From an uncultured Clostridia bacterium (GTDB lineage Bacteria; Bacillota; Clostridia; Christensenellales; UBA1242), in the NCBI GenBank assembly GCA_947649575.1, contig CANSRZ010000003.1, positions 99,996 to 163,995 on the forward strand: DNA of 64,000 nt. The letters are read 5' to 3'. Within the stretch, counting starts at the first letter, position 1, and every line of letters starts with the position of its first letter. A program made the translations under genes and the position numbers. Shown in pieces: positions 1-64,000 of this stretch. The notes under the pieces are model-generated. The model saw only the letters and a program-made list of their open reading frames with translations. It had not been told where the DNA came from and did no database searches.

Positions 1-2
1 GA

Positions 3-3000
3 ATTGAAAAAATATATAAAAACTATGCCTACTTCCCTGACAAAAATGACAAGACCAAATTCTATTATTTCAAATTTGAAAACAGCTTGTCACTTTATTA
101 TAATGTAACCAACAAGGACATTGCAGAAAACCTCGACCCTGAAAAGAACTTGCTTAACGGAATTCCATTTTCAAACTATGTTTCAACTTACATAAAATAT
201 CAACTTAACGAGGACGGAACAATTGCAAAAGATGAAGACGGCAATAACATCGTTGAAGAAGAGTCTTTCAGAATTGACCAATATGACCTTATCCCTCAAA
301 AATTTAAAATGGCATTTGCACTAGACACAACAAAAGATAAGCCATCTTTTGGCAAGGACGAAAACTCTCATGTTGTCACTCTTGATAACGAGGGTTGTTA
401 CACTTTGTTTATCCCATACTCTTATTATTACTCTGAGGACGGTGGCAATACATTTACTGAAACACAGTCTGCGCAAATCAAATATACATTCATGCTGTTT
501 AACTCTTCTACATATCTCAATGTTGCAAACAATCTGCCAAACACAACAATGTCAGACTTTGTACAAAGTTCAAGCTTGATAAACAATCAAAGCCATTCAA
601 GATATTATTTTTACAACTATGCAAGCAAAGACAGCAGTTCAAGTGCTGTGGCAAATGGAGAAGCACAACTTCCAACATACACTTTCAATCCATCACTTTA
701 TGAACTTTCTGTTGTTTACACTGATATCAATGATGTTGTTCAGTCGGCAACCTTTAAGCTTGATTACAACGCTCAAACTGGCAAGAATGAACTTCACGCT
801 TATGACGCCTCAGACAACTTGACAGAAATTCCTGTTTATTACAATTATGACGAAAGCACTTCAAATTTGGCAACATTAACATTCAATGACCTTGGCAGTT
901 ATAACATCAGTTTTAATTTTATTTATAAAGAAGCTGACAAAACTTTCAATCTTCCACTGACAGCGCTTGACCAAAGACTTTATATTTATGGCTATCAATC
1001 TTTCTACACAACACAAGAGAAAGACCCAATCACGAACGAAACTCTTTCAAAAGAACTGAAAAAAGTTAATGAAGCAACTTCAACATTCAGAAATTCTGCT
1101 GATATCACAAGCGTGCTTTCATCTAAAATTAATATGCCTGAACAGCATTCTGCAAATCCAATAGATGCTGATGAAATTAAAGCACAAATTGAAAACAATA
1201 TTAGCAAACTTCAAGAAATCAAACCTGTTTCAACAAATCAAACACCTATCAAGTTTAGAGCAAACAGCAATGTAACTTTGCAAACAAGTGGAGTTAGCGC
1301 ATATTATGCTGTAACTTTTGATAACGACGGTAATCCTACAATTGGAAGCAAAACTCCTTACACTGGCGACAATTTGAAAGACGCAGGAACTTATCTTGTG
1401 ATTACTGTTTACACTTACAGAGATTTCCTTTCAACAAGCGGAACTCAACAAAGCAATTTCTATCATTATCAAATTTTCTATTTGACAATCACCAACACAA
1501 CTCCAACAGTAACCGTTAAAGCAGTTACTGGCGAGGTTGACAATGATAACAATGCAATTTTCAAAAACCTTTATGCTGGCGACTATACAAACAAAAGCGT
1601 TTATATTATTGATGACAGCACAAACTCTGAATATGACGCAAATGTAACAATCACTCTTTCTGCAAGAAACTATATGAATACAAATTCACAAAATGATTAT
1701 TTCTTCCAGAACGAGGATATCAAAAATTTTGTAGACGGATTTACTTACGCAAGAGGCATAACCTATTATCCAAACTTAGGAGTTCGTTTTGGCATAAACG
1801 ACCCTGCTAAAAAAGATTTTGATGGCAAAGCTGGACTTTATATTGACGCTTCTGAAACAGCTGATAATCCTTATCATAATGCAGAGTTCACAATTTATAT
1901 TCGCTCGGCTTCATCACAAGAGGCAAGTTCAAGAACTTTTACAATTGACACAAACCCTATTGGCAAAGTGTCAGCCAAGAGCGCAACTTACTCAACAAGT
2001 TCTGACTATACATTAAGTTTAAACCCTATTGATGGCAACAAAACAAATCAACCTCTTGCTTTCTATTGGAATGAGAAAAACAGTGGCGCGCCAACATATG
2101 GCTATTTCAAATATTATCCTTTGAAAGATGTTGAATATTATGGCAACAACCAAAGCACCACATCAAGAATTCTTAGAACAATGATTGAAAGAAACGATAT
2201 CATCCCAGTCAATGCAGTGCTTGACCTTAATTCACAAGATGCAGGCTGGACAAGATATACAAATTCATTGTATTATTCAGAAAGTTCAAAAATCCCAGCA
2301 ACTTATGTGCGTTCATCAGCAGGGCTTTATATCTTGGAAGTTTATGATGACGCTGGAAACAGTACTTTTGAAGTTTATTTACTTGATAACACCTCACCTT
2401 TCTTTGTTAAACGCACAGTTGACTCAGAGCTTAATGACAGTTACAGCTTGATTACAGGCACTGAAACAATCACCGTTTCAGAGGACACAACTGTAAGCAT
2501 ACACTGGGCAGACAAAAAAGGTATTTATATTCGTCAACCAGCAAACACAAGCGATATTTATAAAAATTATCAAAATGACGGACTTGGCGATTTATCTAAT
2601 CAAATCCAAACTGTTGTTGAAAACTTTTTTAATTCAAACAAGCAAGCAATCAACAACATTTCAGGCATTTCTTCTAATGACACAGCAAATATTCCAAACT
2701 ATAATGGCGACTATTTGGCAATAAATATCATTGATGAGGCTTGGATTAAAGAAATTATCAACAAAACAACTGGACAAGTTATAACAGAATATAGCCCATT
2801 CAATGCAACTTCTTACACAATTGACTTCTTTAAAACTGACGAGGATGGCAATCAAGTTGCAAATGAGGGACCTTATAAATTCTTAATTCGCGATAGCTCA
2901 AACACAAAGCTTGACCCAAATCATGGCAAAGAAAGTTTCTTGAATGCTCCAAGTGCTTATGCCACAATTGTTGTATCTTCTGACCAAAGCAAGTTGCAGT

Positions 3001-6000
3001 TTATTATCAATAATGATACTGATAATCCTGTTACTCAGTCGGGTTATTCGTTAGCGCAAAAATTTTATCTAAATGCTGATGGCGAGCTTGTTAAAAATAA
3101 TCCTGAACAAAATCTTGCTACGGCAGGCAATAAGGCATATAAATATTCTTATTACAACCCTATCAAAACAACACTTCCACTCTCTATTTCTTTTGTTCCT
3201 AAAACAAAAAATAGCGCAAGCGTTATGGAAAGTTTATGGCTTGAATATTATCCTTATGTTCAAGCAAATCAAAATGTAACAATGCAAGACCATGATAATG
3301 GAACATTTACAGCAAAAACATATTATCGCACTTTAAGCAACACTCCAACACGCTCATTCCCTATCTTTGAGCTTTCAACAGAAAATGAGGGTTTGCTTGA
3401 AGATACAGTTATGACTTACAACATTTCTTTCAGCGGAACTGACATTGCTGATGAGGGGAAATATGTTATCACAAGACGTTATTCAGACAAAGACAGCACA
3501 GGGCTTGACCAATATGACTATTTTGAAAGAACTTTAACTCTTATTGTAGACAGAAGCAATATTATCTCACCGCTTACTCAAATTTCCAATGGAGACAACA
3601 AATCTTTTGAAAGCATTGTTGGCGGAGATATTCTTATTCAAGTTTATTCAGAAAGTGATCAATCTTCAATTTCACTTGCTTTGCCAGACTACAACCCTAC
3701 AACAGGCTTGAACAGTGGCTCACTTTACACAAGCCAAAACATGACAGAAGAAAGTTTGATTTCAACAGCTTTGACATCAAACAAATTGCCACTTTCTGTA
3801 AGAATTCCTAAATATAAATACACAACTTATAATCAATATGACAGAAACACAAATTCTTACACTTCAAACATAAACAACAAGCTTTCGTATTTTGGCGACT
3901 TTGCAATAAATGAAGAGCAAGAAAGCAGCAGTTCAAGCGTAATAGTTTTCAGAGTTTACACAGAACTTGCTTATGACCAAGCAAACAACCTTGACACTGA
4001 ACGCAGTATCTTGATTGGGCAATATGATACACGCTTAGACGCTGAGGACGCAGTTTCAAAATTGCAACAAAATGCAAGCATTGATGTTTATGAACTTGCA
4101 GCAAAAATTTGTTTTAAACCAGCAAGCACCTTAAGCGATGGAAGAACTTGGAAATGGTATAGAACAAATAAATCAACAACAAACAACTTCTTAAACTTCT
4201 ATGAAACAACAGGCGAATGGGTTGCTCCAACAGCAAATGCAAAACTTCTTGAAAGTTTTTCAGAGGTTGGACAATATGTTATCACAATTTATCAAGCAAG
4301 CAATCAAAACCAAGAAAGTGAGGGAAATGCAGCATTTAATATGCTCTATAAGGTTCAGTTTGAAATAACTAACCCTACTCCTGATTTCTCTGTGCTTAAC
4401 TCAAACACAAACACAGGCTTAAATTCAGTCACAGAAGATGGCCTTTCAACTTATTACACAAACACAAATCTTTTGCGTGTTCAATGGGAAGACCCAAGCG
4501 ATGAGTTCCTTGCAAAAATAGACAAAACTTCTATTTCAATAATAACAGTGAACGACAGAACTCAAAATGAATATTCTGTTTCACTCAACGAAATTCAGCA
4601 AATCAAAAATAGCAATATTTTCTACTTTGACATAGACTTGCAAAAACGATTTGAAAGCAATTTCTGGAGGAACGGCAATTCGCTTAGCATTTCAATGCGC
4701 TATGAGGGCTATCCAGCTGAGCCTAAATATACTGTAACAAAACAAATTAAGATTGACTACACTGCTCCTGTTGAAACATTGGAAACACTTATGAAAAACC
4801 TTTCTAGCTCAGCATCAATGTTTGACAGAATTTATCAAGAGCGCAACATGCGTGTGCTTTATGATTACACAGAAAAGCAAATTGATACAACAGATGTTAA
4901 CGTTTGGAACAATACTGCAAATTTAACAGACTTAATGGAAAATGTAAGTTACTCTTACACACCTGGAAGCGGAAATTTTAGACATTATGCTTATCCAGTG
5001 AACAGATCTTTCTTCAACACTGTTTACAGCAAGCTTACAGACCCACAAAACAGATTCACAAACACTCAAGAGCTTTATTTCAAAAGCATAGATAAATCTG
5101 CTTCAGAATTCTTAACAAATTACACTCAAACAAACAATGGCAGTTTCTCACCAGCAAATGGATATCTCAGTTTAAAAAATGTATTTGCAAGCCTTGACAA
5201 CGACGGATATCTTGTGTCAGACACTTATTATGAAGTTGTTGAACTTGACACGGCTGGGAATATGGTTGTTTACATTGTATATTACAATAACAATAATCAA
5301 AATGATACAGCCATTTCTTACACAAACAGCGCGCTTCAAGAAAAACCAGACGCAGAAAAAATTAAAAAGATTTCAAATAAAGAAATCGCTGACGGTTTTA
5401 ACATTTATTCAAAAACAGGCTTTGAATTGCAAGAACTTAACTTTAACAGCGACGCTTGGGGAATTTACAAAACAAGAATTAACCGCATTGACAGAACATT
5501 TATGCTTTCACCTTGGCTTTTCACTGACGGCATGATTTATGAACTTATCGGCAACAACTTTGTTCAAACAAGGATATCAGAAATCTTTGGCAACGTTAGA
5601 ACAAGCACAGAAAAGTTTACAATCAGCATTTCAGACAGAATGGCTGGCGATTTAAAGAATATTTATGTTTCAATCATGGACACCACCCTGACAACAACTA
5701 AATATTCAGATGAAAATGCAAATGGCAAGTTCGCAATTCTTGAAATTGCAACTCCAACTTATGAAGAAATTGTCAGCATGACTCCAACAACATTCCCTGT
5801 GAAGATGACAATTTCAAACTATGACGGCAATGGCTGGAACAGTTCAATGCTTCTTACAAATGGAAGCGTGCCAGACGGCAATCCAAACACTTGGTCAAGC
5901 TTCAATCAAGGCAATTATTTGGCATTTAGTTATGATTTATCACGACGCCAGTTGATAATCTCTATCAGAATAGACAATGTTTATAACAGAAAGTTTAAAT

Positions 6001-8444
6001 ATGAGATTGAAGATAACTTTGGCGGAATAACCACAATAATTCAACTTGTTGATGAGGAAACCTGCGAAGAAGTTATCAGCGAAAGCAACTCACCTATTTA
6101 TTCTACAACTGAAAGTGGAGATAACGGCGTAACTTATCTTTCAGCAAATGATTTGACTTTCCAATACAACAACTTGATATATAGCGCTGAGGTTGTAAAA
6201 GTTATTGAAAGCGGACGAGAAATTGTTGAAACTGTTAGAGCTGAACTTAAACCAGGGAGCAGAAACATTTCACAAATCAAGCTTAGAGCAAACTCATTAA
6301 ATTATGACAAAACCTATATCATTGAAATTCAAGATATGGATAATCCTGGCACAGTTATAAGAACAGTTAACCTTAGAATCTATAACAGATTGCCAATTTT
6401 GACAACATCATTAAGTGGCAATAACAGCAACAGATATATCCGATTCTTTGACAAAAATGGCAATATAATTGAAACTACTGACAATGTTCCATCAGTTACT
6501 GTCGAATTTAATGGAAGAGTTCTTACTTCAAGTGCAACTTCAATCACAACATTCTCAAACAATGTTACAACAAGATTTGATAATGGTCAAAACCTTGCTA
6601 CTCAAGCAGAATTGACTTATAATGACCAATACACTTACAGTATTTATATTTCAGAGGATGGCAAAAATTGGACAAATATCAATGAAGAATATGCAATTGG
6701 ACACGTTATTTCAGGCACAGGAACTTATTATATTCTTTGCGCTTATGACCATGAAAATTATTTCAAAGATGTTTATAAGCTTTACATGGTTAATATATTA
6801 AGTTCATCTTCAATTTCATATTACTTTAATGTAGATGGCATGCCTGCCACAGCAAGACGTAATTTTAACTACACTGTTAAAGACACAGGCGAAGTTATCA
6901 CAACTGTATATATGCTTAATGTGAATTATGAAGATAAAGACGCACGTGTATCTATTCAGGCAAATCCAGAACTTGACGCAAAAATTGACAACATACGTTT
7001 GGTTACTGATTCAAATTCTGGCAGAGCAAATGTTCGAGTTGAAATTTACAGATACCACAGCAATATCACAACCGACGCAACCTTTGCAGTTGTTTATATC
7101 GGCGAAAATTCAAACATTTTGAATAAACTGACTTATGAAAATGCTTTAGGCTCTAATGTAGACCTTTTGCAGATTGATAATCCAGCAAATCCAAGCAATA
7201 TTGTGGCTCTTGCAGATGACACAATGTTCAATCAGTTAAAGATATCTTGGAATAACTATTACGGCATTCAAGAGAACACAATCAATGTAAAAGTAGAAAA
7301 GAAATGGATTGATGAAAATCAAAATGAAACTTGGGTTAAAGTTAACACAACTGTTTATGGCGATGACCGCACAAGCTTTATTTATCTGACACGTGCAGGA
7401 GCTTATAGACTTAAATTTGAAGATAGTTGCGAAAAGCCAAATACTCATTTGTTTGGCGCAAGAAGCGATGTCATCAACATAACATTCTTAAGCAGCGTTC
7501 CTTTCACAGTGACTTATACAGACCCTGCACAAGAAAAAGAAGTGACATCTGAGCCAATCAACCGTGCAATCTATAACGGAAGCGTTCGCCTTTCACTCAC
7601 CGACCCTAACGAGTATTTTGCATCAGGTTATCCAATCATCCACGTGATGAAAGATGGCAAAGAATATACTGGCTTTACAAATCAAGGCATATACAACTAT
7701 ATTTTCAGCGAAAATGGCTATTACTCAGTTTATTTTGAGGCTAAAACAATTGACCAACAAGATATTAGAATAGAAAATTATGTATTCTCAATCATAAATG
7801 CAAACGAATCAAGATTTGCATTTGAATACAGCACATTCTCAAAATATTATGTTAAGTCGATTATTAAAGATGGCATAGATGTGACCAAAAAGTTTGTTGA
7901 CATCATTGATGACAACAAAGTAACTATTGGTGATGACCAATATTTAACAAATTTGCAGATTTCATTCTTTGATGAAAAAACTGGTGCAGGAAGATATGTT
8001 ATCACTATCGAAACTGGCGAACAAACTTATTCTACAGCAGCGACCTCATTCACCTTTGCGTTCAGAATCAATCTTGCAACTCCTCCAATAACGGTTGGAC
8101 TTGAAGAGGGTTCTTCAACCACAAAGACTATTTCAGTTTCATTCAATGCTAGACACCTGTATGAAACTGTTGGCGATTGCATTGTAAGAATTCCAGGTCA
8201 CAGCCCTATCATAATCAATGCCGAAAACCTTGACACAGAAACAATCACACGTGAAATTTCTGAAATTGGAACAAACTATGTTCAAGTGCTTTCAATGAGT
8301 GGCAACCTGTTGTACTCATATAAAGTAACTCGCAACAAACCGCTTAACCTTTGGTCAATCTTTGCGATTGTTATCAGCATTGTGGTTGTTGCTGTGATAA
8401 TCTTCATCACAGTTAAACTGCGTAAGAGATTGAAAGTAAAATAA
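3..8444 (+). CDS. Giant cell-surface protein with Ig-like modules and C-terminal membrane anchor (5' end outside window)
   Basis: The frame is open from the left edge, so at least 2813 residues are visible and the true start lies outside. The protein is rich in Asn, Thr, Ser and Tyr and built of many beta-sandwich-like modules. Several end in the pattern 'Gly-x-Tyr-x-(hydrophobic)-x-Asp-x-Ala-Gly-Asn' followed by 'Asp-Asn-Thr-Ser-Pro', typical of bacterial Ig-like/cadherin-like repeats. The last 34 residues hold one membrane segment (WSIFAIVISIVVVAVIIFI) and a basic tail, RKRLKVK. No LPxTG motif is present, so it is probably membrane-anchored with its bulk outside the cell. A likely role is adhesion or surface display; the ligand cannot be told. 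A terminator follows directly. Confidence 0.85.
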   Translation: MEKIYKNYAYFPDKNDKTKFYYFKFENSLSLYYNVTNKDIAENLDPEKNLLNGIPFSNYVSTYIKYQLNEDGTIAKDEDGNNIVEEESFRIDQYDLIPQKFKMAFALDTTKDKPSFGKDENSHVVTLDNEGCYTLFIPYSYYYSEDGGNTFTETQSAQIKYTFMLFNSSTYLNVANNLPNTTMSDFVQSSSLINNQSHSRYYFYNYASKDSSSSAVANGEAQLPTYTFNPSLYELSVVYTDINDVVQSATFKLDYNAQTGKNELHAYDASDNLTEIPVYYNYDESTSNLATLTFNDLGSYNISFNFIYKEADKTFNLPLTALDQRLYIYGYQSFYTTQEKDPITNETLSKELKKVNEATSTFRNSADITSVLSSKINMPEQHSANPIDADEIKAQIENNISKLQEIKPVSTNQTPIKFRANSNVTLQTSGVSAYYAVTFDNDGNPTIGSKTPYTGDNLKDAGTYLVITVYTYRDFLSTSGTQQSNFYHYQIFYLTITNTTPTVTVKAVTGEVDNDNNAIFKNLYAGDYTNKSVYIIDDSTNSEYDANVTITLSARNYMNTNSQNDYFFQNEDIKNFVDGFTYARGITYYPNLGVRFGINDPAKKDFDGKAGLYIDASETADNPYHNAEFTIYIRSASSQEASSRTFTIDTNPIGKVSAKSATYSTSSDYTLSLNPIDGNKTNQPLAFYWNEKNSGAPTYGYFKYYPLKDVEYYGNNQSTTSRILRTMIERNDIIPVNAVLDLNSQDAGWTRYTNSLYYSESSKIPATYVRSSAGLYILEVYDDAGNSTFEVYLLDNTSPFFVKRTVDSELNDSYSLITGTETITVSEDTTVSIHWADKKGIYIRQPANTSDIYKNYQNDGLGDLSNQIQTVVENFFNSNKQAINNISGISSNDTANIPNYNGDYLAINIIDEAWIKEIINKTTGQVITEYSPFNATSYTIDFFKTDEDGNQVANEGPYKFLIRDSSNTKLDPNHGKESFLNAPSAYATIVVSSDQSKLQFIINNDTDNPVTQSGYSLAQKFYLNADGELVKNNPEQNLATAGNKAYKYSYYNPIKTTLPLSISFVPKTKNSASVMESLWLEYYPYVQANQNVTMQDHDNGTFTAKTYYRTLSNTPTRSFPIFELSTENEGLLEDTVMTYNISFSGTDIADEGKYVITRRYSDKDSTGLDQYDYFERTLTLIVDRSNIISPLTQISNGDNKSFESIVGGDILIQVYSESDQSSISLALPDYNPTTGLNSGSLYTSQNMTEESLISTALTSNKLPLSVRIPKYKYTTYNQYDRNTNSYTSNINNKLSYFGDFAINEEQESSSSSVIVFRVYTELAYDQANNLDTERSILIGQYDTRLDAEDAVSKLQQNASIDVYELAAKICFKPASTLSDGRTWKWYRTNKSTTNNFLNFYETTGEWVAPTANAKLLESFSEVGQYVITIYQASNQNQESEGNAAFNMLYKVQFEITNPTPDFSVLNSNTNTGLNSVTEDGLSTYYTNTNLLRVQWEDPSDEFLAKIDKTSISIITVNDRTQNEYSVSLNEIQQIKNSNIFYFDIDLQKRFESNFWRNGNSLSISMRYEGYPAEPKYTVTKQIKIDYTAPVETLETLMKNLSSSASMFDRIYQERNMRVLYDYTEKQIDTTDVNVWNNTANLTDLMENVSYSYTPGSGNFRHYAYPVNRSFFNTVYSKLTDPQNRFTNTQELYFKSIDKSASEFLTNYTQTNNGSFSPANGYLSLKNVFASLDNDGYLVSDTYYEVVELDTAGNMVVYIVYYNNNNQNDTAISYTNSALQEKPDAEKIKKISNKEIADGFNIYSKTGFELQELNFNSDAWGIYKTRINRIDRTFMLSPWLFTDGMIYELIGNNFVQTRISEIFGNVRTSTEKFTISISDRMAGDLKNIYVSIMDTTLTTTKYSDENANGKFAILEIATPTYEEIVSMTPTTFPVKMTISNYDGNGWNSSMLLTNGSVPDGNPNTWSSFNQGNYLAFSYDLSRRQLIISIRIDNVYNRKFKYEIEDNFGGITTIIQLVDEETCEEVISESNSPIYSTTESGDNGVTYLSANDLTFQYNNLIYSAEVVKVIESGREIVETVRAELKPGSRNISQIKLRANSLNYDKTYIIEIQDMDNPGTVIRTVNLRIYNRLPILTTSLSGNNSNRYIRFFDKNGNIIETTDNVPSVTVEFNGRVLTSSATSITTFSNNVTTRFDNGQNLATQAELTYNDQYTYSIYISEDGKNWTNINEEYAIGHVISGTGTYYILCAYDHENYFKDVYKLYMVNILSSSSISYYFNVDGMPATARRNFNYTVKDTGEVITTVYMLNVNYEDKDARVSIQANPELDAKIDNIRLVTDSNSGRANVRVEIYRYHSNITTDATFAVVYIGENSNILNKLTYENALGSNVDLLQIDNPANPSNIVALADDTMFNQLKISWNNYYGIQENTINVKVEKKWIDENQNETWVKVNTTVYGDDRTSFIYLTRAGAYRLKFEDSCEKPNTHLFGARSDVINITFLSSVPFTVTYTDPAQEKEVTSEPINRAIYNGSVRLSLTDPNEYFASGYPIIHVMKDGKEYTGFTNQGIYNYIFSENGYYSVYFEAKTIDQQDIRIENYVFSIINANESRFAFEYSTFSKYYVKSIIKDGIDVTKKFVDIIDDNKVTIGDDQYLTNLQISFFDEKTGAGRYVITIETGEQTYSTAATSFTFAFRINLATPPITVGLEEGSSTTKTISVSFNARHLYETVGDCIVRIPGHSPIIINAENLDTETITREISEIGTNYVQVLSMSGNLLYSYKVTRNKPLNLWSIFAIVISIVVVAVIIFITVKLRKRLKVK

Positions 8445-8447
8445 CAT

Positions 8448-8480
8448 AAAAAGAATGAACTTTATGTTCATTCTTTTTTT
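8448..8480 (+). terminator. Intrinsic terminator of the giant surface protein gene
   Basis: A 10-bp perfect stem (8451-8460 with 8466-8475), loop of 5, extended by A/T pairs and followed by a T run. It begins a few bases after the stop codon. Confidence 0.9.
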
Positions 8481-8501
8481 GAAATTTTACAAACTTTGCT
8501 A

Positions 8502-8530
8502 TTGACAAACCCAGTCATAAATGATATAAT
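8502..8530 (+). promoter_or_regulatory. Consensus housekeeping promoter
   Basis: Perfect TTGACA (8502-8507) and TATAAT (8525-8530) separated by 17 bases, directly upstream of the gene at 8554. Confidence 0.9.
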
Positions 8531-8553
8531 ACAAACAGAACTTGGAGGACAAT

Positions 8554-9132
8554 ATGGACACCACATCAAAAGAAAGAATAAAGGAATTGAAAGCACAACT
8601 TAAAGAAGAGAAAAAGAAAGCAAACAAAGGAAGCGGCAAAATCAGATTTAAAGGCTTGTGCAAAATGTTGCTTGGACTTGTTTTGCTCGCACCAGCCCCT
8701 GCTGCACTTGCAACTGGCATAACTTTGGCAGTGCAAGGTGAAAGAGAGTATGAACAAGCTCACACCGCTTATGTTGGAACTGACTATTATAAAAAAGTTC
8801 TGCAAGAAAAATCCAATGCCATTGCTGAATTAGAAAAACAACATGAGTCAGATGAAATTTCTGACAGCATTTACACAGCAATCAAAGACTACTATGAGGA
8901 AAAATATGAGAAAGAAATGCTAGATAAAAGCGAATATGGTGCCATTTTGAAAAAGTCAGATGATAAACGTGGAACAGGTGTTGCTTTAGCTCTAGGTGGA
9001 ACAATTGGCGGTATTCTTATTTCGACTATTTCAGCATGTTCTATTGTTACTTTTTCTTCCAACTGCGATACTCAATTTGATATGATTGCAAATGGTGCAA
9101 AAGAACTTGCTTCTGGTTATCCAGAATGCTAA
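8554..9132 (+). CDS. Small membrane protein of unknown function
   Basis: 192 residues. The ATG at 8554 is chosen because GGAGG lies at 8544-8548, five bases upstream; a longer reading would start inside that site. The N-terminus (about residues 5-30) is a highly charged Lys/Glu helix. A hydrophobic segment follows near residues 37-60 and a second, Gly/Ala/Ile-rich, near residues 145-172. Between them is a charged, Tyr-rich stretch likely to be helical. Two membrane segments around a loop of roughly 85 residues are predicted. It has its own promoter and terminator, so it is monocistronic. I do not recognise the family. Confidence 0.75.
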   Translation: MDTTSKERIKELKAQLKEEKKKANKGSGKIRFKGLCKMLLGLVLLAPAPAALATGITLAVQGEREYEQAHTAYVGTDYYKKVLQEKSNAIAELEKQHESDEISDSIYTAIKDYYEEKYEKEMLDKSEYGAILKKSDDKRGTGVALALGGTIGGILISTISACSIVTFSSNCDTQFDMIANGAKELASGYPEC

Positions 9133-9135
9133 AAC

Positions 9136-9168
9136 AAAAAGAAAGTGCTAAAAGCACTTTCTTTTTTG
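9136..9168 (+). terminator. Intrinsic terminator after the small membrane protein gene
   Basis: GAAAGTGCT (9141-9149) pairs with AGCACTTTC (9153-9161), loop AAA, flanked by A and T runs. Confidence 0.9.
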
Positions 9169-9199
9169 TTCAAATTTCCAAAAATCTTTTAAAAAAGTA

Positions 9200-9228
9200 T
9201 TGACAAATTGCTTATTTTATGGTAAAAT
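9200..9228 (+). promoter_or_regulatory. Promoter of the manganese riboswitch transcript
   Basis: TTGACA (9200-9205), 17-base spacer, TAAAAT (9223-9228). The start of transcription would fall near 9235, just before the aptamer. Confidence 0.8.
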
Positions 9229-9237
9229 ATAATCATC

Positions 9238-9338
9238 AAAAAGGGAGTAGTTACTTCTTAAGTTTATAAGGCGTCAATACGGCAAACAAAAGCCCGCTTT
9301 ATAAAGTGTTTAATATTTAAACATTAACAAGACTTTTT
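9238..9338 (+). promoter_or_regulatory. yybP-ykoY manganese riboswitch aptamer
   Basis: The segment carries the landmarks of the Mn2+-sensing yybP-ykoY class in order: AAAGGGAGTAG (about 9240-9250), GGCGTCAATACGG (about 9250-9283), a CCCGC strand closing that arm, an A/T hairpin (9303-9325) and AACAAGACTTTTT, whose last bases pair with the starting A/G run to form P1. From memory, spacing and order match the Lactococcus lactis aptamer closely. In this class Mn2+ binding stabilises P1 and turns on Mn export genes. Here the P1 3' strand is also the 5' arm of the following terminator, as expected for an ON switch. No transporter gene lies downstream. Confidence 0.85.
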
Positions 9339-9370
9339 GGACAAAGTTCCAGAGAGTCTTGTTTTTCTTT
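9326..9370 (+). terminator. Expression-platform terminator of the riboswitch
   Basis: AACAAGACT (9326-9334) pairs with AGTCTTGTT (9355-9363), followed by a T-rich run. The 5' arm overlaps the aptamer P1 strand, so aptamer folding and termination exclude each other. Confidence 0.85.
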
Positions 9371-9455
9371 CTGGAAATGAAAAATCAAATTTCATAAAAT
9401 GAGGAAAAGAAGCAGAAACTGCTTATGATGCAGAATGTAAAAATTAATTTAGGTA

Positions 9456-9483
9456 TTGACAAACAAAAAACTTATGATATAAT
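9456..9483 (+). promoter_or_regulatory. Promoter of the lipoprotein gene
   Basis: TTGACA (9456-9461), 16-base spacer, TATAAT (9478-9483). It gives the lipoprotein gene a start independent of the riboswitch transcript. Confidence 0.8.
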
Positions 9484-9506
9484 TTAAATATACAGGAGGA
9501 AAAATC

Positions 9507-9906
9507 ATGAAAAAACAAAATTTTAACACTTGCGCTTGGAGCAATTTTAGCAGGCTCTACACTTGGTTTTGCTGGGTGCGCTAGCAGTAGCAATTTAGGA
9601 CAAAACTCTGAACAAAAACCTAGCTATCCTACCTATTCTCCTAGCGGTTATAGTAAAGAAATTCAAGTTAGGCTCGCCGAAAATGTATACATCACTCTTG
9701 ATGATACTCTTCATTTTGGAGAAGTTTCAGGCCTCTGCTCAATAAGCCAAGGCATTACAGACTTTAATCTAATCAAGTTGAAGTTTAACTGCGGACAAGA
9801 TGTCATTCTTTCTTGCGGAAATGAATTTAGAGCTTATTCAAAACAACCAGAAGAAAAAGCTTTTACTCATGTATGCGAAGAATGTTTTTCAAATCCAGAA
9901 GTTTAA
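9507..9906 (+). pseudogene. Small lipoprotein gene with a frameshift in its start region
   Basis: A good start exists (AGGAGG 9494-9499, ATG 9507), but that frame stops after about 25 codons. With one A removed from the six-A run at 9510-9515 the frame becomes a clean 132-residue lipoprotein: MKNKILTLALGAILAGSTLG, then FAGC (lipobox-like), a Ser/Asn linker, and a domain with a Cys-x2-Cys pair near the end (CEEC). As written, no start codon with a ribosome site precedes the long frame. It may be a true pseudogene, a slippage-controlled gene or an assembly error. The function of the mature domain is not recognised. Confidence 0.7.
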
Positions 9907-9909
9907 TAA

Positions 9910-9936
9910 AAAAGAAGAGCAATTGCTCTTTTTTTT
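9910..9936 (+). terminator. Intrinsic terminator of the lipoprotein gene
   Basis: GAAGAGC / GCTCTTT stem with AATT loop, followed by a long T run, just after the stop codon. Confidence 0.85.
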
Positions 9937-9984
9937 ATTTAATTATATATGAATTGAAATAAAATAACTAAAAAATAAAGTCAA

Positions 9985-10030
9985 AACAAGCCGTTCGACA
10001 CTTTTATAAAAAGTTAGAACGGCTTATTTT
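9985..10030 (-). terminator. Terminator of the rpmG-rplA operon
   Basis: AAGCCGTTC (9988-9996) pairs with GAACGGCTT (10017-10025) with an inner A/T stem. On the minus strand it is followed by a T-rich tract. It ends the operon after rplA, so rplJ and rplL are not part of it. T-rich sequence on the other side may also let it work on the plus strand. Confidence 0.85.
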
Positions 10031-10044
10031 TAATTTTCTTTTGG

Positions 10045-10068
10045 TTACTTTTCTTTTAAAGAAAGTAA
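10045..10068. repeat. Intergenic palindrome, copy a
   Basis: TTACTTTTCTTTTAAAGAAAGTAA, preceded by TTTTCTTTTGG. One of five related palindromes in this window, the others near 23.0, 23.2, 27.0 and 30.9 kb. Confidence 0.7.
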
Positions 10069-10077
10069 CAATAAATA

Positions 10078-10764
10078 TTATAATGAAACTTGAACTTTAA
10101 CGCCAGGTCCCATTGTTGTTGCAACAGTTACTGATTTAAGATAAGTTCCTTTAGCGGCTGCTGGCTTTGCTTTTACAAGAGCTTCAATAACTGTATTAAA
10201 GTTATCAAGAAGCTTATCTTTGCCAAAGCTAACCTTGCCAAGGATAACGTGAACAATATTGTTCTTGTCAAGTCTGTATTCAACTTTGCCAGCCTTAGCG
10301 TCTGTGATAGCCTTTACAACATCCATAGTAACAGTTCCGCTCTTAGGGTTTGGCATCAAGCCTTTAGGTCCTAAAACGCGGGCTACACGACCAACAACGC
10401 CCATCATATCAGGAGTTGTGATACAAACGTCAAAATCAACCCATCCGCCTTGGATTTTTGCAACGATTTCTTCTGCACCAACAAAGTCAGCACCTGCTTT
10501 AGAAGCCTCATCAGCTTTATCGCCTTTAGCAATAACCAAAACTCTTACAGATTTACCTGTACCGTGAGGAAGAACGCACACCCCACGAACTTGTTGATCA
10601 GCTTGTCTACCGTCAACGCCTAAACGAACGTGAAGTTCAACAGTTTCATCAAACTTAGCTTTTGGAAGTTCCAAAAGAGTTTGAAGAGCAGAGGCTATAT
10701 CACGATTTGTTTGATTTTTAGCGATTTCAAGAGCGCTAGAATATCTTTTCCCTAATTTTTTCAT
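10078..10764 (-). CDS. rplA: 50S ribosomal protein L1
   Basis: 228 residues, usual length. It builds the L1 stalk of the large subunit and helps release deacylated tRNA from the E site; in many bacteria it also represses its own mRNA. The sequence begins [13 protein letters not shown] and holds the conserved [14 protein letters not shown]-like and PNPKSGTVT stretches. The start at 10764 has AGGAGG six bases upstream; an upstream ATG at 10785 lies inside rplK. The ribosome site overlaps the rplK stop, indicating coupled translation. It is the last gene of the operon. Confidence 0.98.
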
Positions 10765-10774
10765 AATCAACCTC

Positions 10775-11203
10775 CTATTCAACAACAGTAACGCCCATGC
10801 TTCTTGCAGCGCCTTCGATCATTGACATAGCAGATTCAATTGATGTACAATTAAGGTCTGGCATTTTTGTTTCAGCGATTTGCTTGATTTGAGCCTTAGT
10901 GATAGTTCCGACTTTTGTTTTGTTTGGTGCTGCAGAACCCTTTTCAAGACCAATAGCTTTCATAATAAGAATAGCTGCTGGTGGAGTTTTAAGCACGAAT
11001 GTGAAACTTCTATCTTCATAGATAGTGATCACTACTGGAATAATCATTCCAGCTTGAGAAGCTGTCTTCTCGTTAAATTCTTTAGTAAAACCAGCGATGT
11101 TAATCCCGTGAGGTCCAAGAGATGAACCAACAGGAGGTCCCGGTGTGGCTTTACCAGCGGCAAGTTGCAACTTAACAACTGCGCTAACTTTTTTTGCTGC
11201 CAT
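10775..11203 (-). CDS. rplK: 50S ribosomal protein L11
   Basis: 142 residues, standard length. L11 forms the GTPase-associated centre with 23S rRNA and contacts elongation factors and RelA. The N-terminal domain shows the conserved [16 protein letters not shown] loop, and the C-terminal RNA-binding domain ends in [12 protein letters not shown]. The start at 11203 has AGGAGG upstream; ATG codons further upstream lie in the leader. It is immediately upstream of rplA, but preceded by an unknown gene rather than directly by nusG. Confidence 0.98.
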
Positions 11204-11214
11204 TTTTTCCTCCT

Positions 11215-11254
11215 TAAGTGGTGTATGACGGGTTGCAGTTCCCATCTCCCACAA
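11215..11254 (-). promoter_or_regulatory. Probable L1-binding autoregulatory leader of rplK-rplA
   Basis: Just upstream of the rplK ribosome site the minus strand reads GTGGGAG, then GATGGG, an 8-base loop and CCCGTC, then ACACCAC. GATGGG pairs with CCCGTC and the outer GTG with CAC. This hairpin with an internal loop resembles the rplK leaders of Bacillota, where L1 binds a mimic of its 23S rRNA site. The assignment rests on shape and position only. Confidence 0.5.
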
Positions 11255-11318
11255 ATATTTTAAGCGAGAGTGACTAACTCTTCGCTATATATCAAGCGTA
11301 TCTACGCGATATACCAAT
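11255..11318 (-). other. Two hairpins between the unknown gene and rplK
   Basis: On the minus strand an A/T-rich stem around 11286-11315 (ATATC-GCGTA closing on TACGC-GATAT) is followed by GCGAAGAGT / ACTCTCGC (about 11262-11283). Neither has a clear T tail, so they are more likely leader structure or processing sites than terminators. Confidence 0.4.
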
Positions 11319-11819
11319 TTAAATTAACTCACAAAAGTCCATAAGTTCAAAAACATTTTCAAAATTTCTATCTTTTTCTGCTTCTTGAGTTTTTGTTTGT
11401 ATCATTTTGAGTTCATTATATAAATTTTTATCAATTTCTTGTGCAACAGGCAAACTGTCAAGTATAAAATCTTGTTCAACGATCTCAAAAACTTTGTCTT
11501 CTTTGAACTTTTCATAAGCTGTTTTGTTATTGCTTTCATCAATCACGCAATAAGCATGCTTTTGATTTTTGCAATCTTTTACAACAAACATAGAGTTTAT
11601 TGGAAAGTTGAAGTAGTCAATTTTGTCTTTGATTTCACTTTTTATATAATTAATCAAAATCTCTTTTGGAAAAGAAAAATAATTTACAAAATTTTTGTTT
11701 TCCGCATCACTTGCAAAAGGGATAAACCTCATTATTCTCATTTCGCGAAGTGGATGCCTATTTTTTATATAAGCAATTTTTGAAACCTTGCAATATTTTT
11801 CATCCTGAGTATTCAGCAT
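11319..11819 (-). CDS. Unknown protein encoded between nusG and rplK
   Basis: 166 residues. The start at 11819 (MLNTQDEKYCK) has GGAGG four bases upstream; a longer reading would run into nusG. It follows the nusG stop by 13 bases and so is cotranscribed with it. The protein is soluble-looking, Lys/Asp/Glu/Phe-rich, with no signal peptide or membrane segment, and its last 40 residues look helical. No family is recognised. An insertion at this point of the usually tight secE-nusG-rplK-rplA order is unusual. Confidence 0.75.
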   Translation of the reverse strand: MLNTQDEKYCKVSKIAYIKNRHPLREMRIMRFIPFASDAENKNFVNYFSFPKEILINYIKSEIKDKIDYFNFPINSMFVVKDCKNQKHAYCVIDESNNKTAYEKFKEDKVFEIVEQDFILDSLPVAQEIDKNLYNELKMIQTKTQEAEKDRNFENVFELMDFCELI

Positions 11820-11832
11820 AAGTCCTCCAATT

Positions 11833-12504
11833 TTAGTTAATTTTGCGAACTTGGCTAAATTCAAGGTCAACAGAGGTTTCTCTTCCAAACATTTCAACAG
11901 ACACGGTCAAAATGCCCATATCAGGATTTGTTGCCACAACCTGACCAATCATGCTGTTAAGAGGGCCGTCAATAACTTCAATTTTATCGCCCACTGCAAG
12001 GTCAGTTTCAACCTTAATCTTTTCAAGGCGAAGTTTCATAACTTCTTCTTCATTCAAAGCAAGCGGACGTCCATTTGGACCAACAAAGCCTGTAATGCCT
12101 CTAGTTCTTGTAATATTATGCCAAAGGTCATCGGCATACTTCATCTTAACCAAGATGTAGCAAGGCATAGCTTTACGCTCTACAAGCACTTTTTTGCCAT
12201 TTTTTTCTTCAACGACGTCTTCCATAGGAATAACAACATCAAAAATACGATCTTGAAGATTAAACTTTTCAATAACAGTTTCAAGATTTTCTTTGGCTAC
12301 ATTTTCATAGCCAGAGAAAGTATGAAGAACATACCAATTTGCTTGAATGTCATCGCTGTAAGCAACAGCCTCACCTGTTAAAGAGTTGGTTTTCTTAATC
12401 TTTTCTCTTTCAGGGATAACATTTTCAGTTTGTTCTTCCACAACTTTTTCAATGTTTTCAATTTGTGCGTCTGCACTTTGATTTACGATTTCTTTTTCTT
12501 CCAT
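11833..12504 (-). CDS. nusG: Transcription termination/antitermination factor NusG
   Basis: 223 residues, longer than the usual 175-180 because of an acidic N-terminal extension of about 55 residues. From about residue 57 the NGN domain starts with WYVLHTFSGYENVAKENLE; the KOW domain at the C-terminus shows VGDKIEVIDGPLNSMIGQV. NusG binds RNA polymerase and couples it to Rho or the ribosome. The ATG at 12504 is preferred over the GTG at 12510 because the AAGGA site is then at a workable distance. It lies directly downstream of secE. Confidence 0.97.
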   Translation of the reverse strand: MEEKEIVNQSADAQIENIEKVVEEQTENVIPEREKIKKTNSLTGEAVAYSDDIQANWYVLHTFSGYENVAKENLETVIEKFNLQDRIFDVVIPMEDVVEEKNGKKVLVERKAMPCYILVKMKYADDLWHNITRTRGITGFVGPNGRPLALNEEEVMKLRLEKIKVETDLAVGDKIEVIDGPLNSMIGQVVATNPDMGILTVSVEMFGRETSVDLEFSQVRKIN

Positions 12505-12522
12505 AATCACTGTCCTTTTAAA

Positions 12523-13017
12523 TTACTTAAATGGGATAAATGGTTTACCCATCAAAGCACTTGATAAAAATCCAAACAACAAGTCGAGTCCTAAAAGAAC
12601 GACTGCAAAAATAAGAACAACTGCAATAACCACGCCTGTTTTTTTGACAACTTCTGGAAATTTTGGCCAAGTAACCTTTTTAAGTTCGCTCACAGTTTCC
12701 TTAGTGCGTCTTTTAAGGCCTTTCTTTTCCTTTTTGTCTTTCTTAGGCTTTTTCTTGTCATTGTCCTTTTTATCAGACTTAGATTTTTCTTTTTTGTCTT
12801 TCACGTTTTCAGAAACTTTTTCTTCTGCTTCTTGTGCTTTTTCTTCAACAACGATTTCATCAGCATTAGCATCAGTCACAGCTTCTTCAATCAAAACCTC
12901 ATCAGCAGGAGTAACCTCTTCTGCCATTTCTTCTTTTGCAGAAAGCTCTTCAAAATTGTCTTGCTTTTCAACAGCAGAGATTTTGATAGGCGCTTTTTTG
13001 TCTTTCCTTTTAGTCAT
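12523..13017 (-). CDS. secE: Preprotein translocase subunit SecE with long charged N-terminus
   Basis: 164 residues; the family core is about 60. The C-terminal 60 residues are classic SecE: ETVSELKKVTWPKFPEVVKK then one membrane helix (VVIAVVLIFAVVLLGLDLLF). SecE clamps SecY in the membrane. The first 100 or so residues are a low-complexity extension, first acidic, then Lys/Asp-rich, with no predicted fold. The start at 13017 has a GGGAG site. It lies between rpmG and nusG as in most bacteria. Confidence 0.96.
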   Translation of the reverse strand: MTKRKDKKAPIKISAVEKQDNFEELSAKEEMAEEVTPADEVLIEEAVTDANADEIVVEEKAQEAEEKVSENVKDKKEKSKSDKKDNDKKKPKKDKKEKKGLKRRTKETVSELKKVTWPKFPEVVKKTGVVIAVVLIFAVVLLGLDLLFGFLSSALMGKPFIPFK

Positions 13018-13035
13018 AATAAACTCCCTTAAAAA

Positions 13036-13197
13036 CTATTTGGTTTCTTTGTGAACAGTTCTCTTACCACATTTTGAACAGAACTTTTTAATTTCAATTC
13101 TTTCGTTATTGTTTGTGGTGTTCTTGCTTGTAGCATAGTTTCTTTCTTGACATTCAGTGCAAGCAAGAGTAATGTTTTTACGTTTTGGTGCTGCCAT
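13036..13197 (-). CDS. rpmG: 50S ribosomal protein L33, zinc-binding form
   Basis: 53 residues, [20 protein letters not shown] at the start and [17 protein letters not shown] at the end. Two Cys-x2-Cys pairs mark the zinc-binding (C+) version. It is a small part of the large subunit near the E site. The start at 13197 is supported by GGAGAAG upstream and by the alignment. It is the first gene of the rpmG-secE-nusG-x-rplK-rplA unit. Confidence 0.95.
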
Positions 13198-13212
13198 TTT
13201 TCTTCTCCTAAC

Positions 13213-13243
13213 AAAAAACTAACACCCCCGATAGAAGTGTTAG
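13213..13243 (-). terminator. Terminator-like hairpin in the rpmG leader
   Basis: On the minus strand CTAACAC (13243-13237) pairs with GTGTTAG (13225-13219), followed by six T. It sits between the rpmG promoter and the gene, starting at about the predicted transcription start, so it may be an attenuator or the end of an upstream transcript. Confidence 0.6.
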
Positions 13244-13247
13244 CTTG

Positions 13248-13276
13248 ATTTTAACATATTAAACAATATTTGTCAA
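13248..13276 (-). promoter_or_regulatory. Promoter of rpmG-secE-nusG-rplKA
   Basis: Minus strand TTGACA (13276-13271), 17-base spacer, TAAAAT (13253-13248). Confidence 0.75.
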
Positions 13277-13477
13277 GTCTTTTATTGATAATAAATAAAA
13301 TATTTTTAATATTTTCTGTTTAACATGCCATAGTACCGGACCTCCTTGTTTAGATAAACTTTGTCAAAACTTTTTATTCTTTTATAAAATTATTTTAAAT
13401 CAATTTAGAAAATTTCCATAATCCCCTCCGTTTATATTATTGTATGATTACAAATTTGTTAATTTGCAATAAATTTA

Positions 13478-13753
13478 TCAATCTTTATGTTTTTCACTTG
13501 GCAAAGTCACATAAACAAGCATGCAAGTTTGGTCTTTTTTAAGTCTTTTTTCTATGCTGTCATAATCAGTAGGCAAATTGTAATCAAGGTCATATTTAAT
13601 TGCATATTCAAGATAAGCTTTCAAAAATTCTTGCGCATAAAGATAAGCCTCTTCCATAACAACACCCTCTGTTGAAATATTTGCATCTGGAAGCAAAACT
13701 TTGTATTCATCAACATCTTTATAAAATACTGCTGGATATAAAAATCTTTGCAT
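13478..13753 (-). CDS. HicB-family antitoxin-like protein without a visible HicA partner
   Basis: 91 residues. It opens with QRFLYPAVFYKDVDEYKVLLPD and continues with TEGVVMEEAYLYAQEFLKAYLEYA, the partial RNase-H-like fold of HicB antitoxins (beta-beta-beta, then helix). HicB normally neutralises the small RNase toxin HicA encoded next to it, often through an added DNA-binding domain. Here there is no C-terminal HTH and no neighbouring HicA frame: upstream is a 46-residue gene, downstream is non-coding. It may be a solitary, repurposed HicB-like protein. The start at 13753 has a GGAGC site. Confidence 0.75.
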   Translation of the reverse strand: MQRFLYPAVFYKDVDEYKVLLPDANISTEGVVMEEAYLYAQEFLKAYLEYAIKYDLDYNLPTDYDSIEKRLKKDQTCMLVYVTLPSEKHKD

Positions 13754-13833
13754 ATTACGCTCCTACTTTAAGTAGTTTAGCACAAAAAACAACAAAATCC
13801 AAATAAATTATGCCAATTTTATAAATTTTTAAC

Positions 13834-13858
13834 AAAAAAAGAGGCAATTTGCCTCTTT
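13834..13858 (-). terminator. Intrinsic terminator of the 46-residue gene
   Basis: Minus strand GAGGC, loop AAATT, GCCTC flanked by A and T runs, just after the stop at 13875. It separates this gene from the HicB-like gene downstream. Confidence 0.85.
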
Positions 13859-13874
13859 ATATAAAATCTAAAAA

Positions 13875-14015
13875 TTAAATTCCCATCTCTATGTCAGAAA
13901 CTTTTTCTTTATATTGGCAGTCAAAAGTTTTAACTTTGCCAAAATTGATTTTATCTTTTGCCTTTTCAGCAACAACGAGTCCCTCTTCTTCAATAGATAC
14001 TTTTAAGAATGCCAT
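13875..14015 (-). CDS. 46-residue protein of unknown function
   Basis: MAFLKVSIEEEGLVVAEKAK, then a Lys-rich middle and the end SDIEMGI. The start at 14015 has GGAGG at a normal distance, and the gene has its own promoter and terminator, which supports it being real. It is acidic to neutral, with no membrane segment, and has one Cys near residue 36 (FDCQYKEK). No family recognised. Confidence 0.7.
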   Translation of the reverse strand: MAFLKVSIEEEGLVVAEKAKDKINFGKVKTFDCQYKEKVSDIEMGI

Positions 14016-14042
14016 AATTATTTCCTCCATTAACTTGGCTTT

Positions 14043-14071
14043 ATTATAGCACACTTTTAGGCAAATGTAAA
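14043..14071 (-). promoter_or_regulatory. Promoter of the 46-residue gene
   Basis: Minus strand TTTACA (14071-14066), 17-base spacer, TATAAT (14048-14043). Confidence 0.75.
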
Positions 14072-14123
14072 TACTTTTTTGAAAAGTTTTTTAAATATTT
14101 TTTTATAACTAAGTATTTTTGTT

Positions 14124-17100
14124 TTAAGCCTTCAAAGTAATCTTGTTTGCCTTAAACCAATCAATAACCTTTGTTCCGCTTTCAGTTGACATTGACGCCA
14201 TAAAGAACAAATTTTTCTGTATTGGGCAGCCGTCATTAAGTTGAGGAACAATAGCAAAATCTTCAAAAGTTCCTGCCGAATAATATCCTGCGCCATTAGA
14301 AATTGCATAACAACTTTCAACAGTCATTGTATTGCCTTCGTTGGAAGGTTTTAATGAACTTATGCCGTTGCTTGTTGAGCCAACAAAACTTGAATTTTTG
14401 ATAACAAAACTTCCAACGTTATAGCCAACAAATAATGAACTTTTGTTGTTAATAATTGTTCCAAACCCAGCGCAATCAGATATTTCAGTTATAGCAGTCG
14501 AATATGCCCCTGCAGTTGCACCAACAAATATGGCGATATGACTATAATTGTTGCCTTCAAGTTTTGATTTTGTAATGCACTTTTTAATATACACATTATG
14601 TATATTGCTTGACTCAATGCTTGACCTTGTTTCGCCCACAATTCCGCCAACGCGAGCATATCTTGAGGCATAACTTTTTTGCCCCTCAGTTTTGATATTG
14701 CCATAGTTATAGCAATTTTGAATAGTTCCACCAGAAGCTAGCCCAACAATTCCGCCAACGTCTGCTGTAGCATAAATTGAGCCATTGTTTGTGCAAAAAT
14801 CAACACTTGCATCGTTTTCAATTACACCAGCAATGCCGCCAACGTTGTTGCCAAGATTGATTTCAGTATTGCTTGTGCAGTTTTCTACTGTAGAGCCAAC
14901 AGCTTTACCAACAATTCCGCCAATTTGCTCGCCCTGACTTTCGATAATCGAATCTGCAACTTTAATATTTTTTAGCACTGCGTTCTCGCCAGTATAGCCA
15001 AACAGACCTTGATTACATTTTGCAGTTTGATTTATCTTTAAGCCTGAGATGAAATATCCATTGCCATCAAAAGTTCCGTCAAATGCGTTTGCAAGGCCAA
15101 TTGGATACCATTTGTTGCCAGCAAGATAAATGTTTTTTGTTTGTTTAAAATATTTTCCTTCAAAAGTTTCGCCATTTTTAACTTTCAAAGCTACTCCTGC
15201 AAGTTTTGCGTTTGTGTCTATTATATATGGATTATCTTGACTGCCTTGGCCTTCCCAAACAGTGTTTGCTCTTGTGCCGCCAATCCAAGTTGAGCCTTCT
15301 GTATATAACGCAGGATATTTTGGCTGACCTTCAGAATAATAAATATCCCAAACGTCAGTAAAATTCCAAGGATAAGTTGAATTCCATTGGTGACTTGAAT
15401 CAGAGCCATAAGCAAAAAATTTGTAAGTTTTAATCAATGAAGTCAAATCGCTTATTTCAGACGAGCTTGTAATTTTCCCGCCAGCATTTGTAGTTGTTGC
15501 ACTACCGCTGATAAAATAACTGTTCTCAATCTTACTGCCAGAGTCAATATACCCCGCAATTTGTCCGCTTTCTCTTGTTCCACGATAGTTAACCACGCCA
15601 ATATTAAAGCAGTTGATAATGCTAGAAGCTGTCACATCACCCAAAATTCCGCCAACAAGGTCATATTCCGCGTAAACTCGCTCGGCTCTGTTATAACAAT
15701 TGGTCACTGTTACGTTTCCAGCACCTCCGCAAATTCCGCCAACAATACCTGAGCCACGCACTACGCTCTCGTTTAAGCAGTTTTCAAATGTGCTATTGTA
15801 TGCCGTGCCAGCAATTCCGCCAACATTGTTATCATAACCATAAATCACACTGCCATTTTTGCATTTTGAAAAAAGTGTATTGCTTGCATAACCAACAAGC
15901 CCACCAACATTTTTACCGTTACCAGTGGTCTTGCAAGTACTATAAGCCTGGCAATTTTCCATAACCGCCGTATGAATACGTCCAACAATAATTCCAACAT
16001 TGCCATATCCAACAATTTCTCCGATAGCAACATTAACATTTTTGATAGAAGCTTTATGAGCATCGTCCAAACCTCGAACATAGCCAAATATGCCAGCATT
16101 TGTCACATTTGACAATTCGTGCTTGCCAAGAATAATTGCCTTTTTGCCGCCGTCATAATGCCCAGCAAAAATTTTATCTCCGCCAATAGGATCCCAAAGC
16201 AAATCAGTACGTTGATATATGCTCAAATCTTTTGTTTGTTTAAAATAAGTGTCAACAAAATAATAATTTCCATTTGTAACAGGCGCTTCACCATTTTCCA
16301 TAGCCAAGCCAATGCCCGCAAGCTTTGCAGGCGTGTCAATCAAATATGGATTCTCCTTAGTCCCGTCACCGACCCAATTTGTATCCCCCTCATCAATCCA
16401 AGTTGGAGGAATTTGCCATTTAAAAATTGGATATCCATCATTATATTCAGCATCAATTGTCCAAACATTATCAAAATCCCAAGGATAAGAACTATCCCAG
16501 TTTGATGAATTTGTATACCAAACTTGATTTTTAGCATAACTAGTTGTATTTAAATCAGCAATCTTTGTTGTTGTGCCTATTCCAACTCCAATACCTTTTG
16601 ATAATGTACACTCACCACCATAATAACAATTGCTGACTGGGGAAGAAGAATAATTATCCCCCACGACTCCGCCAACACAATCACTTCCGCTTACACTTCC
16701 TGTGTTATAACAATTTCTGACTGTGGAAGAAGAATTATTCCTCCCCACGACTCCGCCAACATAAGCACTTCCGCTTACACTTCCTGTGTTATAACTATTG
16801 CTGACTTTGGAAGAAGAATCATTATACCCCACGACTCCGCCAACATAACTACCTGTTCCGCTTACACTTCCTGTGTTATAACAATTTCTGACTATGGAAT
16901 AAAAATTATACCCCACGACTCCGCCGACATATTGATATCCTTGAATATATGAATCTATCACACCTAGATTTGATATTGTGGCATTATTTGAAGATGATCT
17001 ACCTCTTACATACCCAAACAAGCCTTGATAAGAATATGTGCTTTTTGTTCCGCTTTTTGTAAACACGCCTGAAACTGTATATCCATCTCCATCATAGTTA

Positions 17101-17570
17101 CCTGAAAAATATCTTAGTGTTTGTGTCCCAGAGCGGTCATAGTATATCCCAATCGGTTGCCACCAATATGCTGATACATCTATGTCTGCTGTTTGTTTGA
17201 AATAACGGCCTGAATAATAGTAATATCTACTACTAGTAGCAGTATTGCTACCAGAAGTATTTGTCAAATATTCAGATTTTGTATTGTTGTAAATTGTATA
17301 GCTTAAACCTGCAAGTTCTTCTGCACTTGTGATAAGCCATGGGTCATCTGCTGTTCCACTGCCTGCCCAGTTGGTATCTACACGAGAAACATCCTCATCC
17401 CAATAACTGTCATTTATTGGAGAAGTTGCTCCTTGGGTTGATTGTTCCGTTTGCTCAGGTTTTGATTTTGGAGAAAAGTCTGTTAAGCCAAAAACAAGCC
17501 CTAGCGTTAACGCCACGACACAACAGCCTGCAATTATCCCTGATATTATCTTTGCTGATAAAGATTTCAT
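14124..17570 (-). CDS. GLUG-repeat surface protein
   Basis: 1148 residues. The N-terminus has a short basic run and one hydrophobic segment (IISGIIAGCCVVALTLGLVF, about residues 9-28) that is a signal sequence or anchor. The rest consists of three large modules, each opened by W-x-G-x-G-T/S-x-x-x-P-(W/Y)-(L/I)-I and a following 'ELAGL/KLAGI' helix (near residues 68, 397 and 765). After each come many GLUG motifs (VGGVVGYN, VGGIAG) and Cys-Tyr-Asn strands, which fold as a beta-solenoid. Such proteins are secreted adhesins or glycan-binding proteins. There is no LPxTG, so anchoring may be by the N-terminal helix. GGAGG supports the start. Its promoter holds a nine-G tract. Confidence 0.88.
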   Translation of the reverse strand: MKSLSAKIISGIIAGCCVVALTLGLVFGLTDFSPKSKPEQTEQSTQGATSPINDSYWDEDVSRVDTNWAGSGTADDPWLITSAEELAGLSYTIYNNTKSEYLTNTSGSNTATSSRYYYYSGRYFKQTADIDVSAYWWQPIGIYYDRSGTQTLRYFSGNYDGDGYTVSGVFTKSGTKSTYSYQGLFGYVRGRSSSNNATISNLGVIDSYIQGYQYVGGVVGYNFYSIVRNCYNTGSVSGTGSYVGGVVGYNDSSSKVSNSYNTGSVSGSAYVGGVVGRNNSSSTVRNCYNTGSVSGSDCVGGVVGDNYSSSPVSNCYYGGECTLSKGIGVGIGTTTKIADLNTTSYAKNQVWYTNSSNWDSSYPWDFDNVWTIDAEYNDGYPIFKWQIPPTWIDEGDTNWVGDGTKENPYLIDTPAKLAGIGLAMENGEAPVTNGNYYFVDTYFKQTKDLSIYQRTDLLWDPIGGDKIFAGHYDGGKKAIILGKHELSNVTNAGIFGYVRGLDDAHKASIKNVNVAIGEIVGYGNVGIIVGRIHTAVMENCQAYSTCKTTGNGKNVGGLVGYASNTLFSKCKNGSVIYGYDNNVGGIAGTAYNSTFENCLNESVVRGSGIVGGICGGAGNVTVTNCYNRAERVYAEYDLVGGILGDVTASSIINCFNIGVVNYRGTRESGQIAGYIDSGSKIENSYFISGSATTTNAGGKITSSSEISDLTSLIKTYKFFAYGSDSSHQWNSTYPWNFTDVWDIYYSEGQPKYPALYTEGSTWIGGTRANTVWEGQGSQDNPYIIDTNAKLAGVALKVKNGETFEGKYFKQTKNIYLAGNKWYPIGLANAFDGTFDGNGYFISGLKINQTAKCNQGLFGYTGENAVLKNIKVADSIIESQGEQIGGIVGKAVGSTVENCTSNTEINLGNNVGGIAGVIENDASVDFCTNNGSIYATADVGGIVGLASGGTIQNCYNYGNIKTEGQKSYASRYARVGGIVGETRSSIESSNIHNVYIKKCITKSKLEGNNYSHIAIFVGATAGAYSTAITEISDCAGFGTIINNKSSLFVGYNVGSFVIKNSSFVGSTSNGISSLKPSNEGNTMTVESCYAISNGAGYYSAGTFEDFAIVPQLNDGCPIQKNLFFMASMSTESGTKVIDWFKANKITLKA
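16620..16930 (-). repeat. 84-bp tandem repeats inside the GLUG gene
   Basis: The string CACGACTCCGCC recurs at 16662, 16746, 16830 and 16914, an exact 84-base period (28 residues per unit). The units are nearly identical at nucleotide level, including CTTCCGCTTACACTTCCTGT. The high identity implies recent duplication and possible copy-number change. Confidence 0.9.
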
Positions 17571-17721
17571 GATCTATCCTCCTTGATAAAATATGCATTT
17601 TTTTGTTTTTTAATCAAAGATGTCAAAGTCTGTTTCATACAATTTTATTGTATAAGCTGCACAGCCAAATGCCAAACAATTCACGCAATATCTGAGTACT
17701 TATTCAAATTCCACTCAAATT

Positions 17722-17737
17722 TTGACATATTTTTGTC
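17722..17737. promoter_or_regulatory. Small palindrome just downstream of the GLUG promoter
   Basis: TGACATATTTTTGTCA, a 5-bp inverted repeat with a 6-base centre, falls within the predicted early transcribed region; possible operator. Confidence 0.3.
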
Positions 17738-17749
17738 ATTTTCAAAATC

Positions 17750-17777
17750 AGTATAGCAAATCCCCCCCCCGTGTCAA
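17750..17777 (-). promoter_or_regulatory. GLUG gene promoter with a G9 tract in the spacer
   Basis: Minus strand TTGACA (17777-17772), spacer of 16 bases made of C, nine G and ATTTGC, then TATACT (17755-17750). The homopolymer occupies 17762-17770 and sets the -35/-10 distance. Nine G gives 16 bases; ten would give the optimal 17. Confidence 0.8.
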
Positions 17778-17816
17778 CTAAATCTCAAACAAAGTTAAAT
17801 TATTTTCAGTTGACAC
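17771..17816. repeat. Inverted repeat GTGTCAACT / AGTTGACAC
   Basis: A perfect 9-bp inverted repeat (17771-17779 and 17808-17816) whose left arm contains the -35 box of the GLUG promoter. It could bind a dimeric regulator; this is inference. Confidence 0.5.
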
Positions 17817-17963
17817 GGGAACGAAGCCAGACTTCGCGGGTCTTTTAAAGAAAGTTGACGTTGAGGGCGTGTGCCAATGGTAACTTTTGCTTGTGTTAAT
17901 ATAAAAAACGTCATCTCCAATCGCCGAGCGCTTGGGCTTGTGATAATATCGGGCTGCGCGAAA
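17817..17963. other. Non-coding stretch with hairpins between ppdK and the GLUG promoter
   Basis: No credible gene. It holds GAAGCC-AGACTTC, a GTGTGCCAATGG string also found near 27128, and CCGAGCGCTTGGG (about 17923-17936), which resembles elements near 27.1 and 53.0 kb. Function not determined. Confidence 0.4.
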
Positions 17964-17996
17964 TAAAAAAAGAAGCGCCAATGCACTTCTTTTTTT
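17964..17996 (-). terminator. Intrinsic terminator of ppdK
   Basis: Minus strand GAAGTGC, loop ATTG, GCGCTTC, with A and T runs on both sides. Confidence 0.85.
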
Positions 17997-18026
17997 AAAA
18001 TGTTGATTTTTCACAAGATTTTCTTA

Positions 18027-20675
18027 TTATTTTTTCTTTTTCTCATCTCTTGGATTTCTGATATTTGCTTGAGCAGCAGCAAGACGAGCAATTGGCACTC
18101 TGTATGGAGAGCATGATACATAAGTGAGGCCTGTGTTATGGCAGAACTCAACAGAAGATGGATCTCCACCATGTTCACCACAAATTCCAAGTTTGATATC
18201 AGGGCGAGTTGATTTACCAAGGTCAGCAGCCATTTTTACAAGTTTGCCAACGCCGTTTTGATCAAGACGAGCAAATGGATCGCTTTCAAAAATCTTCTTA
18301 GCGTAATAAACATCAAGGAATTTTGCAGCATCGTCACGGCTGAAGCCATAAGTCATTTGAGTAAGGTCATTTGTTCCAAATGAGAAGAACTCAGCATACT
18401 TAGCAACTTGATCAGCAGTCACTGCGGCACGAGGGATTTCAATCATAGTACCAATCTTATAAGTCATTTCAGCGCCTTTCTTAGCGATGATTTCATCAGC
18501 CTTAGCAGCAACGATATCGCGAACATATTTAAATTCGTTAACATCGCAAGTAAGAGGAATCATGATTTCAGGAACAATTGTATATCCTTGCTTTTTGCTT
18601 ACTTCGATAGCAGCTTCGATAACCGCTTGAGTTTGCATTTCAGCAATTTCAGGATAAGTTACAGCCAATCTAAGTCCACGGTGACCCATCATTGGGTTGA
18701 ATTCGTGGAGATCAGCAACTGTTTGTTTAAGTCTTTCAAAAGTAAGTCCCATTTCTTTTGCAAGAGCCTTGATTTCGCTATCCTCGTGAGGGAGGAACTC
18801 GTGAAGTGGTGGGTCAAGGAAGCGGATAGTAACAGGATGTCCTTTCATAGCTTTGTAAAGACCAATAAAGTCTTTTCTTTGCATTGGGAGAAGTTTTGCA
18901 AGAGCTTTCTTACGTTCTTCAACAGTTGTAGAAACAATCATTTCACGAACTGCAGGGATTCTGTCAGCTTCAAAGAACATATGTTCTGTACGGCAAAGAC
19001 CAATACCCTCAGCGCCAAAGTTGAATGCATTTTGAGCGTCAGTTGGATTATCAGCATTAGTTCTTACAGCCATAGCCTTATATTTATCAGCCCAAGCCAT
19101 GATTGTAGCAAACTCACCAGAGATTTTTGCAGGTTCAGTTTTAACTTCGCCGTCATAAACCTTACCAGTTGAGCCGTCAAAAGAGATAACATCGCCCTCT
19201 TTATATTTTTTACCGTTCAAAGTGAAAGATTTTTCATCATCAGCAAATTTAAGAGCAGAGCAGCCAGCAACGCAAGCAGTACCCATACCACGAGCAACAA
19301 CGGCAGCGTGAGAAGTCATACCACCACGAGCAGTCAAAATACCTTGAGAAGCAGCCATACCCTCAATATCTTCAGGAGAAGTTTCAAGACGAACTAAAAC
19401 AACCTTTTCTTTCTTTTCAGCCATTTCTTTAGCTCTTTCTGCAGTAAAGCAAATCTTACCGCAAGCAGCGCCAGGAGAAGCTGGAAGAGCCTCTGCAATA
19501 GCTTTAGCGTTCTTCAATGCAGCAGCGTCAAATTGTGGGTGAAGAAGAGCGTCAAGTTGTTTTGGATCAATCATCATAAGAGCTTCTTTCTCAGTGATGA
19601 GTTTTTCAGCAACAAGGTCAACAGCAATTTTGAGAGCAGCCTTAGCAGTACGTTTGCCGTTTCTTGTTTGAAGCATATAGAGTTTACCCTTTTCGATAGT
19701 AAATTCCATATCTTGCATATCTTTGTTGTGTTTTTCAAGTTTTTTAGCAATATCTACAAATTGTTTGTAAACAGCAGGATTTTGCTCAGCAAGAGTAGAA
19801 ATAGGAAGTGGAGTTCTGATACCAGCAACAACATCCTCCCCTTGAGCGTTCATCAAATATTCGCCATATAAATCATTTTCACCAGTTGATGGGTTACGAG
19901 TAAAGGCAACACCTGTACCAGAGTCTTCGCCCATGTTACCAAATACCATGCATTGAACATTAACAGCAGTTCCCCAGTTATATGGAATGTCGTGCATTCT
20001 TCTATAAACGTTGGCTCTGTCGTTATCCCAAGAACGGAATACGGCGCGTACTGCCTCAACAAGTTGAACTTTTGGATCTTGAGGGAATTCCTCTCCTTGA
20101 GCTTTCTTGTAAAGATCTTTGAACATTTTTACGATTTCTTTAAGGTCGTCAGCAGAAAGGTCTTTATCAAATTGAACTTTCTTTTCTTCCTTAACTTTGT
20201 CAAGGATTCTTTCATATTTAGATTTTTCTTGTTGCATAACAACGTCACTAAACATTTGGATAAATCTTCTGTATGAGTCATAAGCAAATCTTGGATTGTT
20301 TGTAGCCGCAGCAAGCCCCTCAACAACTTCGTCATTAAGACCAAGGTTAAGGATTGTGTCCATCATGCCAGGCATAGAAACTCTAGCACCAGAACGAACT
20401 GAAACAAGAAGTGGATTATTTACATCGCCAAAAGTTTTGCCAGAGATTTTTTCAAGCTCAGCAAGTTTAACATTGATTTGCTCCAAAATTTTGTCATTGA
20501 TTTTTCTGCCATCTTCATAATATTGAGTACAAGCCTCAGTAGTGATAATAAAGCCTTGTGGAACAGGCATTCCAAGACTAGTCATTTCAGCAAGGTTAGA
20601 ACCCTTACCGCCAAAGAGCGCTTTGTTTTTTCCATCAGCCTCTTTAAAAAGATAAACGAATTTTTTGTTTTTCAT
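18027..20675 (-). CDS. ppdK: Pyruvate, phosphate dikinase
   Basis: 882 residues, full length. It converts pyruvate, ATP and Pi to PEP, AMP and PPi, reversibly; in many anaerobes it acts in glycolysis or PEP formation. The N-terminal ATP-grasp domain starts KKFVYLFKEADGKNKALFGG. The swivelling phosphohistidine domain shows GGMTSHAAVVARGMG near residue 455, and the C-terminal TIM barrel has the PEP-site GICGEHGGDPSS with the catalytic Cys near residue 830. All key residues are present. It is a single-gene unit with a promoter at about 20.71 kb and its own terminator. The start has an AGGAGA-type site. Confidence 0.98.
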   Translation of the reverse strand: MKNKKFVYLFKEADGKNKALFGGKGSNLAEMTSLGMPVPQGFIITTEACTQYYEDGRKINDKILEQINVKLAELEKISGKTFGDVNNPLLVSVRSGARVSMPGMMDTILNLGLNDEVVEGLAAATNNPRFAYDSYRRFIQMFSDVVMQQEKSKYERILDKVKEEKKVQFDKDLSADDLKEIVKMFKDLYKKAQGEEFPQDPKVQLVEAVRAVFRSWDNDRANVYRRMHDIPYNWGTAVNVQCMVFGNMGEDSGTGVAFTRNPSTGENDLYGEYLMNAQGEDVVAGIRTPLPISTLAEQNPAVYKQFVDIAKKLEKHNKDMQDMEFTIEKGKLYMLQTRNGKRTAKAALKIAVDLVAEKLITEKEALMMIDPKQLDALLHPQFDAAALKNAKAIAEALPASPGAACGKICFTAERAKEMAEKKEKVVLVRLETSPEDIEGMAASQGILTARGGMTSHAAVVARGMGTACVAGCSALKFADDEKSFTLNGKKYKEGDVISFDGSTGKVYDGEVKTEPAKISGEFATIMAWADKYKAMAVRTNADNPTDAQNAFNFGAEGIGLCRTEHMFFEADRIPAVREMIVSTTVEERKKALAKLLPMQRKDFIGLYKAMKGHPVTIRFLDPPLHEFLPHEDSEIKALAKEMGLTFERLKQTVADLHEFNPMMGHRGLRLAVTYPEIAEMQTQAVIEAAIEVSKKQGYTIVPEIMIPLTCDVNEFKYVRDIVAAKADEIIAKKGAEMTYKIGTMIEIPRAAVTADQVAKYAEFFSFGTNDLTQMTYGFSRDDAAKFLDVYYAKKIFESDPFARLDQNGVGKLVKMAADLGKSTRPDIKLGICGEHGGDPSSVEFCHNTGLTYVSCSPYRVPIARLAAAQANIRNPRDEKKKK

Positions 20676-20707
20676 AAAACATCTCCTTTTGTTAATTCAA
20701 CAAGGCT

Positions 20708-20736
20708 ATTATATCGCAAACAAAAAAAATAGGCAA
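20708..20736 (-). promoter_or_regulatory. Promoter of ppdK
   Basis: Minus strand TTGCCT (20736-20731), 17-base spacer, TATAAT (20713-20708). Confidence 0.65.
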
Positions 20737-20814
20737 ATGAATTGCGTAGGTTTTTAAAGAAATTTTTAATTTTTAAAATTAACTATTTTCACCACCCTAT
20801 TTAAAACTTTGATA

Positions 20815-20843
20815 TTGACAACGCCACCATTCTGTGATAAAAT
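20815..20843 (+). promoter_or_regulatory. Promoter of the HA-sigma gene (leaderless geometry)
   Basis: TTGACA (20815-20820), 17-base spacer, TAAAAT (20838-20843) with an extended-10 TG. The ATG starts at 20850, only six bases after the -10, so transcription should begin at or next to the start codon. Confidence 0.8.
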
Positions 20844-20849
20844 TTAATC

Positions 20850-22334
20850 ATGAATGCACCAAAGAAAAGAGGCAGAAAATTTGATTTTGATTTACTTGTT
20901 CATAACCTTTTAGAATATCAAAAAGTTTATGGCACTCTTTGTGTGCCAACAAAATATGTGACACAAGACGGATATAAACTTGGACAACAAGTAAACAATT
21001 TAAGAGCAGGCTATATAAAGATAACAGAACAACAAACTGAACAGTTAAATGAAATCGGCTTCGTTTGGAAAGTTAGAGATATTCAATATAATTTTGATGA
21101 TCTTTATGAAGAACTTTTAAAATACAAAGAAGAATTTGGTGACTTGCTTGTGCCAACAAAATATGTGACTCAAGACGGATATAAACTTGGACGACAAGTA
21201 AATAGTTTAAGAACAGGCAATATAAAAGTAACAGAAAAACAAACTGAAAAGTTAAATGAAGTTGGCTTCGTTTGGAAAGTTAATCAATATATTTTTGATA
21301 AAATTTATCAAGAATTATTGAAATATAAAGAAAAATTTGATAATTTGCTTGCCCCACAAAAATATGTGACACCAGAGGGATATAAACTTGGAATGCAAGT
21401 ACACCGTTTGAGAACAGGACATATAAAGTTAACTATACAACAAACTGAACAGCTGAATGAAATCGGCTTCGTTTGGAAATCATCATACAAATGTAAATTA
21501 CAAGCTTTTGATTTTGACAACTTTTATCAAAATTATTTAAATTACAAGCAAAGCACAAATGACAACATCATTCCTTATGATGCTAAAATTAAAAATTATG
21601 AAATAGGCTTTTATGCAAGAAATATCCGCACAAAGCATATAAAACTTTCAAAGCAACAAAAAGAACAATTATCAGCACAAAACTTTTTGTTTGACACAGC
21701 CCCTCTTTTTGCGAATGCAGAAAATGATAAACAAGCACTGCTCAAGCGTATGCTTCAAGGCGATATGACCGCTCGTGCCAAAGTCATTGAAAAATGCTAT
21801 AAACTTGTTAAATTTTCTGCTTTAAAATTAAAACACTTGGCGTATTATAAAGATTTGCTCAGTTTAGGTGATGAAGAACTTATCAGAGCTGTGGATAGAT
21901 TTCCGTCAAACAAAAACGAAATTACTTTCTTTAATTGCTCAAACTATGTTAAAAAATATATTTTTACCAAAATGAAAACATTTATAAAGCAAAACAATAA
22001 AGAGCAAACAGACAGTCTTTCAAAGCCTATTGGCGAAGATGAAGATGGCACACTTGAAGATATAATCCCAGACAAAAAAGTCAATGTTGAACAAACAGCA
22101 GTAGAAAGTCAAGCAACTGCAGAACTTATTCAAAAATTTAAAGCAACCTTAACCAGAAGTGAATATGCAACTGTTTGTTTACACTTTGGCTTTACAAAAT
22201 CAAAAGAAGTTTACACACTTCCAGAGATTGCAGAAAAATACAATCTGCGCGAAGAAAAAGTTGAGCAACTTTATTCCTCCGCTTTAAAGAAACTTGAACA
22301 AAATATGCAAAATGCTGAACTTAATATAGAATAA
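20850..22334 (+). CDS. Sigma-70-like factor fused to four helicase-associated (HA) repeats
   Basis: 494 residues. Four repeats of about 65 residues (near 11-75, 80-144, 147-210 and a weaker one at 220-283) match the helicase-associated (HA) domain: 'L-x2-Y-x3-(Y/F)-x2-L-x-(V/A)-P-x-K-Y-V-T-x-(D/E)-G-Y-K-L-G', then a basic helix and 'L-N-E-(I/V)-G-F-V-W'. Residues about 296-385 look like sigma region 2 (GDMTARAKVIEKCYKLVKFS, DEELIRAVDRFP, then an aromatic/basic helix). Next comes SLSKPIGEDEDGTLEDIIPD, typical of the sigma linker, and region 4 at about 425-488 (YTLPEIAEKYNLREEKVEQL). It has no ribosome site. Likely an alternative sigma factor whose HA array adds DNA contacts; target genes unknown. 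Confidence 0.8.
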   Translation: MNAPKKRGRKFDFDLLVHNLLEYQKVYGTLCVPTKYVTQDGYKLGQQVNNLRAGYIKITEQQTEQLNEIGFVWKVRDIQYNFDDLYEELLKYKEEFGDLLVPTKYVTQDGYKLGRQVNSLRTGNIKVTEKQTEKLNEVGFVWKVNQYIFDKIYQELLKYKEKFDNLLAPQKYVTPEGYKLGMQVHRLRTGHIKLTIQQTEQLNEIGFVWKSSYKCKLQAFDFDNFYQNYLNYKQSTNDNIIPYDAKIKNYEIGFYARNIRTKHIKLSKQQKEQLSAQNFLFDTAPLFANAENDKQALLKRMLQGDMTARAKVIEKCYKLVKFSALKLKHLAYYKDLLSLGDEELIRAVDRFPSNKNEITFFNCSNYVKKYIFTKMKTFIKQNNKEQTDSLSKPIGEDEDGTLEDIIPDKKVNVEQTAVESQATAELIQKFKATLTRSEYATVCLHFGFTKSKEVYTLPEIAEKYNLREEKVEQLYSSALKKLEQNMQNAELNIE

Positions 22335-22336
22335 AC

Positions 22337-22363
22337 AAGCATATCAATTTGATATGCTTTTTA
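22337..22363. terminator. Bidirectional terminator between convergent genes
   Basis: AAGCATATC / GATATGCTT, loop AATTT, with T-rich sequence on both strands. It serves the HA-sigma gene and the gene at 22364-22933. Confidence 0.8.
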
Positions 22364-22933
22364 TTAAAACCCTGTTCTCAGTTCACAGATAACAACATTT
22401 TCTTTATTTATGCCTGTGCGGATATCGTAAACAATAAACTCAATAATCACATCATAAAGTTCATGGTCAGAAATATATCGGGCTATTTTTGCAAAGCCTG
22501 GGATATCCCAAAGTTTATCATCATCAAGAGAGCAATGCAGATTGTATTCTGGCTCTTCATAAATATTGCGGTTTGTGGCTTCGCTGTCAGTGCGTGCTGT
22601 GAGGTCAACGGTGTCAGAAAATCCGCCTTTATGAATTTTAATATCCCCCACCAAAACAATATCCTCTTTTAAAGGACGATAAGAAACGGCAATCGTTACT
22701 TCTGGCGAAAATTCTTTAAGCTTGGTTAACGCCTCATCATAATTTTTGACAAAGTAAAATCTACCTTTTGCTTTATTTGGATTACGCAAGATATATTCTT
22801 CAGCGTCATGTTTATCAAAAAATTCTTTAATAGCATTTTTATTTTCCACAGCAAAAACTTCAACAGGAAAATAGTTAAGCCTAAGTTCTTTCATTTTTGC
22901 AATGCTATCTTTTTTATCCTTGATTTTAATCAT
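22364..22933 (-). CDS. Unknown soluble protein
   Basis: 189 residues. The start at 22933 has AGGAGA upstream. It is a mixed alpha/beta, acidic to neutral protein with no signal peptide or membrane segment. Recognisable stretches are HDAEEYILRNPNKAKGRFYF and IAKMKELRLNYFPVE, but no family comes to mind. It stands alone, convergent with the HA-sigma gene. Position next to the sigma factor is not enough to link them. Confidence 0.7.
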   Translation of the reverse strand: MIKIKDKKDSIAKMKELRLNYFPVEVFAVENKNAIKEFFDKHDAEEYILRNPNKAKGRFYFVKNYDEALTKLKEFSPEVTIAVSYRPLKEDIVLVGDIKIHKGGFSDTVDLTARTDSEATNRNIYEEPEYNLHCSLDDDKLWDIPGFAKIARYISDHELYDVIIEFIVYDIRTGINKENVVICELRTGF

Positions 22934-22954
22934 AAAAATATCTCCTATAGATAT

Positions 22955-22983
22955 AATTTAGCAAAAATTAAGAAAAAACACAA
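22955..22983 (-). promoter_or_regulatory. Probable promoter of the gene at 22364-22933
   Basis: Minus strand TTGTGT (22983-22978), 17-base spacer, TAAATT (22960-22955). Confidence 0.5.
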
Positions 22984-23012
22984 CTTTTTTATAGTTTTTT
23001 TGGATATTTTCA

Positions 23013-23037
23013 TTACTTTTCTTTTAAAGAAAAGTAA
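23013..23037. repeat. Intergenic palindrome, copy b
   Basis: TTACTTTTCTT-TTA-AAGAAAAGTAA, followed by CAAAAGAAAACT. Same family as copies at 10.05, 23.2, 27.0 and 30.9 kb. Confidence 0.75.
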
Positions 23038-23049
23038 ACAAAAGAAAAC

Positions 23050-23100
23050 TTAAATAAAACCTTTCTCAACTTTTTCAAAGTTTTCAAAAGGTTTTATTTG
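23050..23100. repeat. Long imperfect hairpin AATAAAACCTTT / AAAGGTTTTATT
   Basis: AAATAAAACCTTT near 23052 pairs with AAAAGGTTTTATTT near 23085-23098; T-rich downstream sequence makes it terminator-like. Confidence 0.5.
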
Positions 23101-23134
23101 TATTTTTTTATTTTGCTATAAAAAGTAAAAAGTC

Positions 23135-23169
23135 AACGATTTTAATTTTTTTATAAAATTAAAATCGTT
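23135..23169 (-). terminator. Terminator of alr
   Basis: A perfect 14-bp stem, ACGATTTTAATTTT / AAAATTAAAATCGT, followed on the minus strand by a T-rich tract (TGACTTTTTACTTTTT). Confidence 0.7.
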
Positions 23170-23182
23170 TAATCTTCTTTTG

Positions 23183-23206
23183 CTTCTTTTCTAGCAAGAA
23201 AAGAAG
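23183..23206. repeat. Intergenic palindrome, copy c
   Basis: CTTCTTTTCT-AGCA-AGAAAAGAAG just after alr; a diverged member of the dispersed palindrome family. Confidence 0.65.
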
Positions 23207-23214
23207 ATGAATTA

Positions 23215-24252
23215 TTACTGTATAATTCGTTCGCCACGGAAACCGTTAAAGTTGACAAGAATTTCATATTCGGTTGTTTTTAAAAACTCACACCAATCGC
23301 TTGCGCTTGAAAGAATTTCAACCTCTTCACTTGCCTTGACTTTCAAACCTGTTATATCAATCATAAAACTATCCATGCAAATATTGCCAACATTCTTGCA
23401 TGTTTTTCCGTTAATTTTAACTTTAAGTTTATTAGACAATCCCCGCTTTATTCCGTCATCATAGCCAAGCGGGATTACACCAATTTGCATATCATTTTTC
23501 GCCGTATACGCTGACATATATCCAACATGCTCATTCCCTTTAACTTTTTGCAAATCAACAACCTTAGAATGCACGCTTAAAACAGGCTTTAAATTTTCAT
23601 TTCCATAGCCATATAAAAACATGCCAATGCGATACATTTCATAGCCTCGCATTTTCAGCAAACTGTTGCCACCGCCCACATGAACAAGCACTTTCCACTT
23701 TTCAGGAAGCCTTAGCACAAAGCTGTCAAAGATTTTTTTCTGCCTAAAACTGTAACTATCATCAGTTGTCAATGAAGAAAAATGCGTAAATATCCCCTCT
23801 AATACGATATCATTCTTTTTTAGCAATGATATAATCTTGTCAAATTCTTTAATATCATTAATTCCAAAACGGTTCATTCCGCTGTTTATATTTAAATGCA
23901 ATTTAGGTTTAATCTTGAAATTTTTCGCAACTTTTAAAATCTCTTTCAGATTATCCAAAGACACAACCGCTAAACTGATGTTGTTTTTAAGCGCAAACTC
24001 AATATTTTCGCAAACGCCAAAAATGATAACCATTGCCTTTTTGTCAATTTTGCGAACTGTCAATGCTTCTTCAATGTTAACCACGCCAAAAGCATGTACA
24101 TGACCGCTCAATAGTTTAACAATTTCTTTTAGTCCATGTCCATAAGCATTTGCCTTGACCATTGCGCAAACTTTTGCATTGTGGCTCTGAGTTTTTACAA
24201 AATCCAAATTATGTTGAAGATTTTTGCTATTTAAAATAATTTTTGAAAACAT
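23215..24252 (-). CDS. alr: Alanine racemase
   Basis: 345 residues. It interconverts L- and D-alanine with PLP, supplying D-Ala for peptidoglycan. The PLP lysine is in AMVKANAYGHG near residue 33; the second catalytic residue, Tyr, is in GYMSAYTAKN; GNICMDSFMIDIT is the conserved C-terminal motif. The family is usually 360-390 residues, so this is slightly short. The ATG at 24252 is chosen because it begins the conserved N-terminus. It has no clear ribosome site, and a terminator of the upstream gene lies only about 40 bases before it, so the leader must be very short. Confidence 0.95.
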   Translation of the reverse strand: MFSKIILNSKNLQHNLDFVKTQSHNAKVCAMVKANAYGHGLKEIVKLLSGHVHAFGVVNIEEALTVRKIDKKAMVIIFGVCENIEFALKNNISLAVVSLDNLKEILKVAKNFKIKPKLHLNINSGMNRFGINDIKEFDKIISLLKKNDIVLEGIFTHFSSLTTDDSYSFRQKKIFDSFVLRLPEKWKVLVHVGGGNSLLKMRGYEMYRIGMFLYGYGNENLKPVLSVHSKVVDLQKVKGNEHVGYMSAYTAKNDMQIGVIPLGYDDGIKRGLSNKLKVKINGKTCKNVGNICMDSFMIDITGLKVKASEEVEILSSASDWCEFLKTTEYEILVNFNGFRGERIIQ

Positions 24253-24292
24253 AATAATATATATGAAAAAGCATTGCAAAACGTGTAAAATG

Positions 24293-24317
24293 AAAAAAAA
24301 GAGCAATTAGCTCCTTT
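24293..24317 (-). terminator. Intrinsic terminator of the gene at 24318
   Basis: Minus strand GGAGC, loop TAATT, GCTCT followed by T8, immediately after the stop codon. Confidence 0.85.
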
Positions 24318-24836
24318 TTATAATTCTAATTCACTCTCAGTTTCAAGATAACAATCCCACTCTCTTAACTGTCCATGCTCTAAATCGTGCAATCTTTGAG
24401 AACATAAAATATAATAATCTATCGTCATGTTATTGCAAACTTCAATTTCATTTTTCATGCCACGCTTACCCATATCATAAACGTGCGTATTTGACATCCT
24501 GTTTCCAATCCAATCTTTTGGTTTATCATTTGCAACTAATATAGTAATCTTTTTACCTGCGCCAGAAAAAGTATATTGTTCAAGTTGTTGATTGCGTCCA
24601 TCAAAATGCCCTACTGATAATGAACCATTACTAGTAATTATCAATTCATTTGCATGCTCTTTGCCTCCAATGACATATCGCATAAACTTTAAATATTCAT
24701 CAAGTGTTGACATCTCAACTAAGTTTCTTTTTTGAGCAATTTCTTCTATTTCAACTTCATCACCATTTTTGTATGCAATAAGTTCTCTTCTTTTTAACTC
24801 TGAATACATATTTGCAGAAAAATTTTCATTTGCCAT
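24318..24836 (-). CDS. Unknown soluble protein
   Basis: 172 residues. The start at 24836 (MANENFSANMYSELKRREL) has GGAGG at a normal distance and is backed by a consensus promoter. The protein has a helical N-terminus and a central beta-rich part (ELIITSNGSLSVGHFDGRN) and ends acidic (ETESELEL). No signal peptide, no membrane segment and no recognised motif. Confidence 0.7.
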   Translation of the reverse strand: MANENFSANMYSELKRRELIAYKNGDEVEIEEIAQKRNLVEMSTLDEYLKFMRYVIGGKEHANELIITSNGSLSVGHFDGRNQQLEQYTFSGAGKKITILVANDKPKDWIGNRMSNTHVYDMGKRGMKNEIEVCNNMTIDYYILCSQRLHDLEHGQLREWDCYLETESELEL

Positions 24837-24855
24837 AATTCCTCCAATCATTTTA

Positions 24856-24884
24856 ATTATAACAAACTAGTGCTGTTTTGTCAA
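24856..24884 (-). promoter_or_regulatory. Consensus promoter of the gene at 24318-24836
   Basis: Minus strand TTGACA (24884-24879), 17-base spacer, TATAAT (24861-24856). Confidence 0.85.
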
Positions 24885-24938
24885 TATTTTATAAAAATTT
24901 ATAACTTTCTTCTTGCCAAAAACTTTTCATAAGATAGT

Positions 24939-24974
24939 TTTTGACGAAACTTTTGACGAAACTTTTGACACAAA
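24939..24974. repeat. Three 12-bp direct repeats TTTTGACGAAAC
   Basis: TTTTGACGAAAC at 24939, 24951 and (last half diverged) 24963. The core TGACGAA is shared with the 11-bp repeats at 34861. Possible protein-binding array; no gene is tied to it with certainty. Confidence 0.6.
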
Positions 24975-25027
24975 ATAAAACACAAAGAAAAACCGCATAC
25001 TATATCTAGTATACGGTCAGATTTTCT

Positions 25028-25049
25028 AAAACACAATATGTTGTGTTTT
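25028..25049 (-). terminator. Probable terminator of the tRNA operon
   Basis: AAAACACAA / TTGTGTTTT with a four-base loop immediately after tRNA-Lys. It resembles an NrdR box by chance (one mismatch), but position and the T run favour termination or 3' processing. Confidence 0.55.
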
Positions 25050-25124
25050 GGTGGTCTACCCGGGGCTCGAACCCGGGACCCCTTGATTAAAAGTCAAGTG
25101 CTCTACCAACTGAGCTAGTAGGCC
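25049..25124 (-). tRNA. tRNA-Lys(TTT)
   Basis: Full cloverleaf, with anticodon loop CTTTTAA and CCA encoded (25051-25049). The acceptor stem GGCCTAC / GTAGACC has one C3-A70 mismatch. Last of six tRNAs transcribed together. Confidence 0.95.
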
Positions 25125-25289
25125 ATAAATCTGGGGAGGCAATAAAATTTCTCCAAAGTCCAAATTCGCCTGAGAGTTGCGGCAAATCGCCAGCGTAAGC
25201 GCGATTTCGTTTGGCCGCATAAACAAAAAATCTAACGTCAAGCGAGCGCTTGCTTGCAGCAAGCCGAGTAACAGTGCAGATTTTTTGTC
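25125..25289 (-). other. Spacer between tRNA-Gln(TTG) and tRNA-Lys
   Basis: 165 bases with GC-rich inverted sequence (about 25236-25265). No gene seen; probably removed during tRNA processing. Confidence 0.5.
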
Positions 25290-25364
25290 TGGCTGGGGTG
25301 GCAGGATTTGAACCTACGGATGCAAGAATCAAAATCTTGTGCCTTACCACTTGGCGACACCCCA
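25290..25364 (-). tRNA. tRNA-Gln(TTG)
   Basis: U1-A72 acceptor stem TGGGGTG / CACCCCA, anticodon loop TTTTGAT, encoded CCA. Typical of tRNA-Gln. Confidence 0.96.
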
Positions 25365-25482
25365 ATATTAAATAAAGTGGCAATTCTTTTATACCAACGC
25401 CCAACTTCACATGGGAACTTGCACAAAATATTTTAACATTTTCGTCTTGTGCAAAACCAAAACCCAAACGCAGTTTTCACTG

Positions 25483-25558
25483 TGGCTGGGGTGGTAGGAT
25501 TCGAACCTACGCAATGTTGGAGTCAGAGTCCAATGCCTTACCGCTTGGCGACACCCCA
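25483..25558 (-). tRNA. tRNA-Gln(CTG)
   Basis: Same acceptor stem as the neighbouring tRNA-Gln(TTG), anticodon loop CTCTGAC, encoded CCA. Probably arose by duplication of that gene. Confidence 0.96.
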
Positions 25559-25725
25559 CCATCGTAATCAATCTACCTCATTTACGTCACCGCACATACT
25601 TCGCATGGGAGTTGCCACAAATCGCACATGCGATTTCGTTTGGTGGCAAGAGCGAAAATTAAGCGATACCGCGCTCTCGTTTTGCTGAAAGCAAAATTAG
25701 CGCAAGAGCGCAAGTTTTCGCATTG

Positions 25726-25802
25726 TGGGGTGATCTAAGAGGATCGAACTCTTGACCTCCAGAGCCACAATCTGGCGTTCTACCAACTGAACTAAGACCA
25801 CC
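25726..25802 (-). tRNA. tRNA-His(GTG)
   Basis: Anticodon loop TTGTGGC and the extra 5' G (G-1) opposite C73, which identifies tRNA-His. CCA is encoded. Confidence 0.96.
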
Positions 25803-25838
25803 ATGTCATCGCAACTTTCACTTTAGGCAAAAGGTGTG

Positions 25839-25915
<77 letters not shown>

Positions 25916-25918
25916 CCA

Positions 25919-25992
25919 TGGAGCAGGTGAAGGGAATCGGACCCTCGCAACCAGCTTGGAAGGCTAGTGTTCTGCCACTGAACTACACCTGC
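25919..25992 (-). tRNA. tRNA-Gly(TCC)
   Basis: Acceptor GCAGGTG / CACCTGC, anticodon loop CTTCCAA, encoded CCA. First gene of the operon; only a few bases separate it from tRNA-Arg. Confidence 0.96.
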
Positions 25993-26008
25993 ACACGTTG
26001 ACTATGAA

Positions 26009-26037
26009 ATTTTATCATAGTCAAAAGCATTTGTCAA
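26009..26037 (-). promoter_or_regulatory. Promoter of the six-tRNA operon
   Basis: Minus strand TTGACA (26037-26032), 17-base spacer, TAAAAT (26014-26009), 17 bases before tRNA-Gly. Confidence 0.85.
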
Positions 26038-26103
26038 GAAAAATTCAAAAATATTTTAGAAAAATGTAATTTCATTTTAAAAATTCACTATTTTTAAAAT
26101 ATT

Positions 26104-26970
26104 TTATAGTTTTTCAATAACTATTTTTCCTTTTTTCATTAACACAGCATGACTTTCTTCACTGTTTTTTATTGCTTTTATCGCATTAACCGCAAACGCT
26201 TTGGCATTTTTAAGTTCTAATTTAGTTGGCTTAAAACCTCGCTGAATATGTCCAATAACATTATATTTTACAGTCACTTTGCTCTCTTCTTCAAGTTTTT
26301 GACAAAGCGTTTGAATGTTGGTTATATTTTCACGTAGCACTATGGATGAAGCATGCCCTTTTTTATATTTATCTTTTATGACTTTTACAATTTTTTTATA
26401 GTCAAGGTCAACTTCGTTGGCAATTAAATAATCAACGTCAGCCATGTTTGCCACGGCTTTTGCAATAGCGTCACACTTTCTGCCCATAACTTCAAAAACG
26501 CAACAGCGATTGAACGCCTCCATGCTTGGCATAATGTTTTCAATCACAAAATTGCACGCCATAACAGCAGAATGATAACCTATGCTGTAATCGCTCCCAT
26601 CAACATCGTTATCAATTGTGCAAGGAACAAAAATAGTCCTCATGCCATTATCTTGCAATTCTTTTGCACCTTTGGCTGAGCCATTGCCACCCAAGATAAC
26701 AAGACAATCAAATTTTTTAGCGTTGGCAAGAGCCTTTTTAAAGTATTTCTCTTCCTTAAACTCGGGACAGCGAGAGGATTTGATAATCGCCCCAGCCTCA
26801 TTTTGATAAATTTTTGGGTTGAAAGAGGATAGAGGCACAATATTGTTGTCAATCAAGCCTCTAAAACCTCCAACAACAGCAAAACAATCTTTAAATGCGT
26901 TGTTTAGTTCAAACAAAAACTTATTTATTCCTGGCGCGTCCCCACCACTAACCAAAACTAGAATTTTCAT
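26104..26970 (-). CDS. pfkA: 6-phosphofructokinase (short form)
   Basis: 288 residues, versus about 320 in the usual PfkA. It phosphorylates fructose-6-phosphate. Conserved parts are the ATP loop LVSGGDAPGIN, SSRCPEF (Arg72-type), GGNGSAKGA, the catalytic TIDND, FEVMGRKC, and GHIQRG near the C-terminus. Differences are Asn where Escherichia coli has Asp103 in GGDGS, and Phe after GHIQRG where Gly is normal. The Gly equivalent to 104 suggests ATP rather than PPi use. It comes last after dnaE, the order seen in many Clostridia. The C-terminal region is shortened, so allosteric control may differ. Confidence 0.9.
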   Translation of the reverse strand: MKILVLVSGGDAPGINKFLFELNNAFKDCFAVVGGFRGLIDNNIVPLSSFNPKIYQNEAGAIIKSSRCPEFKEEKYFKKALANAKKFDCLVILGGNGSAKGAKELQDNGMRTIFVPCTIDNDVDGSDYSIGYHSAVMACNFVIENIMPSMEAFNRCCVFEVMGRKCDAIAKAVANMADVDYLIANEVDLDYKKIVKVIKDKYKKGHASSIVLRENITNIQTLCQKLEEESKVTVKYNVIGHIQRGFKPTKLELKNAKAFAVNAIKAIKNSEESHAVLMKKGKIVIEKL

Positions 26971-26987
26971 ATTTTATCCTCTTCTCT

Positions 26988-27013
26988 CTACTTTTCTTTG
27001 AGAAGAAAAGTAG
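26988..27013. repeat. Intergenic palindrome, copy d
   Basis: CTACTTTTCTT-TGAG-AAGAAAAGTAG between dnaE and pfkA; member of the dispersed palindrome family. Confidence 0.7.
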
Positions 27014-27215
27014 CAAAATAAACTTTTCACTTTTGCGATTTAAAAATTTTTAATGCAAATTTATAAAAATTAATACAGTTTTTATTATTGCAATAAAGTT
27101 GTAAGACTGTCGCCAAGTGTAAAACTTGTGTGCCAATGGCAATTTCTGTTTGTTTTGAATGGACATAGTTTGTAGTTTTATAACAAATATAAGACAGTCG
27201 TGCAATATTTGTTTG
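27014..27215. other. Gap between dnaE and pfkA with inverted repeat
   Basis: About 200 non-coding bases. GACTGTC near 27106 and GACAGTC near 27193 form an inverted repeat enclosing TCGCCAAGTGTAAAACTTGT and GTGTGCCAATGG. The second string also occurs near 17872. No terminator is obvious, so read-through into pfkA is possible. Confidence 0.4.
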
Positions 27216-30200
27216 CTACTTTATTATCACATTGCTTTCGCCAAGGAGACCAATGAGTTCGTTTGTAAGATAGTTGTTTAAGGTCACTTTGGCATTAAAG
27301 GCAAAGGCTTGATTTGAAGTTAGGCATTTGATGATGACCTGGCTTTGCCCTGGATATGAAGCAATGATATTTTTGACGCGGTCATAGACATCAATATCTT
27401 TGGTATCAAAACGCAGATAAACTTTTTTATCTCCATTAGCATTTTGACTTTCGCCAACTTTTTCCCAAGGCGACAAACTTTCACAAATCACGCAAGGGCT
27501 TTTCCCTGGCCTGATTGAAACTTTTCCGCGAACTGTAACCAAGCCGTCCTCGACTGCGATATCCTTATACTTTGTATAAAGTTTTGCAAAAAGCATAACA
27601 TCAAAAGAGCCATACATATCTTCAACAGTGAGAAAAGCCATATTGCCAGACTTGGTCATAATCTTTTTGATAGCCGTGATAACTCCGCCACCCATGATTG
27701 ATTGCCCGTCCTTAACTTGATCTCCACTTTCTCCTAACTCTTCAACGCTTTCACCCTCTTCCGCAAAGTCTGCCTCGCCCTCAAACTCGGCATCATTATC
27801 AACCTCTGGCATCATATCTGATGTAAAATTGAAATTATCATATTTATCAAGATAATCATCAAGCGGATGTCCTGAAAGATAAATGCCAACATACTCCTTT
27901 TCATATTTCAAAAGTGCTTCTTTTGAGAACTCTTTAATATTTGGATATTCCACACTGTTTACGGTAGCTGAAGCCTCTTCAAATGTGTCAAATATAGAAA
28001 ACTGCCCTGTTGCTCTTGATTTTCTGTCAGTGTTTGCCCTGTCAAGCACTTGCTCGTAAACTGCCATAAGCCTGCTTCGAGCAATCCCAAAAGAGTCGAA
28101 TGCTCCTGCCAAAATAAGGCTTTCGCAAGTACGCTTGTTAAGAGCTTGCTGATTAACTCTATTTGCAAAATCTTCAAAACTCTTAAAATCTCCGCCAACT
28201 TTGCGCTCGTCAACAATAGTGTCAATAACGCCCGTTCCAACATGCTTGAGTGCGCCAAGTCCAAAACGAATATTGCCATTTTCAACCTTAAAATATGTTG
28301 TACTTTTGTTGATATCAGGAGGCAAAACTTCAAAGCCCTCTTTTCTTGCATAGTTTGTATAACGCTTGACAAGGTCAGCGTTAGAAATTCTGTTGTTCAA
28401 AACGGCAGTTAAATATTCAGCCTCATAATGTGCCTTTAAATAACCTGTTTGATAGGCAACATATGCATAAGCTGCCGCGTGCGATTTGTTAAAGGCATAG
28501 CCCGCAAACTTAGCCATTTGGTCAAACACTTTTTTAGAAACCTCTCTGCTGTGTCCAAGCTTAATCGCGCCTGGAATAGGTTTCAACTCCCCTTTAGGGT
28601 CTTCCCAACCGTCAATAAAGCGCTTCTCTTGAGGTGGAAGAAGTTCGGGCTTTTTCTTACCCATAATACGGCGCACATTATCAGCCCCGCCAAGCGAGAA
28701 ACCGCCCATGACTTGGAAGATTTTCATAACTTGCTCTTGATAAACAATACAGCCATAGGTTGTATTCAAAATTGGTTCAAGGCATGGGTCTTCATAAGAA
28801 ATTGAGCTTGGGTCTTTTTTACCCTTTACAAATTTAGGAATAAAATCCATAGGACCTGGACGATACAAACTTATCCCGGCGATAATATCGTCAAGACAAG
28901 TTGGTTGCAGGTCTTTCATGAACTTTTTCATTCCCCCGCTTTCCAATTGGAAAACGGCGTCCGTGTTGCCAGAACTGATAAGCTCAAAAACCGCAGGGTC
29001 ATTGTACTCCATTTTTGTGAAGTCAATTTCAACTCCATGGTCTTCTTTAACATATTGGATAGCTTTATGAATATCCGTCAAAGTTCTAAGCCCAAGAAAG
29101 TCCATTTTTAGAAGTCCAAGGTGCTCAAGCTCGGTCATATCAAACTGAGTAACAACATCCTCGCCCGAGGTTGCCATTGGGACATAATCATAAACAGGGT
29201 CAGGCGCAATCAACACACCTGCTGCATGCATAGAAACATTTCGAGGAACGCCCTCAAGTTTGATTGCCATGTCTACAATCTTTTTTATCATTTCATCTTC
29301 GTCATACATTTGGCGAAGTTCTGGAATAATATATTTTGCGTCCTCTTCCTTGCCAGTTGTTCCGAAATAATATTTCAGCACTGGTGGCTTATGAGTTGGC
29401 TTGCCAGGAATTTCTTTTGTAATCTTATCAACTTCGCTGTAAGGAAAACGCAAAACGCGCGCAACGTCTTTAATCGCATTTTTAGCTTGCATGTTTCCAA
29501 AAGTTACAATATTTGAAACGTGGTCATAGCCATAACGACGTTTTGCATATTCAATAACCTCACCACGTCTATCCATACAAAAGTCAACGTCAAAGTCTGG
29601 CATGGAAACGCGTTCAGGATTGATAAATCGGTCAAAGTAAAGTTCATAACGCATTGGGTCAACCTGAGTAATGCCTGAGCAATATGCCACCAAACTGCCC
29701 GCGCCAGAGCCACGGCCTGGGCCAACAGGAATATCATTCTCACGAGCATAATTGATATAGTCCCAAACGATAAGGAAGTATTCTACAAAGCCCAAACGAT
29801 TGATTGTGTCAAGCTCCATATTCATACGTTCTTCAAGCTCAGGAGTTTTTTCTCCATAATTTCTCTCTAAGCCCTCCCAAGAAATTCTAGATAAAAACTC
29901 AAAAGCACTTTCGCCCGTGTCAGGAAGATATAACGGAATAAAGTTTTCTTTTGCGCCAAGCTTGCAAGAGTCAGGGACATTTGCATTTCCGCCCTCTGCC
30001 GCCTCACGCAGAGATTTTGTTCTTATGTCCACATGACATTTGTTTGCAATTTCAATTGTGTTATCAAGTGCTTCTTCATAACCTGGAAGAGCTTCAAGCA
30101 TTTCTTCATAAGTTTTTACATAAAATTCATCAGTTTGGAACTTCATTCTGTCAGGGTCATCAAAAGTTTTGCCCATTTGCACGCACATCAAAACATCTTG

Positions 30201-30839
30201 AAGTTCAGCGTCTTCCTTATTAATATAATGTGCGTCATTTGTTGCAACAAGTTTTATGCCAAGGCGTTTGCCCATTTCTGTGATTTTGACAAGCACTTCT
30301 TTTTCTTCAGGAATGCCATGATTTTGTATTTCAAGATAAAAATCCTCGCCAAAAACCTCTTTATGCCAAAGAGCAAGTTTATCAGCCTCGTCATATTCAT
30401 GTCTTAAGATGGCTTGTGGAATATGTCCAGCAAGGCAGGCCGAGAGACAAATAATGCCCTCGCTGTGTTTTTTCAAAAGGTCATAATCAATTCTTGGTTT
30501 ATAATATTTCCCCTCAAGATAAGAATAAGATGTTAGTTTTAAAAGATTTTGATAGCCAGTATTATTTTTAGCAAGCAAGATAAGGTGACCAGTATCTGCA
30601 GCATTAGAGCGCGAATGCATATCATGAGTAATATAAAATTCGCAGCCAAGTACAGGATTTATGCCTTTTTTGATACATTCTTCATAAAATTTCAACACAC
30701 CATACATATTGCCGTGATCGGTAATAGCCACAGATTTCCACCCGCGTTCTTTGACAACATCAATCAGTTTATTTATTCTTGCCAGTCCGTCCAAGAGCGA
30801 AAACTCTGTGTGAACATGCAAATGCACAAAATCTTTCAT
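27216..30839 (-). CDS. dnaE: DNA polymerase III alpha subunit
   Basis: 1207 residues. This is a replicative or lesion-tolerant C-family polymerase. The N-terminal PHP domain begins FVHLHVHTEFSLLDG, and the palm holds the catalytic PDFDVDF near residue 416. The finger region contains NKSHAAAYAYVAYQTGYLKA. Near residue 1010-1045 lies an acidic insert, followed by an OB-fold (MAFLTVEDMYGSFDVMLFAK). In Bacillota DnaE usually extends RNA primers while PolC does bulk synthesis; polC is not in the window. The start has GGAGA. It sits downstream of whiA and upstream of pfkA. Confidence 0.98.
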   Translation of the reverse strand: MKDFVHLHVHTEFSLLDGLARINKLIDVVKERGWKSVAITDHGNMYGVLKFYEECIKKGINPVLGCEFYITHDMHSRSNAADTGHLILLAKNNTGYQNLLKLTSYSYLEGKYYKPRIDYDLLKKHSEGIICLSACLAGHIPQAILRHEYDEADKLALWHKEVFGEDFYLEIQNHGIPEEKEVLVKITEMGKRLGIKLVATNDAHYINKEDAELQDVLMCVQMGKTFDDPDRMKFQTDEFYVKTYEEMLEALPGYEEALDNTIEIANKCHVDIRTKSLREAAEGGNANVPDSCKLGAKENFIPLYLPDTGESAFEFLSRISWEGLERNYGEKTPELEERMNMELDTINRLGFVEYFLIVWDYINYARENDIPVGPGRGSGAGSLVAYCSGITQVDPMRYELYFDRFINPERVSMPDFDVDFCMDRRGEVIEYAKRRYGYDHVSNIVTFGNMQAKNAIKDVARVLRFPYSEVDKITKEIPGKPTHKPPVLKYYFGTTGKEEDAKYIIPELRQMYDEDEMIKKIVDMAIKLEGVPRNVSMHAAGVLIAPDPVYDYVPMATSGEDVVTQFDMTELEHLGLLKMDFLGLRTLTDIHKAIQYVKEDHGVEIDFTKMEYNDPAVFELISSGNTDAVFQLESGGMKKFMKDLQPTCLDDIIAGISLYRPGPMDFIPKFVKGKKDPSSISYEDPCLEPILNTTYGCIVYQEQVMKIFQVMGGFSLGGADNVRRIMGKKKPELLPPQEKRFIDGWEDPKGELKPIPGAIKLGHSREVSKKVFDQMAKFAGYAFNKSHAAAYAYVAYQTGYLKAHYEAEYLTAVLNNRISNADLVKRYTNYARKEGFEVLPPDINKSTTYFKVENGNIRFGLGALKHVGTGVIDTIVDERKVGGDFKSFEDFANRVNQQALNKRTCESLILAGAFDSFGIARSRLMAVYEQVLDRANTDRKSRATGQFSIFDTFEEASATVNSVEYPNIKEFSKEALLKYEKEYVGIYLSGHPLDDYLDKYDNFNFTSDMMPEVDNDAEFEGEADFAEEGESVEELGESGDQVKDGQSIMGGGVITAIKKIMTKSGNMAFLTVEDMYGSFDVMLFAKLYTKYKDIAVEDGLVTVRGKVSIRPGKSPCVICESLSPWEKVGESQNANGDKKVYLRFDTKDIDVYDRVKNIIASYPGQSQVIIKCLTSNQAFAFNAKVTLNNYLTNELIGLLGESNVIIK

Positions 30840-30866
30840 CTTTTCTCCTATCTTTTTGTAATTGTG

Positions 30867-30890
30867 TTACTTTTCTTGCAAGAAAAGTAA
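30867..30890. repeat. Intergenic palindrome, copy e
   Basis: A perfect 12-bp inverted repeat, TTACTTTTCTTG / CAAGAAAAGTAA, followed by GCAAAAGAAAACT. The best-preserved copy of the family. Confidence 0.75.
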
Positions 30891-30901
30891 GCAAAAGAAA
30901 A

Positions 30902-31873
30902 CTATTCATCACTTTTAAGGTCATCGGCAATTTTGATTAGGCGTCTAAAGCGGTGATTAAGTCCACTTTTTGTAAGCTCAATTGTGGAAAGTTTTAAAAG
31001 TTCTTCCATGCTTTCTTGCTGATTAGCCAGCCTTAAAACCGCCACCTCTTGCAAATCCTCTGGCAAATTTTCAAGCCCGATATGTTTATTGATAAGTTCA
31101 ATTGCCTGGATTTGTTTTAAACTTGCTTCAACTGTTTTATTGATATTTGCATTTATACAATTTACTTGTCTGTTCACAATATTGCGCAAACCTCTGGTTG
31201 CCATTTCGTTAGACAAATCCAAAACGCTTTGAGTTGCTCCCACAAGCGCCAGCAAATCCTTTATGCTTTCGCTGTCTTTTAAATATAGAATATGCAAATT
31301 CTTTCGCGTGCCAAGCTTTGACGGAATTGTAAACTCGCCTAAAATTTCTTGTAAGCCCTCCAAAAGTTCTTTATGATGAGAAGCAAACTCCAAATGATAG
31401 CCCGAGCTTGCACCTCGTGAGCCAAGCTCGCTAAGGCGAATGCTTGAGGTTGAGCAAGATATAAATGCGCCTTTGACAAATGCTCTTTGAGTTTCTTCGT
31501 CACACACAACATTCAAATCAATGCCATATTCAAGTGCATAAGAGCCGTCATTGCTTTCCAAAAGTCCACAGTCTTGCAAAACTCTTTGAGAAATACCAAC
31601 TGGAAACATAATCCTGTAATAGGTTGTTTTGTTGATTATATAATCATCGCTAATTTCAAGTTCAAGTTCTTCGCCATACAATCTTTTAACGATATCATTA
31701 ACATAAGGGAAAATTTCTTTAATATCCGTCACAAGGTCAACTCGCACACCCTCGCTGTTTTTGGAAAGCTGTCCAGCGCCATGAAATAAGCCCGACAAAA
31801 AAGCCAGAGCGCAGTTAGCGTCCTCTAATTTCTCTTCCAGAATTTCTAACTTTGATTGTCGTGAAAAACTCAA
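30902..31873 (-). CDS. whiA: DNA-binding regulator WhiA
   Basis: 323 residues, usual length. WhiA carries a LAGLIDADG-homing-endonuclease-like N-terminal fold and a C-terminal HTH; it controls sporulation in Streptomyces and cell division or chromosome segregation in Bacillus. The C-terminal signature is clear: NRQVNCINANINKTVEAS, then LPEDLQEVAVLRLANQQESM, then LTKSGLNHRFRRLIKIAD. The start is TTG at 31873, overlapping the PHP gene stop (TTGA), so translation is probably coupled. The usual partners rapZ and yvcK are missing here. Confidence 0.96.
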   Translation of the reverse strand: MSFSRQSKLEILEEKLEDANCALAFLSGLFHGAGQLSKNSEGVRVDLVTDIKEIFPYVNDIVKRLYGEELELEISDDYIINKTTYYRIMFPVGISQRVLQDCGLLESNDGSYALEYGIDLNVVCDEETQRAFVKGAFISCSTSSIRLSELGSRGASSGYHLEFASHHKELLEGLQEILGEFTIPSKLGTRKNLHILYLKDSESIKDLLALVGATQSVLDLSNEMATRGLRNIVNRQVNCINANINKTVEASLKQIQAIELINKHIGLENLPEDLQEVAVLRLANQQESMEELLKLSTIELTKSGLNHRFRRLIKIADDLKSDE

Positions 31874-32640
31874 TTTTCAAATCTTCCTTTGTTTTTAAAT
31901 TTAGGCAACTTGTCTACATTTGCAACTTGTGAAAGTGGAATTCCCAGCTTATATATCAAATTCATAGCATAATTACATTCGGCAACTCTGCTAGAAGCAT
32001 GCGCGTCGCTATTAATAATAAACTTAACACCCTCTTCCGCCATAGTCACAATCTCTTTTTCAGAAAACAACAGCCTTTTGCCATTAAGTTCTATATAAGT
32101 TCCTTTTTGTTTAGCCAGCCTTGCAACTGCCAAAGTATCAACAGGACATCCTGCATTTAAATGAGTGATAACATCGATTGGATATTTATCTAACGCTTTT
32201 AAATAAGCAGTTGTATTTTTGTTGATTCTTTCAATTGACGGCTTAAAGGCGCCACTAAATAAGTTTGGATAAAAAAAGTCAAATTTATCTTTCATTGTTT
32301 CTGGCTTTGCCATAACATGATAACCCATAAGCAATATATCCAAAAATTCATAATCTTCATCACGAATATCAATATCGCCGTCCAATGAGGTTAAGTTTGC
32401 CTCAACGCCAAGCAAAATATCAACGCCTGTTACCTCTTTGGCATTCAAAATATCTTCCTTAACCTGTGCAATATCGCCACGCTTAACCCCATAAAGTTTA
32501 TGGTTAAAGCCATGGTCAGTTATTGCAATTTGTTTTAGACCTTTATCAGCTGCCACACTGGCATTTTCTAAAATAGTCCCCTTGCCATGACCATAACCAG
32601 AATATTTTGTATGAGTATGATAATCGCCAAACAAAATCAT
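31870..32640 (-). CDS. PHP-domain phosphoesterase
   Basis: 256 residues from the ATG at 32640 (MILFGDYHTHTKYSGYGHGK), which has AAGGAG upstream. The PHP motifs are present: DYHTHTKYS, ITDHGFNH, LLGVEANL, THLNAGCPVD and INSDAHASSR. This matches YcdX/histidinol-phosphatase-like PHP hydrolases that bind three metal ions. The substrate cannot be told. It is first in the operon PHP-whiA-dnaE-pfkA, a Clostridia-like order. Confidence 0.9.
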   Translation of the reverse strand: MILFGDYHTHTKYSGYGHGKGTILENASVAADKGLKQIAITDHGFNHKLYGVKRGDIAQVKEDILNAKEVTGVDILLGVEANLTSLDGDIDIRDEDYEFLDILLMGYHVMAKPETMKDKFDFFYPNLFSGAFKPSIERINKNTTAYLKALDKYPIDVITHLNAGCPVDTLAVARLAKQKGTYIELNGKRLLFSEKEIVTMAEEGVKFIINSDAHASSRVAECNYAMNLIYKLGIPLSQVANVDKLPKFKNKGRFEN

Positions 32641-32658
32641 AAAAATCTCCTTGAATCT

Positions 32659-32687
32659 AGTATATCTCAAAACTTGCAAAATTGCAA
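32659..32687 (-). promoter_or_regulatory. Promoter of the PHP-whiA-dnaE-pfkA operon
   Basis: Minus strand TTGCAA (32687-32682), 17-base spacer, TATACT (32664-32659). Confidence 0.7.
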
Positions 32688-32720
32688 ATAGTTTTTTAAA
32701 TTGACAAAAAAGATTTTAAA

Positions 32721-32748
32721 ATAAAAATCCTGACAAGTCAGGACTTTT
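32721..32748 (-). terminator. Intrinsic terminator of the metalloprotease lipoprotein gene
   Basis: AGTCCTGAC / GTCAGGATT with a two-base loop followed by TTTTATTTT on the minus strand, right after the stop codon. Confidence 0.85.
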
Positions 32749-32749
32749 A

Positions 32750-34120
32750 TTATTCAGTTTTTTCATTATCTTTCCAGCCACTTACATGCAAGTTGTATTC
32801 AAAAGCATTTTGATTTGTAGGTCTATAAATTCCAGCAAATTGCATATTATTTTCTTGATCCAAGTCTGTAAAGCTATATCCTGTTTTTAAAGACAAAATA
32901 TAATCATCTACTTTTAAAAATAAATAACTGCGATCATAATCGACATTATTTATGAGATAATTATCATGATATAAATCCGTCATGCAAGAAACAGCACCAC
33001 CTTGTGGATCACCATCAACACGATACAAGCCTGGCTTAAATACGTCATCATATATCGGATCACTAATATATGGAGTTTTTAAATACAAATAGTTATCATG
33101 CTCTGTTCGTTGCTCTTCTGCAAAAGCATAAATATTGTCCATTCGTTCAAATTTCAACGCATTGCCTAACCCTGCAAGGACAGCATTCTTAACAGCAGGC
33201 AAATATTTGCTGTTGGCTATTTCACTTTTCAAAATTCCCATATCAATGTCATTTAATAGAATTTTATTAATCTTTAAAATAGTATTTGTCAATCCATATT
33301 GTTCATCGTTGTCATCATAATTATCAATAAAACTTTGAATTTCTTCATCAGTTAAAGCGTTGCTTGGTGATCTATATAAAGCATCTAAAAACGCAACATC
33401 AATTTTGTAAAGCCCAACCATAGAATTTGAAACAGTCTGCATTATTGTGTCATTTGTTGCTTCGTCATTTAAATAAGCATCTCCACAACCAAATGTATGC
33501 ATAAATTCATGCCTAAAAATATTCGCAAACTTGCGTCCATCTGTCGCGTTATTTGCGTCAATGTTAATTTTGCAATTAACAATTTCAAATGCACTAAATC
33601 CTTTATCACAATCTTCAAAATGAATTTCTGTTTGCCCACCAACATTTTGTGAAAGTTCATCACTCAAATAAATATCAACAGCATATTTATCATTTTCAAT
33701 ATCTTCTTGTGTTGGAGAATAGTTCAACACAAATTGATAATTAGGGTTGATTACTTTAAAGATTTCGTTGTATTCTTTAATAACATCTTCCAAAATAATT
33801 TTTTGAGTAAGATTAGGCTCAAAGCAAATGTTAACCTTTGTAGGTCTGTCCGCATAATAAGCGCGACGAGCAATGCCTTTAAACAAAATATAAACTTTAT
33901 CTGCTCCGCCATAAATTTCTTCAAGTTTGTCTAACGACTCGCTTAAAGTAGGAATACGTATAACATCAGCAATTTCAGGTTTAACAGGCTCAATAGGCGT
34001 AACAATTTCAGGTGCTGGCTCTTTATGTCCACAACCACCAAGTGCCATAACAGCAGCAAAAATAACGCCCAAGGCCTTGGAACGTTTTGACAATTTAAAA
34101 GTTTTTTTATCCTTAATCAT
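32750..34120 (-). CDS. Secreted lipoprotein with a metzincin-like zinc protease site
   Basis: 456 residues. Basic N-terminus, hydrophobic segment and lipobox (VMALGGC, Cys near 30), then a Pro/Glu-rich linker (PAPEIVTPIEPVKPE). Near residue 205 it carries HEFMHTFGCGD, the HExxHxxGxxD zinc site of metzincin-type proteases; the third ligand is Asp, as in snapalysin-like enzymes. IMQT about 20 residues later may be the Met-turn. An outer-surface protease, perhaps acting on host or own surface proteins, is inferred. There is no ribosome site: the promoter places the transcript start at the ATG (leaderless). Confidence 0.78.
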   Translation of the reverse strand: MIKDKKTFKLSKRSKALGVIFAAVMALGGCGHKEPAPEIVTPIEPVKPEIADVIRIPTLSESLDKLEEIYGGADKVYILFKGIARRAYYADRPTKVNICFEPNLTQKIILEDVIKEYNEIFKVINPNYQFVLNYSPTQEDIENDKYAVDIYLSDELSQNVGGQTEIHFEDCDKGFSAFEIVNCKINIDANNATDGRKFANIFRHEFMHTFGCGDAYLNDEATNDTIMQTVSNSMVGLYKIDVAFLDALYRSPSNALTDEEIQSFIDNYDDNDEQYGLTNTILKINKILLNDIDMGILKSEIANSKYLPAVKNAVLAGLGNALKFERMDNIYAFAEEQRTEHDNYLYLKTPYISDPIYDDVFKPGLYRVDGDPQGGAVSCMTDLYHDNYLINNVDYDRSYLFLKVDDYILSLKTGYSFTDLDQENNMQFAGIYRPTNQNAFEYNLHVSGWKDNEKTE

Positions 34121-34126
34121 GTTAAT

Positions 34127-34155
34127 ATTTTATATTAAAATAAGCGGTTTGTCAA
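34127..34155 (-). promoter_or_regulatory. Promoter of the metalloprotease gene (leaderless geometry)
   Basis: Minus strand TTGACA (34155-34150), 17-base spacer, TAAAAT (34132-34127), then six bases and the ATG. Same geometry as at 20815-20850. Confidence 0.8.
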
Positions 34156-34402
34156 TAGTGTTTTTAAAACTTCACTTCTTGTAAATAAAGGTCTTAGGCT
34201 ATAAAATGTACATTGCGCTCAACCTCAAAATCTAAAATGGCATAATCTTGAAACATTTTAACAAAAATCTTTATCCACACCGAAAGTGCAAATGTAAAAT
34301 ATGTATTCTTCAAACATTTTGCAATATCAAGTCTCAAACACCCCTAAAAAAACAGTAAAATGCTAGATTTTTTAGAAAAATTAATTTTTTTTAGCTTTTT
34401 TA
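34156..34402. other. Non-coding gap upstream of tRNA-Arg(ACG)
   Basis: About 250 AT-rich bases without a gene. It contains a single perfect DnaA-box string TTATCCACA (34271-34279), but no cluster, so no origin is proposed. Confidence 0.4.
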
Positions 34403-34431
34403 TTGATTATTCAAAAAAAATATGCTATAAT
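34403..34431 (+). promoter_or_regulatory. Promoter of tRNA-Arg(ACG)
   Basis: TTGATT (34403-34408), 17-base spacer, TATAAT (34426-34431). It predicts a leader of roughly 180 bases before the tRNA. Confidence 0.75.
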
Positions 34432-34451
34432 GTAAAAGCATAAAAAACAAG

Positions 34452-34472
34452 TCTATGCGTCGCTAGCTATGC
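34452..34472 (+). repeat. Partial copy of the tRNA-Arg 5' end in its own leader
   Basis: TGCGTCGCTAGCT here repeats the first bases of the tRNA at 34617-34629, about 160 bases upstream, then diverges. Perhaps a remnant of a duplicated tRNA. Confidence 0.6.
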
Positions 34473-34617
34473 CTGAAATCAAAATTGAATGCTCAATTAT
34501 AATGCAAACTCGTTTTATTTGCCCCCTTGCAAGCAAGCGTCCTAAAACTCGTTTTAATGAGCGTTTGCGCTCTTGCCCAAAACACTTTTGCTGTTTCAAA
34601 CAATTATATCAACATCT

Positions 34618-34694
34618 GCGTCGCTAGCTCAGCTGGATAGAGCGTTCGTCTACGGAACGAAAGGTCAGGGGTTCGAATCCCTTGCGACGCACCA
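34618..34694 (+). tRNA. tRNA-Arg(ACG)
   Basis: Acceptor GCGTCGC / GCGACGC, anticodon loop CTACGGA, TTCGAAT T-loop, CCA encoded at 34692-34694. The A34 anticodon implies editing to inosine by TadA. Confidence 0.97.
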
Positions 34695-34696
34695 AA

Positions 34697-34720
34697 GCCC
34701 TCAATCGAGGGTTTTTATTT
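34697..34720 (+). terminator. Terminator of tRNA-Arg(ACG)
   Basis: CCCTC, loop AATC, GAGGG followed by TTTTTATTTTT. Confidence 0.9.
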
Positions 34721-34860
34721 TTGTCTAAAATCGCTAAATGTGCCTAAATATAATGCTAATAGAGATTTTGACTTGTTTAACTTTTTGCTTTAAGAGGTTC
34801 GAGCTTTGAGAGAATTAAAAAGAACAAAAATAATGCAATTTTCCTGAAAAATCAGCCTTC

Positions 34861-34893
34861 GTGACGAATTTGTGACGAATCCGTGACGAATTT
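34861..34893. repeat. Three 11-bp direct repeats GTGACGAATTT
   Basis: GTGACGAAT recurs at 34861, 34872 and 34883 with an exact 11-base period, about one helical turn, upstream of the XRE regulator gene. Candidate operator array. Confidence 0.65.
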
Positions 34894-34941
34894 TTGCAAA
34901 GAAAATAGCAAATGTGAGTAAAAGTGTCGTGACTTTTGACA

Positions 34942-34956
34942 AAAATATGATATACT
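34942..34956 (+). promoter_or_regulatory. Extended -10 promoter of the XRE regulator operon
   Basis: TGATATACT: TG followed by the -10 TATACT (34951-34956). The TTGACA at 34936 is too close to be its -35, so an extended -10 promoter is inferred. Confidence 0.4.
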
Positions 34957-34978
34957 ATTTGCGTGAAAGGAGCAAAAG

Positions 34979-35467
34979 ATGACTATTGATGAAAAACTGA
35001 AAAAGTTAAGAAAAGAGAATAATCTCACGCAAGATGATTTGGCTGAAAAGATTTTTGTCACACGCACAGCAGTTTCAAAATGGGAAACTGGACAAGGCTA
35101 CCCTAGCATTGAAAGTTTAAAACTTTTGGCAAAACTTTTTGAAACATCTATTGACGAACTTGTAAGTGATGAAGATGTTGAAATCAAAATCAAACAAGAA
35201 GAGAAAAAGAGTAAAACCAAAAACATTTTAGGCTGGATAACTTTAGTGATTGCATTTGCACTTTGTGGAGTTGCCTTTGGCGTAAAGCTTTATTGGATGT
35301 TTGCTCTTGCAACAATCTTTGCATTTGCAACTTGCTTTCTTTTCAATTTGCAACTTCGCAGTGAACACAAAACAAGCAAAGCAAAACGTATCACAATGCA
35401 AGTTTTCACATTTATATCAATGTTTATTGCAATCGGCGGATTTATCTGCATTTGCTTAAATGTTTAA
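34979..35467 (+). CDS. XRE-family regulator with C-terminal membrane segments
   Basis: 162 residues. Residues about 4-60 are a Cro/CI-type HTH (KKLRKENNLTQDDLAEKIFV, then TAVSKWETGQGYPSIESL). A Lys/Glu linker follows and then three hydrophobic stretches (about 83-102, 104-122 and 137-157). It is thus a membrane-tethered DNA-binding protein, a layout common in Bacillota, whose signal is often sensed in the membrane. AAAGGAG precedes the start at 34979. It heads a unit with the two genes that follow, with gaps of 9 and 13 bases. The 11-bp repeats upstream may be its own operator. Confidence 0.9.
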   Translation: MTIDEKLKKLRKENNLTQDDLAEKIFVTRTAVSKWETGQGYPSIESLKLLAKLFETSIDELVSDEDVEIKIKQEEKKSKTKNILGWITLVIAFALCGVAFGVKLYWMFALATIFAFATCFLFNLQLRSEHKTSKAKRITMQVFTFISMFIAIGGFICICLNV

Positions 35468-35476
35468 GGAGCTAAT

Positions 35477-36166
35477 ATGAGACGAATTGAAGATAACAAA
35501 GATTATGAAAAAATTTGGAATGATTTTCAACAGCATTTTCATTTTGAACAAAACTTTTGGTTTGTAAAAAAGTTCGAACAAATTTTTGACTTGAACAGGA
35601 AAGATTGTAAAATATTTATGATTGATGATAACAACAAGATTGTATTTGAAGATAAGTATCAATCTGCAATAAATAAGGTTTTAAAAAGCGTTATAAAAGA
35701 AAATATGTATGCAATAGACTGGCAACATGAAATTTTTGAATTTAATCCAAACGAAGATGTTGCTTATAGTCAAACACTTTTTGAAAATGATGATTTTGAC
35801 GGATTTCCTGCATATTATCCAAACGGTGATGATTACTTTTTTGTGACAAAAGATTTCTCACAGGGTATTTTGTGCGTGCCGGGTTTTGGATATACTTATC
35901 CTCTTATGTTTGTTATTGGCAAAAATTTGATTAAAGCATTTGATAACGCAAAAACAAATTTACCTTTAAAAGATTTTGACAAAAAGTCAATGGATGAATA
36001 TGAAGATATGCTGGCATACAAGAATGTTGACAAGTATGCTGAAGAATTAAAAAAGTATCAGCCTAACGCTTCAAAAGAACAACGTCTGCAAATGGCACAA
36101 GATGCAATAAATGACGCTAAACGAAGAAATAAAAACAAAGATAAAAATCGTATAGTGATTTCTTAG
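35477..36166 (+). CDS. Unknown soluble protein in the XRE unit
   Basis: 229 residues; AAGGAG lies seven bases before the ATG at 35477. It is rich in Asp, Asn, Phe and Tyr. A central part reads PAYYPNGDDYFFVTKDFSQG and VPGFGYTYPLMFVIG, suggesting a small alpha/beta fold resembling SMI1/SUFU-type or DUF2716-like proteins, but this is uncertain. The C-terminus is a Lys-rich helix. Spacing shows cotranscription with the XRE gene and the CPCC gene. Confidence 0.75.
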   Translation: MRRIEDNKDYEKIWNDFQQHFHFEQNFWFVKKFEQIFDLNRKDCKIFMIDDNNKIVFEDKYQSAINKVLKSVIKENMYAIDWQHEIFEFNPNEDVAYSQTLFENDDFDGFPAYYPNGDDYFFVTKDFSQGILCVPGFGYTYPLMFVIGKNLIKAFDNAKTNLPLKDFDKKSMDEYEDMLAYKNVDKYAEELKKYQPNASKEQRLQMAQDAINDAKRRNKNKDKNRIVIS

Positions 36167-36179
36167 GAAAGGAGGAAAC

Positions 36180-36713
36180 ATGGAAGATAAAAAATACATT
36201 TGCCCAATTTGCGGATATGATAAACTTGATGAACCACCTTATGGAGAAAATGGAGAACCTTCTTTTGAGATTTGTCCATGCTGTGGATTTGAATATGGAT
36301 ATGATGATTTTGACCAACACTATACTTTTGAAAGTTATAGAGCCAATTGGCTTAAGAAAGGTGCAAAATGGGTTGACAAAGATTTAAAACCAAACGATTG
36401 GGATTTGGAAAAACAATTAACAAATATTGAAAAACTACAATTCAAAGAAAATTATAGTAAAATGTTTTCTATTGTGAGAGAAGAAGTGAATAAACTCGAC
36501 CCAATGGGACTTGCTCCAGGAGAAACTACGCCAATCGATGAATATGATGAAGAAGTGGAAATGATATTAACAAATATTGAAAGTGCAAAAAACTATCAAG
36601 ATTTATCAAAAAACATCAAAGATATTTTTAACGAAATGTTTGATGAAAATTTTGAAGAAAAACTCTTTTATGACTGTGCAAAAAATATCAAAATCAGAAC
36701 TACAAAGATGTAA
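36180..36713 (+). CDS. CPCC cysteine-rich domain fused to a DUF1871-like domain
   Basis: 177 residues; the start has GGAGG. The N-terminal 65 residues are the cysteine-rich CPCC domain: YICPICGYDKLDEPPYGENG, then SFEICPCCGFEYGYDD and YRANWLKKGAKWV, with two Cys-x2-Cys pairs likely to bind zinc. From about residue 95 a DUF1871-like helical domain follows (REEVNKLDPMGLAPGETTPI, then DEYDEEVEMIL). Both domains are common in Bacillota accessory regions and some relatives act as immunity proteins; its role here is unknown. Confidence 0.82.
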   Translation: MEDKKYICPICGYDKLDEPPYGENGEPSFEICPCCGFEYGYDDFDQHYTFESYRANWLKKGAKWVDKDLKPNDWDLEKQLTNIEKLQFKENYSKMFSIVREEVNKLDPMGLAPGETTPIDEYDEEVEMILTNIESAKNYQDLSKNIKDIFNEMFDENFEEKLFYDCAKNIKIRTTKM

Positions 36714-36836
36714 AAATAGCAAGCAGGATAAGGAATAGACTCAAAATTGTGATTGCGATTGCTTGCATTGCCCAAGTATTCGGAATTTTTATGTTTTTAT
36801 TTGTTGTAGAAAACAATAATATTGATTATAGAAAAC
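36714..36836 (+). other. Gap with a possible remnant of a membrane-protein gene
   Basis: One frame, without a start codon, reads RLKIVIAIACIAQVFGIFMF, a strongly hydrophobic stretch, before entering the terminator. It may be the tail of a decayed gene. Confidence 0.3.
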
Positions 36837-36864
36837 AAAAAACGCGAGATTTTCGCGTTTTTTT
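36837..36864. terminator. Bidirectional terminator
   Basis: AACGCGA, loop GATTT, TCGCGTT with A and T runs on either side, between convergent genes ending at 36713 and 36867. Confidence 0.9.
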
Positions 36865-36866
36865 GT

Positions 36867-39800
36867 TTATTTTTTATTGCCAGCATTTTGACGTCTTTTT
36901 TCCTTGCGTAATTGTTTTAGATATTCTTTTTCCTGAGCAATTTGTTGAACTCTGAGGTCAATCATATTTTTTGCCATTTCAAAAGCATTATCATCAACAA
37001 TCTTAAGTTCGGTTTCTTTGACTTTGATTTCAACATCACCATTGCCACTGCGTCTAAGAGCTTTCAAATTCTCATTTTCAAGTTTGAAATATGCAACTGT
37101 CATATTGCGCTTAATCATGAGTTTGATGTATGGCTTATTGCCCTCCCCAACTATCAAATACTTTTTAGACTCTTTGGACGTTGCGTTAGGTTTTTTATCA
37201 GCATACTCTTTAAGCTTTCTAAAATATTGCTTTTGTTTTGTTGGTAAGTTTTCATAAGCCTCATCAAGTTCAAGTTTTGGGCTGCTGTTGATGATGATTG
37301 CACCTTGTGGAAATTCACGATTTTCTTTTGGCTCATCCACAACAGGAGTTGCAACAGTTTGCGGCTCAACATCTTCTACAACCTCAGGTTGAACAACCGC
37401 AACTTGTTCTGGCTGAACACTTTCTGGCTTTGTTTGAGCAAAATCTGATAAATTTTCTTCTAAAATTTCTTGTTGAAATTCGCGTTGACGTTTTTCTCTG
37501 CGTCTATCTTCATAAAGTTCTTCTTGTCTTTCCTCTTCTCTTTTGCGCTCTTCTCTGCGTTCTTCTTCGCGACGATGCTCTTCGCGCAATCTTTCTTCAC
37601 GTAAAGCTTCTTGCCTACGTTCTTCACGTCTACGCTCCTCTTGCATATCTTCATAATGACGTTGTTCTCTAAGTCGCTCTTCTCTTAACTCTTCTTCACG
37701 GCGTTCTTCACGACGACGTTCATCACGAAGCGCTTCTTGCTTACGCTCTTCAATCATTTCTTCCAAACGCATAGCTTCTTTTCTGTATTCTTCTCGCAAA
37801 AGTTCTTCTTTCATTTTAAGTTCGTTCATCATGTGAGAACTCAAATGAGTGTAATACATTCCAGAGTCCATGAACCCTTGATGCAATTTTCTGTCACGTT
37901 CGCGCTGCAACTGTTCAATCATAAAACGAAGTTTGCTTGCCTCAGCACTTTCAACAATAACCTGCTGTGCTTGTGCTGGCACTGCGTTTTGAATTGGAGG
38001 TGGCACAAAATTTGAAGTTGAATTATTTGCAAAGCCATTGTTTGCAAAACCTTGATTATATCCTTGATTTGCAAAGTTTTGATTTGAGTTTGCTGAATTA
38101 AAAGTTGTTTGAGTTTGATTATTGTCTAAATTATCATCTTCAACAACAACCTCTTCTTTAGCCTCTTCGTTTTCTGGCTCTTGCTCTTTTTTATCCTCTT
38201 CCAAAGTCTCTTCGTTTGCATTTTGCTCTTCAGGTTGCTCTTCATCGTCATCTTTTTTTCTTCTCTTAACAATGATAATTATTATGATAAGAATAATCAA
38301 AAGCAACAACGCTCCAAGCCCGACTGCAAACCAAATCCAATTTTTCTTAACAAAATCCCAAACATCAGCAAAGAAATTTGACTTTTTCTCGAAAACAAAT
38401 TCATATTCAAGTTCAGTATTTTCATCAAATTCATAGTGGTCGGCATCAGCAATTTCAACAACCGCTTTATAGCTTTCTCCTTCAATCATTTCTTCAACAG
38501 AAACTTCTGTAAGTTCACCGCTTTCAGCGTCTTCTTTAAAATACTTGATTGTTACAACATCAGAATGCCCACTCTTATCAGGACTGAATACGCCATAACC
38601 TTTATCATTATTCCAACTTCCAGCAACTTTGGCTTTAACAATGCTAAATGTAAAACTATCACAATTTTCATCAATAACGGCAGTGTCAACTTCTTTGCGA
38701 ACAGTTATCACGGCAAGATATGATCCTATTTCTGTTGGAATTTCAGTTGAGCCTTCAGTTGCGCCGTCTTTGAAATATGTAATAATGATATCATCTTGAG
38801 TCAATGAAATAGGATTTTTTACAAAATCTATTTCATATTTTGGCGCTTGACCTGTATATTCATAACTTTCTTTAATTCCCTCACCGTCAAACTTAACTTG
38901 AAGTTGAATAACATATTTATTGCCTCCAACTTCAAACATGCAATTAGGCTCTGTTGGATTTAAAACATAGTTTTCTTGATAAACAGGTTTTAAACTTGCA
39001 ACAATTTTATATGTCTTTAAATTTGTAGCATAGCCGTCAATATCTTCAAGAGAAACTTGAATTTCACTTCCGTCATCAGTTATTTCATAGAAAGTATAAT
39101 CCACCATGTCATTCACACTTAAATCTTCAAAAGGTTTAAGAGACGGAATAATCAATATATTTTCGGCGTCTTCATTTCCAAAATTCCAAGAAGCGACCAA
39201 AACTGCTTTTTCAATAGCCCAAATGCATTCCCAAGCAAATGGATTGTCAACATTGTCAATATATGTTGAACTATCAGATGAAATTGGGTCATAATAATTT
39301 GGATTTGAATTTGAAAATTGAACAATAGTTTTATAATTTTCACCAACAGGAATCATATCTTTGCTGCCAATATAACTTGCTTTCAAGCCGTTTGGCATTG
39401 ACCCTGCAAGTTTAACATTTTGTTTTGTGTCTTTCTTAAAATATCTTTTGTTTGCCTCGCTATAATCCCAAAGCAGATTTGATAAATCATATTTAGCTTT
39501 TTCAATCATGTAAGTCAAAGTATAATGAGCAGTTTGTTCTTCAAAGCCAGGCAAAGATTTTAAATAAACTGTTACAGAATAAGTTCCAAACTTGTTCACG
39601 CTTATATCGCCAACAAAGCCATTTGTTCCTTTAGAAGTGTCAAGTTCCCAGCCGTTTGCAGTCAACAAAGTTTCATTAACACTTATTTCAAATGGGTTTT
39701 CTTGATAAACAAATTTTGCATTGCTTATGTCTTCAATCACTTCGCCATTGCAAAGCCATTGAGGTTCTGCCATAACAACGCTGTTGCCTCTAACAGTAAA

Positions 39801-42077
39801 AGACTGCTTTGCAATTCCGCTTGAAGAAGCAAGTTTATAATTGTTGTTTTGATAAGCTTCGCCAATCATTTCAACACCAATTTCATAACTTCCCGCTTCT
39901 ATAATTGGCATAACAATGATTCTTGTTTTAAAATCATCAGAAAATTCTTTTTCTTGATTAATTCTGTCTTTCTTCTCGGTTGGATTTTTTCTGTCTATAT
40001 AATATATATATAGTTCTGTCCTGTCATTCGGCAAACTGTCGCCTTTAATAGTTATTGTTGGTCTTTCACCAATCTTCCAACTCCATTCATCATAAGATTG
40101 AATGCCAAATTCCAAATTCAAATTACGCTTTAAAATTTCAAATTCAAGGACAAAACTTTCAGTTGTTCCAGTATTTTTCCATTGCTGTTCGTCCTCATCA
40201 AACAAAGCAACTCTTGCTTGATATTTTCCAGCATTTTTTGCTTTTAAAGTGTTGGTTGTTTGGTCATAATCCAAGCCGCTTGTCAAAGGCACAATTCTTA
40301 TCTCGCCATAACTTGCCCCAAAAATTGAAAATTCCAAAATTTCGCCGTTATAAGTTTTCTCAGTCTCATCAATATATGGCCGCGTTATTTGAGTCTTGCC
40401 TTTAACATAACTGGCTGTGTATGCTTTAGTTGTGTCAATAACATAATTGCATTGATTTTCTATTTTTGCAGTTCCAATATAAGAGCCAACTTTGTTTGGC
40501 AAATTTGGATGCACAAAATTATAGCCTTTACCGTCTGAACTTTTGTAATCAAACACGAAAACTGGCGCTCGTCCATTGTCAACCGTGTCACCAATATAAA
40601 TATCAGAAATATTTTTTGCACTTGCCTGCAAATATCCGTCCGAACCTGTTGTGATATTTAAAGCAAGTTTCTTTGGCTCAACAATGATTTTTGCGTTCAT
40701 TTCTCGTAAGCTTGCATCTTTTCCAGCAAAAGCAGTTTTTGAATCAGTCAAAGTCACATTAACAGTGTATTCACCAACATCAATAAGACCGCCAGCACTA
40801 GAGTCATCAAATTCCATAATATTAGAGTCAAACCAATCTGCCACAGCAGAAAGTGATTGCTTTTTGCCAGAATATTCAACAGTAACGTCTTCAACTTCAA
40901 CATTTGTACCAGAATCTCTTTCAGCAGCTGTCAAATTAAGGTGCATAGCTGGACGAACTACAGCATTTGTAAAATTAGACGCCAGACCTGATTGTTGTCC
41001 ATTTCTTGGCAAAAGCGTACAAACAACAGAATAATTGTTCACCGCATCAGCGCGAAGCCATATGTGAGCTGTGGATGAACTGTCAGCAACCTGATTGTTT
41101 GTCACTTTCCAAAGAGTATTTTCAGTAGGGATACCATTAGTTCTTCCAACTTCAGTCAAAGAAGGCAGCCAAATTTTTGAATCTTTCCAGCTGTTCCAAT
41201 AATTGCCAGTATAATTTTTATTTCCACCGCCAGAAATTCCGTTTGTGTGGTTTGGCGTGTCATAATATGCATTGCCCTCTTGCCAATCGGCAGCCGAGCA
41301 AACATCTGGCCAGCTTTCTGAAGCTTGATAGCCAATATTTACAGGAGCTAAAATATAATCTGTCAAACTGCCATTCACGTTTGGCATAGTAAATTTTGCC
41401 CATTCGTTGTCTTCAGAAGGATTAATTTGAGTCAAGTTTGTGCTATCAGTTGCACAATAGCCTCCATTGTTTAAAACAAATGTGTTCATATAGCTTGTGC
41501 CATAAGTGTTTGCAGAAAATTGAGTACCTTTTGTATCACTTGTCCAGTTGTTAAAAGGTGCAATCTTAACTTTGCTTTTTGTTATATTTGCAAGCCAAAT
41601 TGTTGCAACAACGTCACCGCTTTTTGATTTTGTCAACGATGTTACAGTCCAATCATAGCCGCCAAAAGTTAAAACAATATCTTTTCCGCCAGCTTTGGCA
41701 TTCAAAGTTTTTGCGTCAACAATTGGGCCGCCAGTCATAGCGCTTCCGTCTGACAATTTTAAGGTTGAGCTGGAACACCTTACACTTGCTGCAGACACCA
41801 GAGCGTCCACGTCAGCAAGTGTTGCATTGGTTTTTCCAGTCAACGCTTTATAAAGCGCATTTAAATTGTTTGGATTAAATACCTTTGGGCCGTCATCATA
41901 ATTGCTGTTTACAATATCTCCCACATTAACATAAGTGTTTGTGCTTGCAATGTTTGTGGCTTCACTTTGAGAAGAGGCTTTAAGACTTAATGAAATGCAT
42001 GAAAAACCCAAGCCAAGCGACAACACTCCGCACATAAAAGTTAAAATCAAAATTTTAAAATTTTTAAAGATTTTCAT
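36867..42077 (-). CDS. Giant single-pass surface protein 1 with Arg/Glu-rich cytoplasmic helix and conserved tail domain
   Basis: 1736 residues from the ATG at 42077 (GAGG upstream). Order: signal peptide (about 1-30); an N-terminal module with WLPS, EVGR, WLRADA and RPAMHLNL, resembling DUF6273/formylglycine-enzyme-like folds; MBG/Ig-like repeats with 'Y-x-G-x...D-x-G-x-Y'; a juxtamembrane domain; a membrane helix near 1245-1268 followed by KRRKK. Inside the cell come an acidic linker, an Asn/Gln-rich low-complexity stretch, about 110 residues of REERR-type repeats (about 1425-1532) and a basic C-terminal domain (about 1596-1736, from LPTKQKQYFRKL). The REERR array should form a long single alpha-helix. 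Eight bases after its paralogue. Confidence 0.88.
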   Translation of the reverse strand: MKIFKNFKILILTFMCGVLSLGLGFSCISLSLKASSQSEATNIASTNTYVNVGDIVNSNYDDGPKVFNPNNLNALYKALTGKTNATLADVDALVSAASVRCSSSTLKLSDGSAMTGGPIVDAKTLNAKAGGKDIVLTFGGYDWTVTSLTKSKSGDVVATIWLANITKSKVKIAPFNNWTSDTKGTQFSANTYGTSYMNTFVLNNGGYCATDSTNLTQINPSEDNEWAKFTMPNVNGSLTDYILAPVNIGYQASESWPDVCSAADWQEGNAYYDTPNHTNGISGGGNKNYTGNYWNSWKDSKIWLPSLTEVGRTNGIPTENTLWKVTNNQVADSSSTAHIWLRADAVNNYSVVCTLLPRNGQQSGLASNFTNAVVRPAMHLNLTAAERDSGTNVEVEDVTVEYSGKKQSLSAVADWFDSNIMEFDDSSAGGLIDVGEYTVNVTLTDSKTAFAGKDASLREMNAKIIVEPKKLALNITTGSDGYLQASAKNISDIYIGDTVDNGRAPVFVFDYKSSDGKGYNFVHPNLPNKVGSYIGTAKIENQCNYVIDTTKAYTASYVKGKTQITRPYIDETEKTYNGEILEFSIFGASYGEIRIVPLTSGLDYDQTTNTLKAKNAGKYQARVALFDEDEQQWKNTGTTESFVLEFEILKRNLNLEFGIQSYDEWSWKIGERPTITIKGDSLPNDRTELYIYYIDRKNPTEKKDRINQEKEFSDDFKTRIIVMPIIEAGSYEIGVEMIGEAYQNNNYKLASSSGIAKQSFTVRGNSVVMAEPQWLCNGEVIEDISNAKFVYQENPFEISVNETLLTANGWELDTSKGTNGFVGDISVNKFGTYSVTVYLKSLPGFEEQTAHYTLTYMIEKAKYDLSNLLWDYSEANKRYFKKDTKQNVKLAGSMPNGLKASYIGSKDMIPVGENYKTIVQFSNSNPNYYDPISSDSSTYIDNVDNPFAWECIWAIEKAVLVASWNFGNEDAENILIIPSLKPFEDLSVNDMVDYTFYEITDDGSEIQVSLEDIDGYATNLKTYKIVASLKPVYQENYVLNPTEPNCMFEVGGNKYVIQLQVKFDGEGIKESYEYTGQAPKYEIDFVKNPISLTQDDIIITYFKDGATEGSTEIPTEIGSYLAVITVRKEVDTAVIDENCDSFTFSIVKAKVAGSWNNDKGYGVFSPDKSGHSDVVTIKYFKEDAESGELTEVSVEEMIEGESYKAVVEIADADHYEFDENTELEYEFVFEKKSNFFADVWDFVKKNWIWFAVGLGALLLLIILIIIIIIVKRRKKDDDEEQPEEQNANEETLEEDKKEQEPENEEAKEEVVVEDDNLDNNQTQTTFNSANSNQNFANQGYNQGFANNGFANNSTSNFVPPPIQNAVPAQAQQVIVESAEASKLRFMIEQLQRERDRKLHQGFMDSGMYYTHLSSHMMNELKMKEELLREEYRKEAMRLEEMIEERKQEALRDERRREERREEELREERLREQRHYEDMQEERRREERRQEALREERLREEHRREEERREERKREEERQEELYEDRRREKRQREFQQEILEENLSDFAQTKPESVQPEQVAVVQPEVVEDVEPQTVATPVVDEPKENREFPQGAIIINSSPKLELDEAYENLPTKQKQYFRKLKEYADKKPNATSKESKKYLIVGEGNKPYIKLMIKRNMTVAYFKLENENLKALRRSGNGDVEIKVKETELKIVDDNAFEMAKNMIDLRVQQIAQEKEYLKQLRKEKRRQNAGNKK

Positions 42078-42085
42078 GACTAACC

Positions 42086-45000
42086 TCACTTATCTTCACT
42101 ATTCTTTTTGTTTTTTAAATTTCTTATTGTCTTTTCCAACATTTTTTGGTCGGCTTGCTTTCTTTCCTCTCTCAAGTCTTCTTGCTTTCTTTCCTCGCGC
42201 CTGCGCTCTGCACGACGTTCTTCTTCACGCATTTCATCGCGCCTGCGCTCCTCTCTTAAACGCTCTTCATATAAACGTTCTTCTCGAAGCTGCTCTTGTC
42301 TACGCTCTTCGCGCCTGCGTTCCTCGCGAAGTTCTTCTTGTCTGCGCTCTTCGCGGCGACGCTCTTCTCGAAGCATATCTTGTCTTTGTTCCTCACGCCT
42401 ACGCTCTTCTCTGCGTTCCATTCTCAAACGCTCTTCACGCAGTGCTTCCAAACGACGCTCTTCACGCCTAAACTCTTCCATTAATGTCATTTCATGTTTG
42501 CGCAGTTCGCCAACGCCATAATCATGAAGTTCACCTTGACGGAAGTCGAGATTTTGCATATCATCTCTGATTTTCATTTCTTGATTTTGATAAGCATCAA
42601 GCAAAAGCCCAAGCAACTTGTCAACATCGCTACTGCTTACAACATTAGCATCTTGCGTTGGCATCCAAGCGCCATATCTTGGCTGAGCCTGTTCACTTTG
42701 CATTGACGCATTCTGTGGATTTTGCATAGTTGACTGCTGTTGTGGCTGCGCTGAGAACTGCTGTTGAGCAGATTGAGAATTATTGCCATCAAATGCTTGT
42801 CCTTGCATTGGCTGACCATTCATAAAGATATATGTTCCGCCACCGCCAACTGCTGCGCCCATATTGCCCATTGCTGAGCCTGCGCCATTTCCTGCAAATC
42901 TGTTATTTAAATCATTTGCAGAAGCTGTTGATGAATTCAAGTTTGCACTTTCTTGAATTTTATCTGAAACTTTTTCTTCATTCAAGTCTTGTACCTCTTC
43001 TTTATTTTCTTCTTTGTTGTCTTGTTCTTCCTTATTTTCTTGTTCTTCCTTAGTTTCCTCTGTTTCCTCTGATTGCTCTTCAAGCTCTTCCTCTTTCTTC
43101 TTGCGTCTTTTAACAACAACAATAATTATAATAAGAAGAAGCAACAATAATAATGCTCCAAGACCAATTGCAAACCAGAGCCAATGTTTTTTAACAAATT
43201 CCCAAGCTTTTTGGAAGAAGTTTTTGTTTTTCTTATATTCAAATTCTTTTTCGTTTTCAATTTCAACTTCGTCAGTTCCAGAAACCTCATAGTTGTTTGC
43301 ATCTTTCAAAACGATTTCAGCTTTGTATTTTTCGCCCTCAACCATATTGTCAGGACTAACTTCAATTTTATTTCCGTTTTCGTCTAATTTATATTCCCCG
43401 TTTTCATCAACAGCAAAATATTTTGTATCAAACAAATCTTTCTGAGTTTCATCTTCAGGAACAAACACAGGCACATTGTTTTCTTCTATCCATTCGCCAA
43501 CAATTGTTGCCTTAAATATCTGCCATTCAACTTGCAAATCTTCTGTGCTTCCAACTGATTTCAAAATTTTTGTTGGATCAATTTCATTTTCTGGATCTTG
43601 CTCTGTTTCAGGAAGTACCTCTTCTTCTGGAGGTTCTGGCAAAGGCAAGTCATTCCAGTAAGTGTATTCTTTGTAAATCAATGAAATTGTGATTGTGTAA
43701 TAATTGGCATTAGTTCCTGTCAACTCGCCAGAAATTGTCATAAATCTTGCATCATAACCAACAAGGTCACGTTCTGCATTGAAAACAATTTCTTGACCCA
43801 TATAAACATAATCAGTTTTGTTTTCAATCTGAGAAACAAGAGGTCTATCAATGTCACGAGCAATAACTTCAAAAGCAATATCAGTCAAATCGTCAATAGT
43901 TTCGTCGTCCCAAAGCAAGCTGTCTTTGTCAAGCAATTTGATTGTCATGCTTCCTGTGCCCAATGCTTCAACAACATTGTTTTCAGCAATCATCCATTCA
44001 GCTTTAAAATCGTCTGGAAAATATTCAGCATTCAAGCCGTTAAACTTAAACTTCAAAATTGAACCGTCTTCGTTTGCAGTCATTGGCTTAGATACATGTC
44101 TTTTTGTAATCTCAAAAGCCAAGCTTACAGAATCTGTTGTTCCGTCAAGCCAAGTGGCATTTGCATTTTCTTTAAATTTCAAAGTCACAACATAATTGCC
44201 AACATTTTTTTGCGTTAAACTGTCGCAATCAATTGCAAATTCAAGATATTCTTGCAATCTATCCCAATCAACAATTTCAAAAGTTTGTTCTTGATTGTTC
44301 CAAACCAAGCTTGAAGCCAACAGCTCAGGTCTTTCAAGTTCAATATAGTCGCCTGCTGGATTGAGTCCAGTTTTAAAGATATGTTCAAATTCAGTGTCAT
44401 CAGCAAATTCAACATTATCGTTATTTGAAGATAAAACAACTTTATAGTTTGTGTTATATTTAAGTGGATTTGGAGCATCAATGCCATCCAAATCACTTAC
44501 AAAAGTTGAATAATAACCGCTTACATCCAAAGTGTTGTCATGCTCAGCCACAACAATATATTCAGGCAGTTCAAGTCCGCCTTGATCAGTCCAACTTTCA
44601 ACAACAAGCTTAATTTTATGAATAACCAAATTAAAGCGTTTATTTTTAATGTTATAAGAACTGTCAAAAGGAGAATTTTCTACGAAAGAAATTGCAACAA
44701 GATAATTTCCTGCATTTGTTGGAAGTTCGCCGTCTGCCATAGGAATAGAATTCCCACTTTCATCAACAGTATAATATTTAACAACAAAGTTTTCTCTGCC
44801 TAAATCTAAGTCTGGGCAAGTAACAATAACTTCTTGACTTTGACCATTATAAACAGTGCCGTTCTCATCAAAGTTGAGTGTAACTTCAAGCAAATTACGT
44901 CTGTCACCAACCTTGAAAGTCAAATATGCATAGTTTTTGCTTGTGTCATAAATATTTGTGATTTCATACAAATCTGTGACACTTATCAAAGTTGAAAGTT

Positions 45001-48000
45001 CAACTTTTGCATAAAGCCAAACTTCTTTTTGCAAAGGAACAGTGATTTTTGTTATGTCATCAATCTTATCTTCAAAGTTTGCGTCATTATAATAAGTCAC
45101 AACAAGTTGTGAAGAATATTCTCTTAATGCATTTGGCACTGGATATTCATACCAGTTTAAAGCCTCGTCCTCTGCACTAATAAAATTCCAGTCTTCTTCG
45201 CGGTCTGACACCTGAATAACAATTTTGTTTATGTGCCAAACGTGCATAACAATTGCACTACCGTCAGCTTGAACGTCAATCCAGTCCAAATGTGATTCGT
45301 TAACAAATTTATGATTGCCATCTGGGCTAAGTTTATATTTTGCAATATATTCTCCAACAGCAGTTGCATAGTTTGTGCCGCCAGGTGCGTCAGATTTCTT
45401 TATCCAACTTGGACAATTTGCAAGGTCCATAGTTTGATTGATTTTGTTATAACTAAAATCGTCAAGCCAAGTAAGAATTTTTAAATCAAAGTTTGTTGGA
45501 GTGATTGTCCAATCAATTTCAATAACAACAGTTTTGTCATTAACATATCTACAAACAATTGAACTATCAATTGCAGCAAAGCCAACATCAAATTTGGCAC
45601 TATCGCTGGCAGTTAAAGTTGCAGTTGTTTTATAAGACGGATTTTGTACTGTGTTTGCGTCTGTAAATTTATCATTTGCATAAACAACAGAAATTCCGTT
45701 TGGCAAAAGCATTTCGTTAAGTTTAAAATGATATTCATATTCATTATATTGAACTGTTTCGCCTGCTCCATTAGCTGTAATACCAGTGCTTACAGCAGGA
45801 TTTGAATAAAGCCATTCAATTTCAAGATTTTTTATCACGGCAGTTGTGATAAAAAATTCATATGCGTCGCCAGTTATTGTTGAGCCAATGCTTATAAGCT
45901 CATAATTTTTGTTTATAGTTTGTCTATTGTCAAGTTCAACAAGGATTTCATAATATTGATTTGGTCTATAACTTGAAATATTAACAGATACAACAAGTTT
46001 TTCTTCAGAATAAGCATAATTTGTGTCATTCTTTTCAATTTCTACAGCAGAATTTTGTTCACCAGCATAAACAGTGATTATAGGTCTTTTTGCAGCCAAA
46101 GTGAAGTCAGTGCCTTTAAATATAATATCAATATTTTGCACGTCACCTGCTTGCCAAGAGTTTTGTTCGTCATCAACAATTTGATATTCAATCTTGCATT
46201 TCAAAATTTCAAGCGTGATTGTTCTGATTGAAGAAAGATTTTGCTCATGATTGTCCCATTGCTCATTTGCAGGGTCTTTCACAGTTATATTAACAGTGTA
46301 AACGCCAACGTCAGTTGCCCTAAACTCTTTTGTGTCAGCGTTGTATTGAAGCCCGCCTGTCATTGTGCCAATATTTATTCTTGTTGGCTCACCTCCATCA
46401 ACAGTAAAAAGCTTAAACACTTGCTCTTGTCCAGTGTAACGGATTTGAGTTGTCCAGCCATAAATCGTTCTTGGCAAAATTGTTGCCCCATTATTGCCCG
46501 CCACAACATCATCGTTTGAAAATCTTGGCATATAAACAAGACCTTTGCTTTTTTCAAACGTAATCTTTGCAGTATCCGCCAAAACATAGTTGCTTGTGCC
46601 AGAATTTGTTATATACGCTTGCACAAAATATTTTCCTGCATGAGTTGGCACAGTGCTTGTCCAGTTTGTTCCGTCACTGCTGTATTGCAGAGCCAAAACA
46701 GGTGCTTTGTCTGTATCTTCGTCACGCTCATAAATATTTTCTGACAAAGCCAAAGCGCTTGTGCTTAACAGTTCACCGTTTTCGTCAACCTCAAATCTCT
46801 GAACATTCACCTGCTTCTTGGTTATGGTCAAATTTATTTCCCAACTTGTTGTGTTTGGATTTCCCGCAAAAACAACATTTGGATGCTTTATACTGTTCAA
46901 AGTTATTTTATAGTTCCCTGCATCAGTATAATTTTTGCCGTCCTCAAATTCTGCAGTCAATAATCCATTATCAAACCAATCATGCTTAGTCAATTCGCTG
47001 TCCTTGTGTTCTTGCCCGTCATACTCCAAATTGATATCATTTGGCGTAATCGTCTTTGCATGAATAGTTGTCACCACTTCGGTATCCTTAGAATCCCCGT
47101 CCGACCAACGATAATTATCATTTGGTAAACTCAAAGTCGCCCGATAAGTGCCAGCATCAATAATAGCGTCGTCTTGCTCATCTGTCAAACTAAGCGTCAT
47201 CAAGTTTGAATCCCACCACGCCCTCGTCTTAAAGCCATGCTTCTGCCCGTCATACACCACGTCTTGCACATTTGGTTTTTGTATAATTTTCTTTGTGATG
47301 GAAATCGAAACACTTGTTGAAGTTAAACTTGTGCTTAGCCCAGAAAAATAATAGTTTGTGTTTGTCAGTGTAACCGTTGCCGTGTATAGCCGGACATCGG
47401 TATAGTTATAATCACTCTCGGTCGGCGTGATTGTCATGATACTTGAATTATACCAACTTTCAGTTTCAAACTTATGCTCCTTGCCGTCATAAGTATAACT
47501 TTTGTTGACAGGTGCAGTAACCGCCGCTTTGCCAATTGTCAAAGTTACATTAACGGTTGATGCTTGATTTGTACCAAAACTATAACCACTTTTTGCAGTA
47601 ACAGTTGCAACATGATTGCCAACAGTTGTGTAGTTATATCTTGTTTTGTCATATGTAATCGTCATTTGATTTGCGTTATACCAATTTGCACTTGTAAATT
47701 TTGAAGTCAAGTCACTGCCAGTATAAGTTGCAGAAACATCTGATGGAGTTGTGATTTGTCTAGTACTTGCTGCCTCAGCGGCTGTTAAGTTCAAGAAAAT
47801 GCAAGGTCGAATAGCATATTTACTTGTTGCAATAAACTCGCTTGTCGTATCAGCACCTGTCGATGAAAACGTTCTGACATTGGAAAATAAGTTTGATGCT
47901 GAACCATACATATTTGCGCTTGTTCTTGACCAATATCTTGCACCAGTTGAAAATTGCGTTGATGACAACCCCCATCTTCCATTCAATGATGCGTCAGGTC

Positions 48001-48523
48001 TTCCCATTTCCTGTAAACTAGGAAGCCAAACATAATCATTTTTCCAATTTTGATAAAATGTACCCGTAGTATAGCCATTATTTGTAATAATAGAATTATA
48101 TGTAAAATTTGATGGCACTTCACAAGTAGTATTAAAGAACTGATTTTGAGTAGGCCAATCGTTAAGAACTACTGTAGGAACTGTATCATTTTTTTGATAA
48201 GTGTAATATGGCGTTACTAAATAGTCTCTAACACTAGTTGAAAGTTGGCTAGTACTCATTGTATATTTTGCCCAAATATTAGAAGATGACTGTGTTGCAG
48301 TTCCAGAAAGTGCAGTATCAGTTTTTGAAGTTGCATACCTGCCACCATTATTTAGTACAATACTTCTCATCGTGCTTGTACCATACATATTTCCGTTAAT
48401 AGATGTTGAGTTTGAAGCAGTGTTGGCATATGAATTCCAAGCATATGTTGTCGATGTTGCATCTTTTGCTAACAAAGCAAGACATACATTTCCACGAGAG
48501 TCTTTGAAAAGTTCAACTGCCAA
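42086..48523 (-). CDS. Giant single-pass surface protein 2, main part (downstream of a frameshift)
   Basis: About 2145 residues in this frame; joined to the segment at 48469-48954 it would make about 2289. After the N-terminal WLPS / RPCIFLNL module come at least seven MBG-like repeats ('Y-D-G-(K/Q)-(E/K)-H', 'W-x-(N/D)-S-x-(M/L)-T', 'D-(A/V)-G-x-Y'), then further Ig-like modules and a juxtamembrane domain shared with protein 1 (FFQKAWEFVKKHWLWF). The membrane helix is followed by KRRKKKEEE. The cytoplasmic side has a Gly/Gln/Asn/Met-rich stretch and about 120 residues of REERR repeats running almost to the C-terminus. Unlike protein 1 it lacks the extra tail domain. Its only in-frame start here is a weak TTG, so it depends on the upstream segment. 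Confidence 0.85.
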   Translation of the reverse strand: MAVELFKDSRGNVCLALLAKDATSTTYAWNSYANTASNSTSINGNMYGTSTMRSIVLNNGGRYATSKTDTALSGTATQSSSNIWAKYTMSTSQLSTSVRDYLVTPYYTYQKNDTVPTVVLNDWPTQNQFFNTTCEVPSNFTYNSIITNNGYTTGTFYQNWKNDYVWLPSLQEMGRPDASLNGRWGLSSTQFSTGARYWSRTSANMYGSASNLFSNVRTFSSTGADTTSEFIATSKYAIRPCIFLNLTAAEAASTRQITTPSDVSATYTGSDLTSKFTSANWYNANQMTITYDKTRYNYTTVGNHVATVTAKSGYSFGTNQASTVNVTLTIGKAAVTAPVNKSYTYDGKEHKFETESWYNSSIMTITPTESDYNYTDVRLYTATVTLTNTNYYFSGLSTSLTSTSVSISITKKIIQKPNVQDVVYDGQKHGFKTRAWWDSNLMTLSLTDEQDDAIIDAGTYRATLSLPNDNYRWSDGDSKDTEVVTTIHAKTITPNDINLEYDGQEHKDSELTKHDWFDNGLLTAEFEDGKNYTDAGNYKITLNSIKHPNVVFAGNPNTTSWEINLTITKKQVNVQRFEVDENGELLSTSALALSENIYERDEDTDKAPVLALQYSSDGTNWTSTVPTHAGKYFVQAYITNSGTSNYVLADTAKITFEKSKGLVYMPRFSNDDVVAGNNGATILPRTIYGWTTQIRYTGQEQVFKLFTVDGGEPTRINIGTMTGGLQYNADTKEFRATDVGVYTVNITVKDPANEQWDNHEQNLSSIRTITLEILKCKIEYQIVDDEQNSWQAGDVQNIDIIFKGTDFTLAAKRPIITVYAGEQNSAVEIEKNDTNYAYSEEKLVVSVNISSYRPNQYYEILVELDNRQTINKNYELISIGSTITGDAYEFFITTAVIKNLEIEWLYSNPAVSTGITANGAGETVQYNEYEYHFKLNEMLLPNGISVVYANDKFTDANTVQNPSYKTTATLTASDSAKFDVGFAAIDSSIVCRYVNDKTVVIEIDWTITPTNFDLKILTWLDDFSYNKINQTMDLANCPSWIKKSDAPGGTNYATAVGEYIAKYKLSPDGNHKFVNESHLDWIDVQADGSAIVMHVWHINKIVIQVSDREEDWNFISAEDEALNWYEYPVPNALREYSSQLVVTYYNDANFEDKIDDITKITVPLQKEVWLYAKVELSTLISVTDLYEITNIYDTSKNYAYLTFKVGDRRNLLEVTLNFDENGTVYNGQSQEVIVTCPDLDLGRENFVVKYYTVDESGNSIPMADGELPTNAGNYLVAISFVENSPFDSSYNIKNKRFNLVIHKIKLVVESWTDQGGLELPEYIVVAEHDNTLDVSGYYSTFVSDLDGIDAPNPLKYNTNYKVVLSSNNDNVEFADDTEFEHIFKTGLNPAGDYIELERPELLASSLVWNNQEQTFEIVDWDRLQEYLEFAIDCDSLTQKNVGNYVVTLKFKENANATWLDGTTDSVSLAFEITKRHVSKPMTANEDGSILKFKFNGLNAEYFPDDFKAEWMIAENNVVEALGTGSMTIKLLDKDSLLWDDETIDDLTDIAFEVIARDIDRPLVSQIENKTDYVYMGQEIVFNAERDLVGYDARFMTISGELTGTNANYYTITISLIYKEYTYWNDLPLPEPPEEEVLPETEQDPENEIDPTKILKSVGSTEDLQVEWQIFKATIVGEWIEENNVPVFVPEDETQKDLFDTKYFAVDENGEYKLDENGNKIEVSPDNMVEGEKYKAEIVLKDANNYEVSGTDEVEIENEKEFEYKKNKNFFQKAWEFVKKHWLWFAIGLGALLLLLLLIIIIVVVKRRKKKEEELEEQSEETEETKEEQENKEEQDNKEENKEEVQDLNEEKVSDKIQESANLNSSTASANDLNNRFAGNGAGSAMGNMGAAVGGGGTYIFMNGQPMQGQAFDGNNSQSAQQQFSAQPQQQSTMQNPQNASMQSEQAQPRYGAWMPTQDANVVSSSDVDKLLGLLLDAYQNQEMKIRDDMQNLDFRQGELHDYGVGELRKHEMTLMEEFRREERRLEALREERLRMERREERRREEQRQDMLREERRREERRQEELREERRREERRQEQLREERLYEERLREERRRDEMREEERRAERRREERKQEDLREERKQADQKMLEKTIRNLKNKKNSEDK

Positions 48524-48954
48524 GCTTGTCCAGCAAAAGTAAGTTGAATATCATTGCCATATGTAGTGCCATTTAATGATTTATTATTCGCTCTAAAAGT
48601 TGCCGAATTAACAATATTTGAACGCCAATTTGCTGAAGTTCCAGTTGGAGCAAGAGCAGAAACATTTGCAAATGTTGCAGTTGATCTTCCAGTAATTTGT
48701 TTGTAAAGTTCGCCTAAATTATATCCGTTAAATTTCTTTGATACGCTTGTATAGTTTGTAACAAGCAAATCGCCTATATTTTTATAGCCTGAAGAACTTG
48801 GAACTGCTCCCACAATTTCATCAGTTTCAATGGCTTCGGTTTGCGCTATCCCTCCCCCACAATTTATGCTAACAAAAGAAATGCCCATGCAGAGCATAAA
48901 AAATCCGCATACGACAGACAATATAATTTTCTTGATGTTTTTTAGTTTTTTCAT
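48469..48954 (-). CDS. Surface protein 2, N-terminal part, cut off by a frameshift
   Basis: The ATG at 48954 has GAGGTG upstream and starts a signal peptide (MKKLKNIKKIILSVVCGFFM). It continues as in protein 1: KKFNGYNLGELYKQITGRST, then IQLTFAGQAW. At GCTTGGCAG (48525-48517) one G too few shifts the frame; adding a G gives AGQAW-AVELFKDSRGN and joins the long frame. The end of this fragment (LNFSKTLVEMYVLLC) is therefore out of frame. Whether the gene is broken, phase-varied or mis-assembled cannot be told here. Confidence 0.8.
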   Translation of the reverse strand: MKKLKNIKKIILSVVCGFFMLCMGISFVSINCGGGIAQTEAIETDEIVGAVPSSSGYKNIGDLLVTNYTSVSKKFNGYNLGELYKQITGRSTATFANVSALAPTGTSANWRSNIVNSATFRANNKSLNGTTYGNDIQLTFAGQAWQLNFSKTLVEMYVLLC

Positions 48955-49025
48955 AAACACCTCACTGTTATCTTGTTTCCTCAGTAGCGCATAAAAGTCC
49001 CAATTATATTTTATATATAAATATT

Positions 49026-49056
49026 ATTATAATACAATAAAAGACAATTTTTTCAA
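49026..49056 (-). promoter_or_regulatory. Candidate promoter of the twin surface-protein operon
   Basis: Minus strand TATAAT (49031-49026) is a perfect -10 about 70 bases before the start codon. The best -35 is TTGAAA (49056-49051), with a long 19-base spacer, so the promoter may be weak or activator-dependent. Confidence 0.45.
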
Positions 49057-49059
49057 ACT

Positions 49060-49320
49060 AAATTTGCGTTATATTTGCAATTAATTTACAAAAATATTGA
49101 AACGGTATGGGATTTTTGTACATTTTTGGATAAAATACAAACAAAACCTGTACAAAACTCAACAAAAACCTATACAAAAAAATCGGGATTTTTAAAATTA
49201 TTTTAACCAAAATGAAAAAAAATAATTAAAAAACAATTAAAATATTTATAATTTAATAAGCAACAATATTAAAAAATCTTGGCAAAACATCCCCCCCCCG
49301 AACAAAAATAGTAAAATTTT
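49060..49320. other. AT-rich gap upstream of the surface operon with repeats and a poly-C run
   Basis: No gene. It contains the near-repeats AAAACCTGTACAAAA and AAAACCTATACAAAA (about 49144-49180), a distantly complementary GGGATTTTTGTAC (about 49110), and the nine-C run at 49291-49299. Possible regulatory region for the surface operon. Confidence 0.45.
49291..49299. repeat. Nine-C homopolymer upstream of the surface operon
   Basis: C9 on the plus strand (G9 on the strand of the surface genes), the same length and orientation as the tract in the GLUG promoter. No -35/-10 pair flanks it. Confidence 0.8.
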
Positions 49321-49324
49321 TCAA

Positions 49325-49355
49325 CAAAAAAATCGCGGAAAAAACCGCGAATTTT
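49325..49355. terminator. Terminator of nrdD-nrdG
   Basis: TTCGCGG, T-rich loop, CCGCGA, followed by T7 on the minus strand; A/T runs on both sides. Confidence 0.85.
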
Positions 49356-49373
49356 TATATAAAATTAAACAAA

Positions 49374-49892
49374 TTAAGCTTGCAAAACGACCTCATTTGA
49401 GTTATCAAACAAAACAACATTGCCCGTAGCCAAAGACTTTTGAACATCGATAACTCTTTGATTTGACGAGCCTTTCCACTTTAATTTTGGGCTATAAAGT
49501 TCTTCAACAAATTGCCCATCCACAAGCACATCGATATACCTAAGTGCATCTTTATCTTTCAAATCTCTGTCAAACAGAAAGCCAGTCCATGCCCAGACAT
49601 TCTTGTTTGGAAATTTTTCTTTAAACGCTTTGGCAAGCATGCCTGTGCCGTCGATATTTTGCGGATGCATAGGCTCACCCCCAAGGATAGAAAGCCCAGT
49701 AATAAAGTCATTATCTGCCAGTGCCAAGACTTTATCAATCACCTCTTGGGTCAATTCCTGCCCGCCATTAAAATCATGGGTTTCAGGGTTAAAGCAATGT
49801 TTGCAATTAAAACAACAGCCTTGCATAAATATTGAAACTCTTACGCCTGGTCCATTTGAAATATCAGTTTTTCTAATCTTGTTGTATCTCAT
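49374..49892 (-). CDS. nrdG: Anaerobic ribonucleotide reductase activating protein
   Basis: 172 residues. A radical-SAM enzyme that places the glycyl radical on NrdD. The cluster motif is C-x3-C-x2-C in QGCCFNCKHC, with the SAM-site LSILGGEPMHP and the start KIRKTDISNGPGVRVSIFMQ. Start at 49892 with GGAGG upstream; 21 bases after nrdD, same operon. Works only without oxygen, in line with an anaerobe. Confidence 0.97.
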   Translation of the reverse strand: MRYNKIRKTDISNGPGVRVSIFMQGCCFNCKHCFNPETHDFNGGQELTQEVIDKVLALADNDFITGLSILGGEPMHPQNIDGTGMLAKAFKEKFPNKNVWAWTGFLFDRDLKDKDALRYIDVLVDGQFVEELYSPKLKWKGSSNQRVIDVQKSLATGNVVLFDNSNEVVLQA

Positions 49893-49913
49893 ACAAGCCT
49901 CCGTTTTAAGTAT

Positions 49914-52067
49914 TTACGCGTCTTTATTATCCAAATGAATTACGCGCTCCTTAATTTCCTGCGTTCTGCCTTTATTCCAGAAATTTGTGCCGATATAGCC
50001 ACAAGTACGTCTTGCCACATTAAGTTTATTATGGTCACGATTACCGCAATTTGGGCAATACCATTCAAGGTTATCATCAATCTTCATTTCGCCATCAAAG
50101 CCGCAAGCAAGGCAATAGTCAGACTTAGAATTGATTTCTGCATACATAATGTTGTCATAGATAAACTTAACAACCTGCATAACGGCGTCCAAATTGTTAG
50201 TAAGATTTGGCGCTTCAACATAAGAAATTGCTCCGCCAGGGCTAAGTCTTTGGAATTCACTTTCAAGTTTAAGTTTTGTAAAAGCATCAATTTCTTCAAA
50301 AACAGGAACATGATAAGAGTTTGTAATATAACTTCTATCAGTTATGCCCTTGATTGTTCCGAAACGTCTTTTCAAACATTTTGAGAATTTGTAAGTTGTG
50401 CTTTCAATTGGCGTTCCATAAACGCTGTAATCAATGTTTTCTTTTGCTTTCCATTCATTACATTTATCAACCATATGTTGCATAACTTTTAAGCCAAATT
50501 CTTTGCCCACGCCATTATCAGTATGACTATGGTCAGTCATAAACTTAACGCACTCATAAAGCCCAGCGTAGCCAAGAGAAATTGTTGAATAACCGCCATG
50601 AAGAAGCTCGTGAATGCTTTCACCTTTTTTAAGCCTTGCAAGAGCGCCATGTTGCCAAAGAATAGGAGCAACATCGCTAGTTGCATTACTCAAACGCTTA
50701 TGCCTGATTTGAAGCGCTCTATGGCAAAGTTCAAGCCTTTCATCAAAGATTTTCCAGAATTCTTCTTGATTTTTATCCGCAGAAAGAGCAACATCAACAA
50801 GGTTTATTGTTACAACACCTTGATTAAATCTGCCATAATATTTTGGCTTGCCATCCTTATCCACATAAGGAGTAAGGAAAGAACGGCAACCCATACAAGG
50901 ATAGCATTGACCATTGCCGTTTTGGTCAATTTTATATTGTTTCATAACCTTTTCAGAAATATAATCAGGCACCATACGCTTTGCAGTACATTTGCAAGCA
51001 AGTTCGGTTAAATAATAATATGGACTGTCTTCTTTAATATTATCCTCTTCCAAAACATACAAAAGTTTTGGGAAAGCAGGAGTTATATAAACGCCTTTTT
51101 CGTTTTTCATGCCTTGAGTACGTTGATTTAAGATTTCTTCAACAATCATAGCAAGTTCTTTCTTGTATTCCGTAGTTTCACCCAAATACATGCAAACTGA
51201 AAGGAATGGAGCTTGTCCATTGGTTGTTGTCATAGAATTTACTTGATATTGGAAAGTTTGAACACCGTCTTTAACCTCTTTGCGAGTATCCTCTTCTGCA
51301 AATTTTTTGCAAAGTTCTTCTGACAAATTGCGTTCACGATATTTGTTAAGATAGAAGTTGTAACTATCTCTAACAAATGGAGCAAGGTGTGTCATAGTCA
51401 CAGTAACACCGCCATACTGGCTTGAATTAACAGCAGTAATGATTTGAGTTGCAATTGTCATAGCAGTCAAAAATCTGTGAGGTTTTTCAATCATAACATC
51501 ATTGATCATTGTGCCATTTTGAAGCATATCTTCAAGATTGATAAGGTCACAATTATGAAGAGCGTTCTGAGCAAAGTAGTCCGCATCGTGGAAGTGAATA
51601 ATCCCCTCATCATGAGCTGCCACAATATCAGGAGTCAACAAAAATCTACGAGTGATATCAGTGCTTGTTATGCCTGCGATATAATCTCTTTGAGTTGTAA
51701 CAACTCTTGCATTTTTGTTAGAGTTTTCAGTATTCCAATATTCGCTTTCTCCGTCAATAAGCTCTTTAATAGCAAGGTCAGTTGTGTTGGCTTTTCTAAC
51801 AAGTTCGCGCGTATAGCGATAAATAATATATTTTTTAGCAAGGTCAAAATGCCCATACTCCATAAGCTTTTTTTCGATGATATCTTGGATATCTTCAACT
51901 AAAAGTCTTTTTTTGCCAAGCGAAAGGATATAATTTAAAATTTCTTTGATTTCAGCCTCACTAGCACGCTCTAAAGCGTCAGTTTCTTTGTTAGCCTTTT
52001 CAATGGCAATTTTAATTTTACTTGGATCATATTCGACAAATGAACCATTTCTTTTGATTACTTGCAT
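49914..52067 (-). CDS. nrdD: Anaerobic ribonucleoside-triphosphate reductase
   Basis: 717 residues from the ATG at 52067 (GGAGG upstream). The N-terminal ATP-cone (MQVIKRNGSFVEYDPSKIKI) senses ATP/dATP. The C-terminus holds the zinc site (YCLACG, then YCPNCGN) and the glycyl-radical motif RRTCGYIGTNFWNKGR. It makes dNTPs from NTPs with formate as reductant. Two NrdR boxes overlap the upstream side of the promoter, so NrdR-ATP/dATP repression is expected. Confidence 0.97.
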   Translation of the reverse strand: MQVIKRNGSFVEYDPSKIKIAIEKANKETDALERASEAEIKEILNYILSLGKKRLLVEDIQDIIEKKLMEYGHFDLAKKYIIYRYTRELVRKANTTDLAIKELIDGESEYWNTENSNKNARVVTTQRDYIAGITSTDITRRFLLTPDIVAAHDEGIIHFHDADYFAQNALHNCDLINLEDMLQNGTMINDVMIEKPHRFLTAMTIATQIITAVNSSQYGGVTVTMTHLAPFVRDSYNFYLNKYRERNLSEELCKKFAEEDTRKEVKDGVQTFQYQVNSMTTTNGQAPFLSVCMYLGETTEYKKELAMIVEEILNQRTQGMKNEKGVYITPAFPKLLYVLEEDNIKEDSPYYYLTELACKCTAKRMVPDYISEKVMKQYKIDQNGNGQCYPCMGCRSFLTPYVDKDGKPKYYGRFNQGVVTINLVDVALSADKNQEEFWKIFDERLELCHRALQIRHKRLSNATSDVAPILWQHGALARLKKGESIHELLHGGYSTISLGYAGLYECVKFMTDHSHTDNGVGKEFGLKVMQHMVDKCNEWKAKENIDYSVYGTPIESTTYKFSKCLKRRFGTIKGITDRSYITNSYHVPVFEEIDAFTKLKLESEFQRLSPGGAISYVEAPNLTNNLDAVMQVVKFIYDNIMYAEINSKSDYCLACGFDGEMKIDDNLEWYCPNCGNRDHNKLNVARRTCGYIGTNFWNKGRTQEIKERVIHLDNKDA

Positions 52068-52098
52068 TTTTAACCTCCATTGCATGTTTTCAATTCCC

Positions 52099-52127
52099 AT
52101 TTTAATACTTATAAAAAACTTTGTCAA
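52099..52127 (-). promoter_or_regulatory. Promoter of nrdD-nrdG
   Basis: Minus strand TTGACA (52127-52122), 17-base spacer, TAAAAT (52104-52099). Confidence 0.85.
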
Positions 52128-52135
52128 CTAAAAAT

Positions 52136-52151
52136 ACACAATATATTGTGT
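52136..52151. promoter_or_regulatory. NrdR box 1
   Basis: ACACAATATATTGTGT, a perfect palindrome matching the NrdR consensus, eight bases from the -35 of nrdD. Confidence 0.9.
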
Positions 52152-52167
52152 TTTTTGAAATATTTTT

Positions 52168-52183
52168 TATCAATATATTGTGT
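52168..52183. promoter_or_regulatory. NrdR box 2
   Basis: TATCAATATATTGTGT, 32 bases (three helical turns) from box 1, the normal spacing of NrdR box pairs. Confidence 0.85.
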
Positions 52184-52326
52184 TTTTGTAAAAATTATGC
52201 AAAAGCTGAAAAGCCTTATTTTTGGGCATTCTTGTTATCAAATGATAACCTAACAGCCCGAATAATACCCTCAAAAAGCCTTAACAAAAATAAAAGATTT
52301 TTTAAAAATATCACAATATTTTGCAA
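52184..52326. other. Non-coding gap between nrdD and the membrane-protein gene
   Basis: AT-rich; holds the palindrome TTATCAAATGATAA (about 52235-52248) and no gene. Confidence 0.4.
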
Positions 52327-52350
52327 CAAAAAAAGTGCCAATGGCACTTA
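52327..52350 (-). terminator. Terminator of the small membrane-protein gene
   Basis: AAGTGCC, loop ATT, GGCACTT followed by T5 or more on the minus strand. Confidence 0.85.
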
Positions 52351-52366
52351 ATTTTGTTTTTTTTAA

Positions 52367-52843
52367 TTATTGTTCGTTAACAGTTGATTCGCTTTTTGCT
52401 TCTTTGTTATCTTGAACATTTTCAACTCTTTTGCCTTCAAAGCAAAGGTCAACAATCTTTAAGATAGCGCCAGCAAGCAAAGCAAGCATTATAAGAACAT
52501 ATATTACAACAGTTCCTGCAGTTGAAGCTCCAACGATTGTTGTATATAAAGTATACAAAACAATAATGAAGTCAAAAACAATTGCAGCCACAACAGTTGC
52601 TTTAAACTTTGCAAAATTTGCTTTAGATTTGCCAAATGTTGTGATAGAAATAATGTTAAGAACAAGGCCAGTTACACACATTAACAAAATAATAATGCTT
52701 AAAACCATGATAGCGCCTGCTCCAGCAGCACCAGCAGTTACATCACCAATAACTGTAACAGCCATTAATACAATAACTGACATGATTGCAAGTGCAACAG
52801 TTCCCAAAATACTACCTGAAAGTATTAACGCTCTTTTCTTCAT
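52367..52843 (-). CDS. Four-helix membrane protein of unknown function
   Basis: 158 residues. Four hydrophobic segments (about 7-31, 43-66, 82-104 and 108-130) and a charged C-terminal tail (KRVENVQDNKEAKSESTVNE) likely to be cytoplasmic. The start has GGAGG. It lies alone between the nrd operon and the ribosomal block, with its own terminator. No family recognised. Confidence 0.78.
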   Translation of the reverse strand: MKKRALILSGSILGTVALAIMSVIVLMAVTVIGDVTAGAAGAGAIMVLSIIILLMCVTGLVLNIISITTFGKSKANFAKFKATVVAAIVFDFIIVLYTLYTTIVGASTAGTVVIYVLIMLALLAGAILKIVDLCFEGKRVENVQDNKEAKSESTVNEQ

Positions 52844-52943
52844 AATTCCTCCTTTGGCTTATTTTGGCATTATATAGGGGCATTTGTCAAGTAAATTTAA
52901 TTTGTTTAACAATTTTTTTTGTCAATTTAATTAAAATACAAAC

Positions 52944-52972
52944 AAAAAATACGCTTAGCTGCGTATTTTTTA
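52944..52972. terminator. Terminator after rplQ (end of the spc/alpha block)
   Basis: AATACGC, loop, GCGTATT with T-rich sequence on both sides, about 90 bases beyond the rplQ stop. Confidence 0.8.
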
Positions 52973-53058
52973 TTTTAACAAACATTCTGCTTGGATTTTG
53001 ACCGAATATAACAAACTTTTTCTAGCAATTATAAAACAATCGCCAAGCGTTAGGCTTG

Positions 53059-53568
53059 TTAAATCAATTCAACAATTGCCATTTCTGCTGCATCGCCACG
53101 ACGTTTGCCAAGTTTGATTGTGCGAGTATATCCACCACCTTGACCAAGTTCTTTAGCACGTTTTGCATATTTAGGTGCATAAACGTTAAAGATTTTTTCA
53201 AGAAGTGGATGATTGATACCCTCAGTTCTAGCTTTAAAAGCGTCTTTAGACTCTTTTGGCTTTCTTTGTTCTTGGCGGTCATAGAGATAAGCCATGATTT
53301 GTCTACGTGCTTGAAGCTTTTTAGGTCCATCGTTAACAACTTCAGTTTTAACTTTAACTCCGTTTTCGTCTTTAATTTCTTTTACAACCTTAACTGTATC
53401 TTCATATGAGTTAATTGCAAGAGTAATCATTTTCTCGGCCTTAGCGCGCACTGAACGAGCTTTTGCAGCTGTTGTTTCAATCTTGCCGAACCACAAAAGG
53501 TCAGAAACTTGTCCACGAACAAGAGCATTTGTTTCTTTTGATGGTCTTCCTAATTTCTGGTTAGTCAT
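53059..53568 (-). CDS. rplQ: 50S ribosomal protein L17 with internal insertion
   Basis: 169 residues; the usual bacterial L17 is about 120. The N-terminal part (GRPSKETNALVRGQVSDLLW) and the C-terminal GGYTRTIKLGKRRGDAAEMA are typical. Roughly 45 extra residues, Lys/Glu-rich, sit in the middle (about 65-110). Some Clostridia have similar insertions. L17 lies near the peptide exit tunnel. Last gene of the alpha operon, 20 bases after rpoA. Confidence 0.95.
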   Translation of the reverse strand: MTNQKLGRPSKETNALVRGQVSDLLWFGKIETTAAKARSVRAKAEKMITLAINSYEDTVKVVKEIKDENGVKVKTEVVNDGPKKLQARRQIMAYLYDRQEQRKPKESKDAFKARTEGINHPLLEKIFNVYAPKYAKRAKELGQGGGYTRTIKLGKRRGDAAEMAIVELI

Positions 53569-53588
53569 AATTTTCTCCTTTTAACAGA

Positions 53589-54539
53589 TTAATCTTCGTC
53601 CTTACGAAGAGAAAGCCCATAGCTTTCAAGTTTTTGAATAACCTCATCAATAGACTTAATGCCAAGGTTTTTAACCTTTAACATATCATTTCTTGATTTT
53701 TTAATAAGGTCTTCAATAGTATTAACACCTGCTCTTTTCAAGCAGTTATATGAACGAACAGAAAGGTCCATTTCTTCGATAGGAAGTTCAAGTAATTTAA
53801 CTTGTTTATCCTCTTCGCGAGAAACAAGAATTTGCATGTCGCTCATTTGAGAACAGAGTTCAACAAAGAGGTCGATGTGTTCAACGATAATTTTGCCAGC
53901 AAGGGCAACAATTTCTCTAGCAGTTGTAGTGCCATCAGTTTCAACTTCAAGAACAAGCTTATCAAAGTTAACGCTATGGCCAACACGAGTGCTTTCTACG
54001 TTAAAATTAACGCGTTTAACAGGTGAGAATATAGAATCCATTGCAATGAAATCAATATTATCAAACTTAGTTTTGTTATCAGTGTTTGGAACATAGCCTC
54101 TGCCATTTCCAATCATAAGATCCATATCAAACACGCCACCCTCATCCATTGTAGCAATGTGAAGATCAGGGTTCAAGATTTCAACTTCATCGTTAGGTTC
54201 AAAATCTCTGGCAGTAATTTCGCCAGGTGTATTTTTTCTAATGCGAAGATAAGTAACAAAATCTCTATCTTTGTTTGCGCAACGAACTGCCAAAGATTTA
54301 AGATTTAAGATAATATCAACAACATCTTCTGTAACGGCCCTAACGGTTGAGAATTCGTGAGCAACACCAGCAATTCTGATCGCGATAGGCGCAGAGCCTG
54401 GAAGAGCTGAGAGAAGACTTCTTCTCATAGCATTGCCAAGAGTTATGCCATAACCTTTTTCAAGAGGTTCAACAACAAATCTTGCAAACATGCCGTTGTC
54501 AGTTTCTTCACAGGTAATTTTTGGTCTTTCCATTTCCAT
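53589..54539 (-). CDS. rpoA: RNA polymerase alpha subunit
   Basis: 316 residues from the ATG at 54539 (GGAGGGG upstream). The N-terminal dimerisation domain shows EPLEKGYGITLGNAMRRSLL, and the C-terminal domain, which contacts UP elements and activators, shows LSVRSYNCLKRAGVNTIEDL and MLKVKNLGIKSIDEV. Full length. Between rpsD and rplQ as usual. Confidence 0.98.
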   Translation of the reverse strand: MEMERPKITCEETDNGMFARFVVEPLEKGYGITLGNAMRRSLLSALPGSAPIAIRIAGVAHEFSTVRAVTEDVVDIILNLKSLAVRCANKDRDFVTYLRIRKNTPGEITARDFEPNDEVEILNPDLHIATMDEGGVFDMDLMIGNGRGYVPNTDNKTKFDNIDFIAMDSIFSPVKRVNFNVESTRVGHSVNFDKLVLEVETDGTTTAREIVALAGKIIVEHIDLFVELCSQMSDMQILVSREEDKQVKLLELPIEEMDLSVRSYNCLKRAGVNTIEDLIKKSRNDMLKVKNLGIKSIDEVIQKLESYGLSLRKDED

Positions 54540-54557
54540 AATAATCCCCTCCAATAA

Positions 54558-55184
54558 TTATCTAGAATACAATTCGATAATAAGTTGTTCCTTAATATCA
54601 GCATCAATATCATCTCTCTTAGGAAGTGCAACGATTTTTCCTGAAAGAGCATTTGAATCAAATTCAAGCCATTTTGGCATAACAACTTTCATACCTTTGA
54701 TAGTTTTGAATGATTCAAGTTCTTGTTTGTTTTCTTTAACAGCGATAACATCACCTTGTTTTACAAGGAAAGAAGGAATGTTAACTCTTTTGCCATTAAC
54801 TGTGATGTGACCATGATTTACAATTTGACGGCATTGTTTACGGCTTGCACCGATACCCATTCTGTAAACAACATTGTCAAGGCGTCTTTCAATAAGAGAA
54901 AGCATGTTTTCACCAGTAACGCCTTTCATTCTTTCAGCTTCTTCATAGTATTCTCTGAATTGTTTTTCAAGAACACCATACATTCTTTTTACTTTTTGTT
55001 TTTCGCGAAGTTGAGTGCCATATTCAGAAAAAGTAACTCTTCTTCTTGATTGACCGTGTTGTCCAGGGATAACAGGTCTTCTTTCCATAGCACATTTCTT
55101 AGAAGTGCAACGTTCACCTTTAAGGAAAAGTTTGCAACCTTCGCGTCTGCACTGACGGCAGTCAGGTTCAATTTTTCTTGCCAT
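54558..55184 (-). CDS. rpsD: 30S ribosomal protein S4, zinc-binding form
   Basis: 207 residues from the ATG at 55184. The N-terminus has four Cys (CRQCRREGC, then CTSKKC), the zinc-binding C+ type, and the S4 RNA-binding motif is RQIVNHGHITVNGKRVNIPS. S4 starts assembly of the 30S body and can act as an autogenous repressor of this operon. Longer upstream reading would enter rpsK. Confidence 0.98.
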   Translation of the reverse strand: MARKIEPDCRQCRREGCKLFLKGERCTSKKCAMERRPVIPGQHGQSRRRVTFSEYGTQLREKQKVKRMYGVLEKQFREYYEEAERMKGVTGENMLSLIERRLDNVVYRMGIGASRKQCRQIVNHGHITVNGKRVNIPSFLVKQGDVIAVKENKQELESFKTIKGMKVVMPKWLEFDSNALSGKIVALPKRDDIDADIKEQLIIELYSR

Positions 55185-55197
55185 TAGTTTTCTCCTT

Positions 55198-55608
55198 TTA
55201 AACTCTTCTTGTTTTAGGAGGTCTGCAACCGTTATGAGCGATTGGTGAAACATCCTTAATTAATGTAACATCAAGGTCACAGTTTTGAAGACTTCTGATA
55301 GCAAGTTCACGACCGCTACCTGGGCCTTTAACATAAACCTCAACGCTTTGAATACCATGAGCTTTTGCTACTTTTGCAGCGTCTTCAACGCAAGATTGAG
55401 CAGCAAATGGTGTACTCTTTTTTGAACCTTTAAGTCCAAGCTTTCCACTAGAGCACCAAGACAAAACATTTCCGTCACAATCACTAAAAGAAACGATAGT
55501 GTTGTTGAAAGAAGTTTTGATATGCACTTGGCCTTGAGAGATATTTCTAGAAATTCTCTTTTTTGCTTTAGCAGTGCTGTTTGATTTTTTAGTAACTTGT
55601 TTAGCCAT
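55198..55608 (-). CDS. rpsK: 30S ribosomal protein S11
   Basis: 136 residues; [37 protein letters not shown] and the basic end [10 protein letters not shown]. Forms the platform near the mRNA exit. Ten bases after rpsM. Confidence 0.98.
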
Positions 55609-55618
55609 AATTTACTCC

Positions 55619-55996
55619 TTACTTACCTTTCTTAGAAGAACCAGCAATAACTTTCTTAGGACCTTTTCTAGTTCTAGCGTTATTACGTGTATTTTGACCT
55701 CTAACAGGCAAATTCTTACGATGACGAACGCCTCTATAACAGCCAATTTCGCCAAGTTTTTTGATATCCATGTCGACTTTTTTGCGTAATTCACCTTCAA
55801 CGATGACATTATGTTCAATATAATTTCTAAGTTTAGCAACTTGATCATCAGTTAAATCTTTAACTCTGATGTCAGCACTCACGCCTGTTGCTTCGCAAAT
55901 TTTGTTAGAGGTAACTCTGCCTATTCCATAGATATAGGTAAGTCCAAGCTCTAATCTTTTTTCTCTGGGTAAATCTACACCAGCAATACGTGCCAT
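55619..55996 (-). CDS. rpsM: 30S ribosomal protein S13
   Basis: 125 residues; [20 protein letters not shown], the helix-two-turn-helix [16 protein letters not shown], and the basic [15 protein letters not shown] tail. Contacts the P-site tRNA and the 50S head bridge. Start with GGAGG. Confidence 0.98.
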
Positions 55997-56021
55997 TTAA
56001 TTTTCCTCCACTTTAAAATTT

Positions 56022-56135
56022 TTAGCCTTGTGTTTGTTTATGCTTAGGGTTTTTGCAGATGACCATAACTTTGCCATCTCTTTTAATAACTCTGCATTTA
56101 TCACACATAGGTTTTACAGATGCTCTAACTTTCAT
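56022..56135 (-). CDS. rpmJ: 50S ribosomal protein L36, zinc-binding form
   Basis: 37 residues, [20 protein letters not shown] to NPKHKQTQG. Cys-x2-Cys, a third Cys (VICKN) and His give the zinc-binding version. In its normal place between infA and rpsM. The start at 56135 has AGGAGC. Confidence 0.96.
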
Positions 56136-56147
56136 TTTGGCTCCTTT

Positions 56148-56369
56148 TTAACCCTTTTCTCTCCAAGTAATCCTGCCTTTAGACAGGTCATAAGGGCTCA
56201 TTTCGACTTTGACTTTATCCCCTTCAAGAACTTTGATATAATGTTGTCTAAGTTTGCCAGAGATATAAGTTGTAATAACATGCCCATTTGTAAGACGAAC
56301 TCTAAATGTTGTATTAGGTAAAACCTCTTCAACAATTCCTTCAAATTCGATTACATCTTCCTTTGACAT
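56148..56369 (-). CDS. infA: Translation initiation factor IF-1
   Basis: 73 residues from the ATG at 56369 ([20 protein letters not shown]), a single S1-like OB fold with [20 protein letters not shown] and GRITWR. It blocks the A site during initiation. AGGAG is five bases from this ATG; a GTG six bases earlier is less likely. Overlaps the end of the KOW gene by 19 bases. Confidence 0.97.
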
Positions 56370-56623
56370 AGGCACTCCTTTTTTTGATTTAAGTATTTTT
56401 TGATTTTTGAATTAACTCGCTGATTAGTGTCAAGCACTTCGCTTTCGGTTAATCCGCTTTCTTCAAACATTTTAACATGTTTTAAAGATTTTTTCTTTGG
56501 CTTAAACGCTGAAAGCCTTTTGCCGTCTGCTAAGTAGACATACTTATCGTCAAACTTAACAACTACATAAAATCCACCTTTTTCTTTGCCTGCCGTGGCA
56601 AGCACAACACTTCCGATTTTCAT
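56351..56623 (-). CDS. KOW-domain RNA-binding protein (L14e-like)
   Basis: 90 residues from the ATG at 56623 ([20 protein letters not shown]), which has GAGG upstream. The first 35 residues are a KOW motif, followed by [20 protein letters not shown] and a basic helix. Small proteins of this type between map and infA are characteristic of Bacillota and resemble archaeal/eukaryotic L14e. They probably act on the ribosome, but their role is not settled. Confidence 0.9.
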
Positions 56624-56632
56624 GTTCACCTC

Positions 56633-57376
56633 TTAAAGTGTCAAGATTTCAACGCCGTCCTTTGTTACAAGCACAGTGTTTTCATAATGAGCAGATGGAA
56701 GCCCATCACGAGTAATCACTCCCCAGCCGTCCTCAATCAGCCAAATTTCTTTTCTTCCCATATTAACCATAGGTTCAATAGCAAGACAAGTGTTTTCAAC
56801 AACAAGAGGTCCGTCAGTCACTTTCCCATAGTTTGGGATATTTGGTGGCTGATGCATATCTTTGCCAATGCCGTGACCAACCAACTCTCGCACCACTGAG
56901 TAACCGTTTTTTTCAACATAAGCCTGTATTGCATGACTAAGTTCACCTAAGCGATGCCCGACTTTAAGGTTTTTAATCCCCTCAAAGAAGGATTCTCGTG
57001 TCACATCAATAAGCCTTTGTTTTTCTGGGCTGATTTTGCCCACTGGGAAAGTGCGTGCAGCATCGCCATTATAGCCTTTGTAAATAACACCAAGGTCAAT
57101 GCTGATAATATCTCCTTCTTTCAAAATGCAATCCGCTGAGGGAATGCCATGTACCACCATTTCGTTTGGTGAGGCGCAAATTGAGCCTGGGAAACCTTCG
57201 TAACCCAGAAAAGAAGGAGTTGCACCACTATCAATTATAAACTTTTTTGCAGATTTGTCAAGTTCTAATGTGGAAATACCTGGCTTAATAAGCGTTTCTA
57301 CAAAATTTAGGGCGTCACGAGTGATTTGCCCAGCTTTTCGCATTAAAACAATTTCAGCAGGATTAAATCTTTCCAC
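56633..57376 (-). CDS. map: Methionine aminopeptidase, type I
   Basis: 247 residues. Removes the initiator Met. Metal ligands are visible: Asp in SIDLGVIYKGYNGDAARTF, His in GHGIGKDMHQPPNIPNYG, Glu in AIEPMV, and Glu in the C-terminal HYENTVLVT. The start is GTG at 57376, overlapping the adk stop (TAGTG) with GGAGG seven bases upstream, so translation is coupled to adk. Confidence 0.97.
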   Translation of the reverse strand: MERFNPAEIVLMRKAGQITRDALNFVETLIKPGISTLELDKSAKKFIIDSGATPSFLGYEGFPGSICASPNEMVVHGIPSADCILKEGDIISIDLGVIYKGYNGDAARTFPVGKISPEKQRLIDVTRESFFEGIKNLKVGHRLGELSHAIQAYVEKNGYSVVRELVGHGIGKDMHQPPNIPNYGKVTDGPLVVENTCLAIEPMVNMGRKEIWLIEDGWGVITRDGLPSAHYENTVLVTKDGVEILTL

Positions 57377-58005
57377 TATTTTGCCTCCAACCCTTTCAAG
57401 AAAGTTTTCACAGGCTGATAAGTTTCCTCAGGAGTTCCCTTAGAAGAAACCTTAAATAGCCTATCACTGTAGAAGTCTATGAGTGGTGAAGTATTCTTTT
57501 CATAAACTTCCAGACGATTTTTAACTGTTTCCAACTTATCGTCATCGCGTTGGTAGAGTGGCGTTCCACATTTACGGCAATTGCCAGTGTAGCCCTCGTA
57601 ACTTGCGTTGTCAATATCTCCACATTGTGGACAGATACGACGAGATACAAGACGATTGATGATTTCCTCAAACGCGAGGTCAACCAAAATTACACTATCA
57701 ATTTCTGTAATTGTGCGGAGAACTTCTGCTTGCTTGATAGTTCTAGGAAAGCCGTCCAGAATAAAACCATTCTTGCAATCGCTTTGACTGATGCGGTCTT
57801 TTAAGATTTGAATTGTAAGTTCGTCAGGAACAAGCTTGCCGCTGTCCATATAACTTTTAAGTTCAAGCCCTAATTTGCTACCGCTGCTTGCGAATTGCCT
57901 AAATAAATCGCCAGTTGAAATTTGAGGAATATCAAAATCTCTTGTGATTTGTTTAGCAAGAGTACCTTTGCCACTGCCCGGCGCTCCTAAAAGAATAAGT
58001 TTCAT
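57376..58005 (-). CDS. adk: Adenylate kinase, zinc-LID form
   Basis: 209 residues from the ATG at 58005. P-loop GAPGSGKGT, AMP site STGDLFR and FILDGFPRT, and a LID with CPQCG and CRKCG (four zinc-binding Cys), typical of Gram-positives. Keeps ATP, ADP and AMP in balance. It overlaps map. The AAGGAG site lies upstream. Unusually, 300 non-coding bases and a small gene separate it from secY. Confidence 0.97.
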   Translation of the reverse strand: MKLILLGAPGSGKGTLAKQITRDFDIPQISTGDLFRQFASSGSKLGLELKSYMDSGKLVPDELTIQILKDRISQSDCKNGFILDGFPRTIKQAEVLRTITEIDSVILVDLAFEEIINRLVSRRICPQCGDIDNASYEGYTGNCRKCGTPLYQRDDDKLETVKNRLEVYEKNTSPLIDFYSDRLFKVSSKGTPEETYQPVKTFLKGLEAK

Positions 58006-58311
58006 AATTCTCCTTTTTTGCTGGTGAGGCACCACTCGGCAAAATTTATTTTTCATTGTTCCAATTCAAATAAATTTTGTCACGCGGACACGATTGCAAG
58101 CAATCTAACTCGCTACCCTCGCGTTTCCCCGTCCCAAGCTCCCTCCATTAAGGTTGCCAACGAATTTTGAAACAAAATTCTTATGGCGAGTTTATATAAT
58201 GAAGTCGAAACCCGTTTTTTCTATATAAACCCTAAACTGTTGCAACAGCCTTTTTATTTAACGACCTTAGACTTTCGGTCAAGTGGCATTGCCACTTTTT
58301 AAACAAAATGA
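58006..58311. other. Structured non-coding region interrupting secY-adk
   Basis: About 300 bases with no credible gene, less AT-rich than its surroundings. It holds several perfect hairpins: GATTGC-AA-GCAATC (about 58098-58111), GTTTATATA ... TATATAAAC (about 58191-58230) and CTGTTGCAACAG (about 58237-58249). A GTGGCATTGCCAC stem (about 58282-58296) is followed by five T on the plus strand. It may be a leader of adk, a small RNA on either strand, or inserted DNA. Confidence 0.5.
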
Positions 58312-58545
58312 CTATTTTTCAAAAAGTCTTCTAACTTCCAAACTAGTTTCGTACGCTGATTTAGCACTAGTCGGAAGTCCTTTAAACGCTCTATAGAGAA
58401 GATCATTACAAAATTTATTCTCTTTTACAGGAGCTGAAACAGGTAGTTCCATAAACAAAGGTTTAGAACTGATATTATCAAGAAAAGCATTAAATCTTGC
58501 TTTACGTTCTGGTGATAATTTATTTGTTTTCAAAGTTGCTTCCAT
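58312..58545 (-). CDS. 77-residue protein of unknown function between secY and adk
   Basis: Start at 58545 (MEATLKTNKLSPERKARFNA) with GGAGG upstream. Basic, helical, with no membrane segment; the end reads LPTSAKSAYETSLEVRRLFE. Not a known member of the spc operon. The gap of about 80 bases to secY suggests it is still cotranscribed. Confidence 0.7.
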   Translation of the reverse strand: MEATLKTNKLSPERKARFNAFLDNISSKPLFMELPVSAPVKENKFCNDLLYRAFKGLPTSAKSAYETSLEVRRLFEK

Positions 58546-58626
58546 AATTACCTCCAAATTTGTATTTACAATCTTCTAGATAATAATTTTTAAGCAAACT
58601 ATTATCTAAAAGATTAAACACTTTTT

Positions 58627-59928
58627 TTAATCAAGGAAACCCTTGTAATTACGCATCAGCATTTGAGCTTCAAGTTGTTTGTCAAGTTCAAGCGCTACTG
58701 AAACAACGATCATAAGACCAGTTGCACTGAACGCATTGATAAGTGTTGCAGCTCCTGCATACTCTCCAATTGCCCAGAATGCAAGTGACGGAATTAAAGC
58801 GATAAATGCTAAGAATATTGCACCGAACAAAGTTATTCTGTTTGAGATTTTTCTTAAATAGTCGCTTGTTGGCTTTCCTGCACGAATGCCTGTGATAAAG
58901 CCACCTTGTTGTTGAATCCTCTTTGAAACGTCATCAGCGTTAAATGAAATTTGTGCATAGAAGAATGCGAACGCCAAGATGAGAAGAGAAGAAACAACGA
59001 TATATGGCCAAGTGCCTGCACCAAGATATCTTGAATACCAAGCATAAGCACTAGATTCTGGCCAGAAAGATAAGATAAGTTGTGGGAATGTGATTAAAGC
59101 AGAAGCGAAGATGATTGGCATAACACCAGAGCCATTCACACGAATTGGAATGTAAGTGCTTTGCCCGCCATACATTTTTCTGCCTTTAACTTGTTTTGCA
59201 TATTGCACTTGAACTCTACGCTCGCCACCATCAACAAAGACAATGAAAGCAAAGATAAGCACAACAGCAACAAGGAATAAAACAATAACCCAAAGGAAAT
59301 TGATGTTAGAAATTGTTTGTTTAATTGCAGAGCCAAATGCACTTGATGCAGAAGAAAGGATACCCACAAAAATGAGTAAACTCATACCATTACCAATGCC
59401 AAGGTCTGTAATTCTTTCACCAATCCAAACTGTAAACATACCACCAGCGACAAGGATTAAAACAACCCCTGCTCCAACAAGCCATGTTGGAAGAGCGCCT
59501 GTAAGGTTAGCGTCAATAGAACTTGAATAACCAACAACAATACCAATTGCCTGTGCAAGAGCTAGAATAAGCGCAGCAATACGAGTATAGAAATTGATTT
59601 TTCTTCTTCCGTCTTCGCCATTTTTTGCAAGATTTTCAAGCGCTGGAACAGCGACTGTAAGCAGTTGAATAATAATTGATGCTGTAATATAAGGCGAAAC
59701 ACCCAAAGCAAGGATAGAGCAGTTTGAAAGCGCTCCACCGCTTACCATATTCATAAGAGAGAAAAAGTTAAAACTATCTCCCTCATTGATTCCGCTGATA
59801 GCGCTGGCATCAAAGCCAACAGCTGGAAGCCAGCAACCCAAACGATAAATCAACAACAGCAACAAAGTTAAAAGAATTTTTTTCCTAACATCTTTAATTT
59901 TAAATGCGTTTCCTATTGTTTTAAACAT
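58627..59928 (-). CDS. secY: Preprotein translocase subunit SecY
   Basis: 433 residues with ten predicted membrane helices. Conserved pieces include DVRKKILLTLLLLLIYRLGC, ALGVSPYITASIIIQLLT, FYTRIAALILALAQA, and the cytoplasmic loop QISFNADDVSKRIQQQGGFI with RAGKPTSDYL. Forms the protein-conducting channel with SecE and SecG. The start overlaps the end region of rplO by spacing of four bases; GAGGAG upstream. Confidence 0.98.
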   Translation of the reverse strand: MFKTIGNAFKIKDVRKKILLTLLLLLIYRLGCWLPAVGFDASAISGINEGDSFNFFSLMNMVSGGALSNCSILALGVSPYITASIIIQLLTVAVPALENLAKNGEDGRRKINFYTRIAALILALAQAIGIVVGYSSSIDANLTGALPTWLVGAGVVLILVAGGMFTVWIGERITDLGIGNGMSLLIFVGILSSASSAFGSAIKQTISNINFLWVIVLFLVAVVLIFAFIVFVDGGERRVQVQYAKQVKGRKMYGGQSTYIPIRVNGSGVMPIIFASALITFPQLILSFWPESSAYAWYSRYLGAGTWPYIVVSSLLILAFAFFYAQISFNADDVSKRIQQQGGFITGIRAGKPTSDYLRKISNRITLFGAIFLAFIALIPSLAFWAIGEYAGAATLINAFSATGLMIVVSVALELDKQLEAQMLMRNYKGFLD

Positions 59929-59932
59929 AGAC

Positions 59933-60379
59933 TTACTCCTCTATAATTTTTCCGCCAACTTTTTCTATCTTTTCTTTTGCAGTAGCAGTAAATTTGCTAG
60001 CCTTAACAGTGAGAGGTTTTGTAAGCTCTCCGTCTCCAAGAACTTTAAGTCCATAAGGAGCGCGTTTGCCAATAAATCTTTGTTCATAAAGAACTTCCAT
60101 ATCAATAGTTGAATTTGCCTCAAAAGCTTCAAGGTCGCCAACATTGATAGTTGCATAAACTTTCTTAAAGTTTTTGTTGTTAAATCCTCTGATAGGGATT
60201 TTTCTGATAAGAGGAATGTTTCCGCCCTCAAATCCAGGACGAACACCGCCTCCACTTCTAGCGTTTTGACCTTTGTGACCTTTGCCACTTGTTTTGCCAA
60301 TTCCGCTTCCAATACCACGGCCAACTCTAACTTTTTTAGTAGTAGAACCCACCGCTGGTTTCATATTTTCAAGTTTCAT
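59933..60379 (-). CDS. rplO: 50S ribosomal protein L15
   Basis: 148 residues. N-terminal RVGRGIGSGIGKTSGKGHKG and RSGGGVRPGFEGG are typical. An assembly protein linking 23S domains. Start with GGAGG, ten bases after rpmD. Confidence 0.98.
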   Translation of the reverse strand: MKLENMKPAVGSTTKKVRVGRGIGSGIGKTSGKGHKGQNARSGGGVRPGFEGGNIPLIRKIPIRGFNNKNFKKVYATINVGDLEAFEANSTIDMEVLYEQRFIGKRAPYGLKVLGDGELTKPLTVKASKFTATAKEKIEKVGGKIIEE

Positions 60380-60388
60380 AGTATCCTC

Positions 60389-60586
60389 CTACTTAACCTC
60401 TTCCACTTTAACAAGGTGTTTTACGTGGAATACACTTCCGCGAATAGCCTCATTGTCAGGAAGAATTTTAGATTGACCAAGTTTTTTAAGTCCAAGAGCT
60501 TCAATGATAAGAGATTGTTTTTTGTTGTAGCCAATAGCACTTTTTACCCAAGTAACTTTAAGCATTTTTTGTTTTTTCTCTGCCAT
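60389..60586 (-). CDS. rpmD: 50S ribosomal protein L30
   Basis: 65 residues from the ATG at 60586 (MAEKKQKMLKVTWVKSAIGY); LIIEALGLKKLGQSKILPDN is the family core, and the N- and C-termini are slightly longer than usual. Upstream reading would enter rpsE. Confidence 0.96.
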   Translation of the reverse strand: MAEKKQKMLKVTWVKSAIGYNKKQSLIIEALGLKKLGQSKILPDNEAIRGSVFHVKHLVKVEEVK

Positions 60587-60596
60587 AATGCCCTCC

Positions 60597-61211
60597 TTAA
60601 ATCTCGTCTGGGTTCTTGCCACGGCGAGCAGCGATTTCTTCCTTAGTTTTAACAGAAAGAAGTCCGTTCAAAGTAGCTTGAACACAGTTGATTTTATTTG
60701 TTGAACCATGAATTTTTGTAACGATATCTGTGATACCAGCAAGTTCAATAACTGAACGAGCAGCACCACCAGCAATAACTCCAGTACCTGTTTTTGCAGG
60801 AAGCATAAGGATATTGGTAGTTGAAAACTTACCATTAACCTCATGAGGAATTGTTCCGTTAACCATTGAAATTGGCTTCATGTTCTTTTTAGCAATAGTG
60901 GTAGCTTTTTCAATTGCTTGAGAAACTTCCTTAGCTTTGCCCATACCAATTCCAACTTTGCCTTTTTTGTCACCAACAACAACAAGTGCTGAGAAACGAA
61001 GAGTTCTTCCACCCTTAACAACCTTTGTTACACGACGAACTGACACAACTTTTTTGTCCATATCACTTTCTTCACGTCTAATAGGTTTTCTGTCATTGTT
61101 TTTTCTATTGTCTTTATTGAAAGGTTTTTTGCCTCTACCTTTGCTTGCTGTTTCAGGAAGATTTTCAGCAGTAACAACAGTTTCTTCAGTTTTAACTTCT
61201 ACGTTTTCCAT
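60597..61211 (-). CDS. rpsE: 30S ribosomal protein S5 with N-terminal extension
   Basis: 204 residues; the core starts near residue 50 ([20 protein letters not shown]) and includes [20 protein letters not shown] and [19 protein letters not shown]. About 45 residues at the N-terminus are an added acidic, then Lys/Asn/Arg-rich tail. S5 keeps decoding accurate. GGAGGA before the start at 61211. Confidence 0.97.
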
Positions 61212-61220
61212 AATATCCTC

Positions 61221-61589
61221 CTAAAATTTAAGTCCAGCTTCTCTTGCGCCTTCGGCGAGAGCTTGAACTCTTCCAATGTAAATGTAACCGCCTCTGTCAA
61301 AAACAACTTCTTTAACTTTTTTAGCTTTTGCACGTTTAGCAAGTTCTTGTCCAACGATTTTAGCTTGTTCAGTTTTGTTTTTGCCCTTTACAAGGCTTGC
61401 GATTTCTTTATCGCGAGTTGAAGCAGAAACAAGTGTAATTCCTTTAACATCATCAATAATTTGAGCGTAGATTTCATTCAAAGAACGATTAACACAAAGA
61501 CGAGGTCTTTCGCTAGTTCCTTCAATCTTATTTCTTACGCGTTGATGACGAACAACTCTTTTAGAGTTCTTATCAATTTTTGAAATCAT
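61221..61589 (-). CDS. rplR: 50S ribosomal protein L18
   Basis: 122 residues; [38 protein letters not shown] and [20 protein letters not shown]. Binds 5S rRNA. Ten-base gaps on both sides. Confidence 0.98.
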
Positions 61590-61598
61590 ACTTTCCTC

Positions 61599-62147
61599 CT
61601 ACTTCTTGCCTTTGCCAGCAGTTTTACCGACTTTTCTGATAACTACTTCATCGCTGTAACGTACGCCATATCCATGATATGGTTCAACAGGACGAAGATC
61701 CTTTATGTTTGAAGCAAATTGACCAACTCTTTGTTTGTCAATGCCTGAAACTGAAATTTCTGTAACTGATGGACAAGCAACTTGTAAATCAGCAGGAATT
61801 TCAACTTCAATTGGGTGAGAGAATCCAAGGTTAAGGTTAAGTTTGTTGCCATTAACAGCAGCTTTATAACCTACACCTGAGATAAGAAGAGTTCTTTTGA
61901 AACCCTCACTAACGCCAACAACCATATTGTGAGCCAAAGCTCTATAAAGACCATGCTTTGCATTTGAATCAGATGTTTCTTTTACAACAGCGAAAGTCAT
62001 TTCGTTGCCCTCAATTTTGCAAGTGATGCACTTGTCAACTTCTTGGCTTAATGAACCCTTTGGGCCATTAACAGTAAGTTTATTGTTTTCAAAAGTTGCA
62101 GTAACGCCAGCAGGCATTATAATAATTTTATTACCAATTCTAGACAT
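61599..62147 (-). CDS. rplF: 50S ribosomal protein L6
   Basis: 182 residues from the ATG at 62147 (MSRIGNKIIIMPAGV), GGAGG upstream. Two repeated domains; the conserved LRPVEPYHGYGVRYSDE lies near the end. Close to the factor-binding site. Confidence 0.98.
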   Translation of the reverse strand: MSRIGNKIIIMPAGVTATFENNKLTVNGPKGSLSQEVDKCITCKIEGNEMTFAVVKETSDSNAKHGLYRALAHNMVVGVSEGFKRTLLISGVGYKAAVNGNKLNLNLGFSHPIEVEIPADLQVACPSVTEISVSGIDKQRVGQFASNIKDLRPVEPYHGYGVRYSDEVVIRKVGKTAGKGKK

Positions 62148-62157
62148 ATTACCCTCC

Positions 62158-62556
62158 TTACCATACATAAGCGAGCACTTCGCCACCAACATTAAGGCTT
62201 CTTGCAACTTTATCAGTCACGATACCTTTGTTTGTTGAGATGATAGCGATGCCAAGTCCGCTTATAACTTTTGGAAGTTTTTCACATTGAGCATAAATAC
62301 GAAGTCCAGGTTTAGAAATTCTTTTCAAGCCTTGGATAACACTGTCGCCAGTTTCGTCATATTTAAGAACAATGTGTATGTTTTTATAACTTCCCTCTTC
62401 AACTTGGTCGAAAGAAGTGATATAACCTTCATCAAGAAGGATTTTAGCGATTGCAAGTTTTTCTTTTGATGCAGGGATAAGCACATCATCGTGTTTAGCA
62501 GAGATTGCGTTACGAATTCTTGTGAGCATATCTGCAATTGGGTCTGTAATTAACAT
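62158..62556 (-). CDS. rpsH: 30S ribosomal protein S8
   Basis: 132 residues; [20 protein letters not shown] at the start and [20 protein letters not shown] at the end. Binds the central domain of 16S rRNA and in many bacteria represses the spc operon. Confidence 0.98.
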
Positions 62557-62574
62557 TCTAAATATTCCTCCTTT

Positions 62575-62760
62575 TTACCAACTTGACTTTTTCATTCCAG
62601 GGATTTTGCCTTGATTTGCAAGTTCACGGAAGCAAACTCTGCAAATGCCATACTTTCTGAGAACTGCGTGTGGACGACCGCAAATTGAACAACGAGTATA
62701 TTCTCTGGTTTTATATTTTTGAGTTTTTTGTTGTTTTTGAACTAACGCTTTTCTAGCCAT
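62575..62760 (-). CDS. rpsZ: 30S ribosomal protein S14, type Z
   Basis: 61 residues; the short zinc-binding form with [20 protein letters not shown] and [15 protein letters not shown] (Cys-x2-Cys ... Cys-x2-Cys). Typical of Bacillota. Confidence 0.98.
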
Positions 62761-62772
62761 AATAATTTCTCC

Positions 62773-63324
62773 TTATCTAGCGAAAGGCAAACCGAGTGCC
62801 TTCAAAAGTGCTTTAGCCTCTTCGTTTGTCTTAGCAGTTGTCACGAAAGTAATATCAAAGCCTCTGATTTTTTCGACTTTTTCATATACGATTTCTGGGA
62901 AAATAAGTTGTTCTTTAATTCCCATAGAATAGTTACCCTTTCCGTCAAATGACTTGTCAGAAATTCCTTTAAAGTCACGCACTCTTGGAAGAGCGATTGC
63001 TGTGAGTCTATCAAAGAACTCATACATTTTATCTCCGCGGAGAGTAACTTTTGCACCAATCTTTTGTCCCTCACGAAGAGCGAAGTTTGCGATTGATTTT
63101 TTAGCAACTGTTACAACTGGTTTTTGACCAGCAATAACTGCAAGTTCTTCAACAGCAATGTTGAAAGATTTTGAATTGCCTTTTTCAGCACCAAGTCCCA
63201 TATTGAGAACAACTTTAACAAGTTTAGGAACTTCATTTGGATTTTTATAACCAAATTCCTTAGTTAAAACAGGCACAACTTCTGTTCTATATTTAGTTAA
63301 AATTCTGTTTTGTTCTTTTGCCAT
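62773..63324 (-). CDS. rplE: 50S ribosomal protein L5
   Basis: 183 residues; [40 protein letters not shown] and [20 protein letters not shown]. Binds 5S rRNA and the P-site tRNA. Ten bases after rplX. Confidence 0.98.
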
Positions 63325-63333
63325 AACTATCTC

Positions 63334-63825
63334 CTACGCTTCAGTTTTCTTAGCTGTTGTTTTAGCTGTTGTCGACTTTTTAGGTGCTGTTTTTGTAGTT
63401 TTTTCTACTTTTTCTTCTGTTTTAGCAGGTTTTTCTGCCTTAACAGGTTTTTCTTCTACTTGTTTTGGGGTAGCTTTTTTAGCTTCCTTTTTAGCAGCTT
63501 TTACATGTTCTTTATCAAGAGCTGATCCACATTTTTTGCAAACGCGAACTTTTTTGCCATTAACTTCAGCATGGCCTATTCTTGATGGTTTGCCACAACC
63601 AGGGCAAACAACCATAACATTTGAAGCATCGATAGGAGCTAATTTAGAAATTATGCCACCTTTGTCTTGTTGACTTCTAGGTTTTTGATGTCTTTTTACC
63701 ATATTAACGCCGTCAACGACAACACGACCAGTTTCGTTGTTAACTTCCAAAACTTTGCCTTGTTTGCCTTTGTCTTTGCCAGTGATGACGTAAACAAGAT
63801 CACCTGTTTTAATTGCCATTTTCAT
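63334..63825 (-). CDS. rplX: 50S ribosomal protein L24 with low-complexity tail
   Basis: 163 residues; the usual length is about 105. The KOW core (GDLVYVITGKDKGKQGKVLE) and a zinc ribbon (CPGCGKPSR, then VCKKCG) are followed by about 60 Lys/Ala/Thr/Glu residues without fold. L24 starts 50S assembly. Start at 63825 with AGGAGC six bases upstream. Confidence 0.97.
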   Translation of the reverse strand: MKMAIKTGDLVYVITGKDKGKQGKVLEVNNETGRVVVDGVNMVKRHQKPRSQQDKGGIISKLAPIDASNVMVVCPGCGKPSRIGHAEVNGKKVRVCKKCGSALDKEHVKAAKKEAKKATPKQVEEKPVKAEKPAKTEEKVEKTTKTAPKKSTTAKTTAKKTEA

Positions 63826-63841
63826 ACATTTGCTCCTTTTG

Positions 63842-64000
63842 TTAAATTACTTCTGGTGCGAGTGATATAATTTTCATATATCCTCTGTCACGAAGTTCTC
63901 TTGCGATTGGCCCGAATACACGAGTCCCTTTTGGTTGTCCTTGATTGTCGATGATAACTGCTGCGTTTTCATCGAATTTGATGTGAGAGCCATCTGGTCT
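63842..64000 (-). CDS. rplN: 50S ribosomal protein L14 (C-terminal part; 5' end outside window)
   Basis: 52 codons plus stop are visible on the minus strand: [20 protein letters not shown], then [20 protein letters not shown] and SLAPEVI. This matches the C-terminal half of L14. The gene runs off the right edge, where the rest of the S10/spc operon is expected. Confidence 0.97.

Follow-up and report, generated by a model that had tools for sequence, protein, structure and literature searches.

The window, the 64,000-nucleotide stretch of DNA that was analyzed, contains two adjacent minus-strand genes, arranged head to tail and here designated A and B, that encode giant surface proteins. The source genome is a 1.09-Mb assembly of nine contigs (95% complete). 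Gene A (36867–42077) is intact and its product comprises, in order, a signal-like segment, a large ectodomain, a juxtamembrane domain, one transmembrane (TM) helix, an Asn/Gln-rich linker, an Arg/Glu helix, and a C-terminal domain (CTD). This product would have 1740 residues if translation began with the GTG codon at position 42089; the ATG at 42077 is the likelier start, because the sequence GTGAGG, which overlaps the stop codon of gene B, is located just upstream. A terminator-like hairpin (36837–36863, same strand) directly follows gene A. The two genes probably form one transcript.

Gene B (42086–48954) has the same plan, minus the CTD and plus a frame break near its N-terminus. The signal-like segment is encoded by a 5' piece (48469–48954), whose frame differs from that of the body (42086–48523; 2145 residues counted from a TTG), and the two open frames overlap at 48469–48523. 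This overlap contains no long homopolymer, and the sequence was used as deposited, with no base changed. Because B is divided between two frames, either the assembled gene is broken or its sequence contains an error, and a real break, a phase change, or an assembly error may be responsible. Thus, the two genes described in an earlier note on this DNA are indeed adjacent on the minus strand, but B is not a single open frame.

The ectodomain of A begins with an N-terminal domain (40920–41930), homologs of which were aligned from B and three other genomes. It is followed by a weakly Ig/MBG-like repeat region (38643–40919) and by the juxtamembrane domain (38370–38642), which alignment and profile analyses found to be common to B (43214–43519) and relatives. 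Over the juxtamembrane-TM stretch, A and B share 50% identity (query residues 2–138); they can also be aligned over the N-terminal domain, at 30%, and, at 24%, over much of the repeat region. A structure of the N-terminal domain of A, predicted from six alignment rows, reached a pLDDT of 50.3 and was too poor for structure search. A signal-like N-terminal segment is present in both proteins, as judged by hydropathy in A and by eye in the 5' piece of B. The large ectodomain, shared juxtamembrane domain, and one strong TM helix that had been described before were also confirmed in both A and B. The accompanying label "MBG/Ig-like" is weakly backed: no Pfam MBG model matched A or B at an E-value of 0.1, and MBG_3 scored below its cut-off in two of the five relatives scanned. 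A tblastn search of A against phage records yielded no match.

The TM helix of A (residues 1253–1274; 38268–38333) is followed by KRRKK, and that of B (residues 1783–1804; 43112–43177) by KRRKKK; in both proteins an acidic linker comes next. Four relatives have a net charge of +4 to +7 over the 15 residues behind the TM helix. The corresponding values are −2 for A and 0 for B, because acidic residues come right behind KRRKK. The charge rule therefore holds clearly for the relatives but only locally for A and B. Considering the signal-like N-terminus and the TM-KRRKK arrangement, the tails of A and B (466 and 341 residues, respectively) are most likely cytoplasmic, in agreement with the proposal of a membrane-spanning, adhesin-like pair with a long intracellular tail.

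Sortase-anchored Ig/MBG repeat adhesins of Firmicutes have a signal segment and a long repeat ectodomain, and A and B share both. They differ in the length of sequence behind the TM helix and in that no match to sortase (PF04203) was found in their own, 95% complete genome at an E-value of 0.1 (the control was positive in 3 of 14 known genomes). Attachment through TM anchoring is therefore plausible. The TM portion alone gave marginal scores with the GG_III-CTERM model (23.2 bits for A and 22.8 for B; cut-off, 22). As the name of this model implies, its TM region is expected at the extreme C-terminus, and those of A and B lie far from it.

The earlier note missed what comes after the Arg/Glu region of A, namely a linker and a globular domain of 141 residues (36870–37292). 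The model of this basic CTD is confident (pLDDT 92.8), and the predicted fold resembles the "double wing" group of YjbR, MotA, and DUF5655 with moderate scores. In a scan with E-values up to 10, in which HMMER filters drop most matches above about 0.1, neither the MmcQ/YjbR (PF04237) nor the DUF5655 profile was listed for any of six members of the CTD alignment. The CTD may be similar to MmcQ/YjbR, the C-terminal domain of MotA, and DUF5655 in its predicted fold and has their basic character, but it has no sequence-profile match to them and is located behind a TM helix at the C-terminus of membrane or surface proteins. Two other candidates were rejected. The Cas1 matches (E-value 0.0049 in Pfam and 0.0017 in NCBIfam) were below the cut-offs and Cas1 was absent among the 50 structure rows listed, and three sequence relatives in PDB at E-values of 0.41–0.49 were taken as noise. 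The term "DUF5655" retrieved no open-access PMC paper.

We then considered the distribution of the CTD, which was detected in 47 of 396 genomes of the order. Thirty-six copies were examined (30 of at least 128 places counted, and six from other searches). All of them are C-terminal, with a stop codon no more than 165 residues from the start of the CTD. By a hydropathy threshold, an in-frame TM helix was predicted upstream in 34 of the 36; the remaining two copies continue beyond the end of the sequence retrieved. The domain was also found on GH3-like enzymes, recognized by eye, and on small membrane proteins that lack a large ectodomain, and therefore its role is not specific to adhesion. Because many membrane proteins carry it, its target may be nucleic acid or a cytoplasmic partner that they have in common.

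Two loci carry GH3-like glycosidase sequence (by eye) followed by a TM helix and the CTD. In four others, InlB-like repeats (by eye), which are normally extracellular, and the CTD both lie to one side of the only TM helix predicted, and this helix is doubtful in one of the four (L056); either the repeats are cytoplasmic or the topology differs. Seven genomes of one genus (g113) contain at least ten CTD matches each, many of them in frames of 1600–2100 residues, and five copies from this genus have two or three predicted TM helices before the CTD.

One possible interpretation is that the CTD is a double-wing DNA or RNA binder. By analogy, A would then be a membrane-tethered nucleic-acid binder, so that surface engagement might act directly on transcription, or the protein might tether the nucleoid or ribosomes. 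CadC/ToxR one-component membrane regulators combine an extracellular part, a single TM helix, and a nucleic-acid-binding cytoplasmic domain. A likewise has an extracellular part, a single TM helix, and a flexible linker, and its cytoplasmic domain may bind nucleic acid; on the other hand, its domain order is inverse, its ectodomain is giant, and no winged-helix profile matched. The sole nucleic-acid-related sign seen is a basic charge, present in 34 of 35 CTD copies. We consider such a function of A rather improbable.

Similar architectures were sought in related genomes. The juxtamembrane-TM query matched 11 of 147 family genomes at an E-value of 1e-4. Fourteen places were listed, and in five of them the alignment covers almost the full query (two in the own genome, one in G102, and two in G113); the other nine align partially, seven of them with little beyond the end of the TM helix. 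Within the genus, the juxtamembrane profile was found in 5 of 101 genomes, with strong matches only in the own genome and G523. The CTD profile (E-value 1e-10) was found in 9 of 112 genomes, where the A type is represented only by the own copy and one in G523; the eight remaining places are open frames of 312–410 residues.

G523, a member of the same genus, has the gene order observed here, a 1777-residue B-like protein without the CTD followed by a 459-residue A-like protein with it. The same order was found in G102, with a B-like protein that lacks the CTD in 1997 residues of open frame and an A-like protein that has it in 579. Both A-like proteins have almost no ectodomain and retain the TM helix, the helix, and the CTD, which indicates that conservation of A is concentrated in its inner half. 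G113 contains two single giant proteins, in both of which ectodomain and CTD are fused. The TM-plus-tail architecture, for which a search in related genomes had been suggested, is conserved in other genomes. Its presence there implies that the tail with CTD is, on the evidence of these sequences, older than this species, and its distribution is patchy. The large ectodomain of A was apparently gained later or retained from a fusion. In addition, two members of the genus have open frames of 11,500 and 12,732 residues which end in a TM helix and a short KKK tail.

The tails of A and B both contain an Asn/Gln/Gly-rich linker (37965–38123 in A and 42638–42949 in B) and then REERR-type sequence, as described earlier, and the previous length estimate of 110–120 residues was right: the Arg/Glu helix occupies 110 residues in A (1436–1545; 37455–37784) and 114 in B (2014–2127; 42143–42484). 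Both are almost pure Arg/Glu, with R:K ratios of 33:4 and 41:3, respectively. The best charge period is 4.70 residues in both tails and was matched by none of 100 shuffles in either. Opposite-charge pairs are enriched at i+2, i+3, and i+7 and like-charge pairs at i+4 and i+5, and opposite pairs at i+4 are depleted (21 vs. 30.5 expected in A, z = −2.4; 19 vs. 32.4 in B, z = −3.4). A canonical coiled coil was rejected, as the hydrophobic period is not significant (reached by 38 and 60 of 100 shuffles). A PDB sequence search with the REERR region of A at an E-value of 1 found no relatives. In the tail of B, Arg codons are shifted from AGA toward CGN relative to those in the remainder of the gene (Fisher's P-value = 0.0003; 0.10 for the tail of A), which perhaps avoids long purine runs.

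To our two tail searches the REERR region appears unique, both searches being insensitive. The protein search with the A tail, which misses B, found only A in 147 family genomes at an E-value of 1e-6. The DNA pattern for REERxxEER, which misses A, was found at nine places in 6 of 297 genomes, three of them in B. One of the six places outside B codes for REER in the linker of an FtsZ-like protein; the other five have serine at one or more of the arginine positions and belong to a short conserved protein. Six homologous tail segments from G523, G102, and G113, with boundaries chosen by us, lack the REERR charge pattern and have no comparable charge wave. The number of shuffles, out of 100, that equaled the best period of the segment was 5, 99, 78, 21, 30, and 95, the lowest count belonging to the B-like tail of G523 (period 4.88). 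Lys exceeds Arg in all six, and in two a hydrophobic period near 3.6 is significant. Among the matches listed in the open-access PMC literature, no title concerns such a tail or CTD.

Such a restricted pattern might be a lineage-specific repeat expansion with little function, in which case A and B would be ordinary TM-anchored adhesins or would be cut at the TM helix and shed. This possibility is consistent with the apparent absence of REERR elsewhere in the family samples, the 42-nt tandem repeat within the helix of B (42275–42411), the marginal GG_III-CTERM match, and the frame break in B. However, the two tails have diverged in sequence and have equal charge periods. At identical amino acid positions 14 residues apart, the same codon is used in only 49% (A) and 47% (B) of cases. 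This codon sharing of about half suggests that the pattern persists at the protein level, and recent DNA slippage as the sole origin of the tails was rejected on the same ground. Shedding is further disfavored by the position of the TM helix, as sorting signals are located near the C-terminus. We therefore regard expansion or shedding as doubtful.

The least probable reading is that of the earlier note, in which a rigid rod from surface to cytoplasm is formed by the Arg/Glu region as a stable, monomeric single alpha-helix (SAH): the 110–114 highly charged residues without Pro or Gly are probably helical and opposite pairs at i+3 are enriched, but those at i+4 are depleted, the combined i+3/i+4 score (with weights of 1.0 and 0.6 chosen by us) equals that of shuffles in both tails (z = −0.7, vs. 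11 for designed SAHs), and the CTD, to which conservation in the tail of A is confined, had been overlooked. The tails are similar to charged SAHs (myosin-6, designed EK3) in being long, highly charged, and presumably helical, and differ from them in the 4.7-residue charge period, the i+4 depletion, and the near absence of Lys. In one report, Arg-rich designed SAH repeats aggregated, which at the R:K ratios observed here argues against a rod, whereas an all-Arg variant of the natural myosin-6 SAH remained monomeric (PMC5347031). Waggawagga counts no penalty for like-charge i+3/i+4 pairs (PMC5812594) and could score the tails more kindly. The presence of a SAH in a bacterium would not in itself be novel, since SAHs are reported to occur in many prokaryotic proteins (PMC5378345).

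Pairing of the helices was modeled in parallel with an assumed heptad geometry, at shifts that are multiples of 7 and without a shuffled control. The mean e–g' score at zero shift was −0.39 for A-A, −0.49 for B-B, and −0.36 for A-B; at a shift of 7 it was +0.32, +0.44, and +0.29, respectively, and the sign alternated to 70 residues. Averaged over all registers, the modeled helices attract each other at odd multiples of 7 and repel each other at even ones, a direct consequence of the charge wave. In this model, the Arg/Glu helices would more likely associate than stand as free rods. The 14/3 charge wave provides a cleanly testable helix-pairing design, distinct from those of classical coiled coils and SAHs.

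A reasonable hypothesis is that the tails of A and B are cytoplasmic handles which gather the adhesins into clusters and attach them to a common partner; we assign it a probability of roughly 45%. A and B would be giant, membrane-anchored surface proteins, probably adhesins, which are expressed from one transcript and both held and organized from inside. Their Arg/Glu helices would bind side by side in shifted register, as a charge zipper and not as a free rod, and the CTD of A would dock on a cytoplasmic partner common to CTD proteins. Together, zipper and docking might bring the adhesins together and confine the pair to one location in the cell. Several observations speak against this hypothesis, among them the possibly broken state of B and the presence of the CTD on proteins unrelated to adhesion. 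The REERR pattern was unseen elsewhere in the family samples and is therefore not needed for a shared function, and neither tail has a significant hydrophobic period, though the zipper model assumes heptad geometry. We nevertheless favor the handle hypothesis over a nucleic-acid tether and over expansion or shedding, with a rod ranked last.

The proposed handles have a parallel in the polar landmark proteins HubP/FimV, which contain an extracytoplasmic part, one TM helix, a long low-complexity charged cytoplasmic tail, and a C-terminal docking domain. A likewise has an extracytoplasmic part, one TM helix, a charged tail, and a C-terminal domain. HubP contains LysM, acidic repeats, and a C-terminal domain of another type; A and B differ from it by the giant repeat ectodomain and the Arg/Glu helix, and A also by its double-wing-like CTD.

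Most Gram-positive adhesins are viewed as passively attached to the wall. If one domain is common to the cytoplasmic ends of many surface proteins, the surface would be organized or read out from inside, and the CTD provides a concrete bait for partner finding. In a broader extension, which we consider unlikely, the undescribed double-wing-like CTD would be an order-wide cytoplasmic plug on many unrelated membrane or surface proteins (adhesins, glycosidases, and small anchors), linking the surface with nucleic acid or a single internal scaffold; the two adhesins described here would add a shift-coded Arg/Glu zipper between membrane and plug.

Elsewhere in the window, an open frame of 2785 residues (87–8444) has no Pfam match at an E-value of 0.001, and a 1148-residue protein with GLUG motifs (14124–17570) is another likely surface protein.
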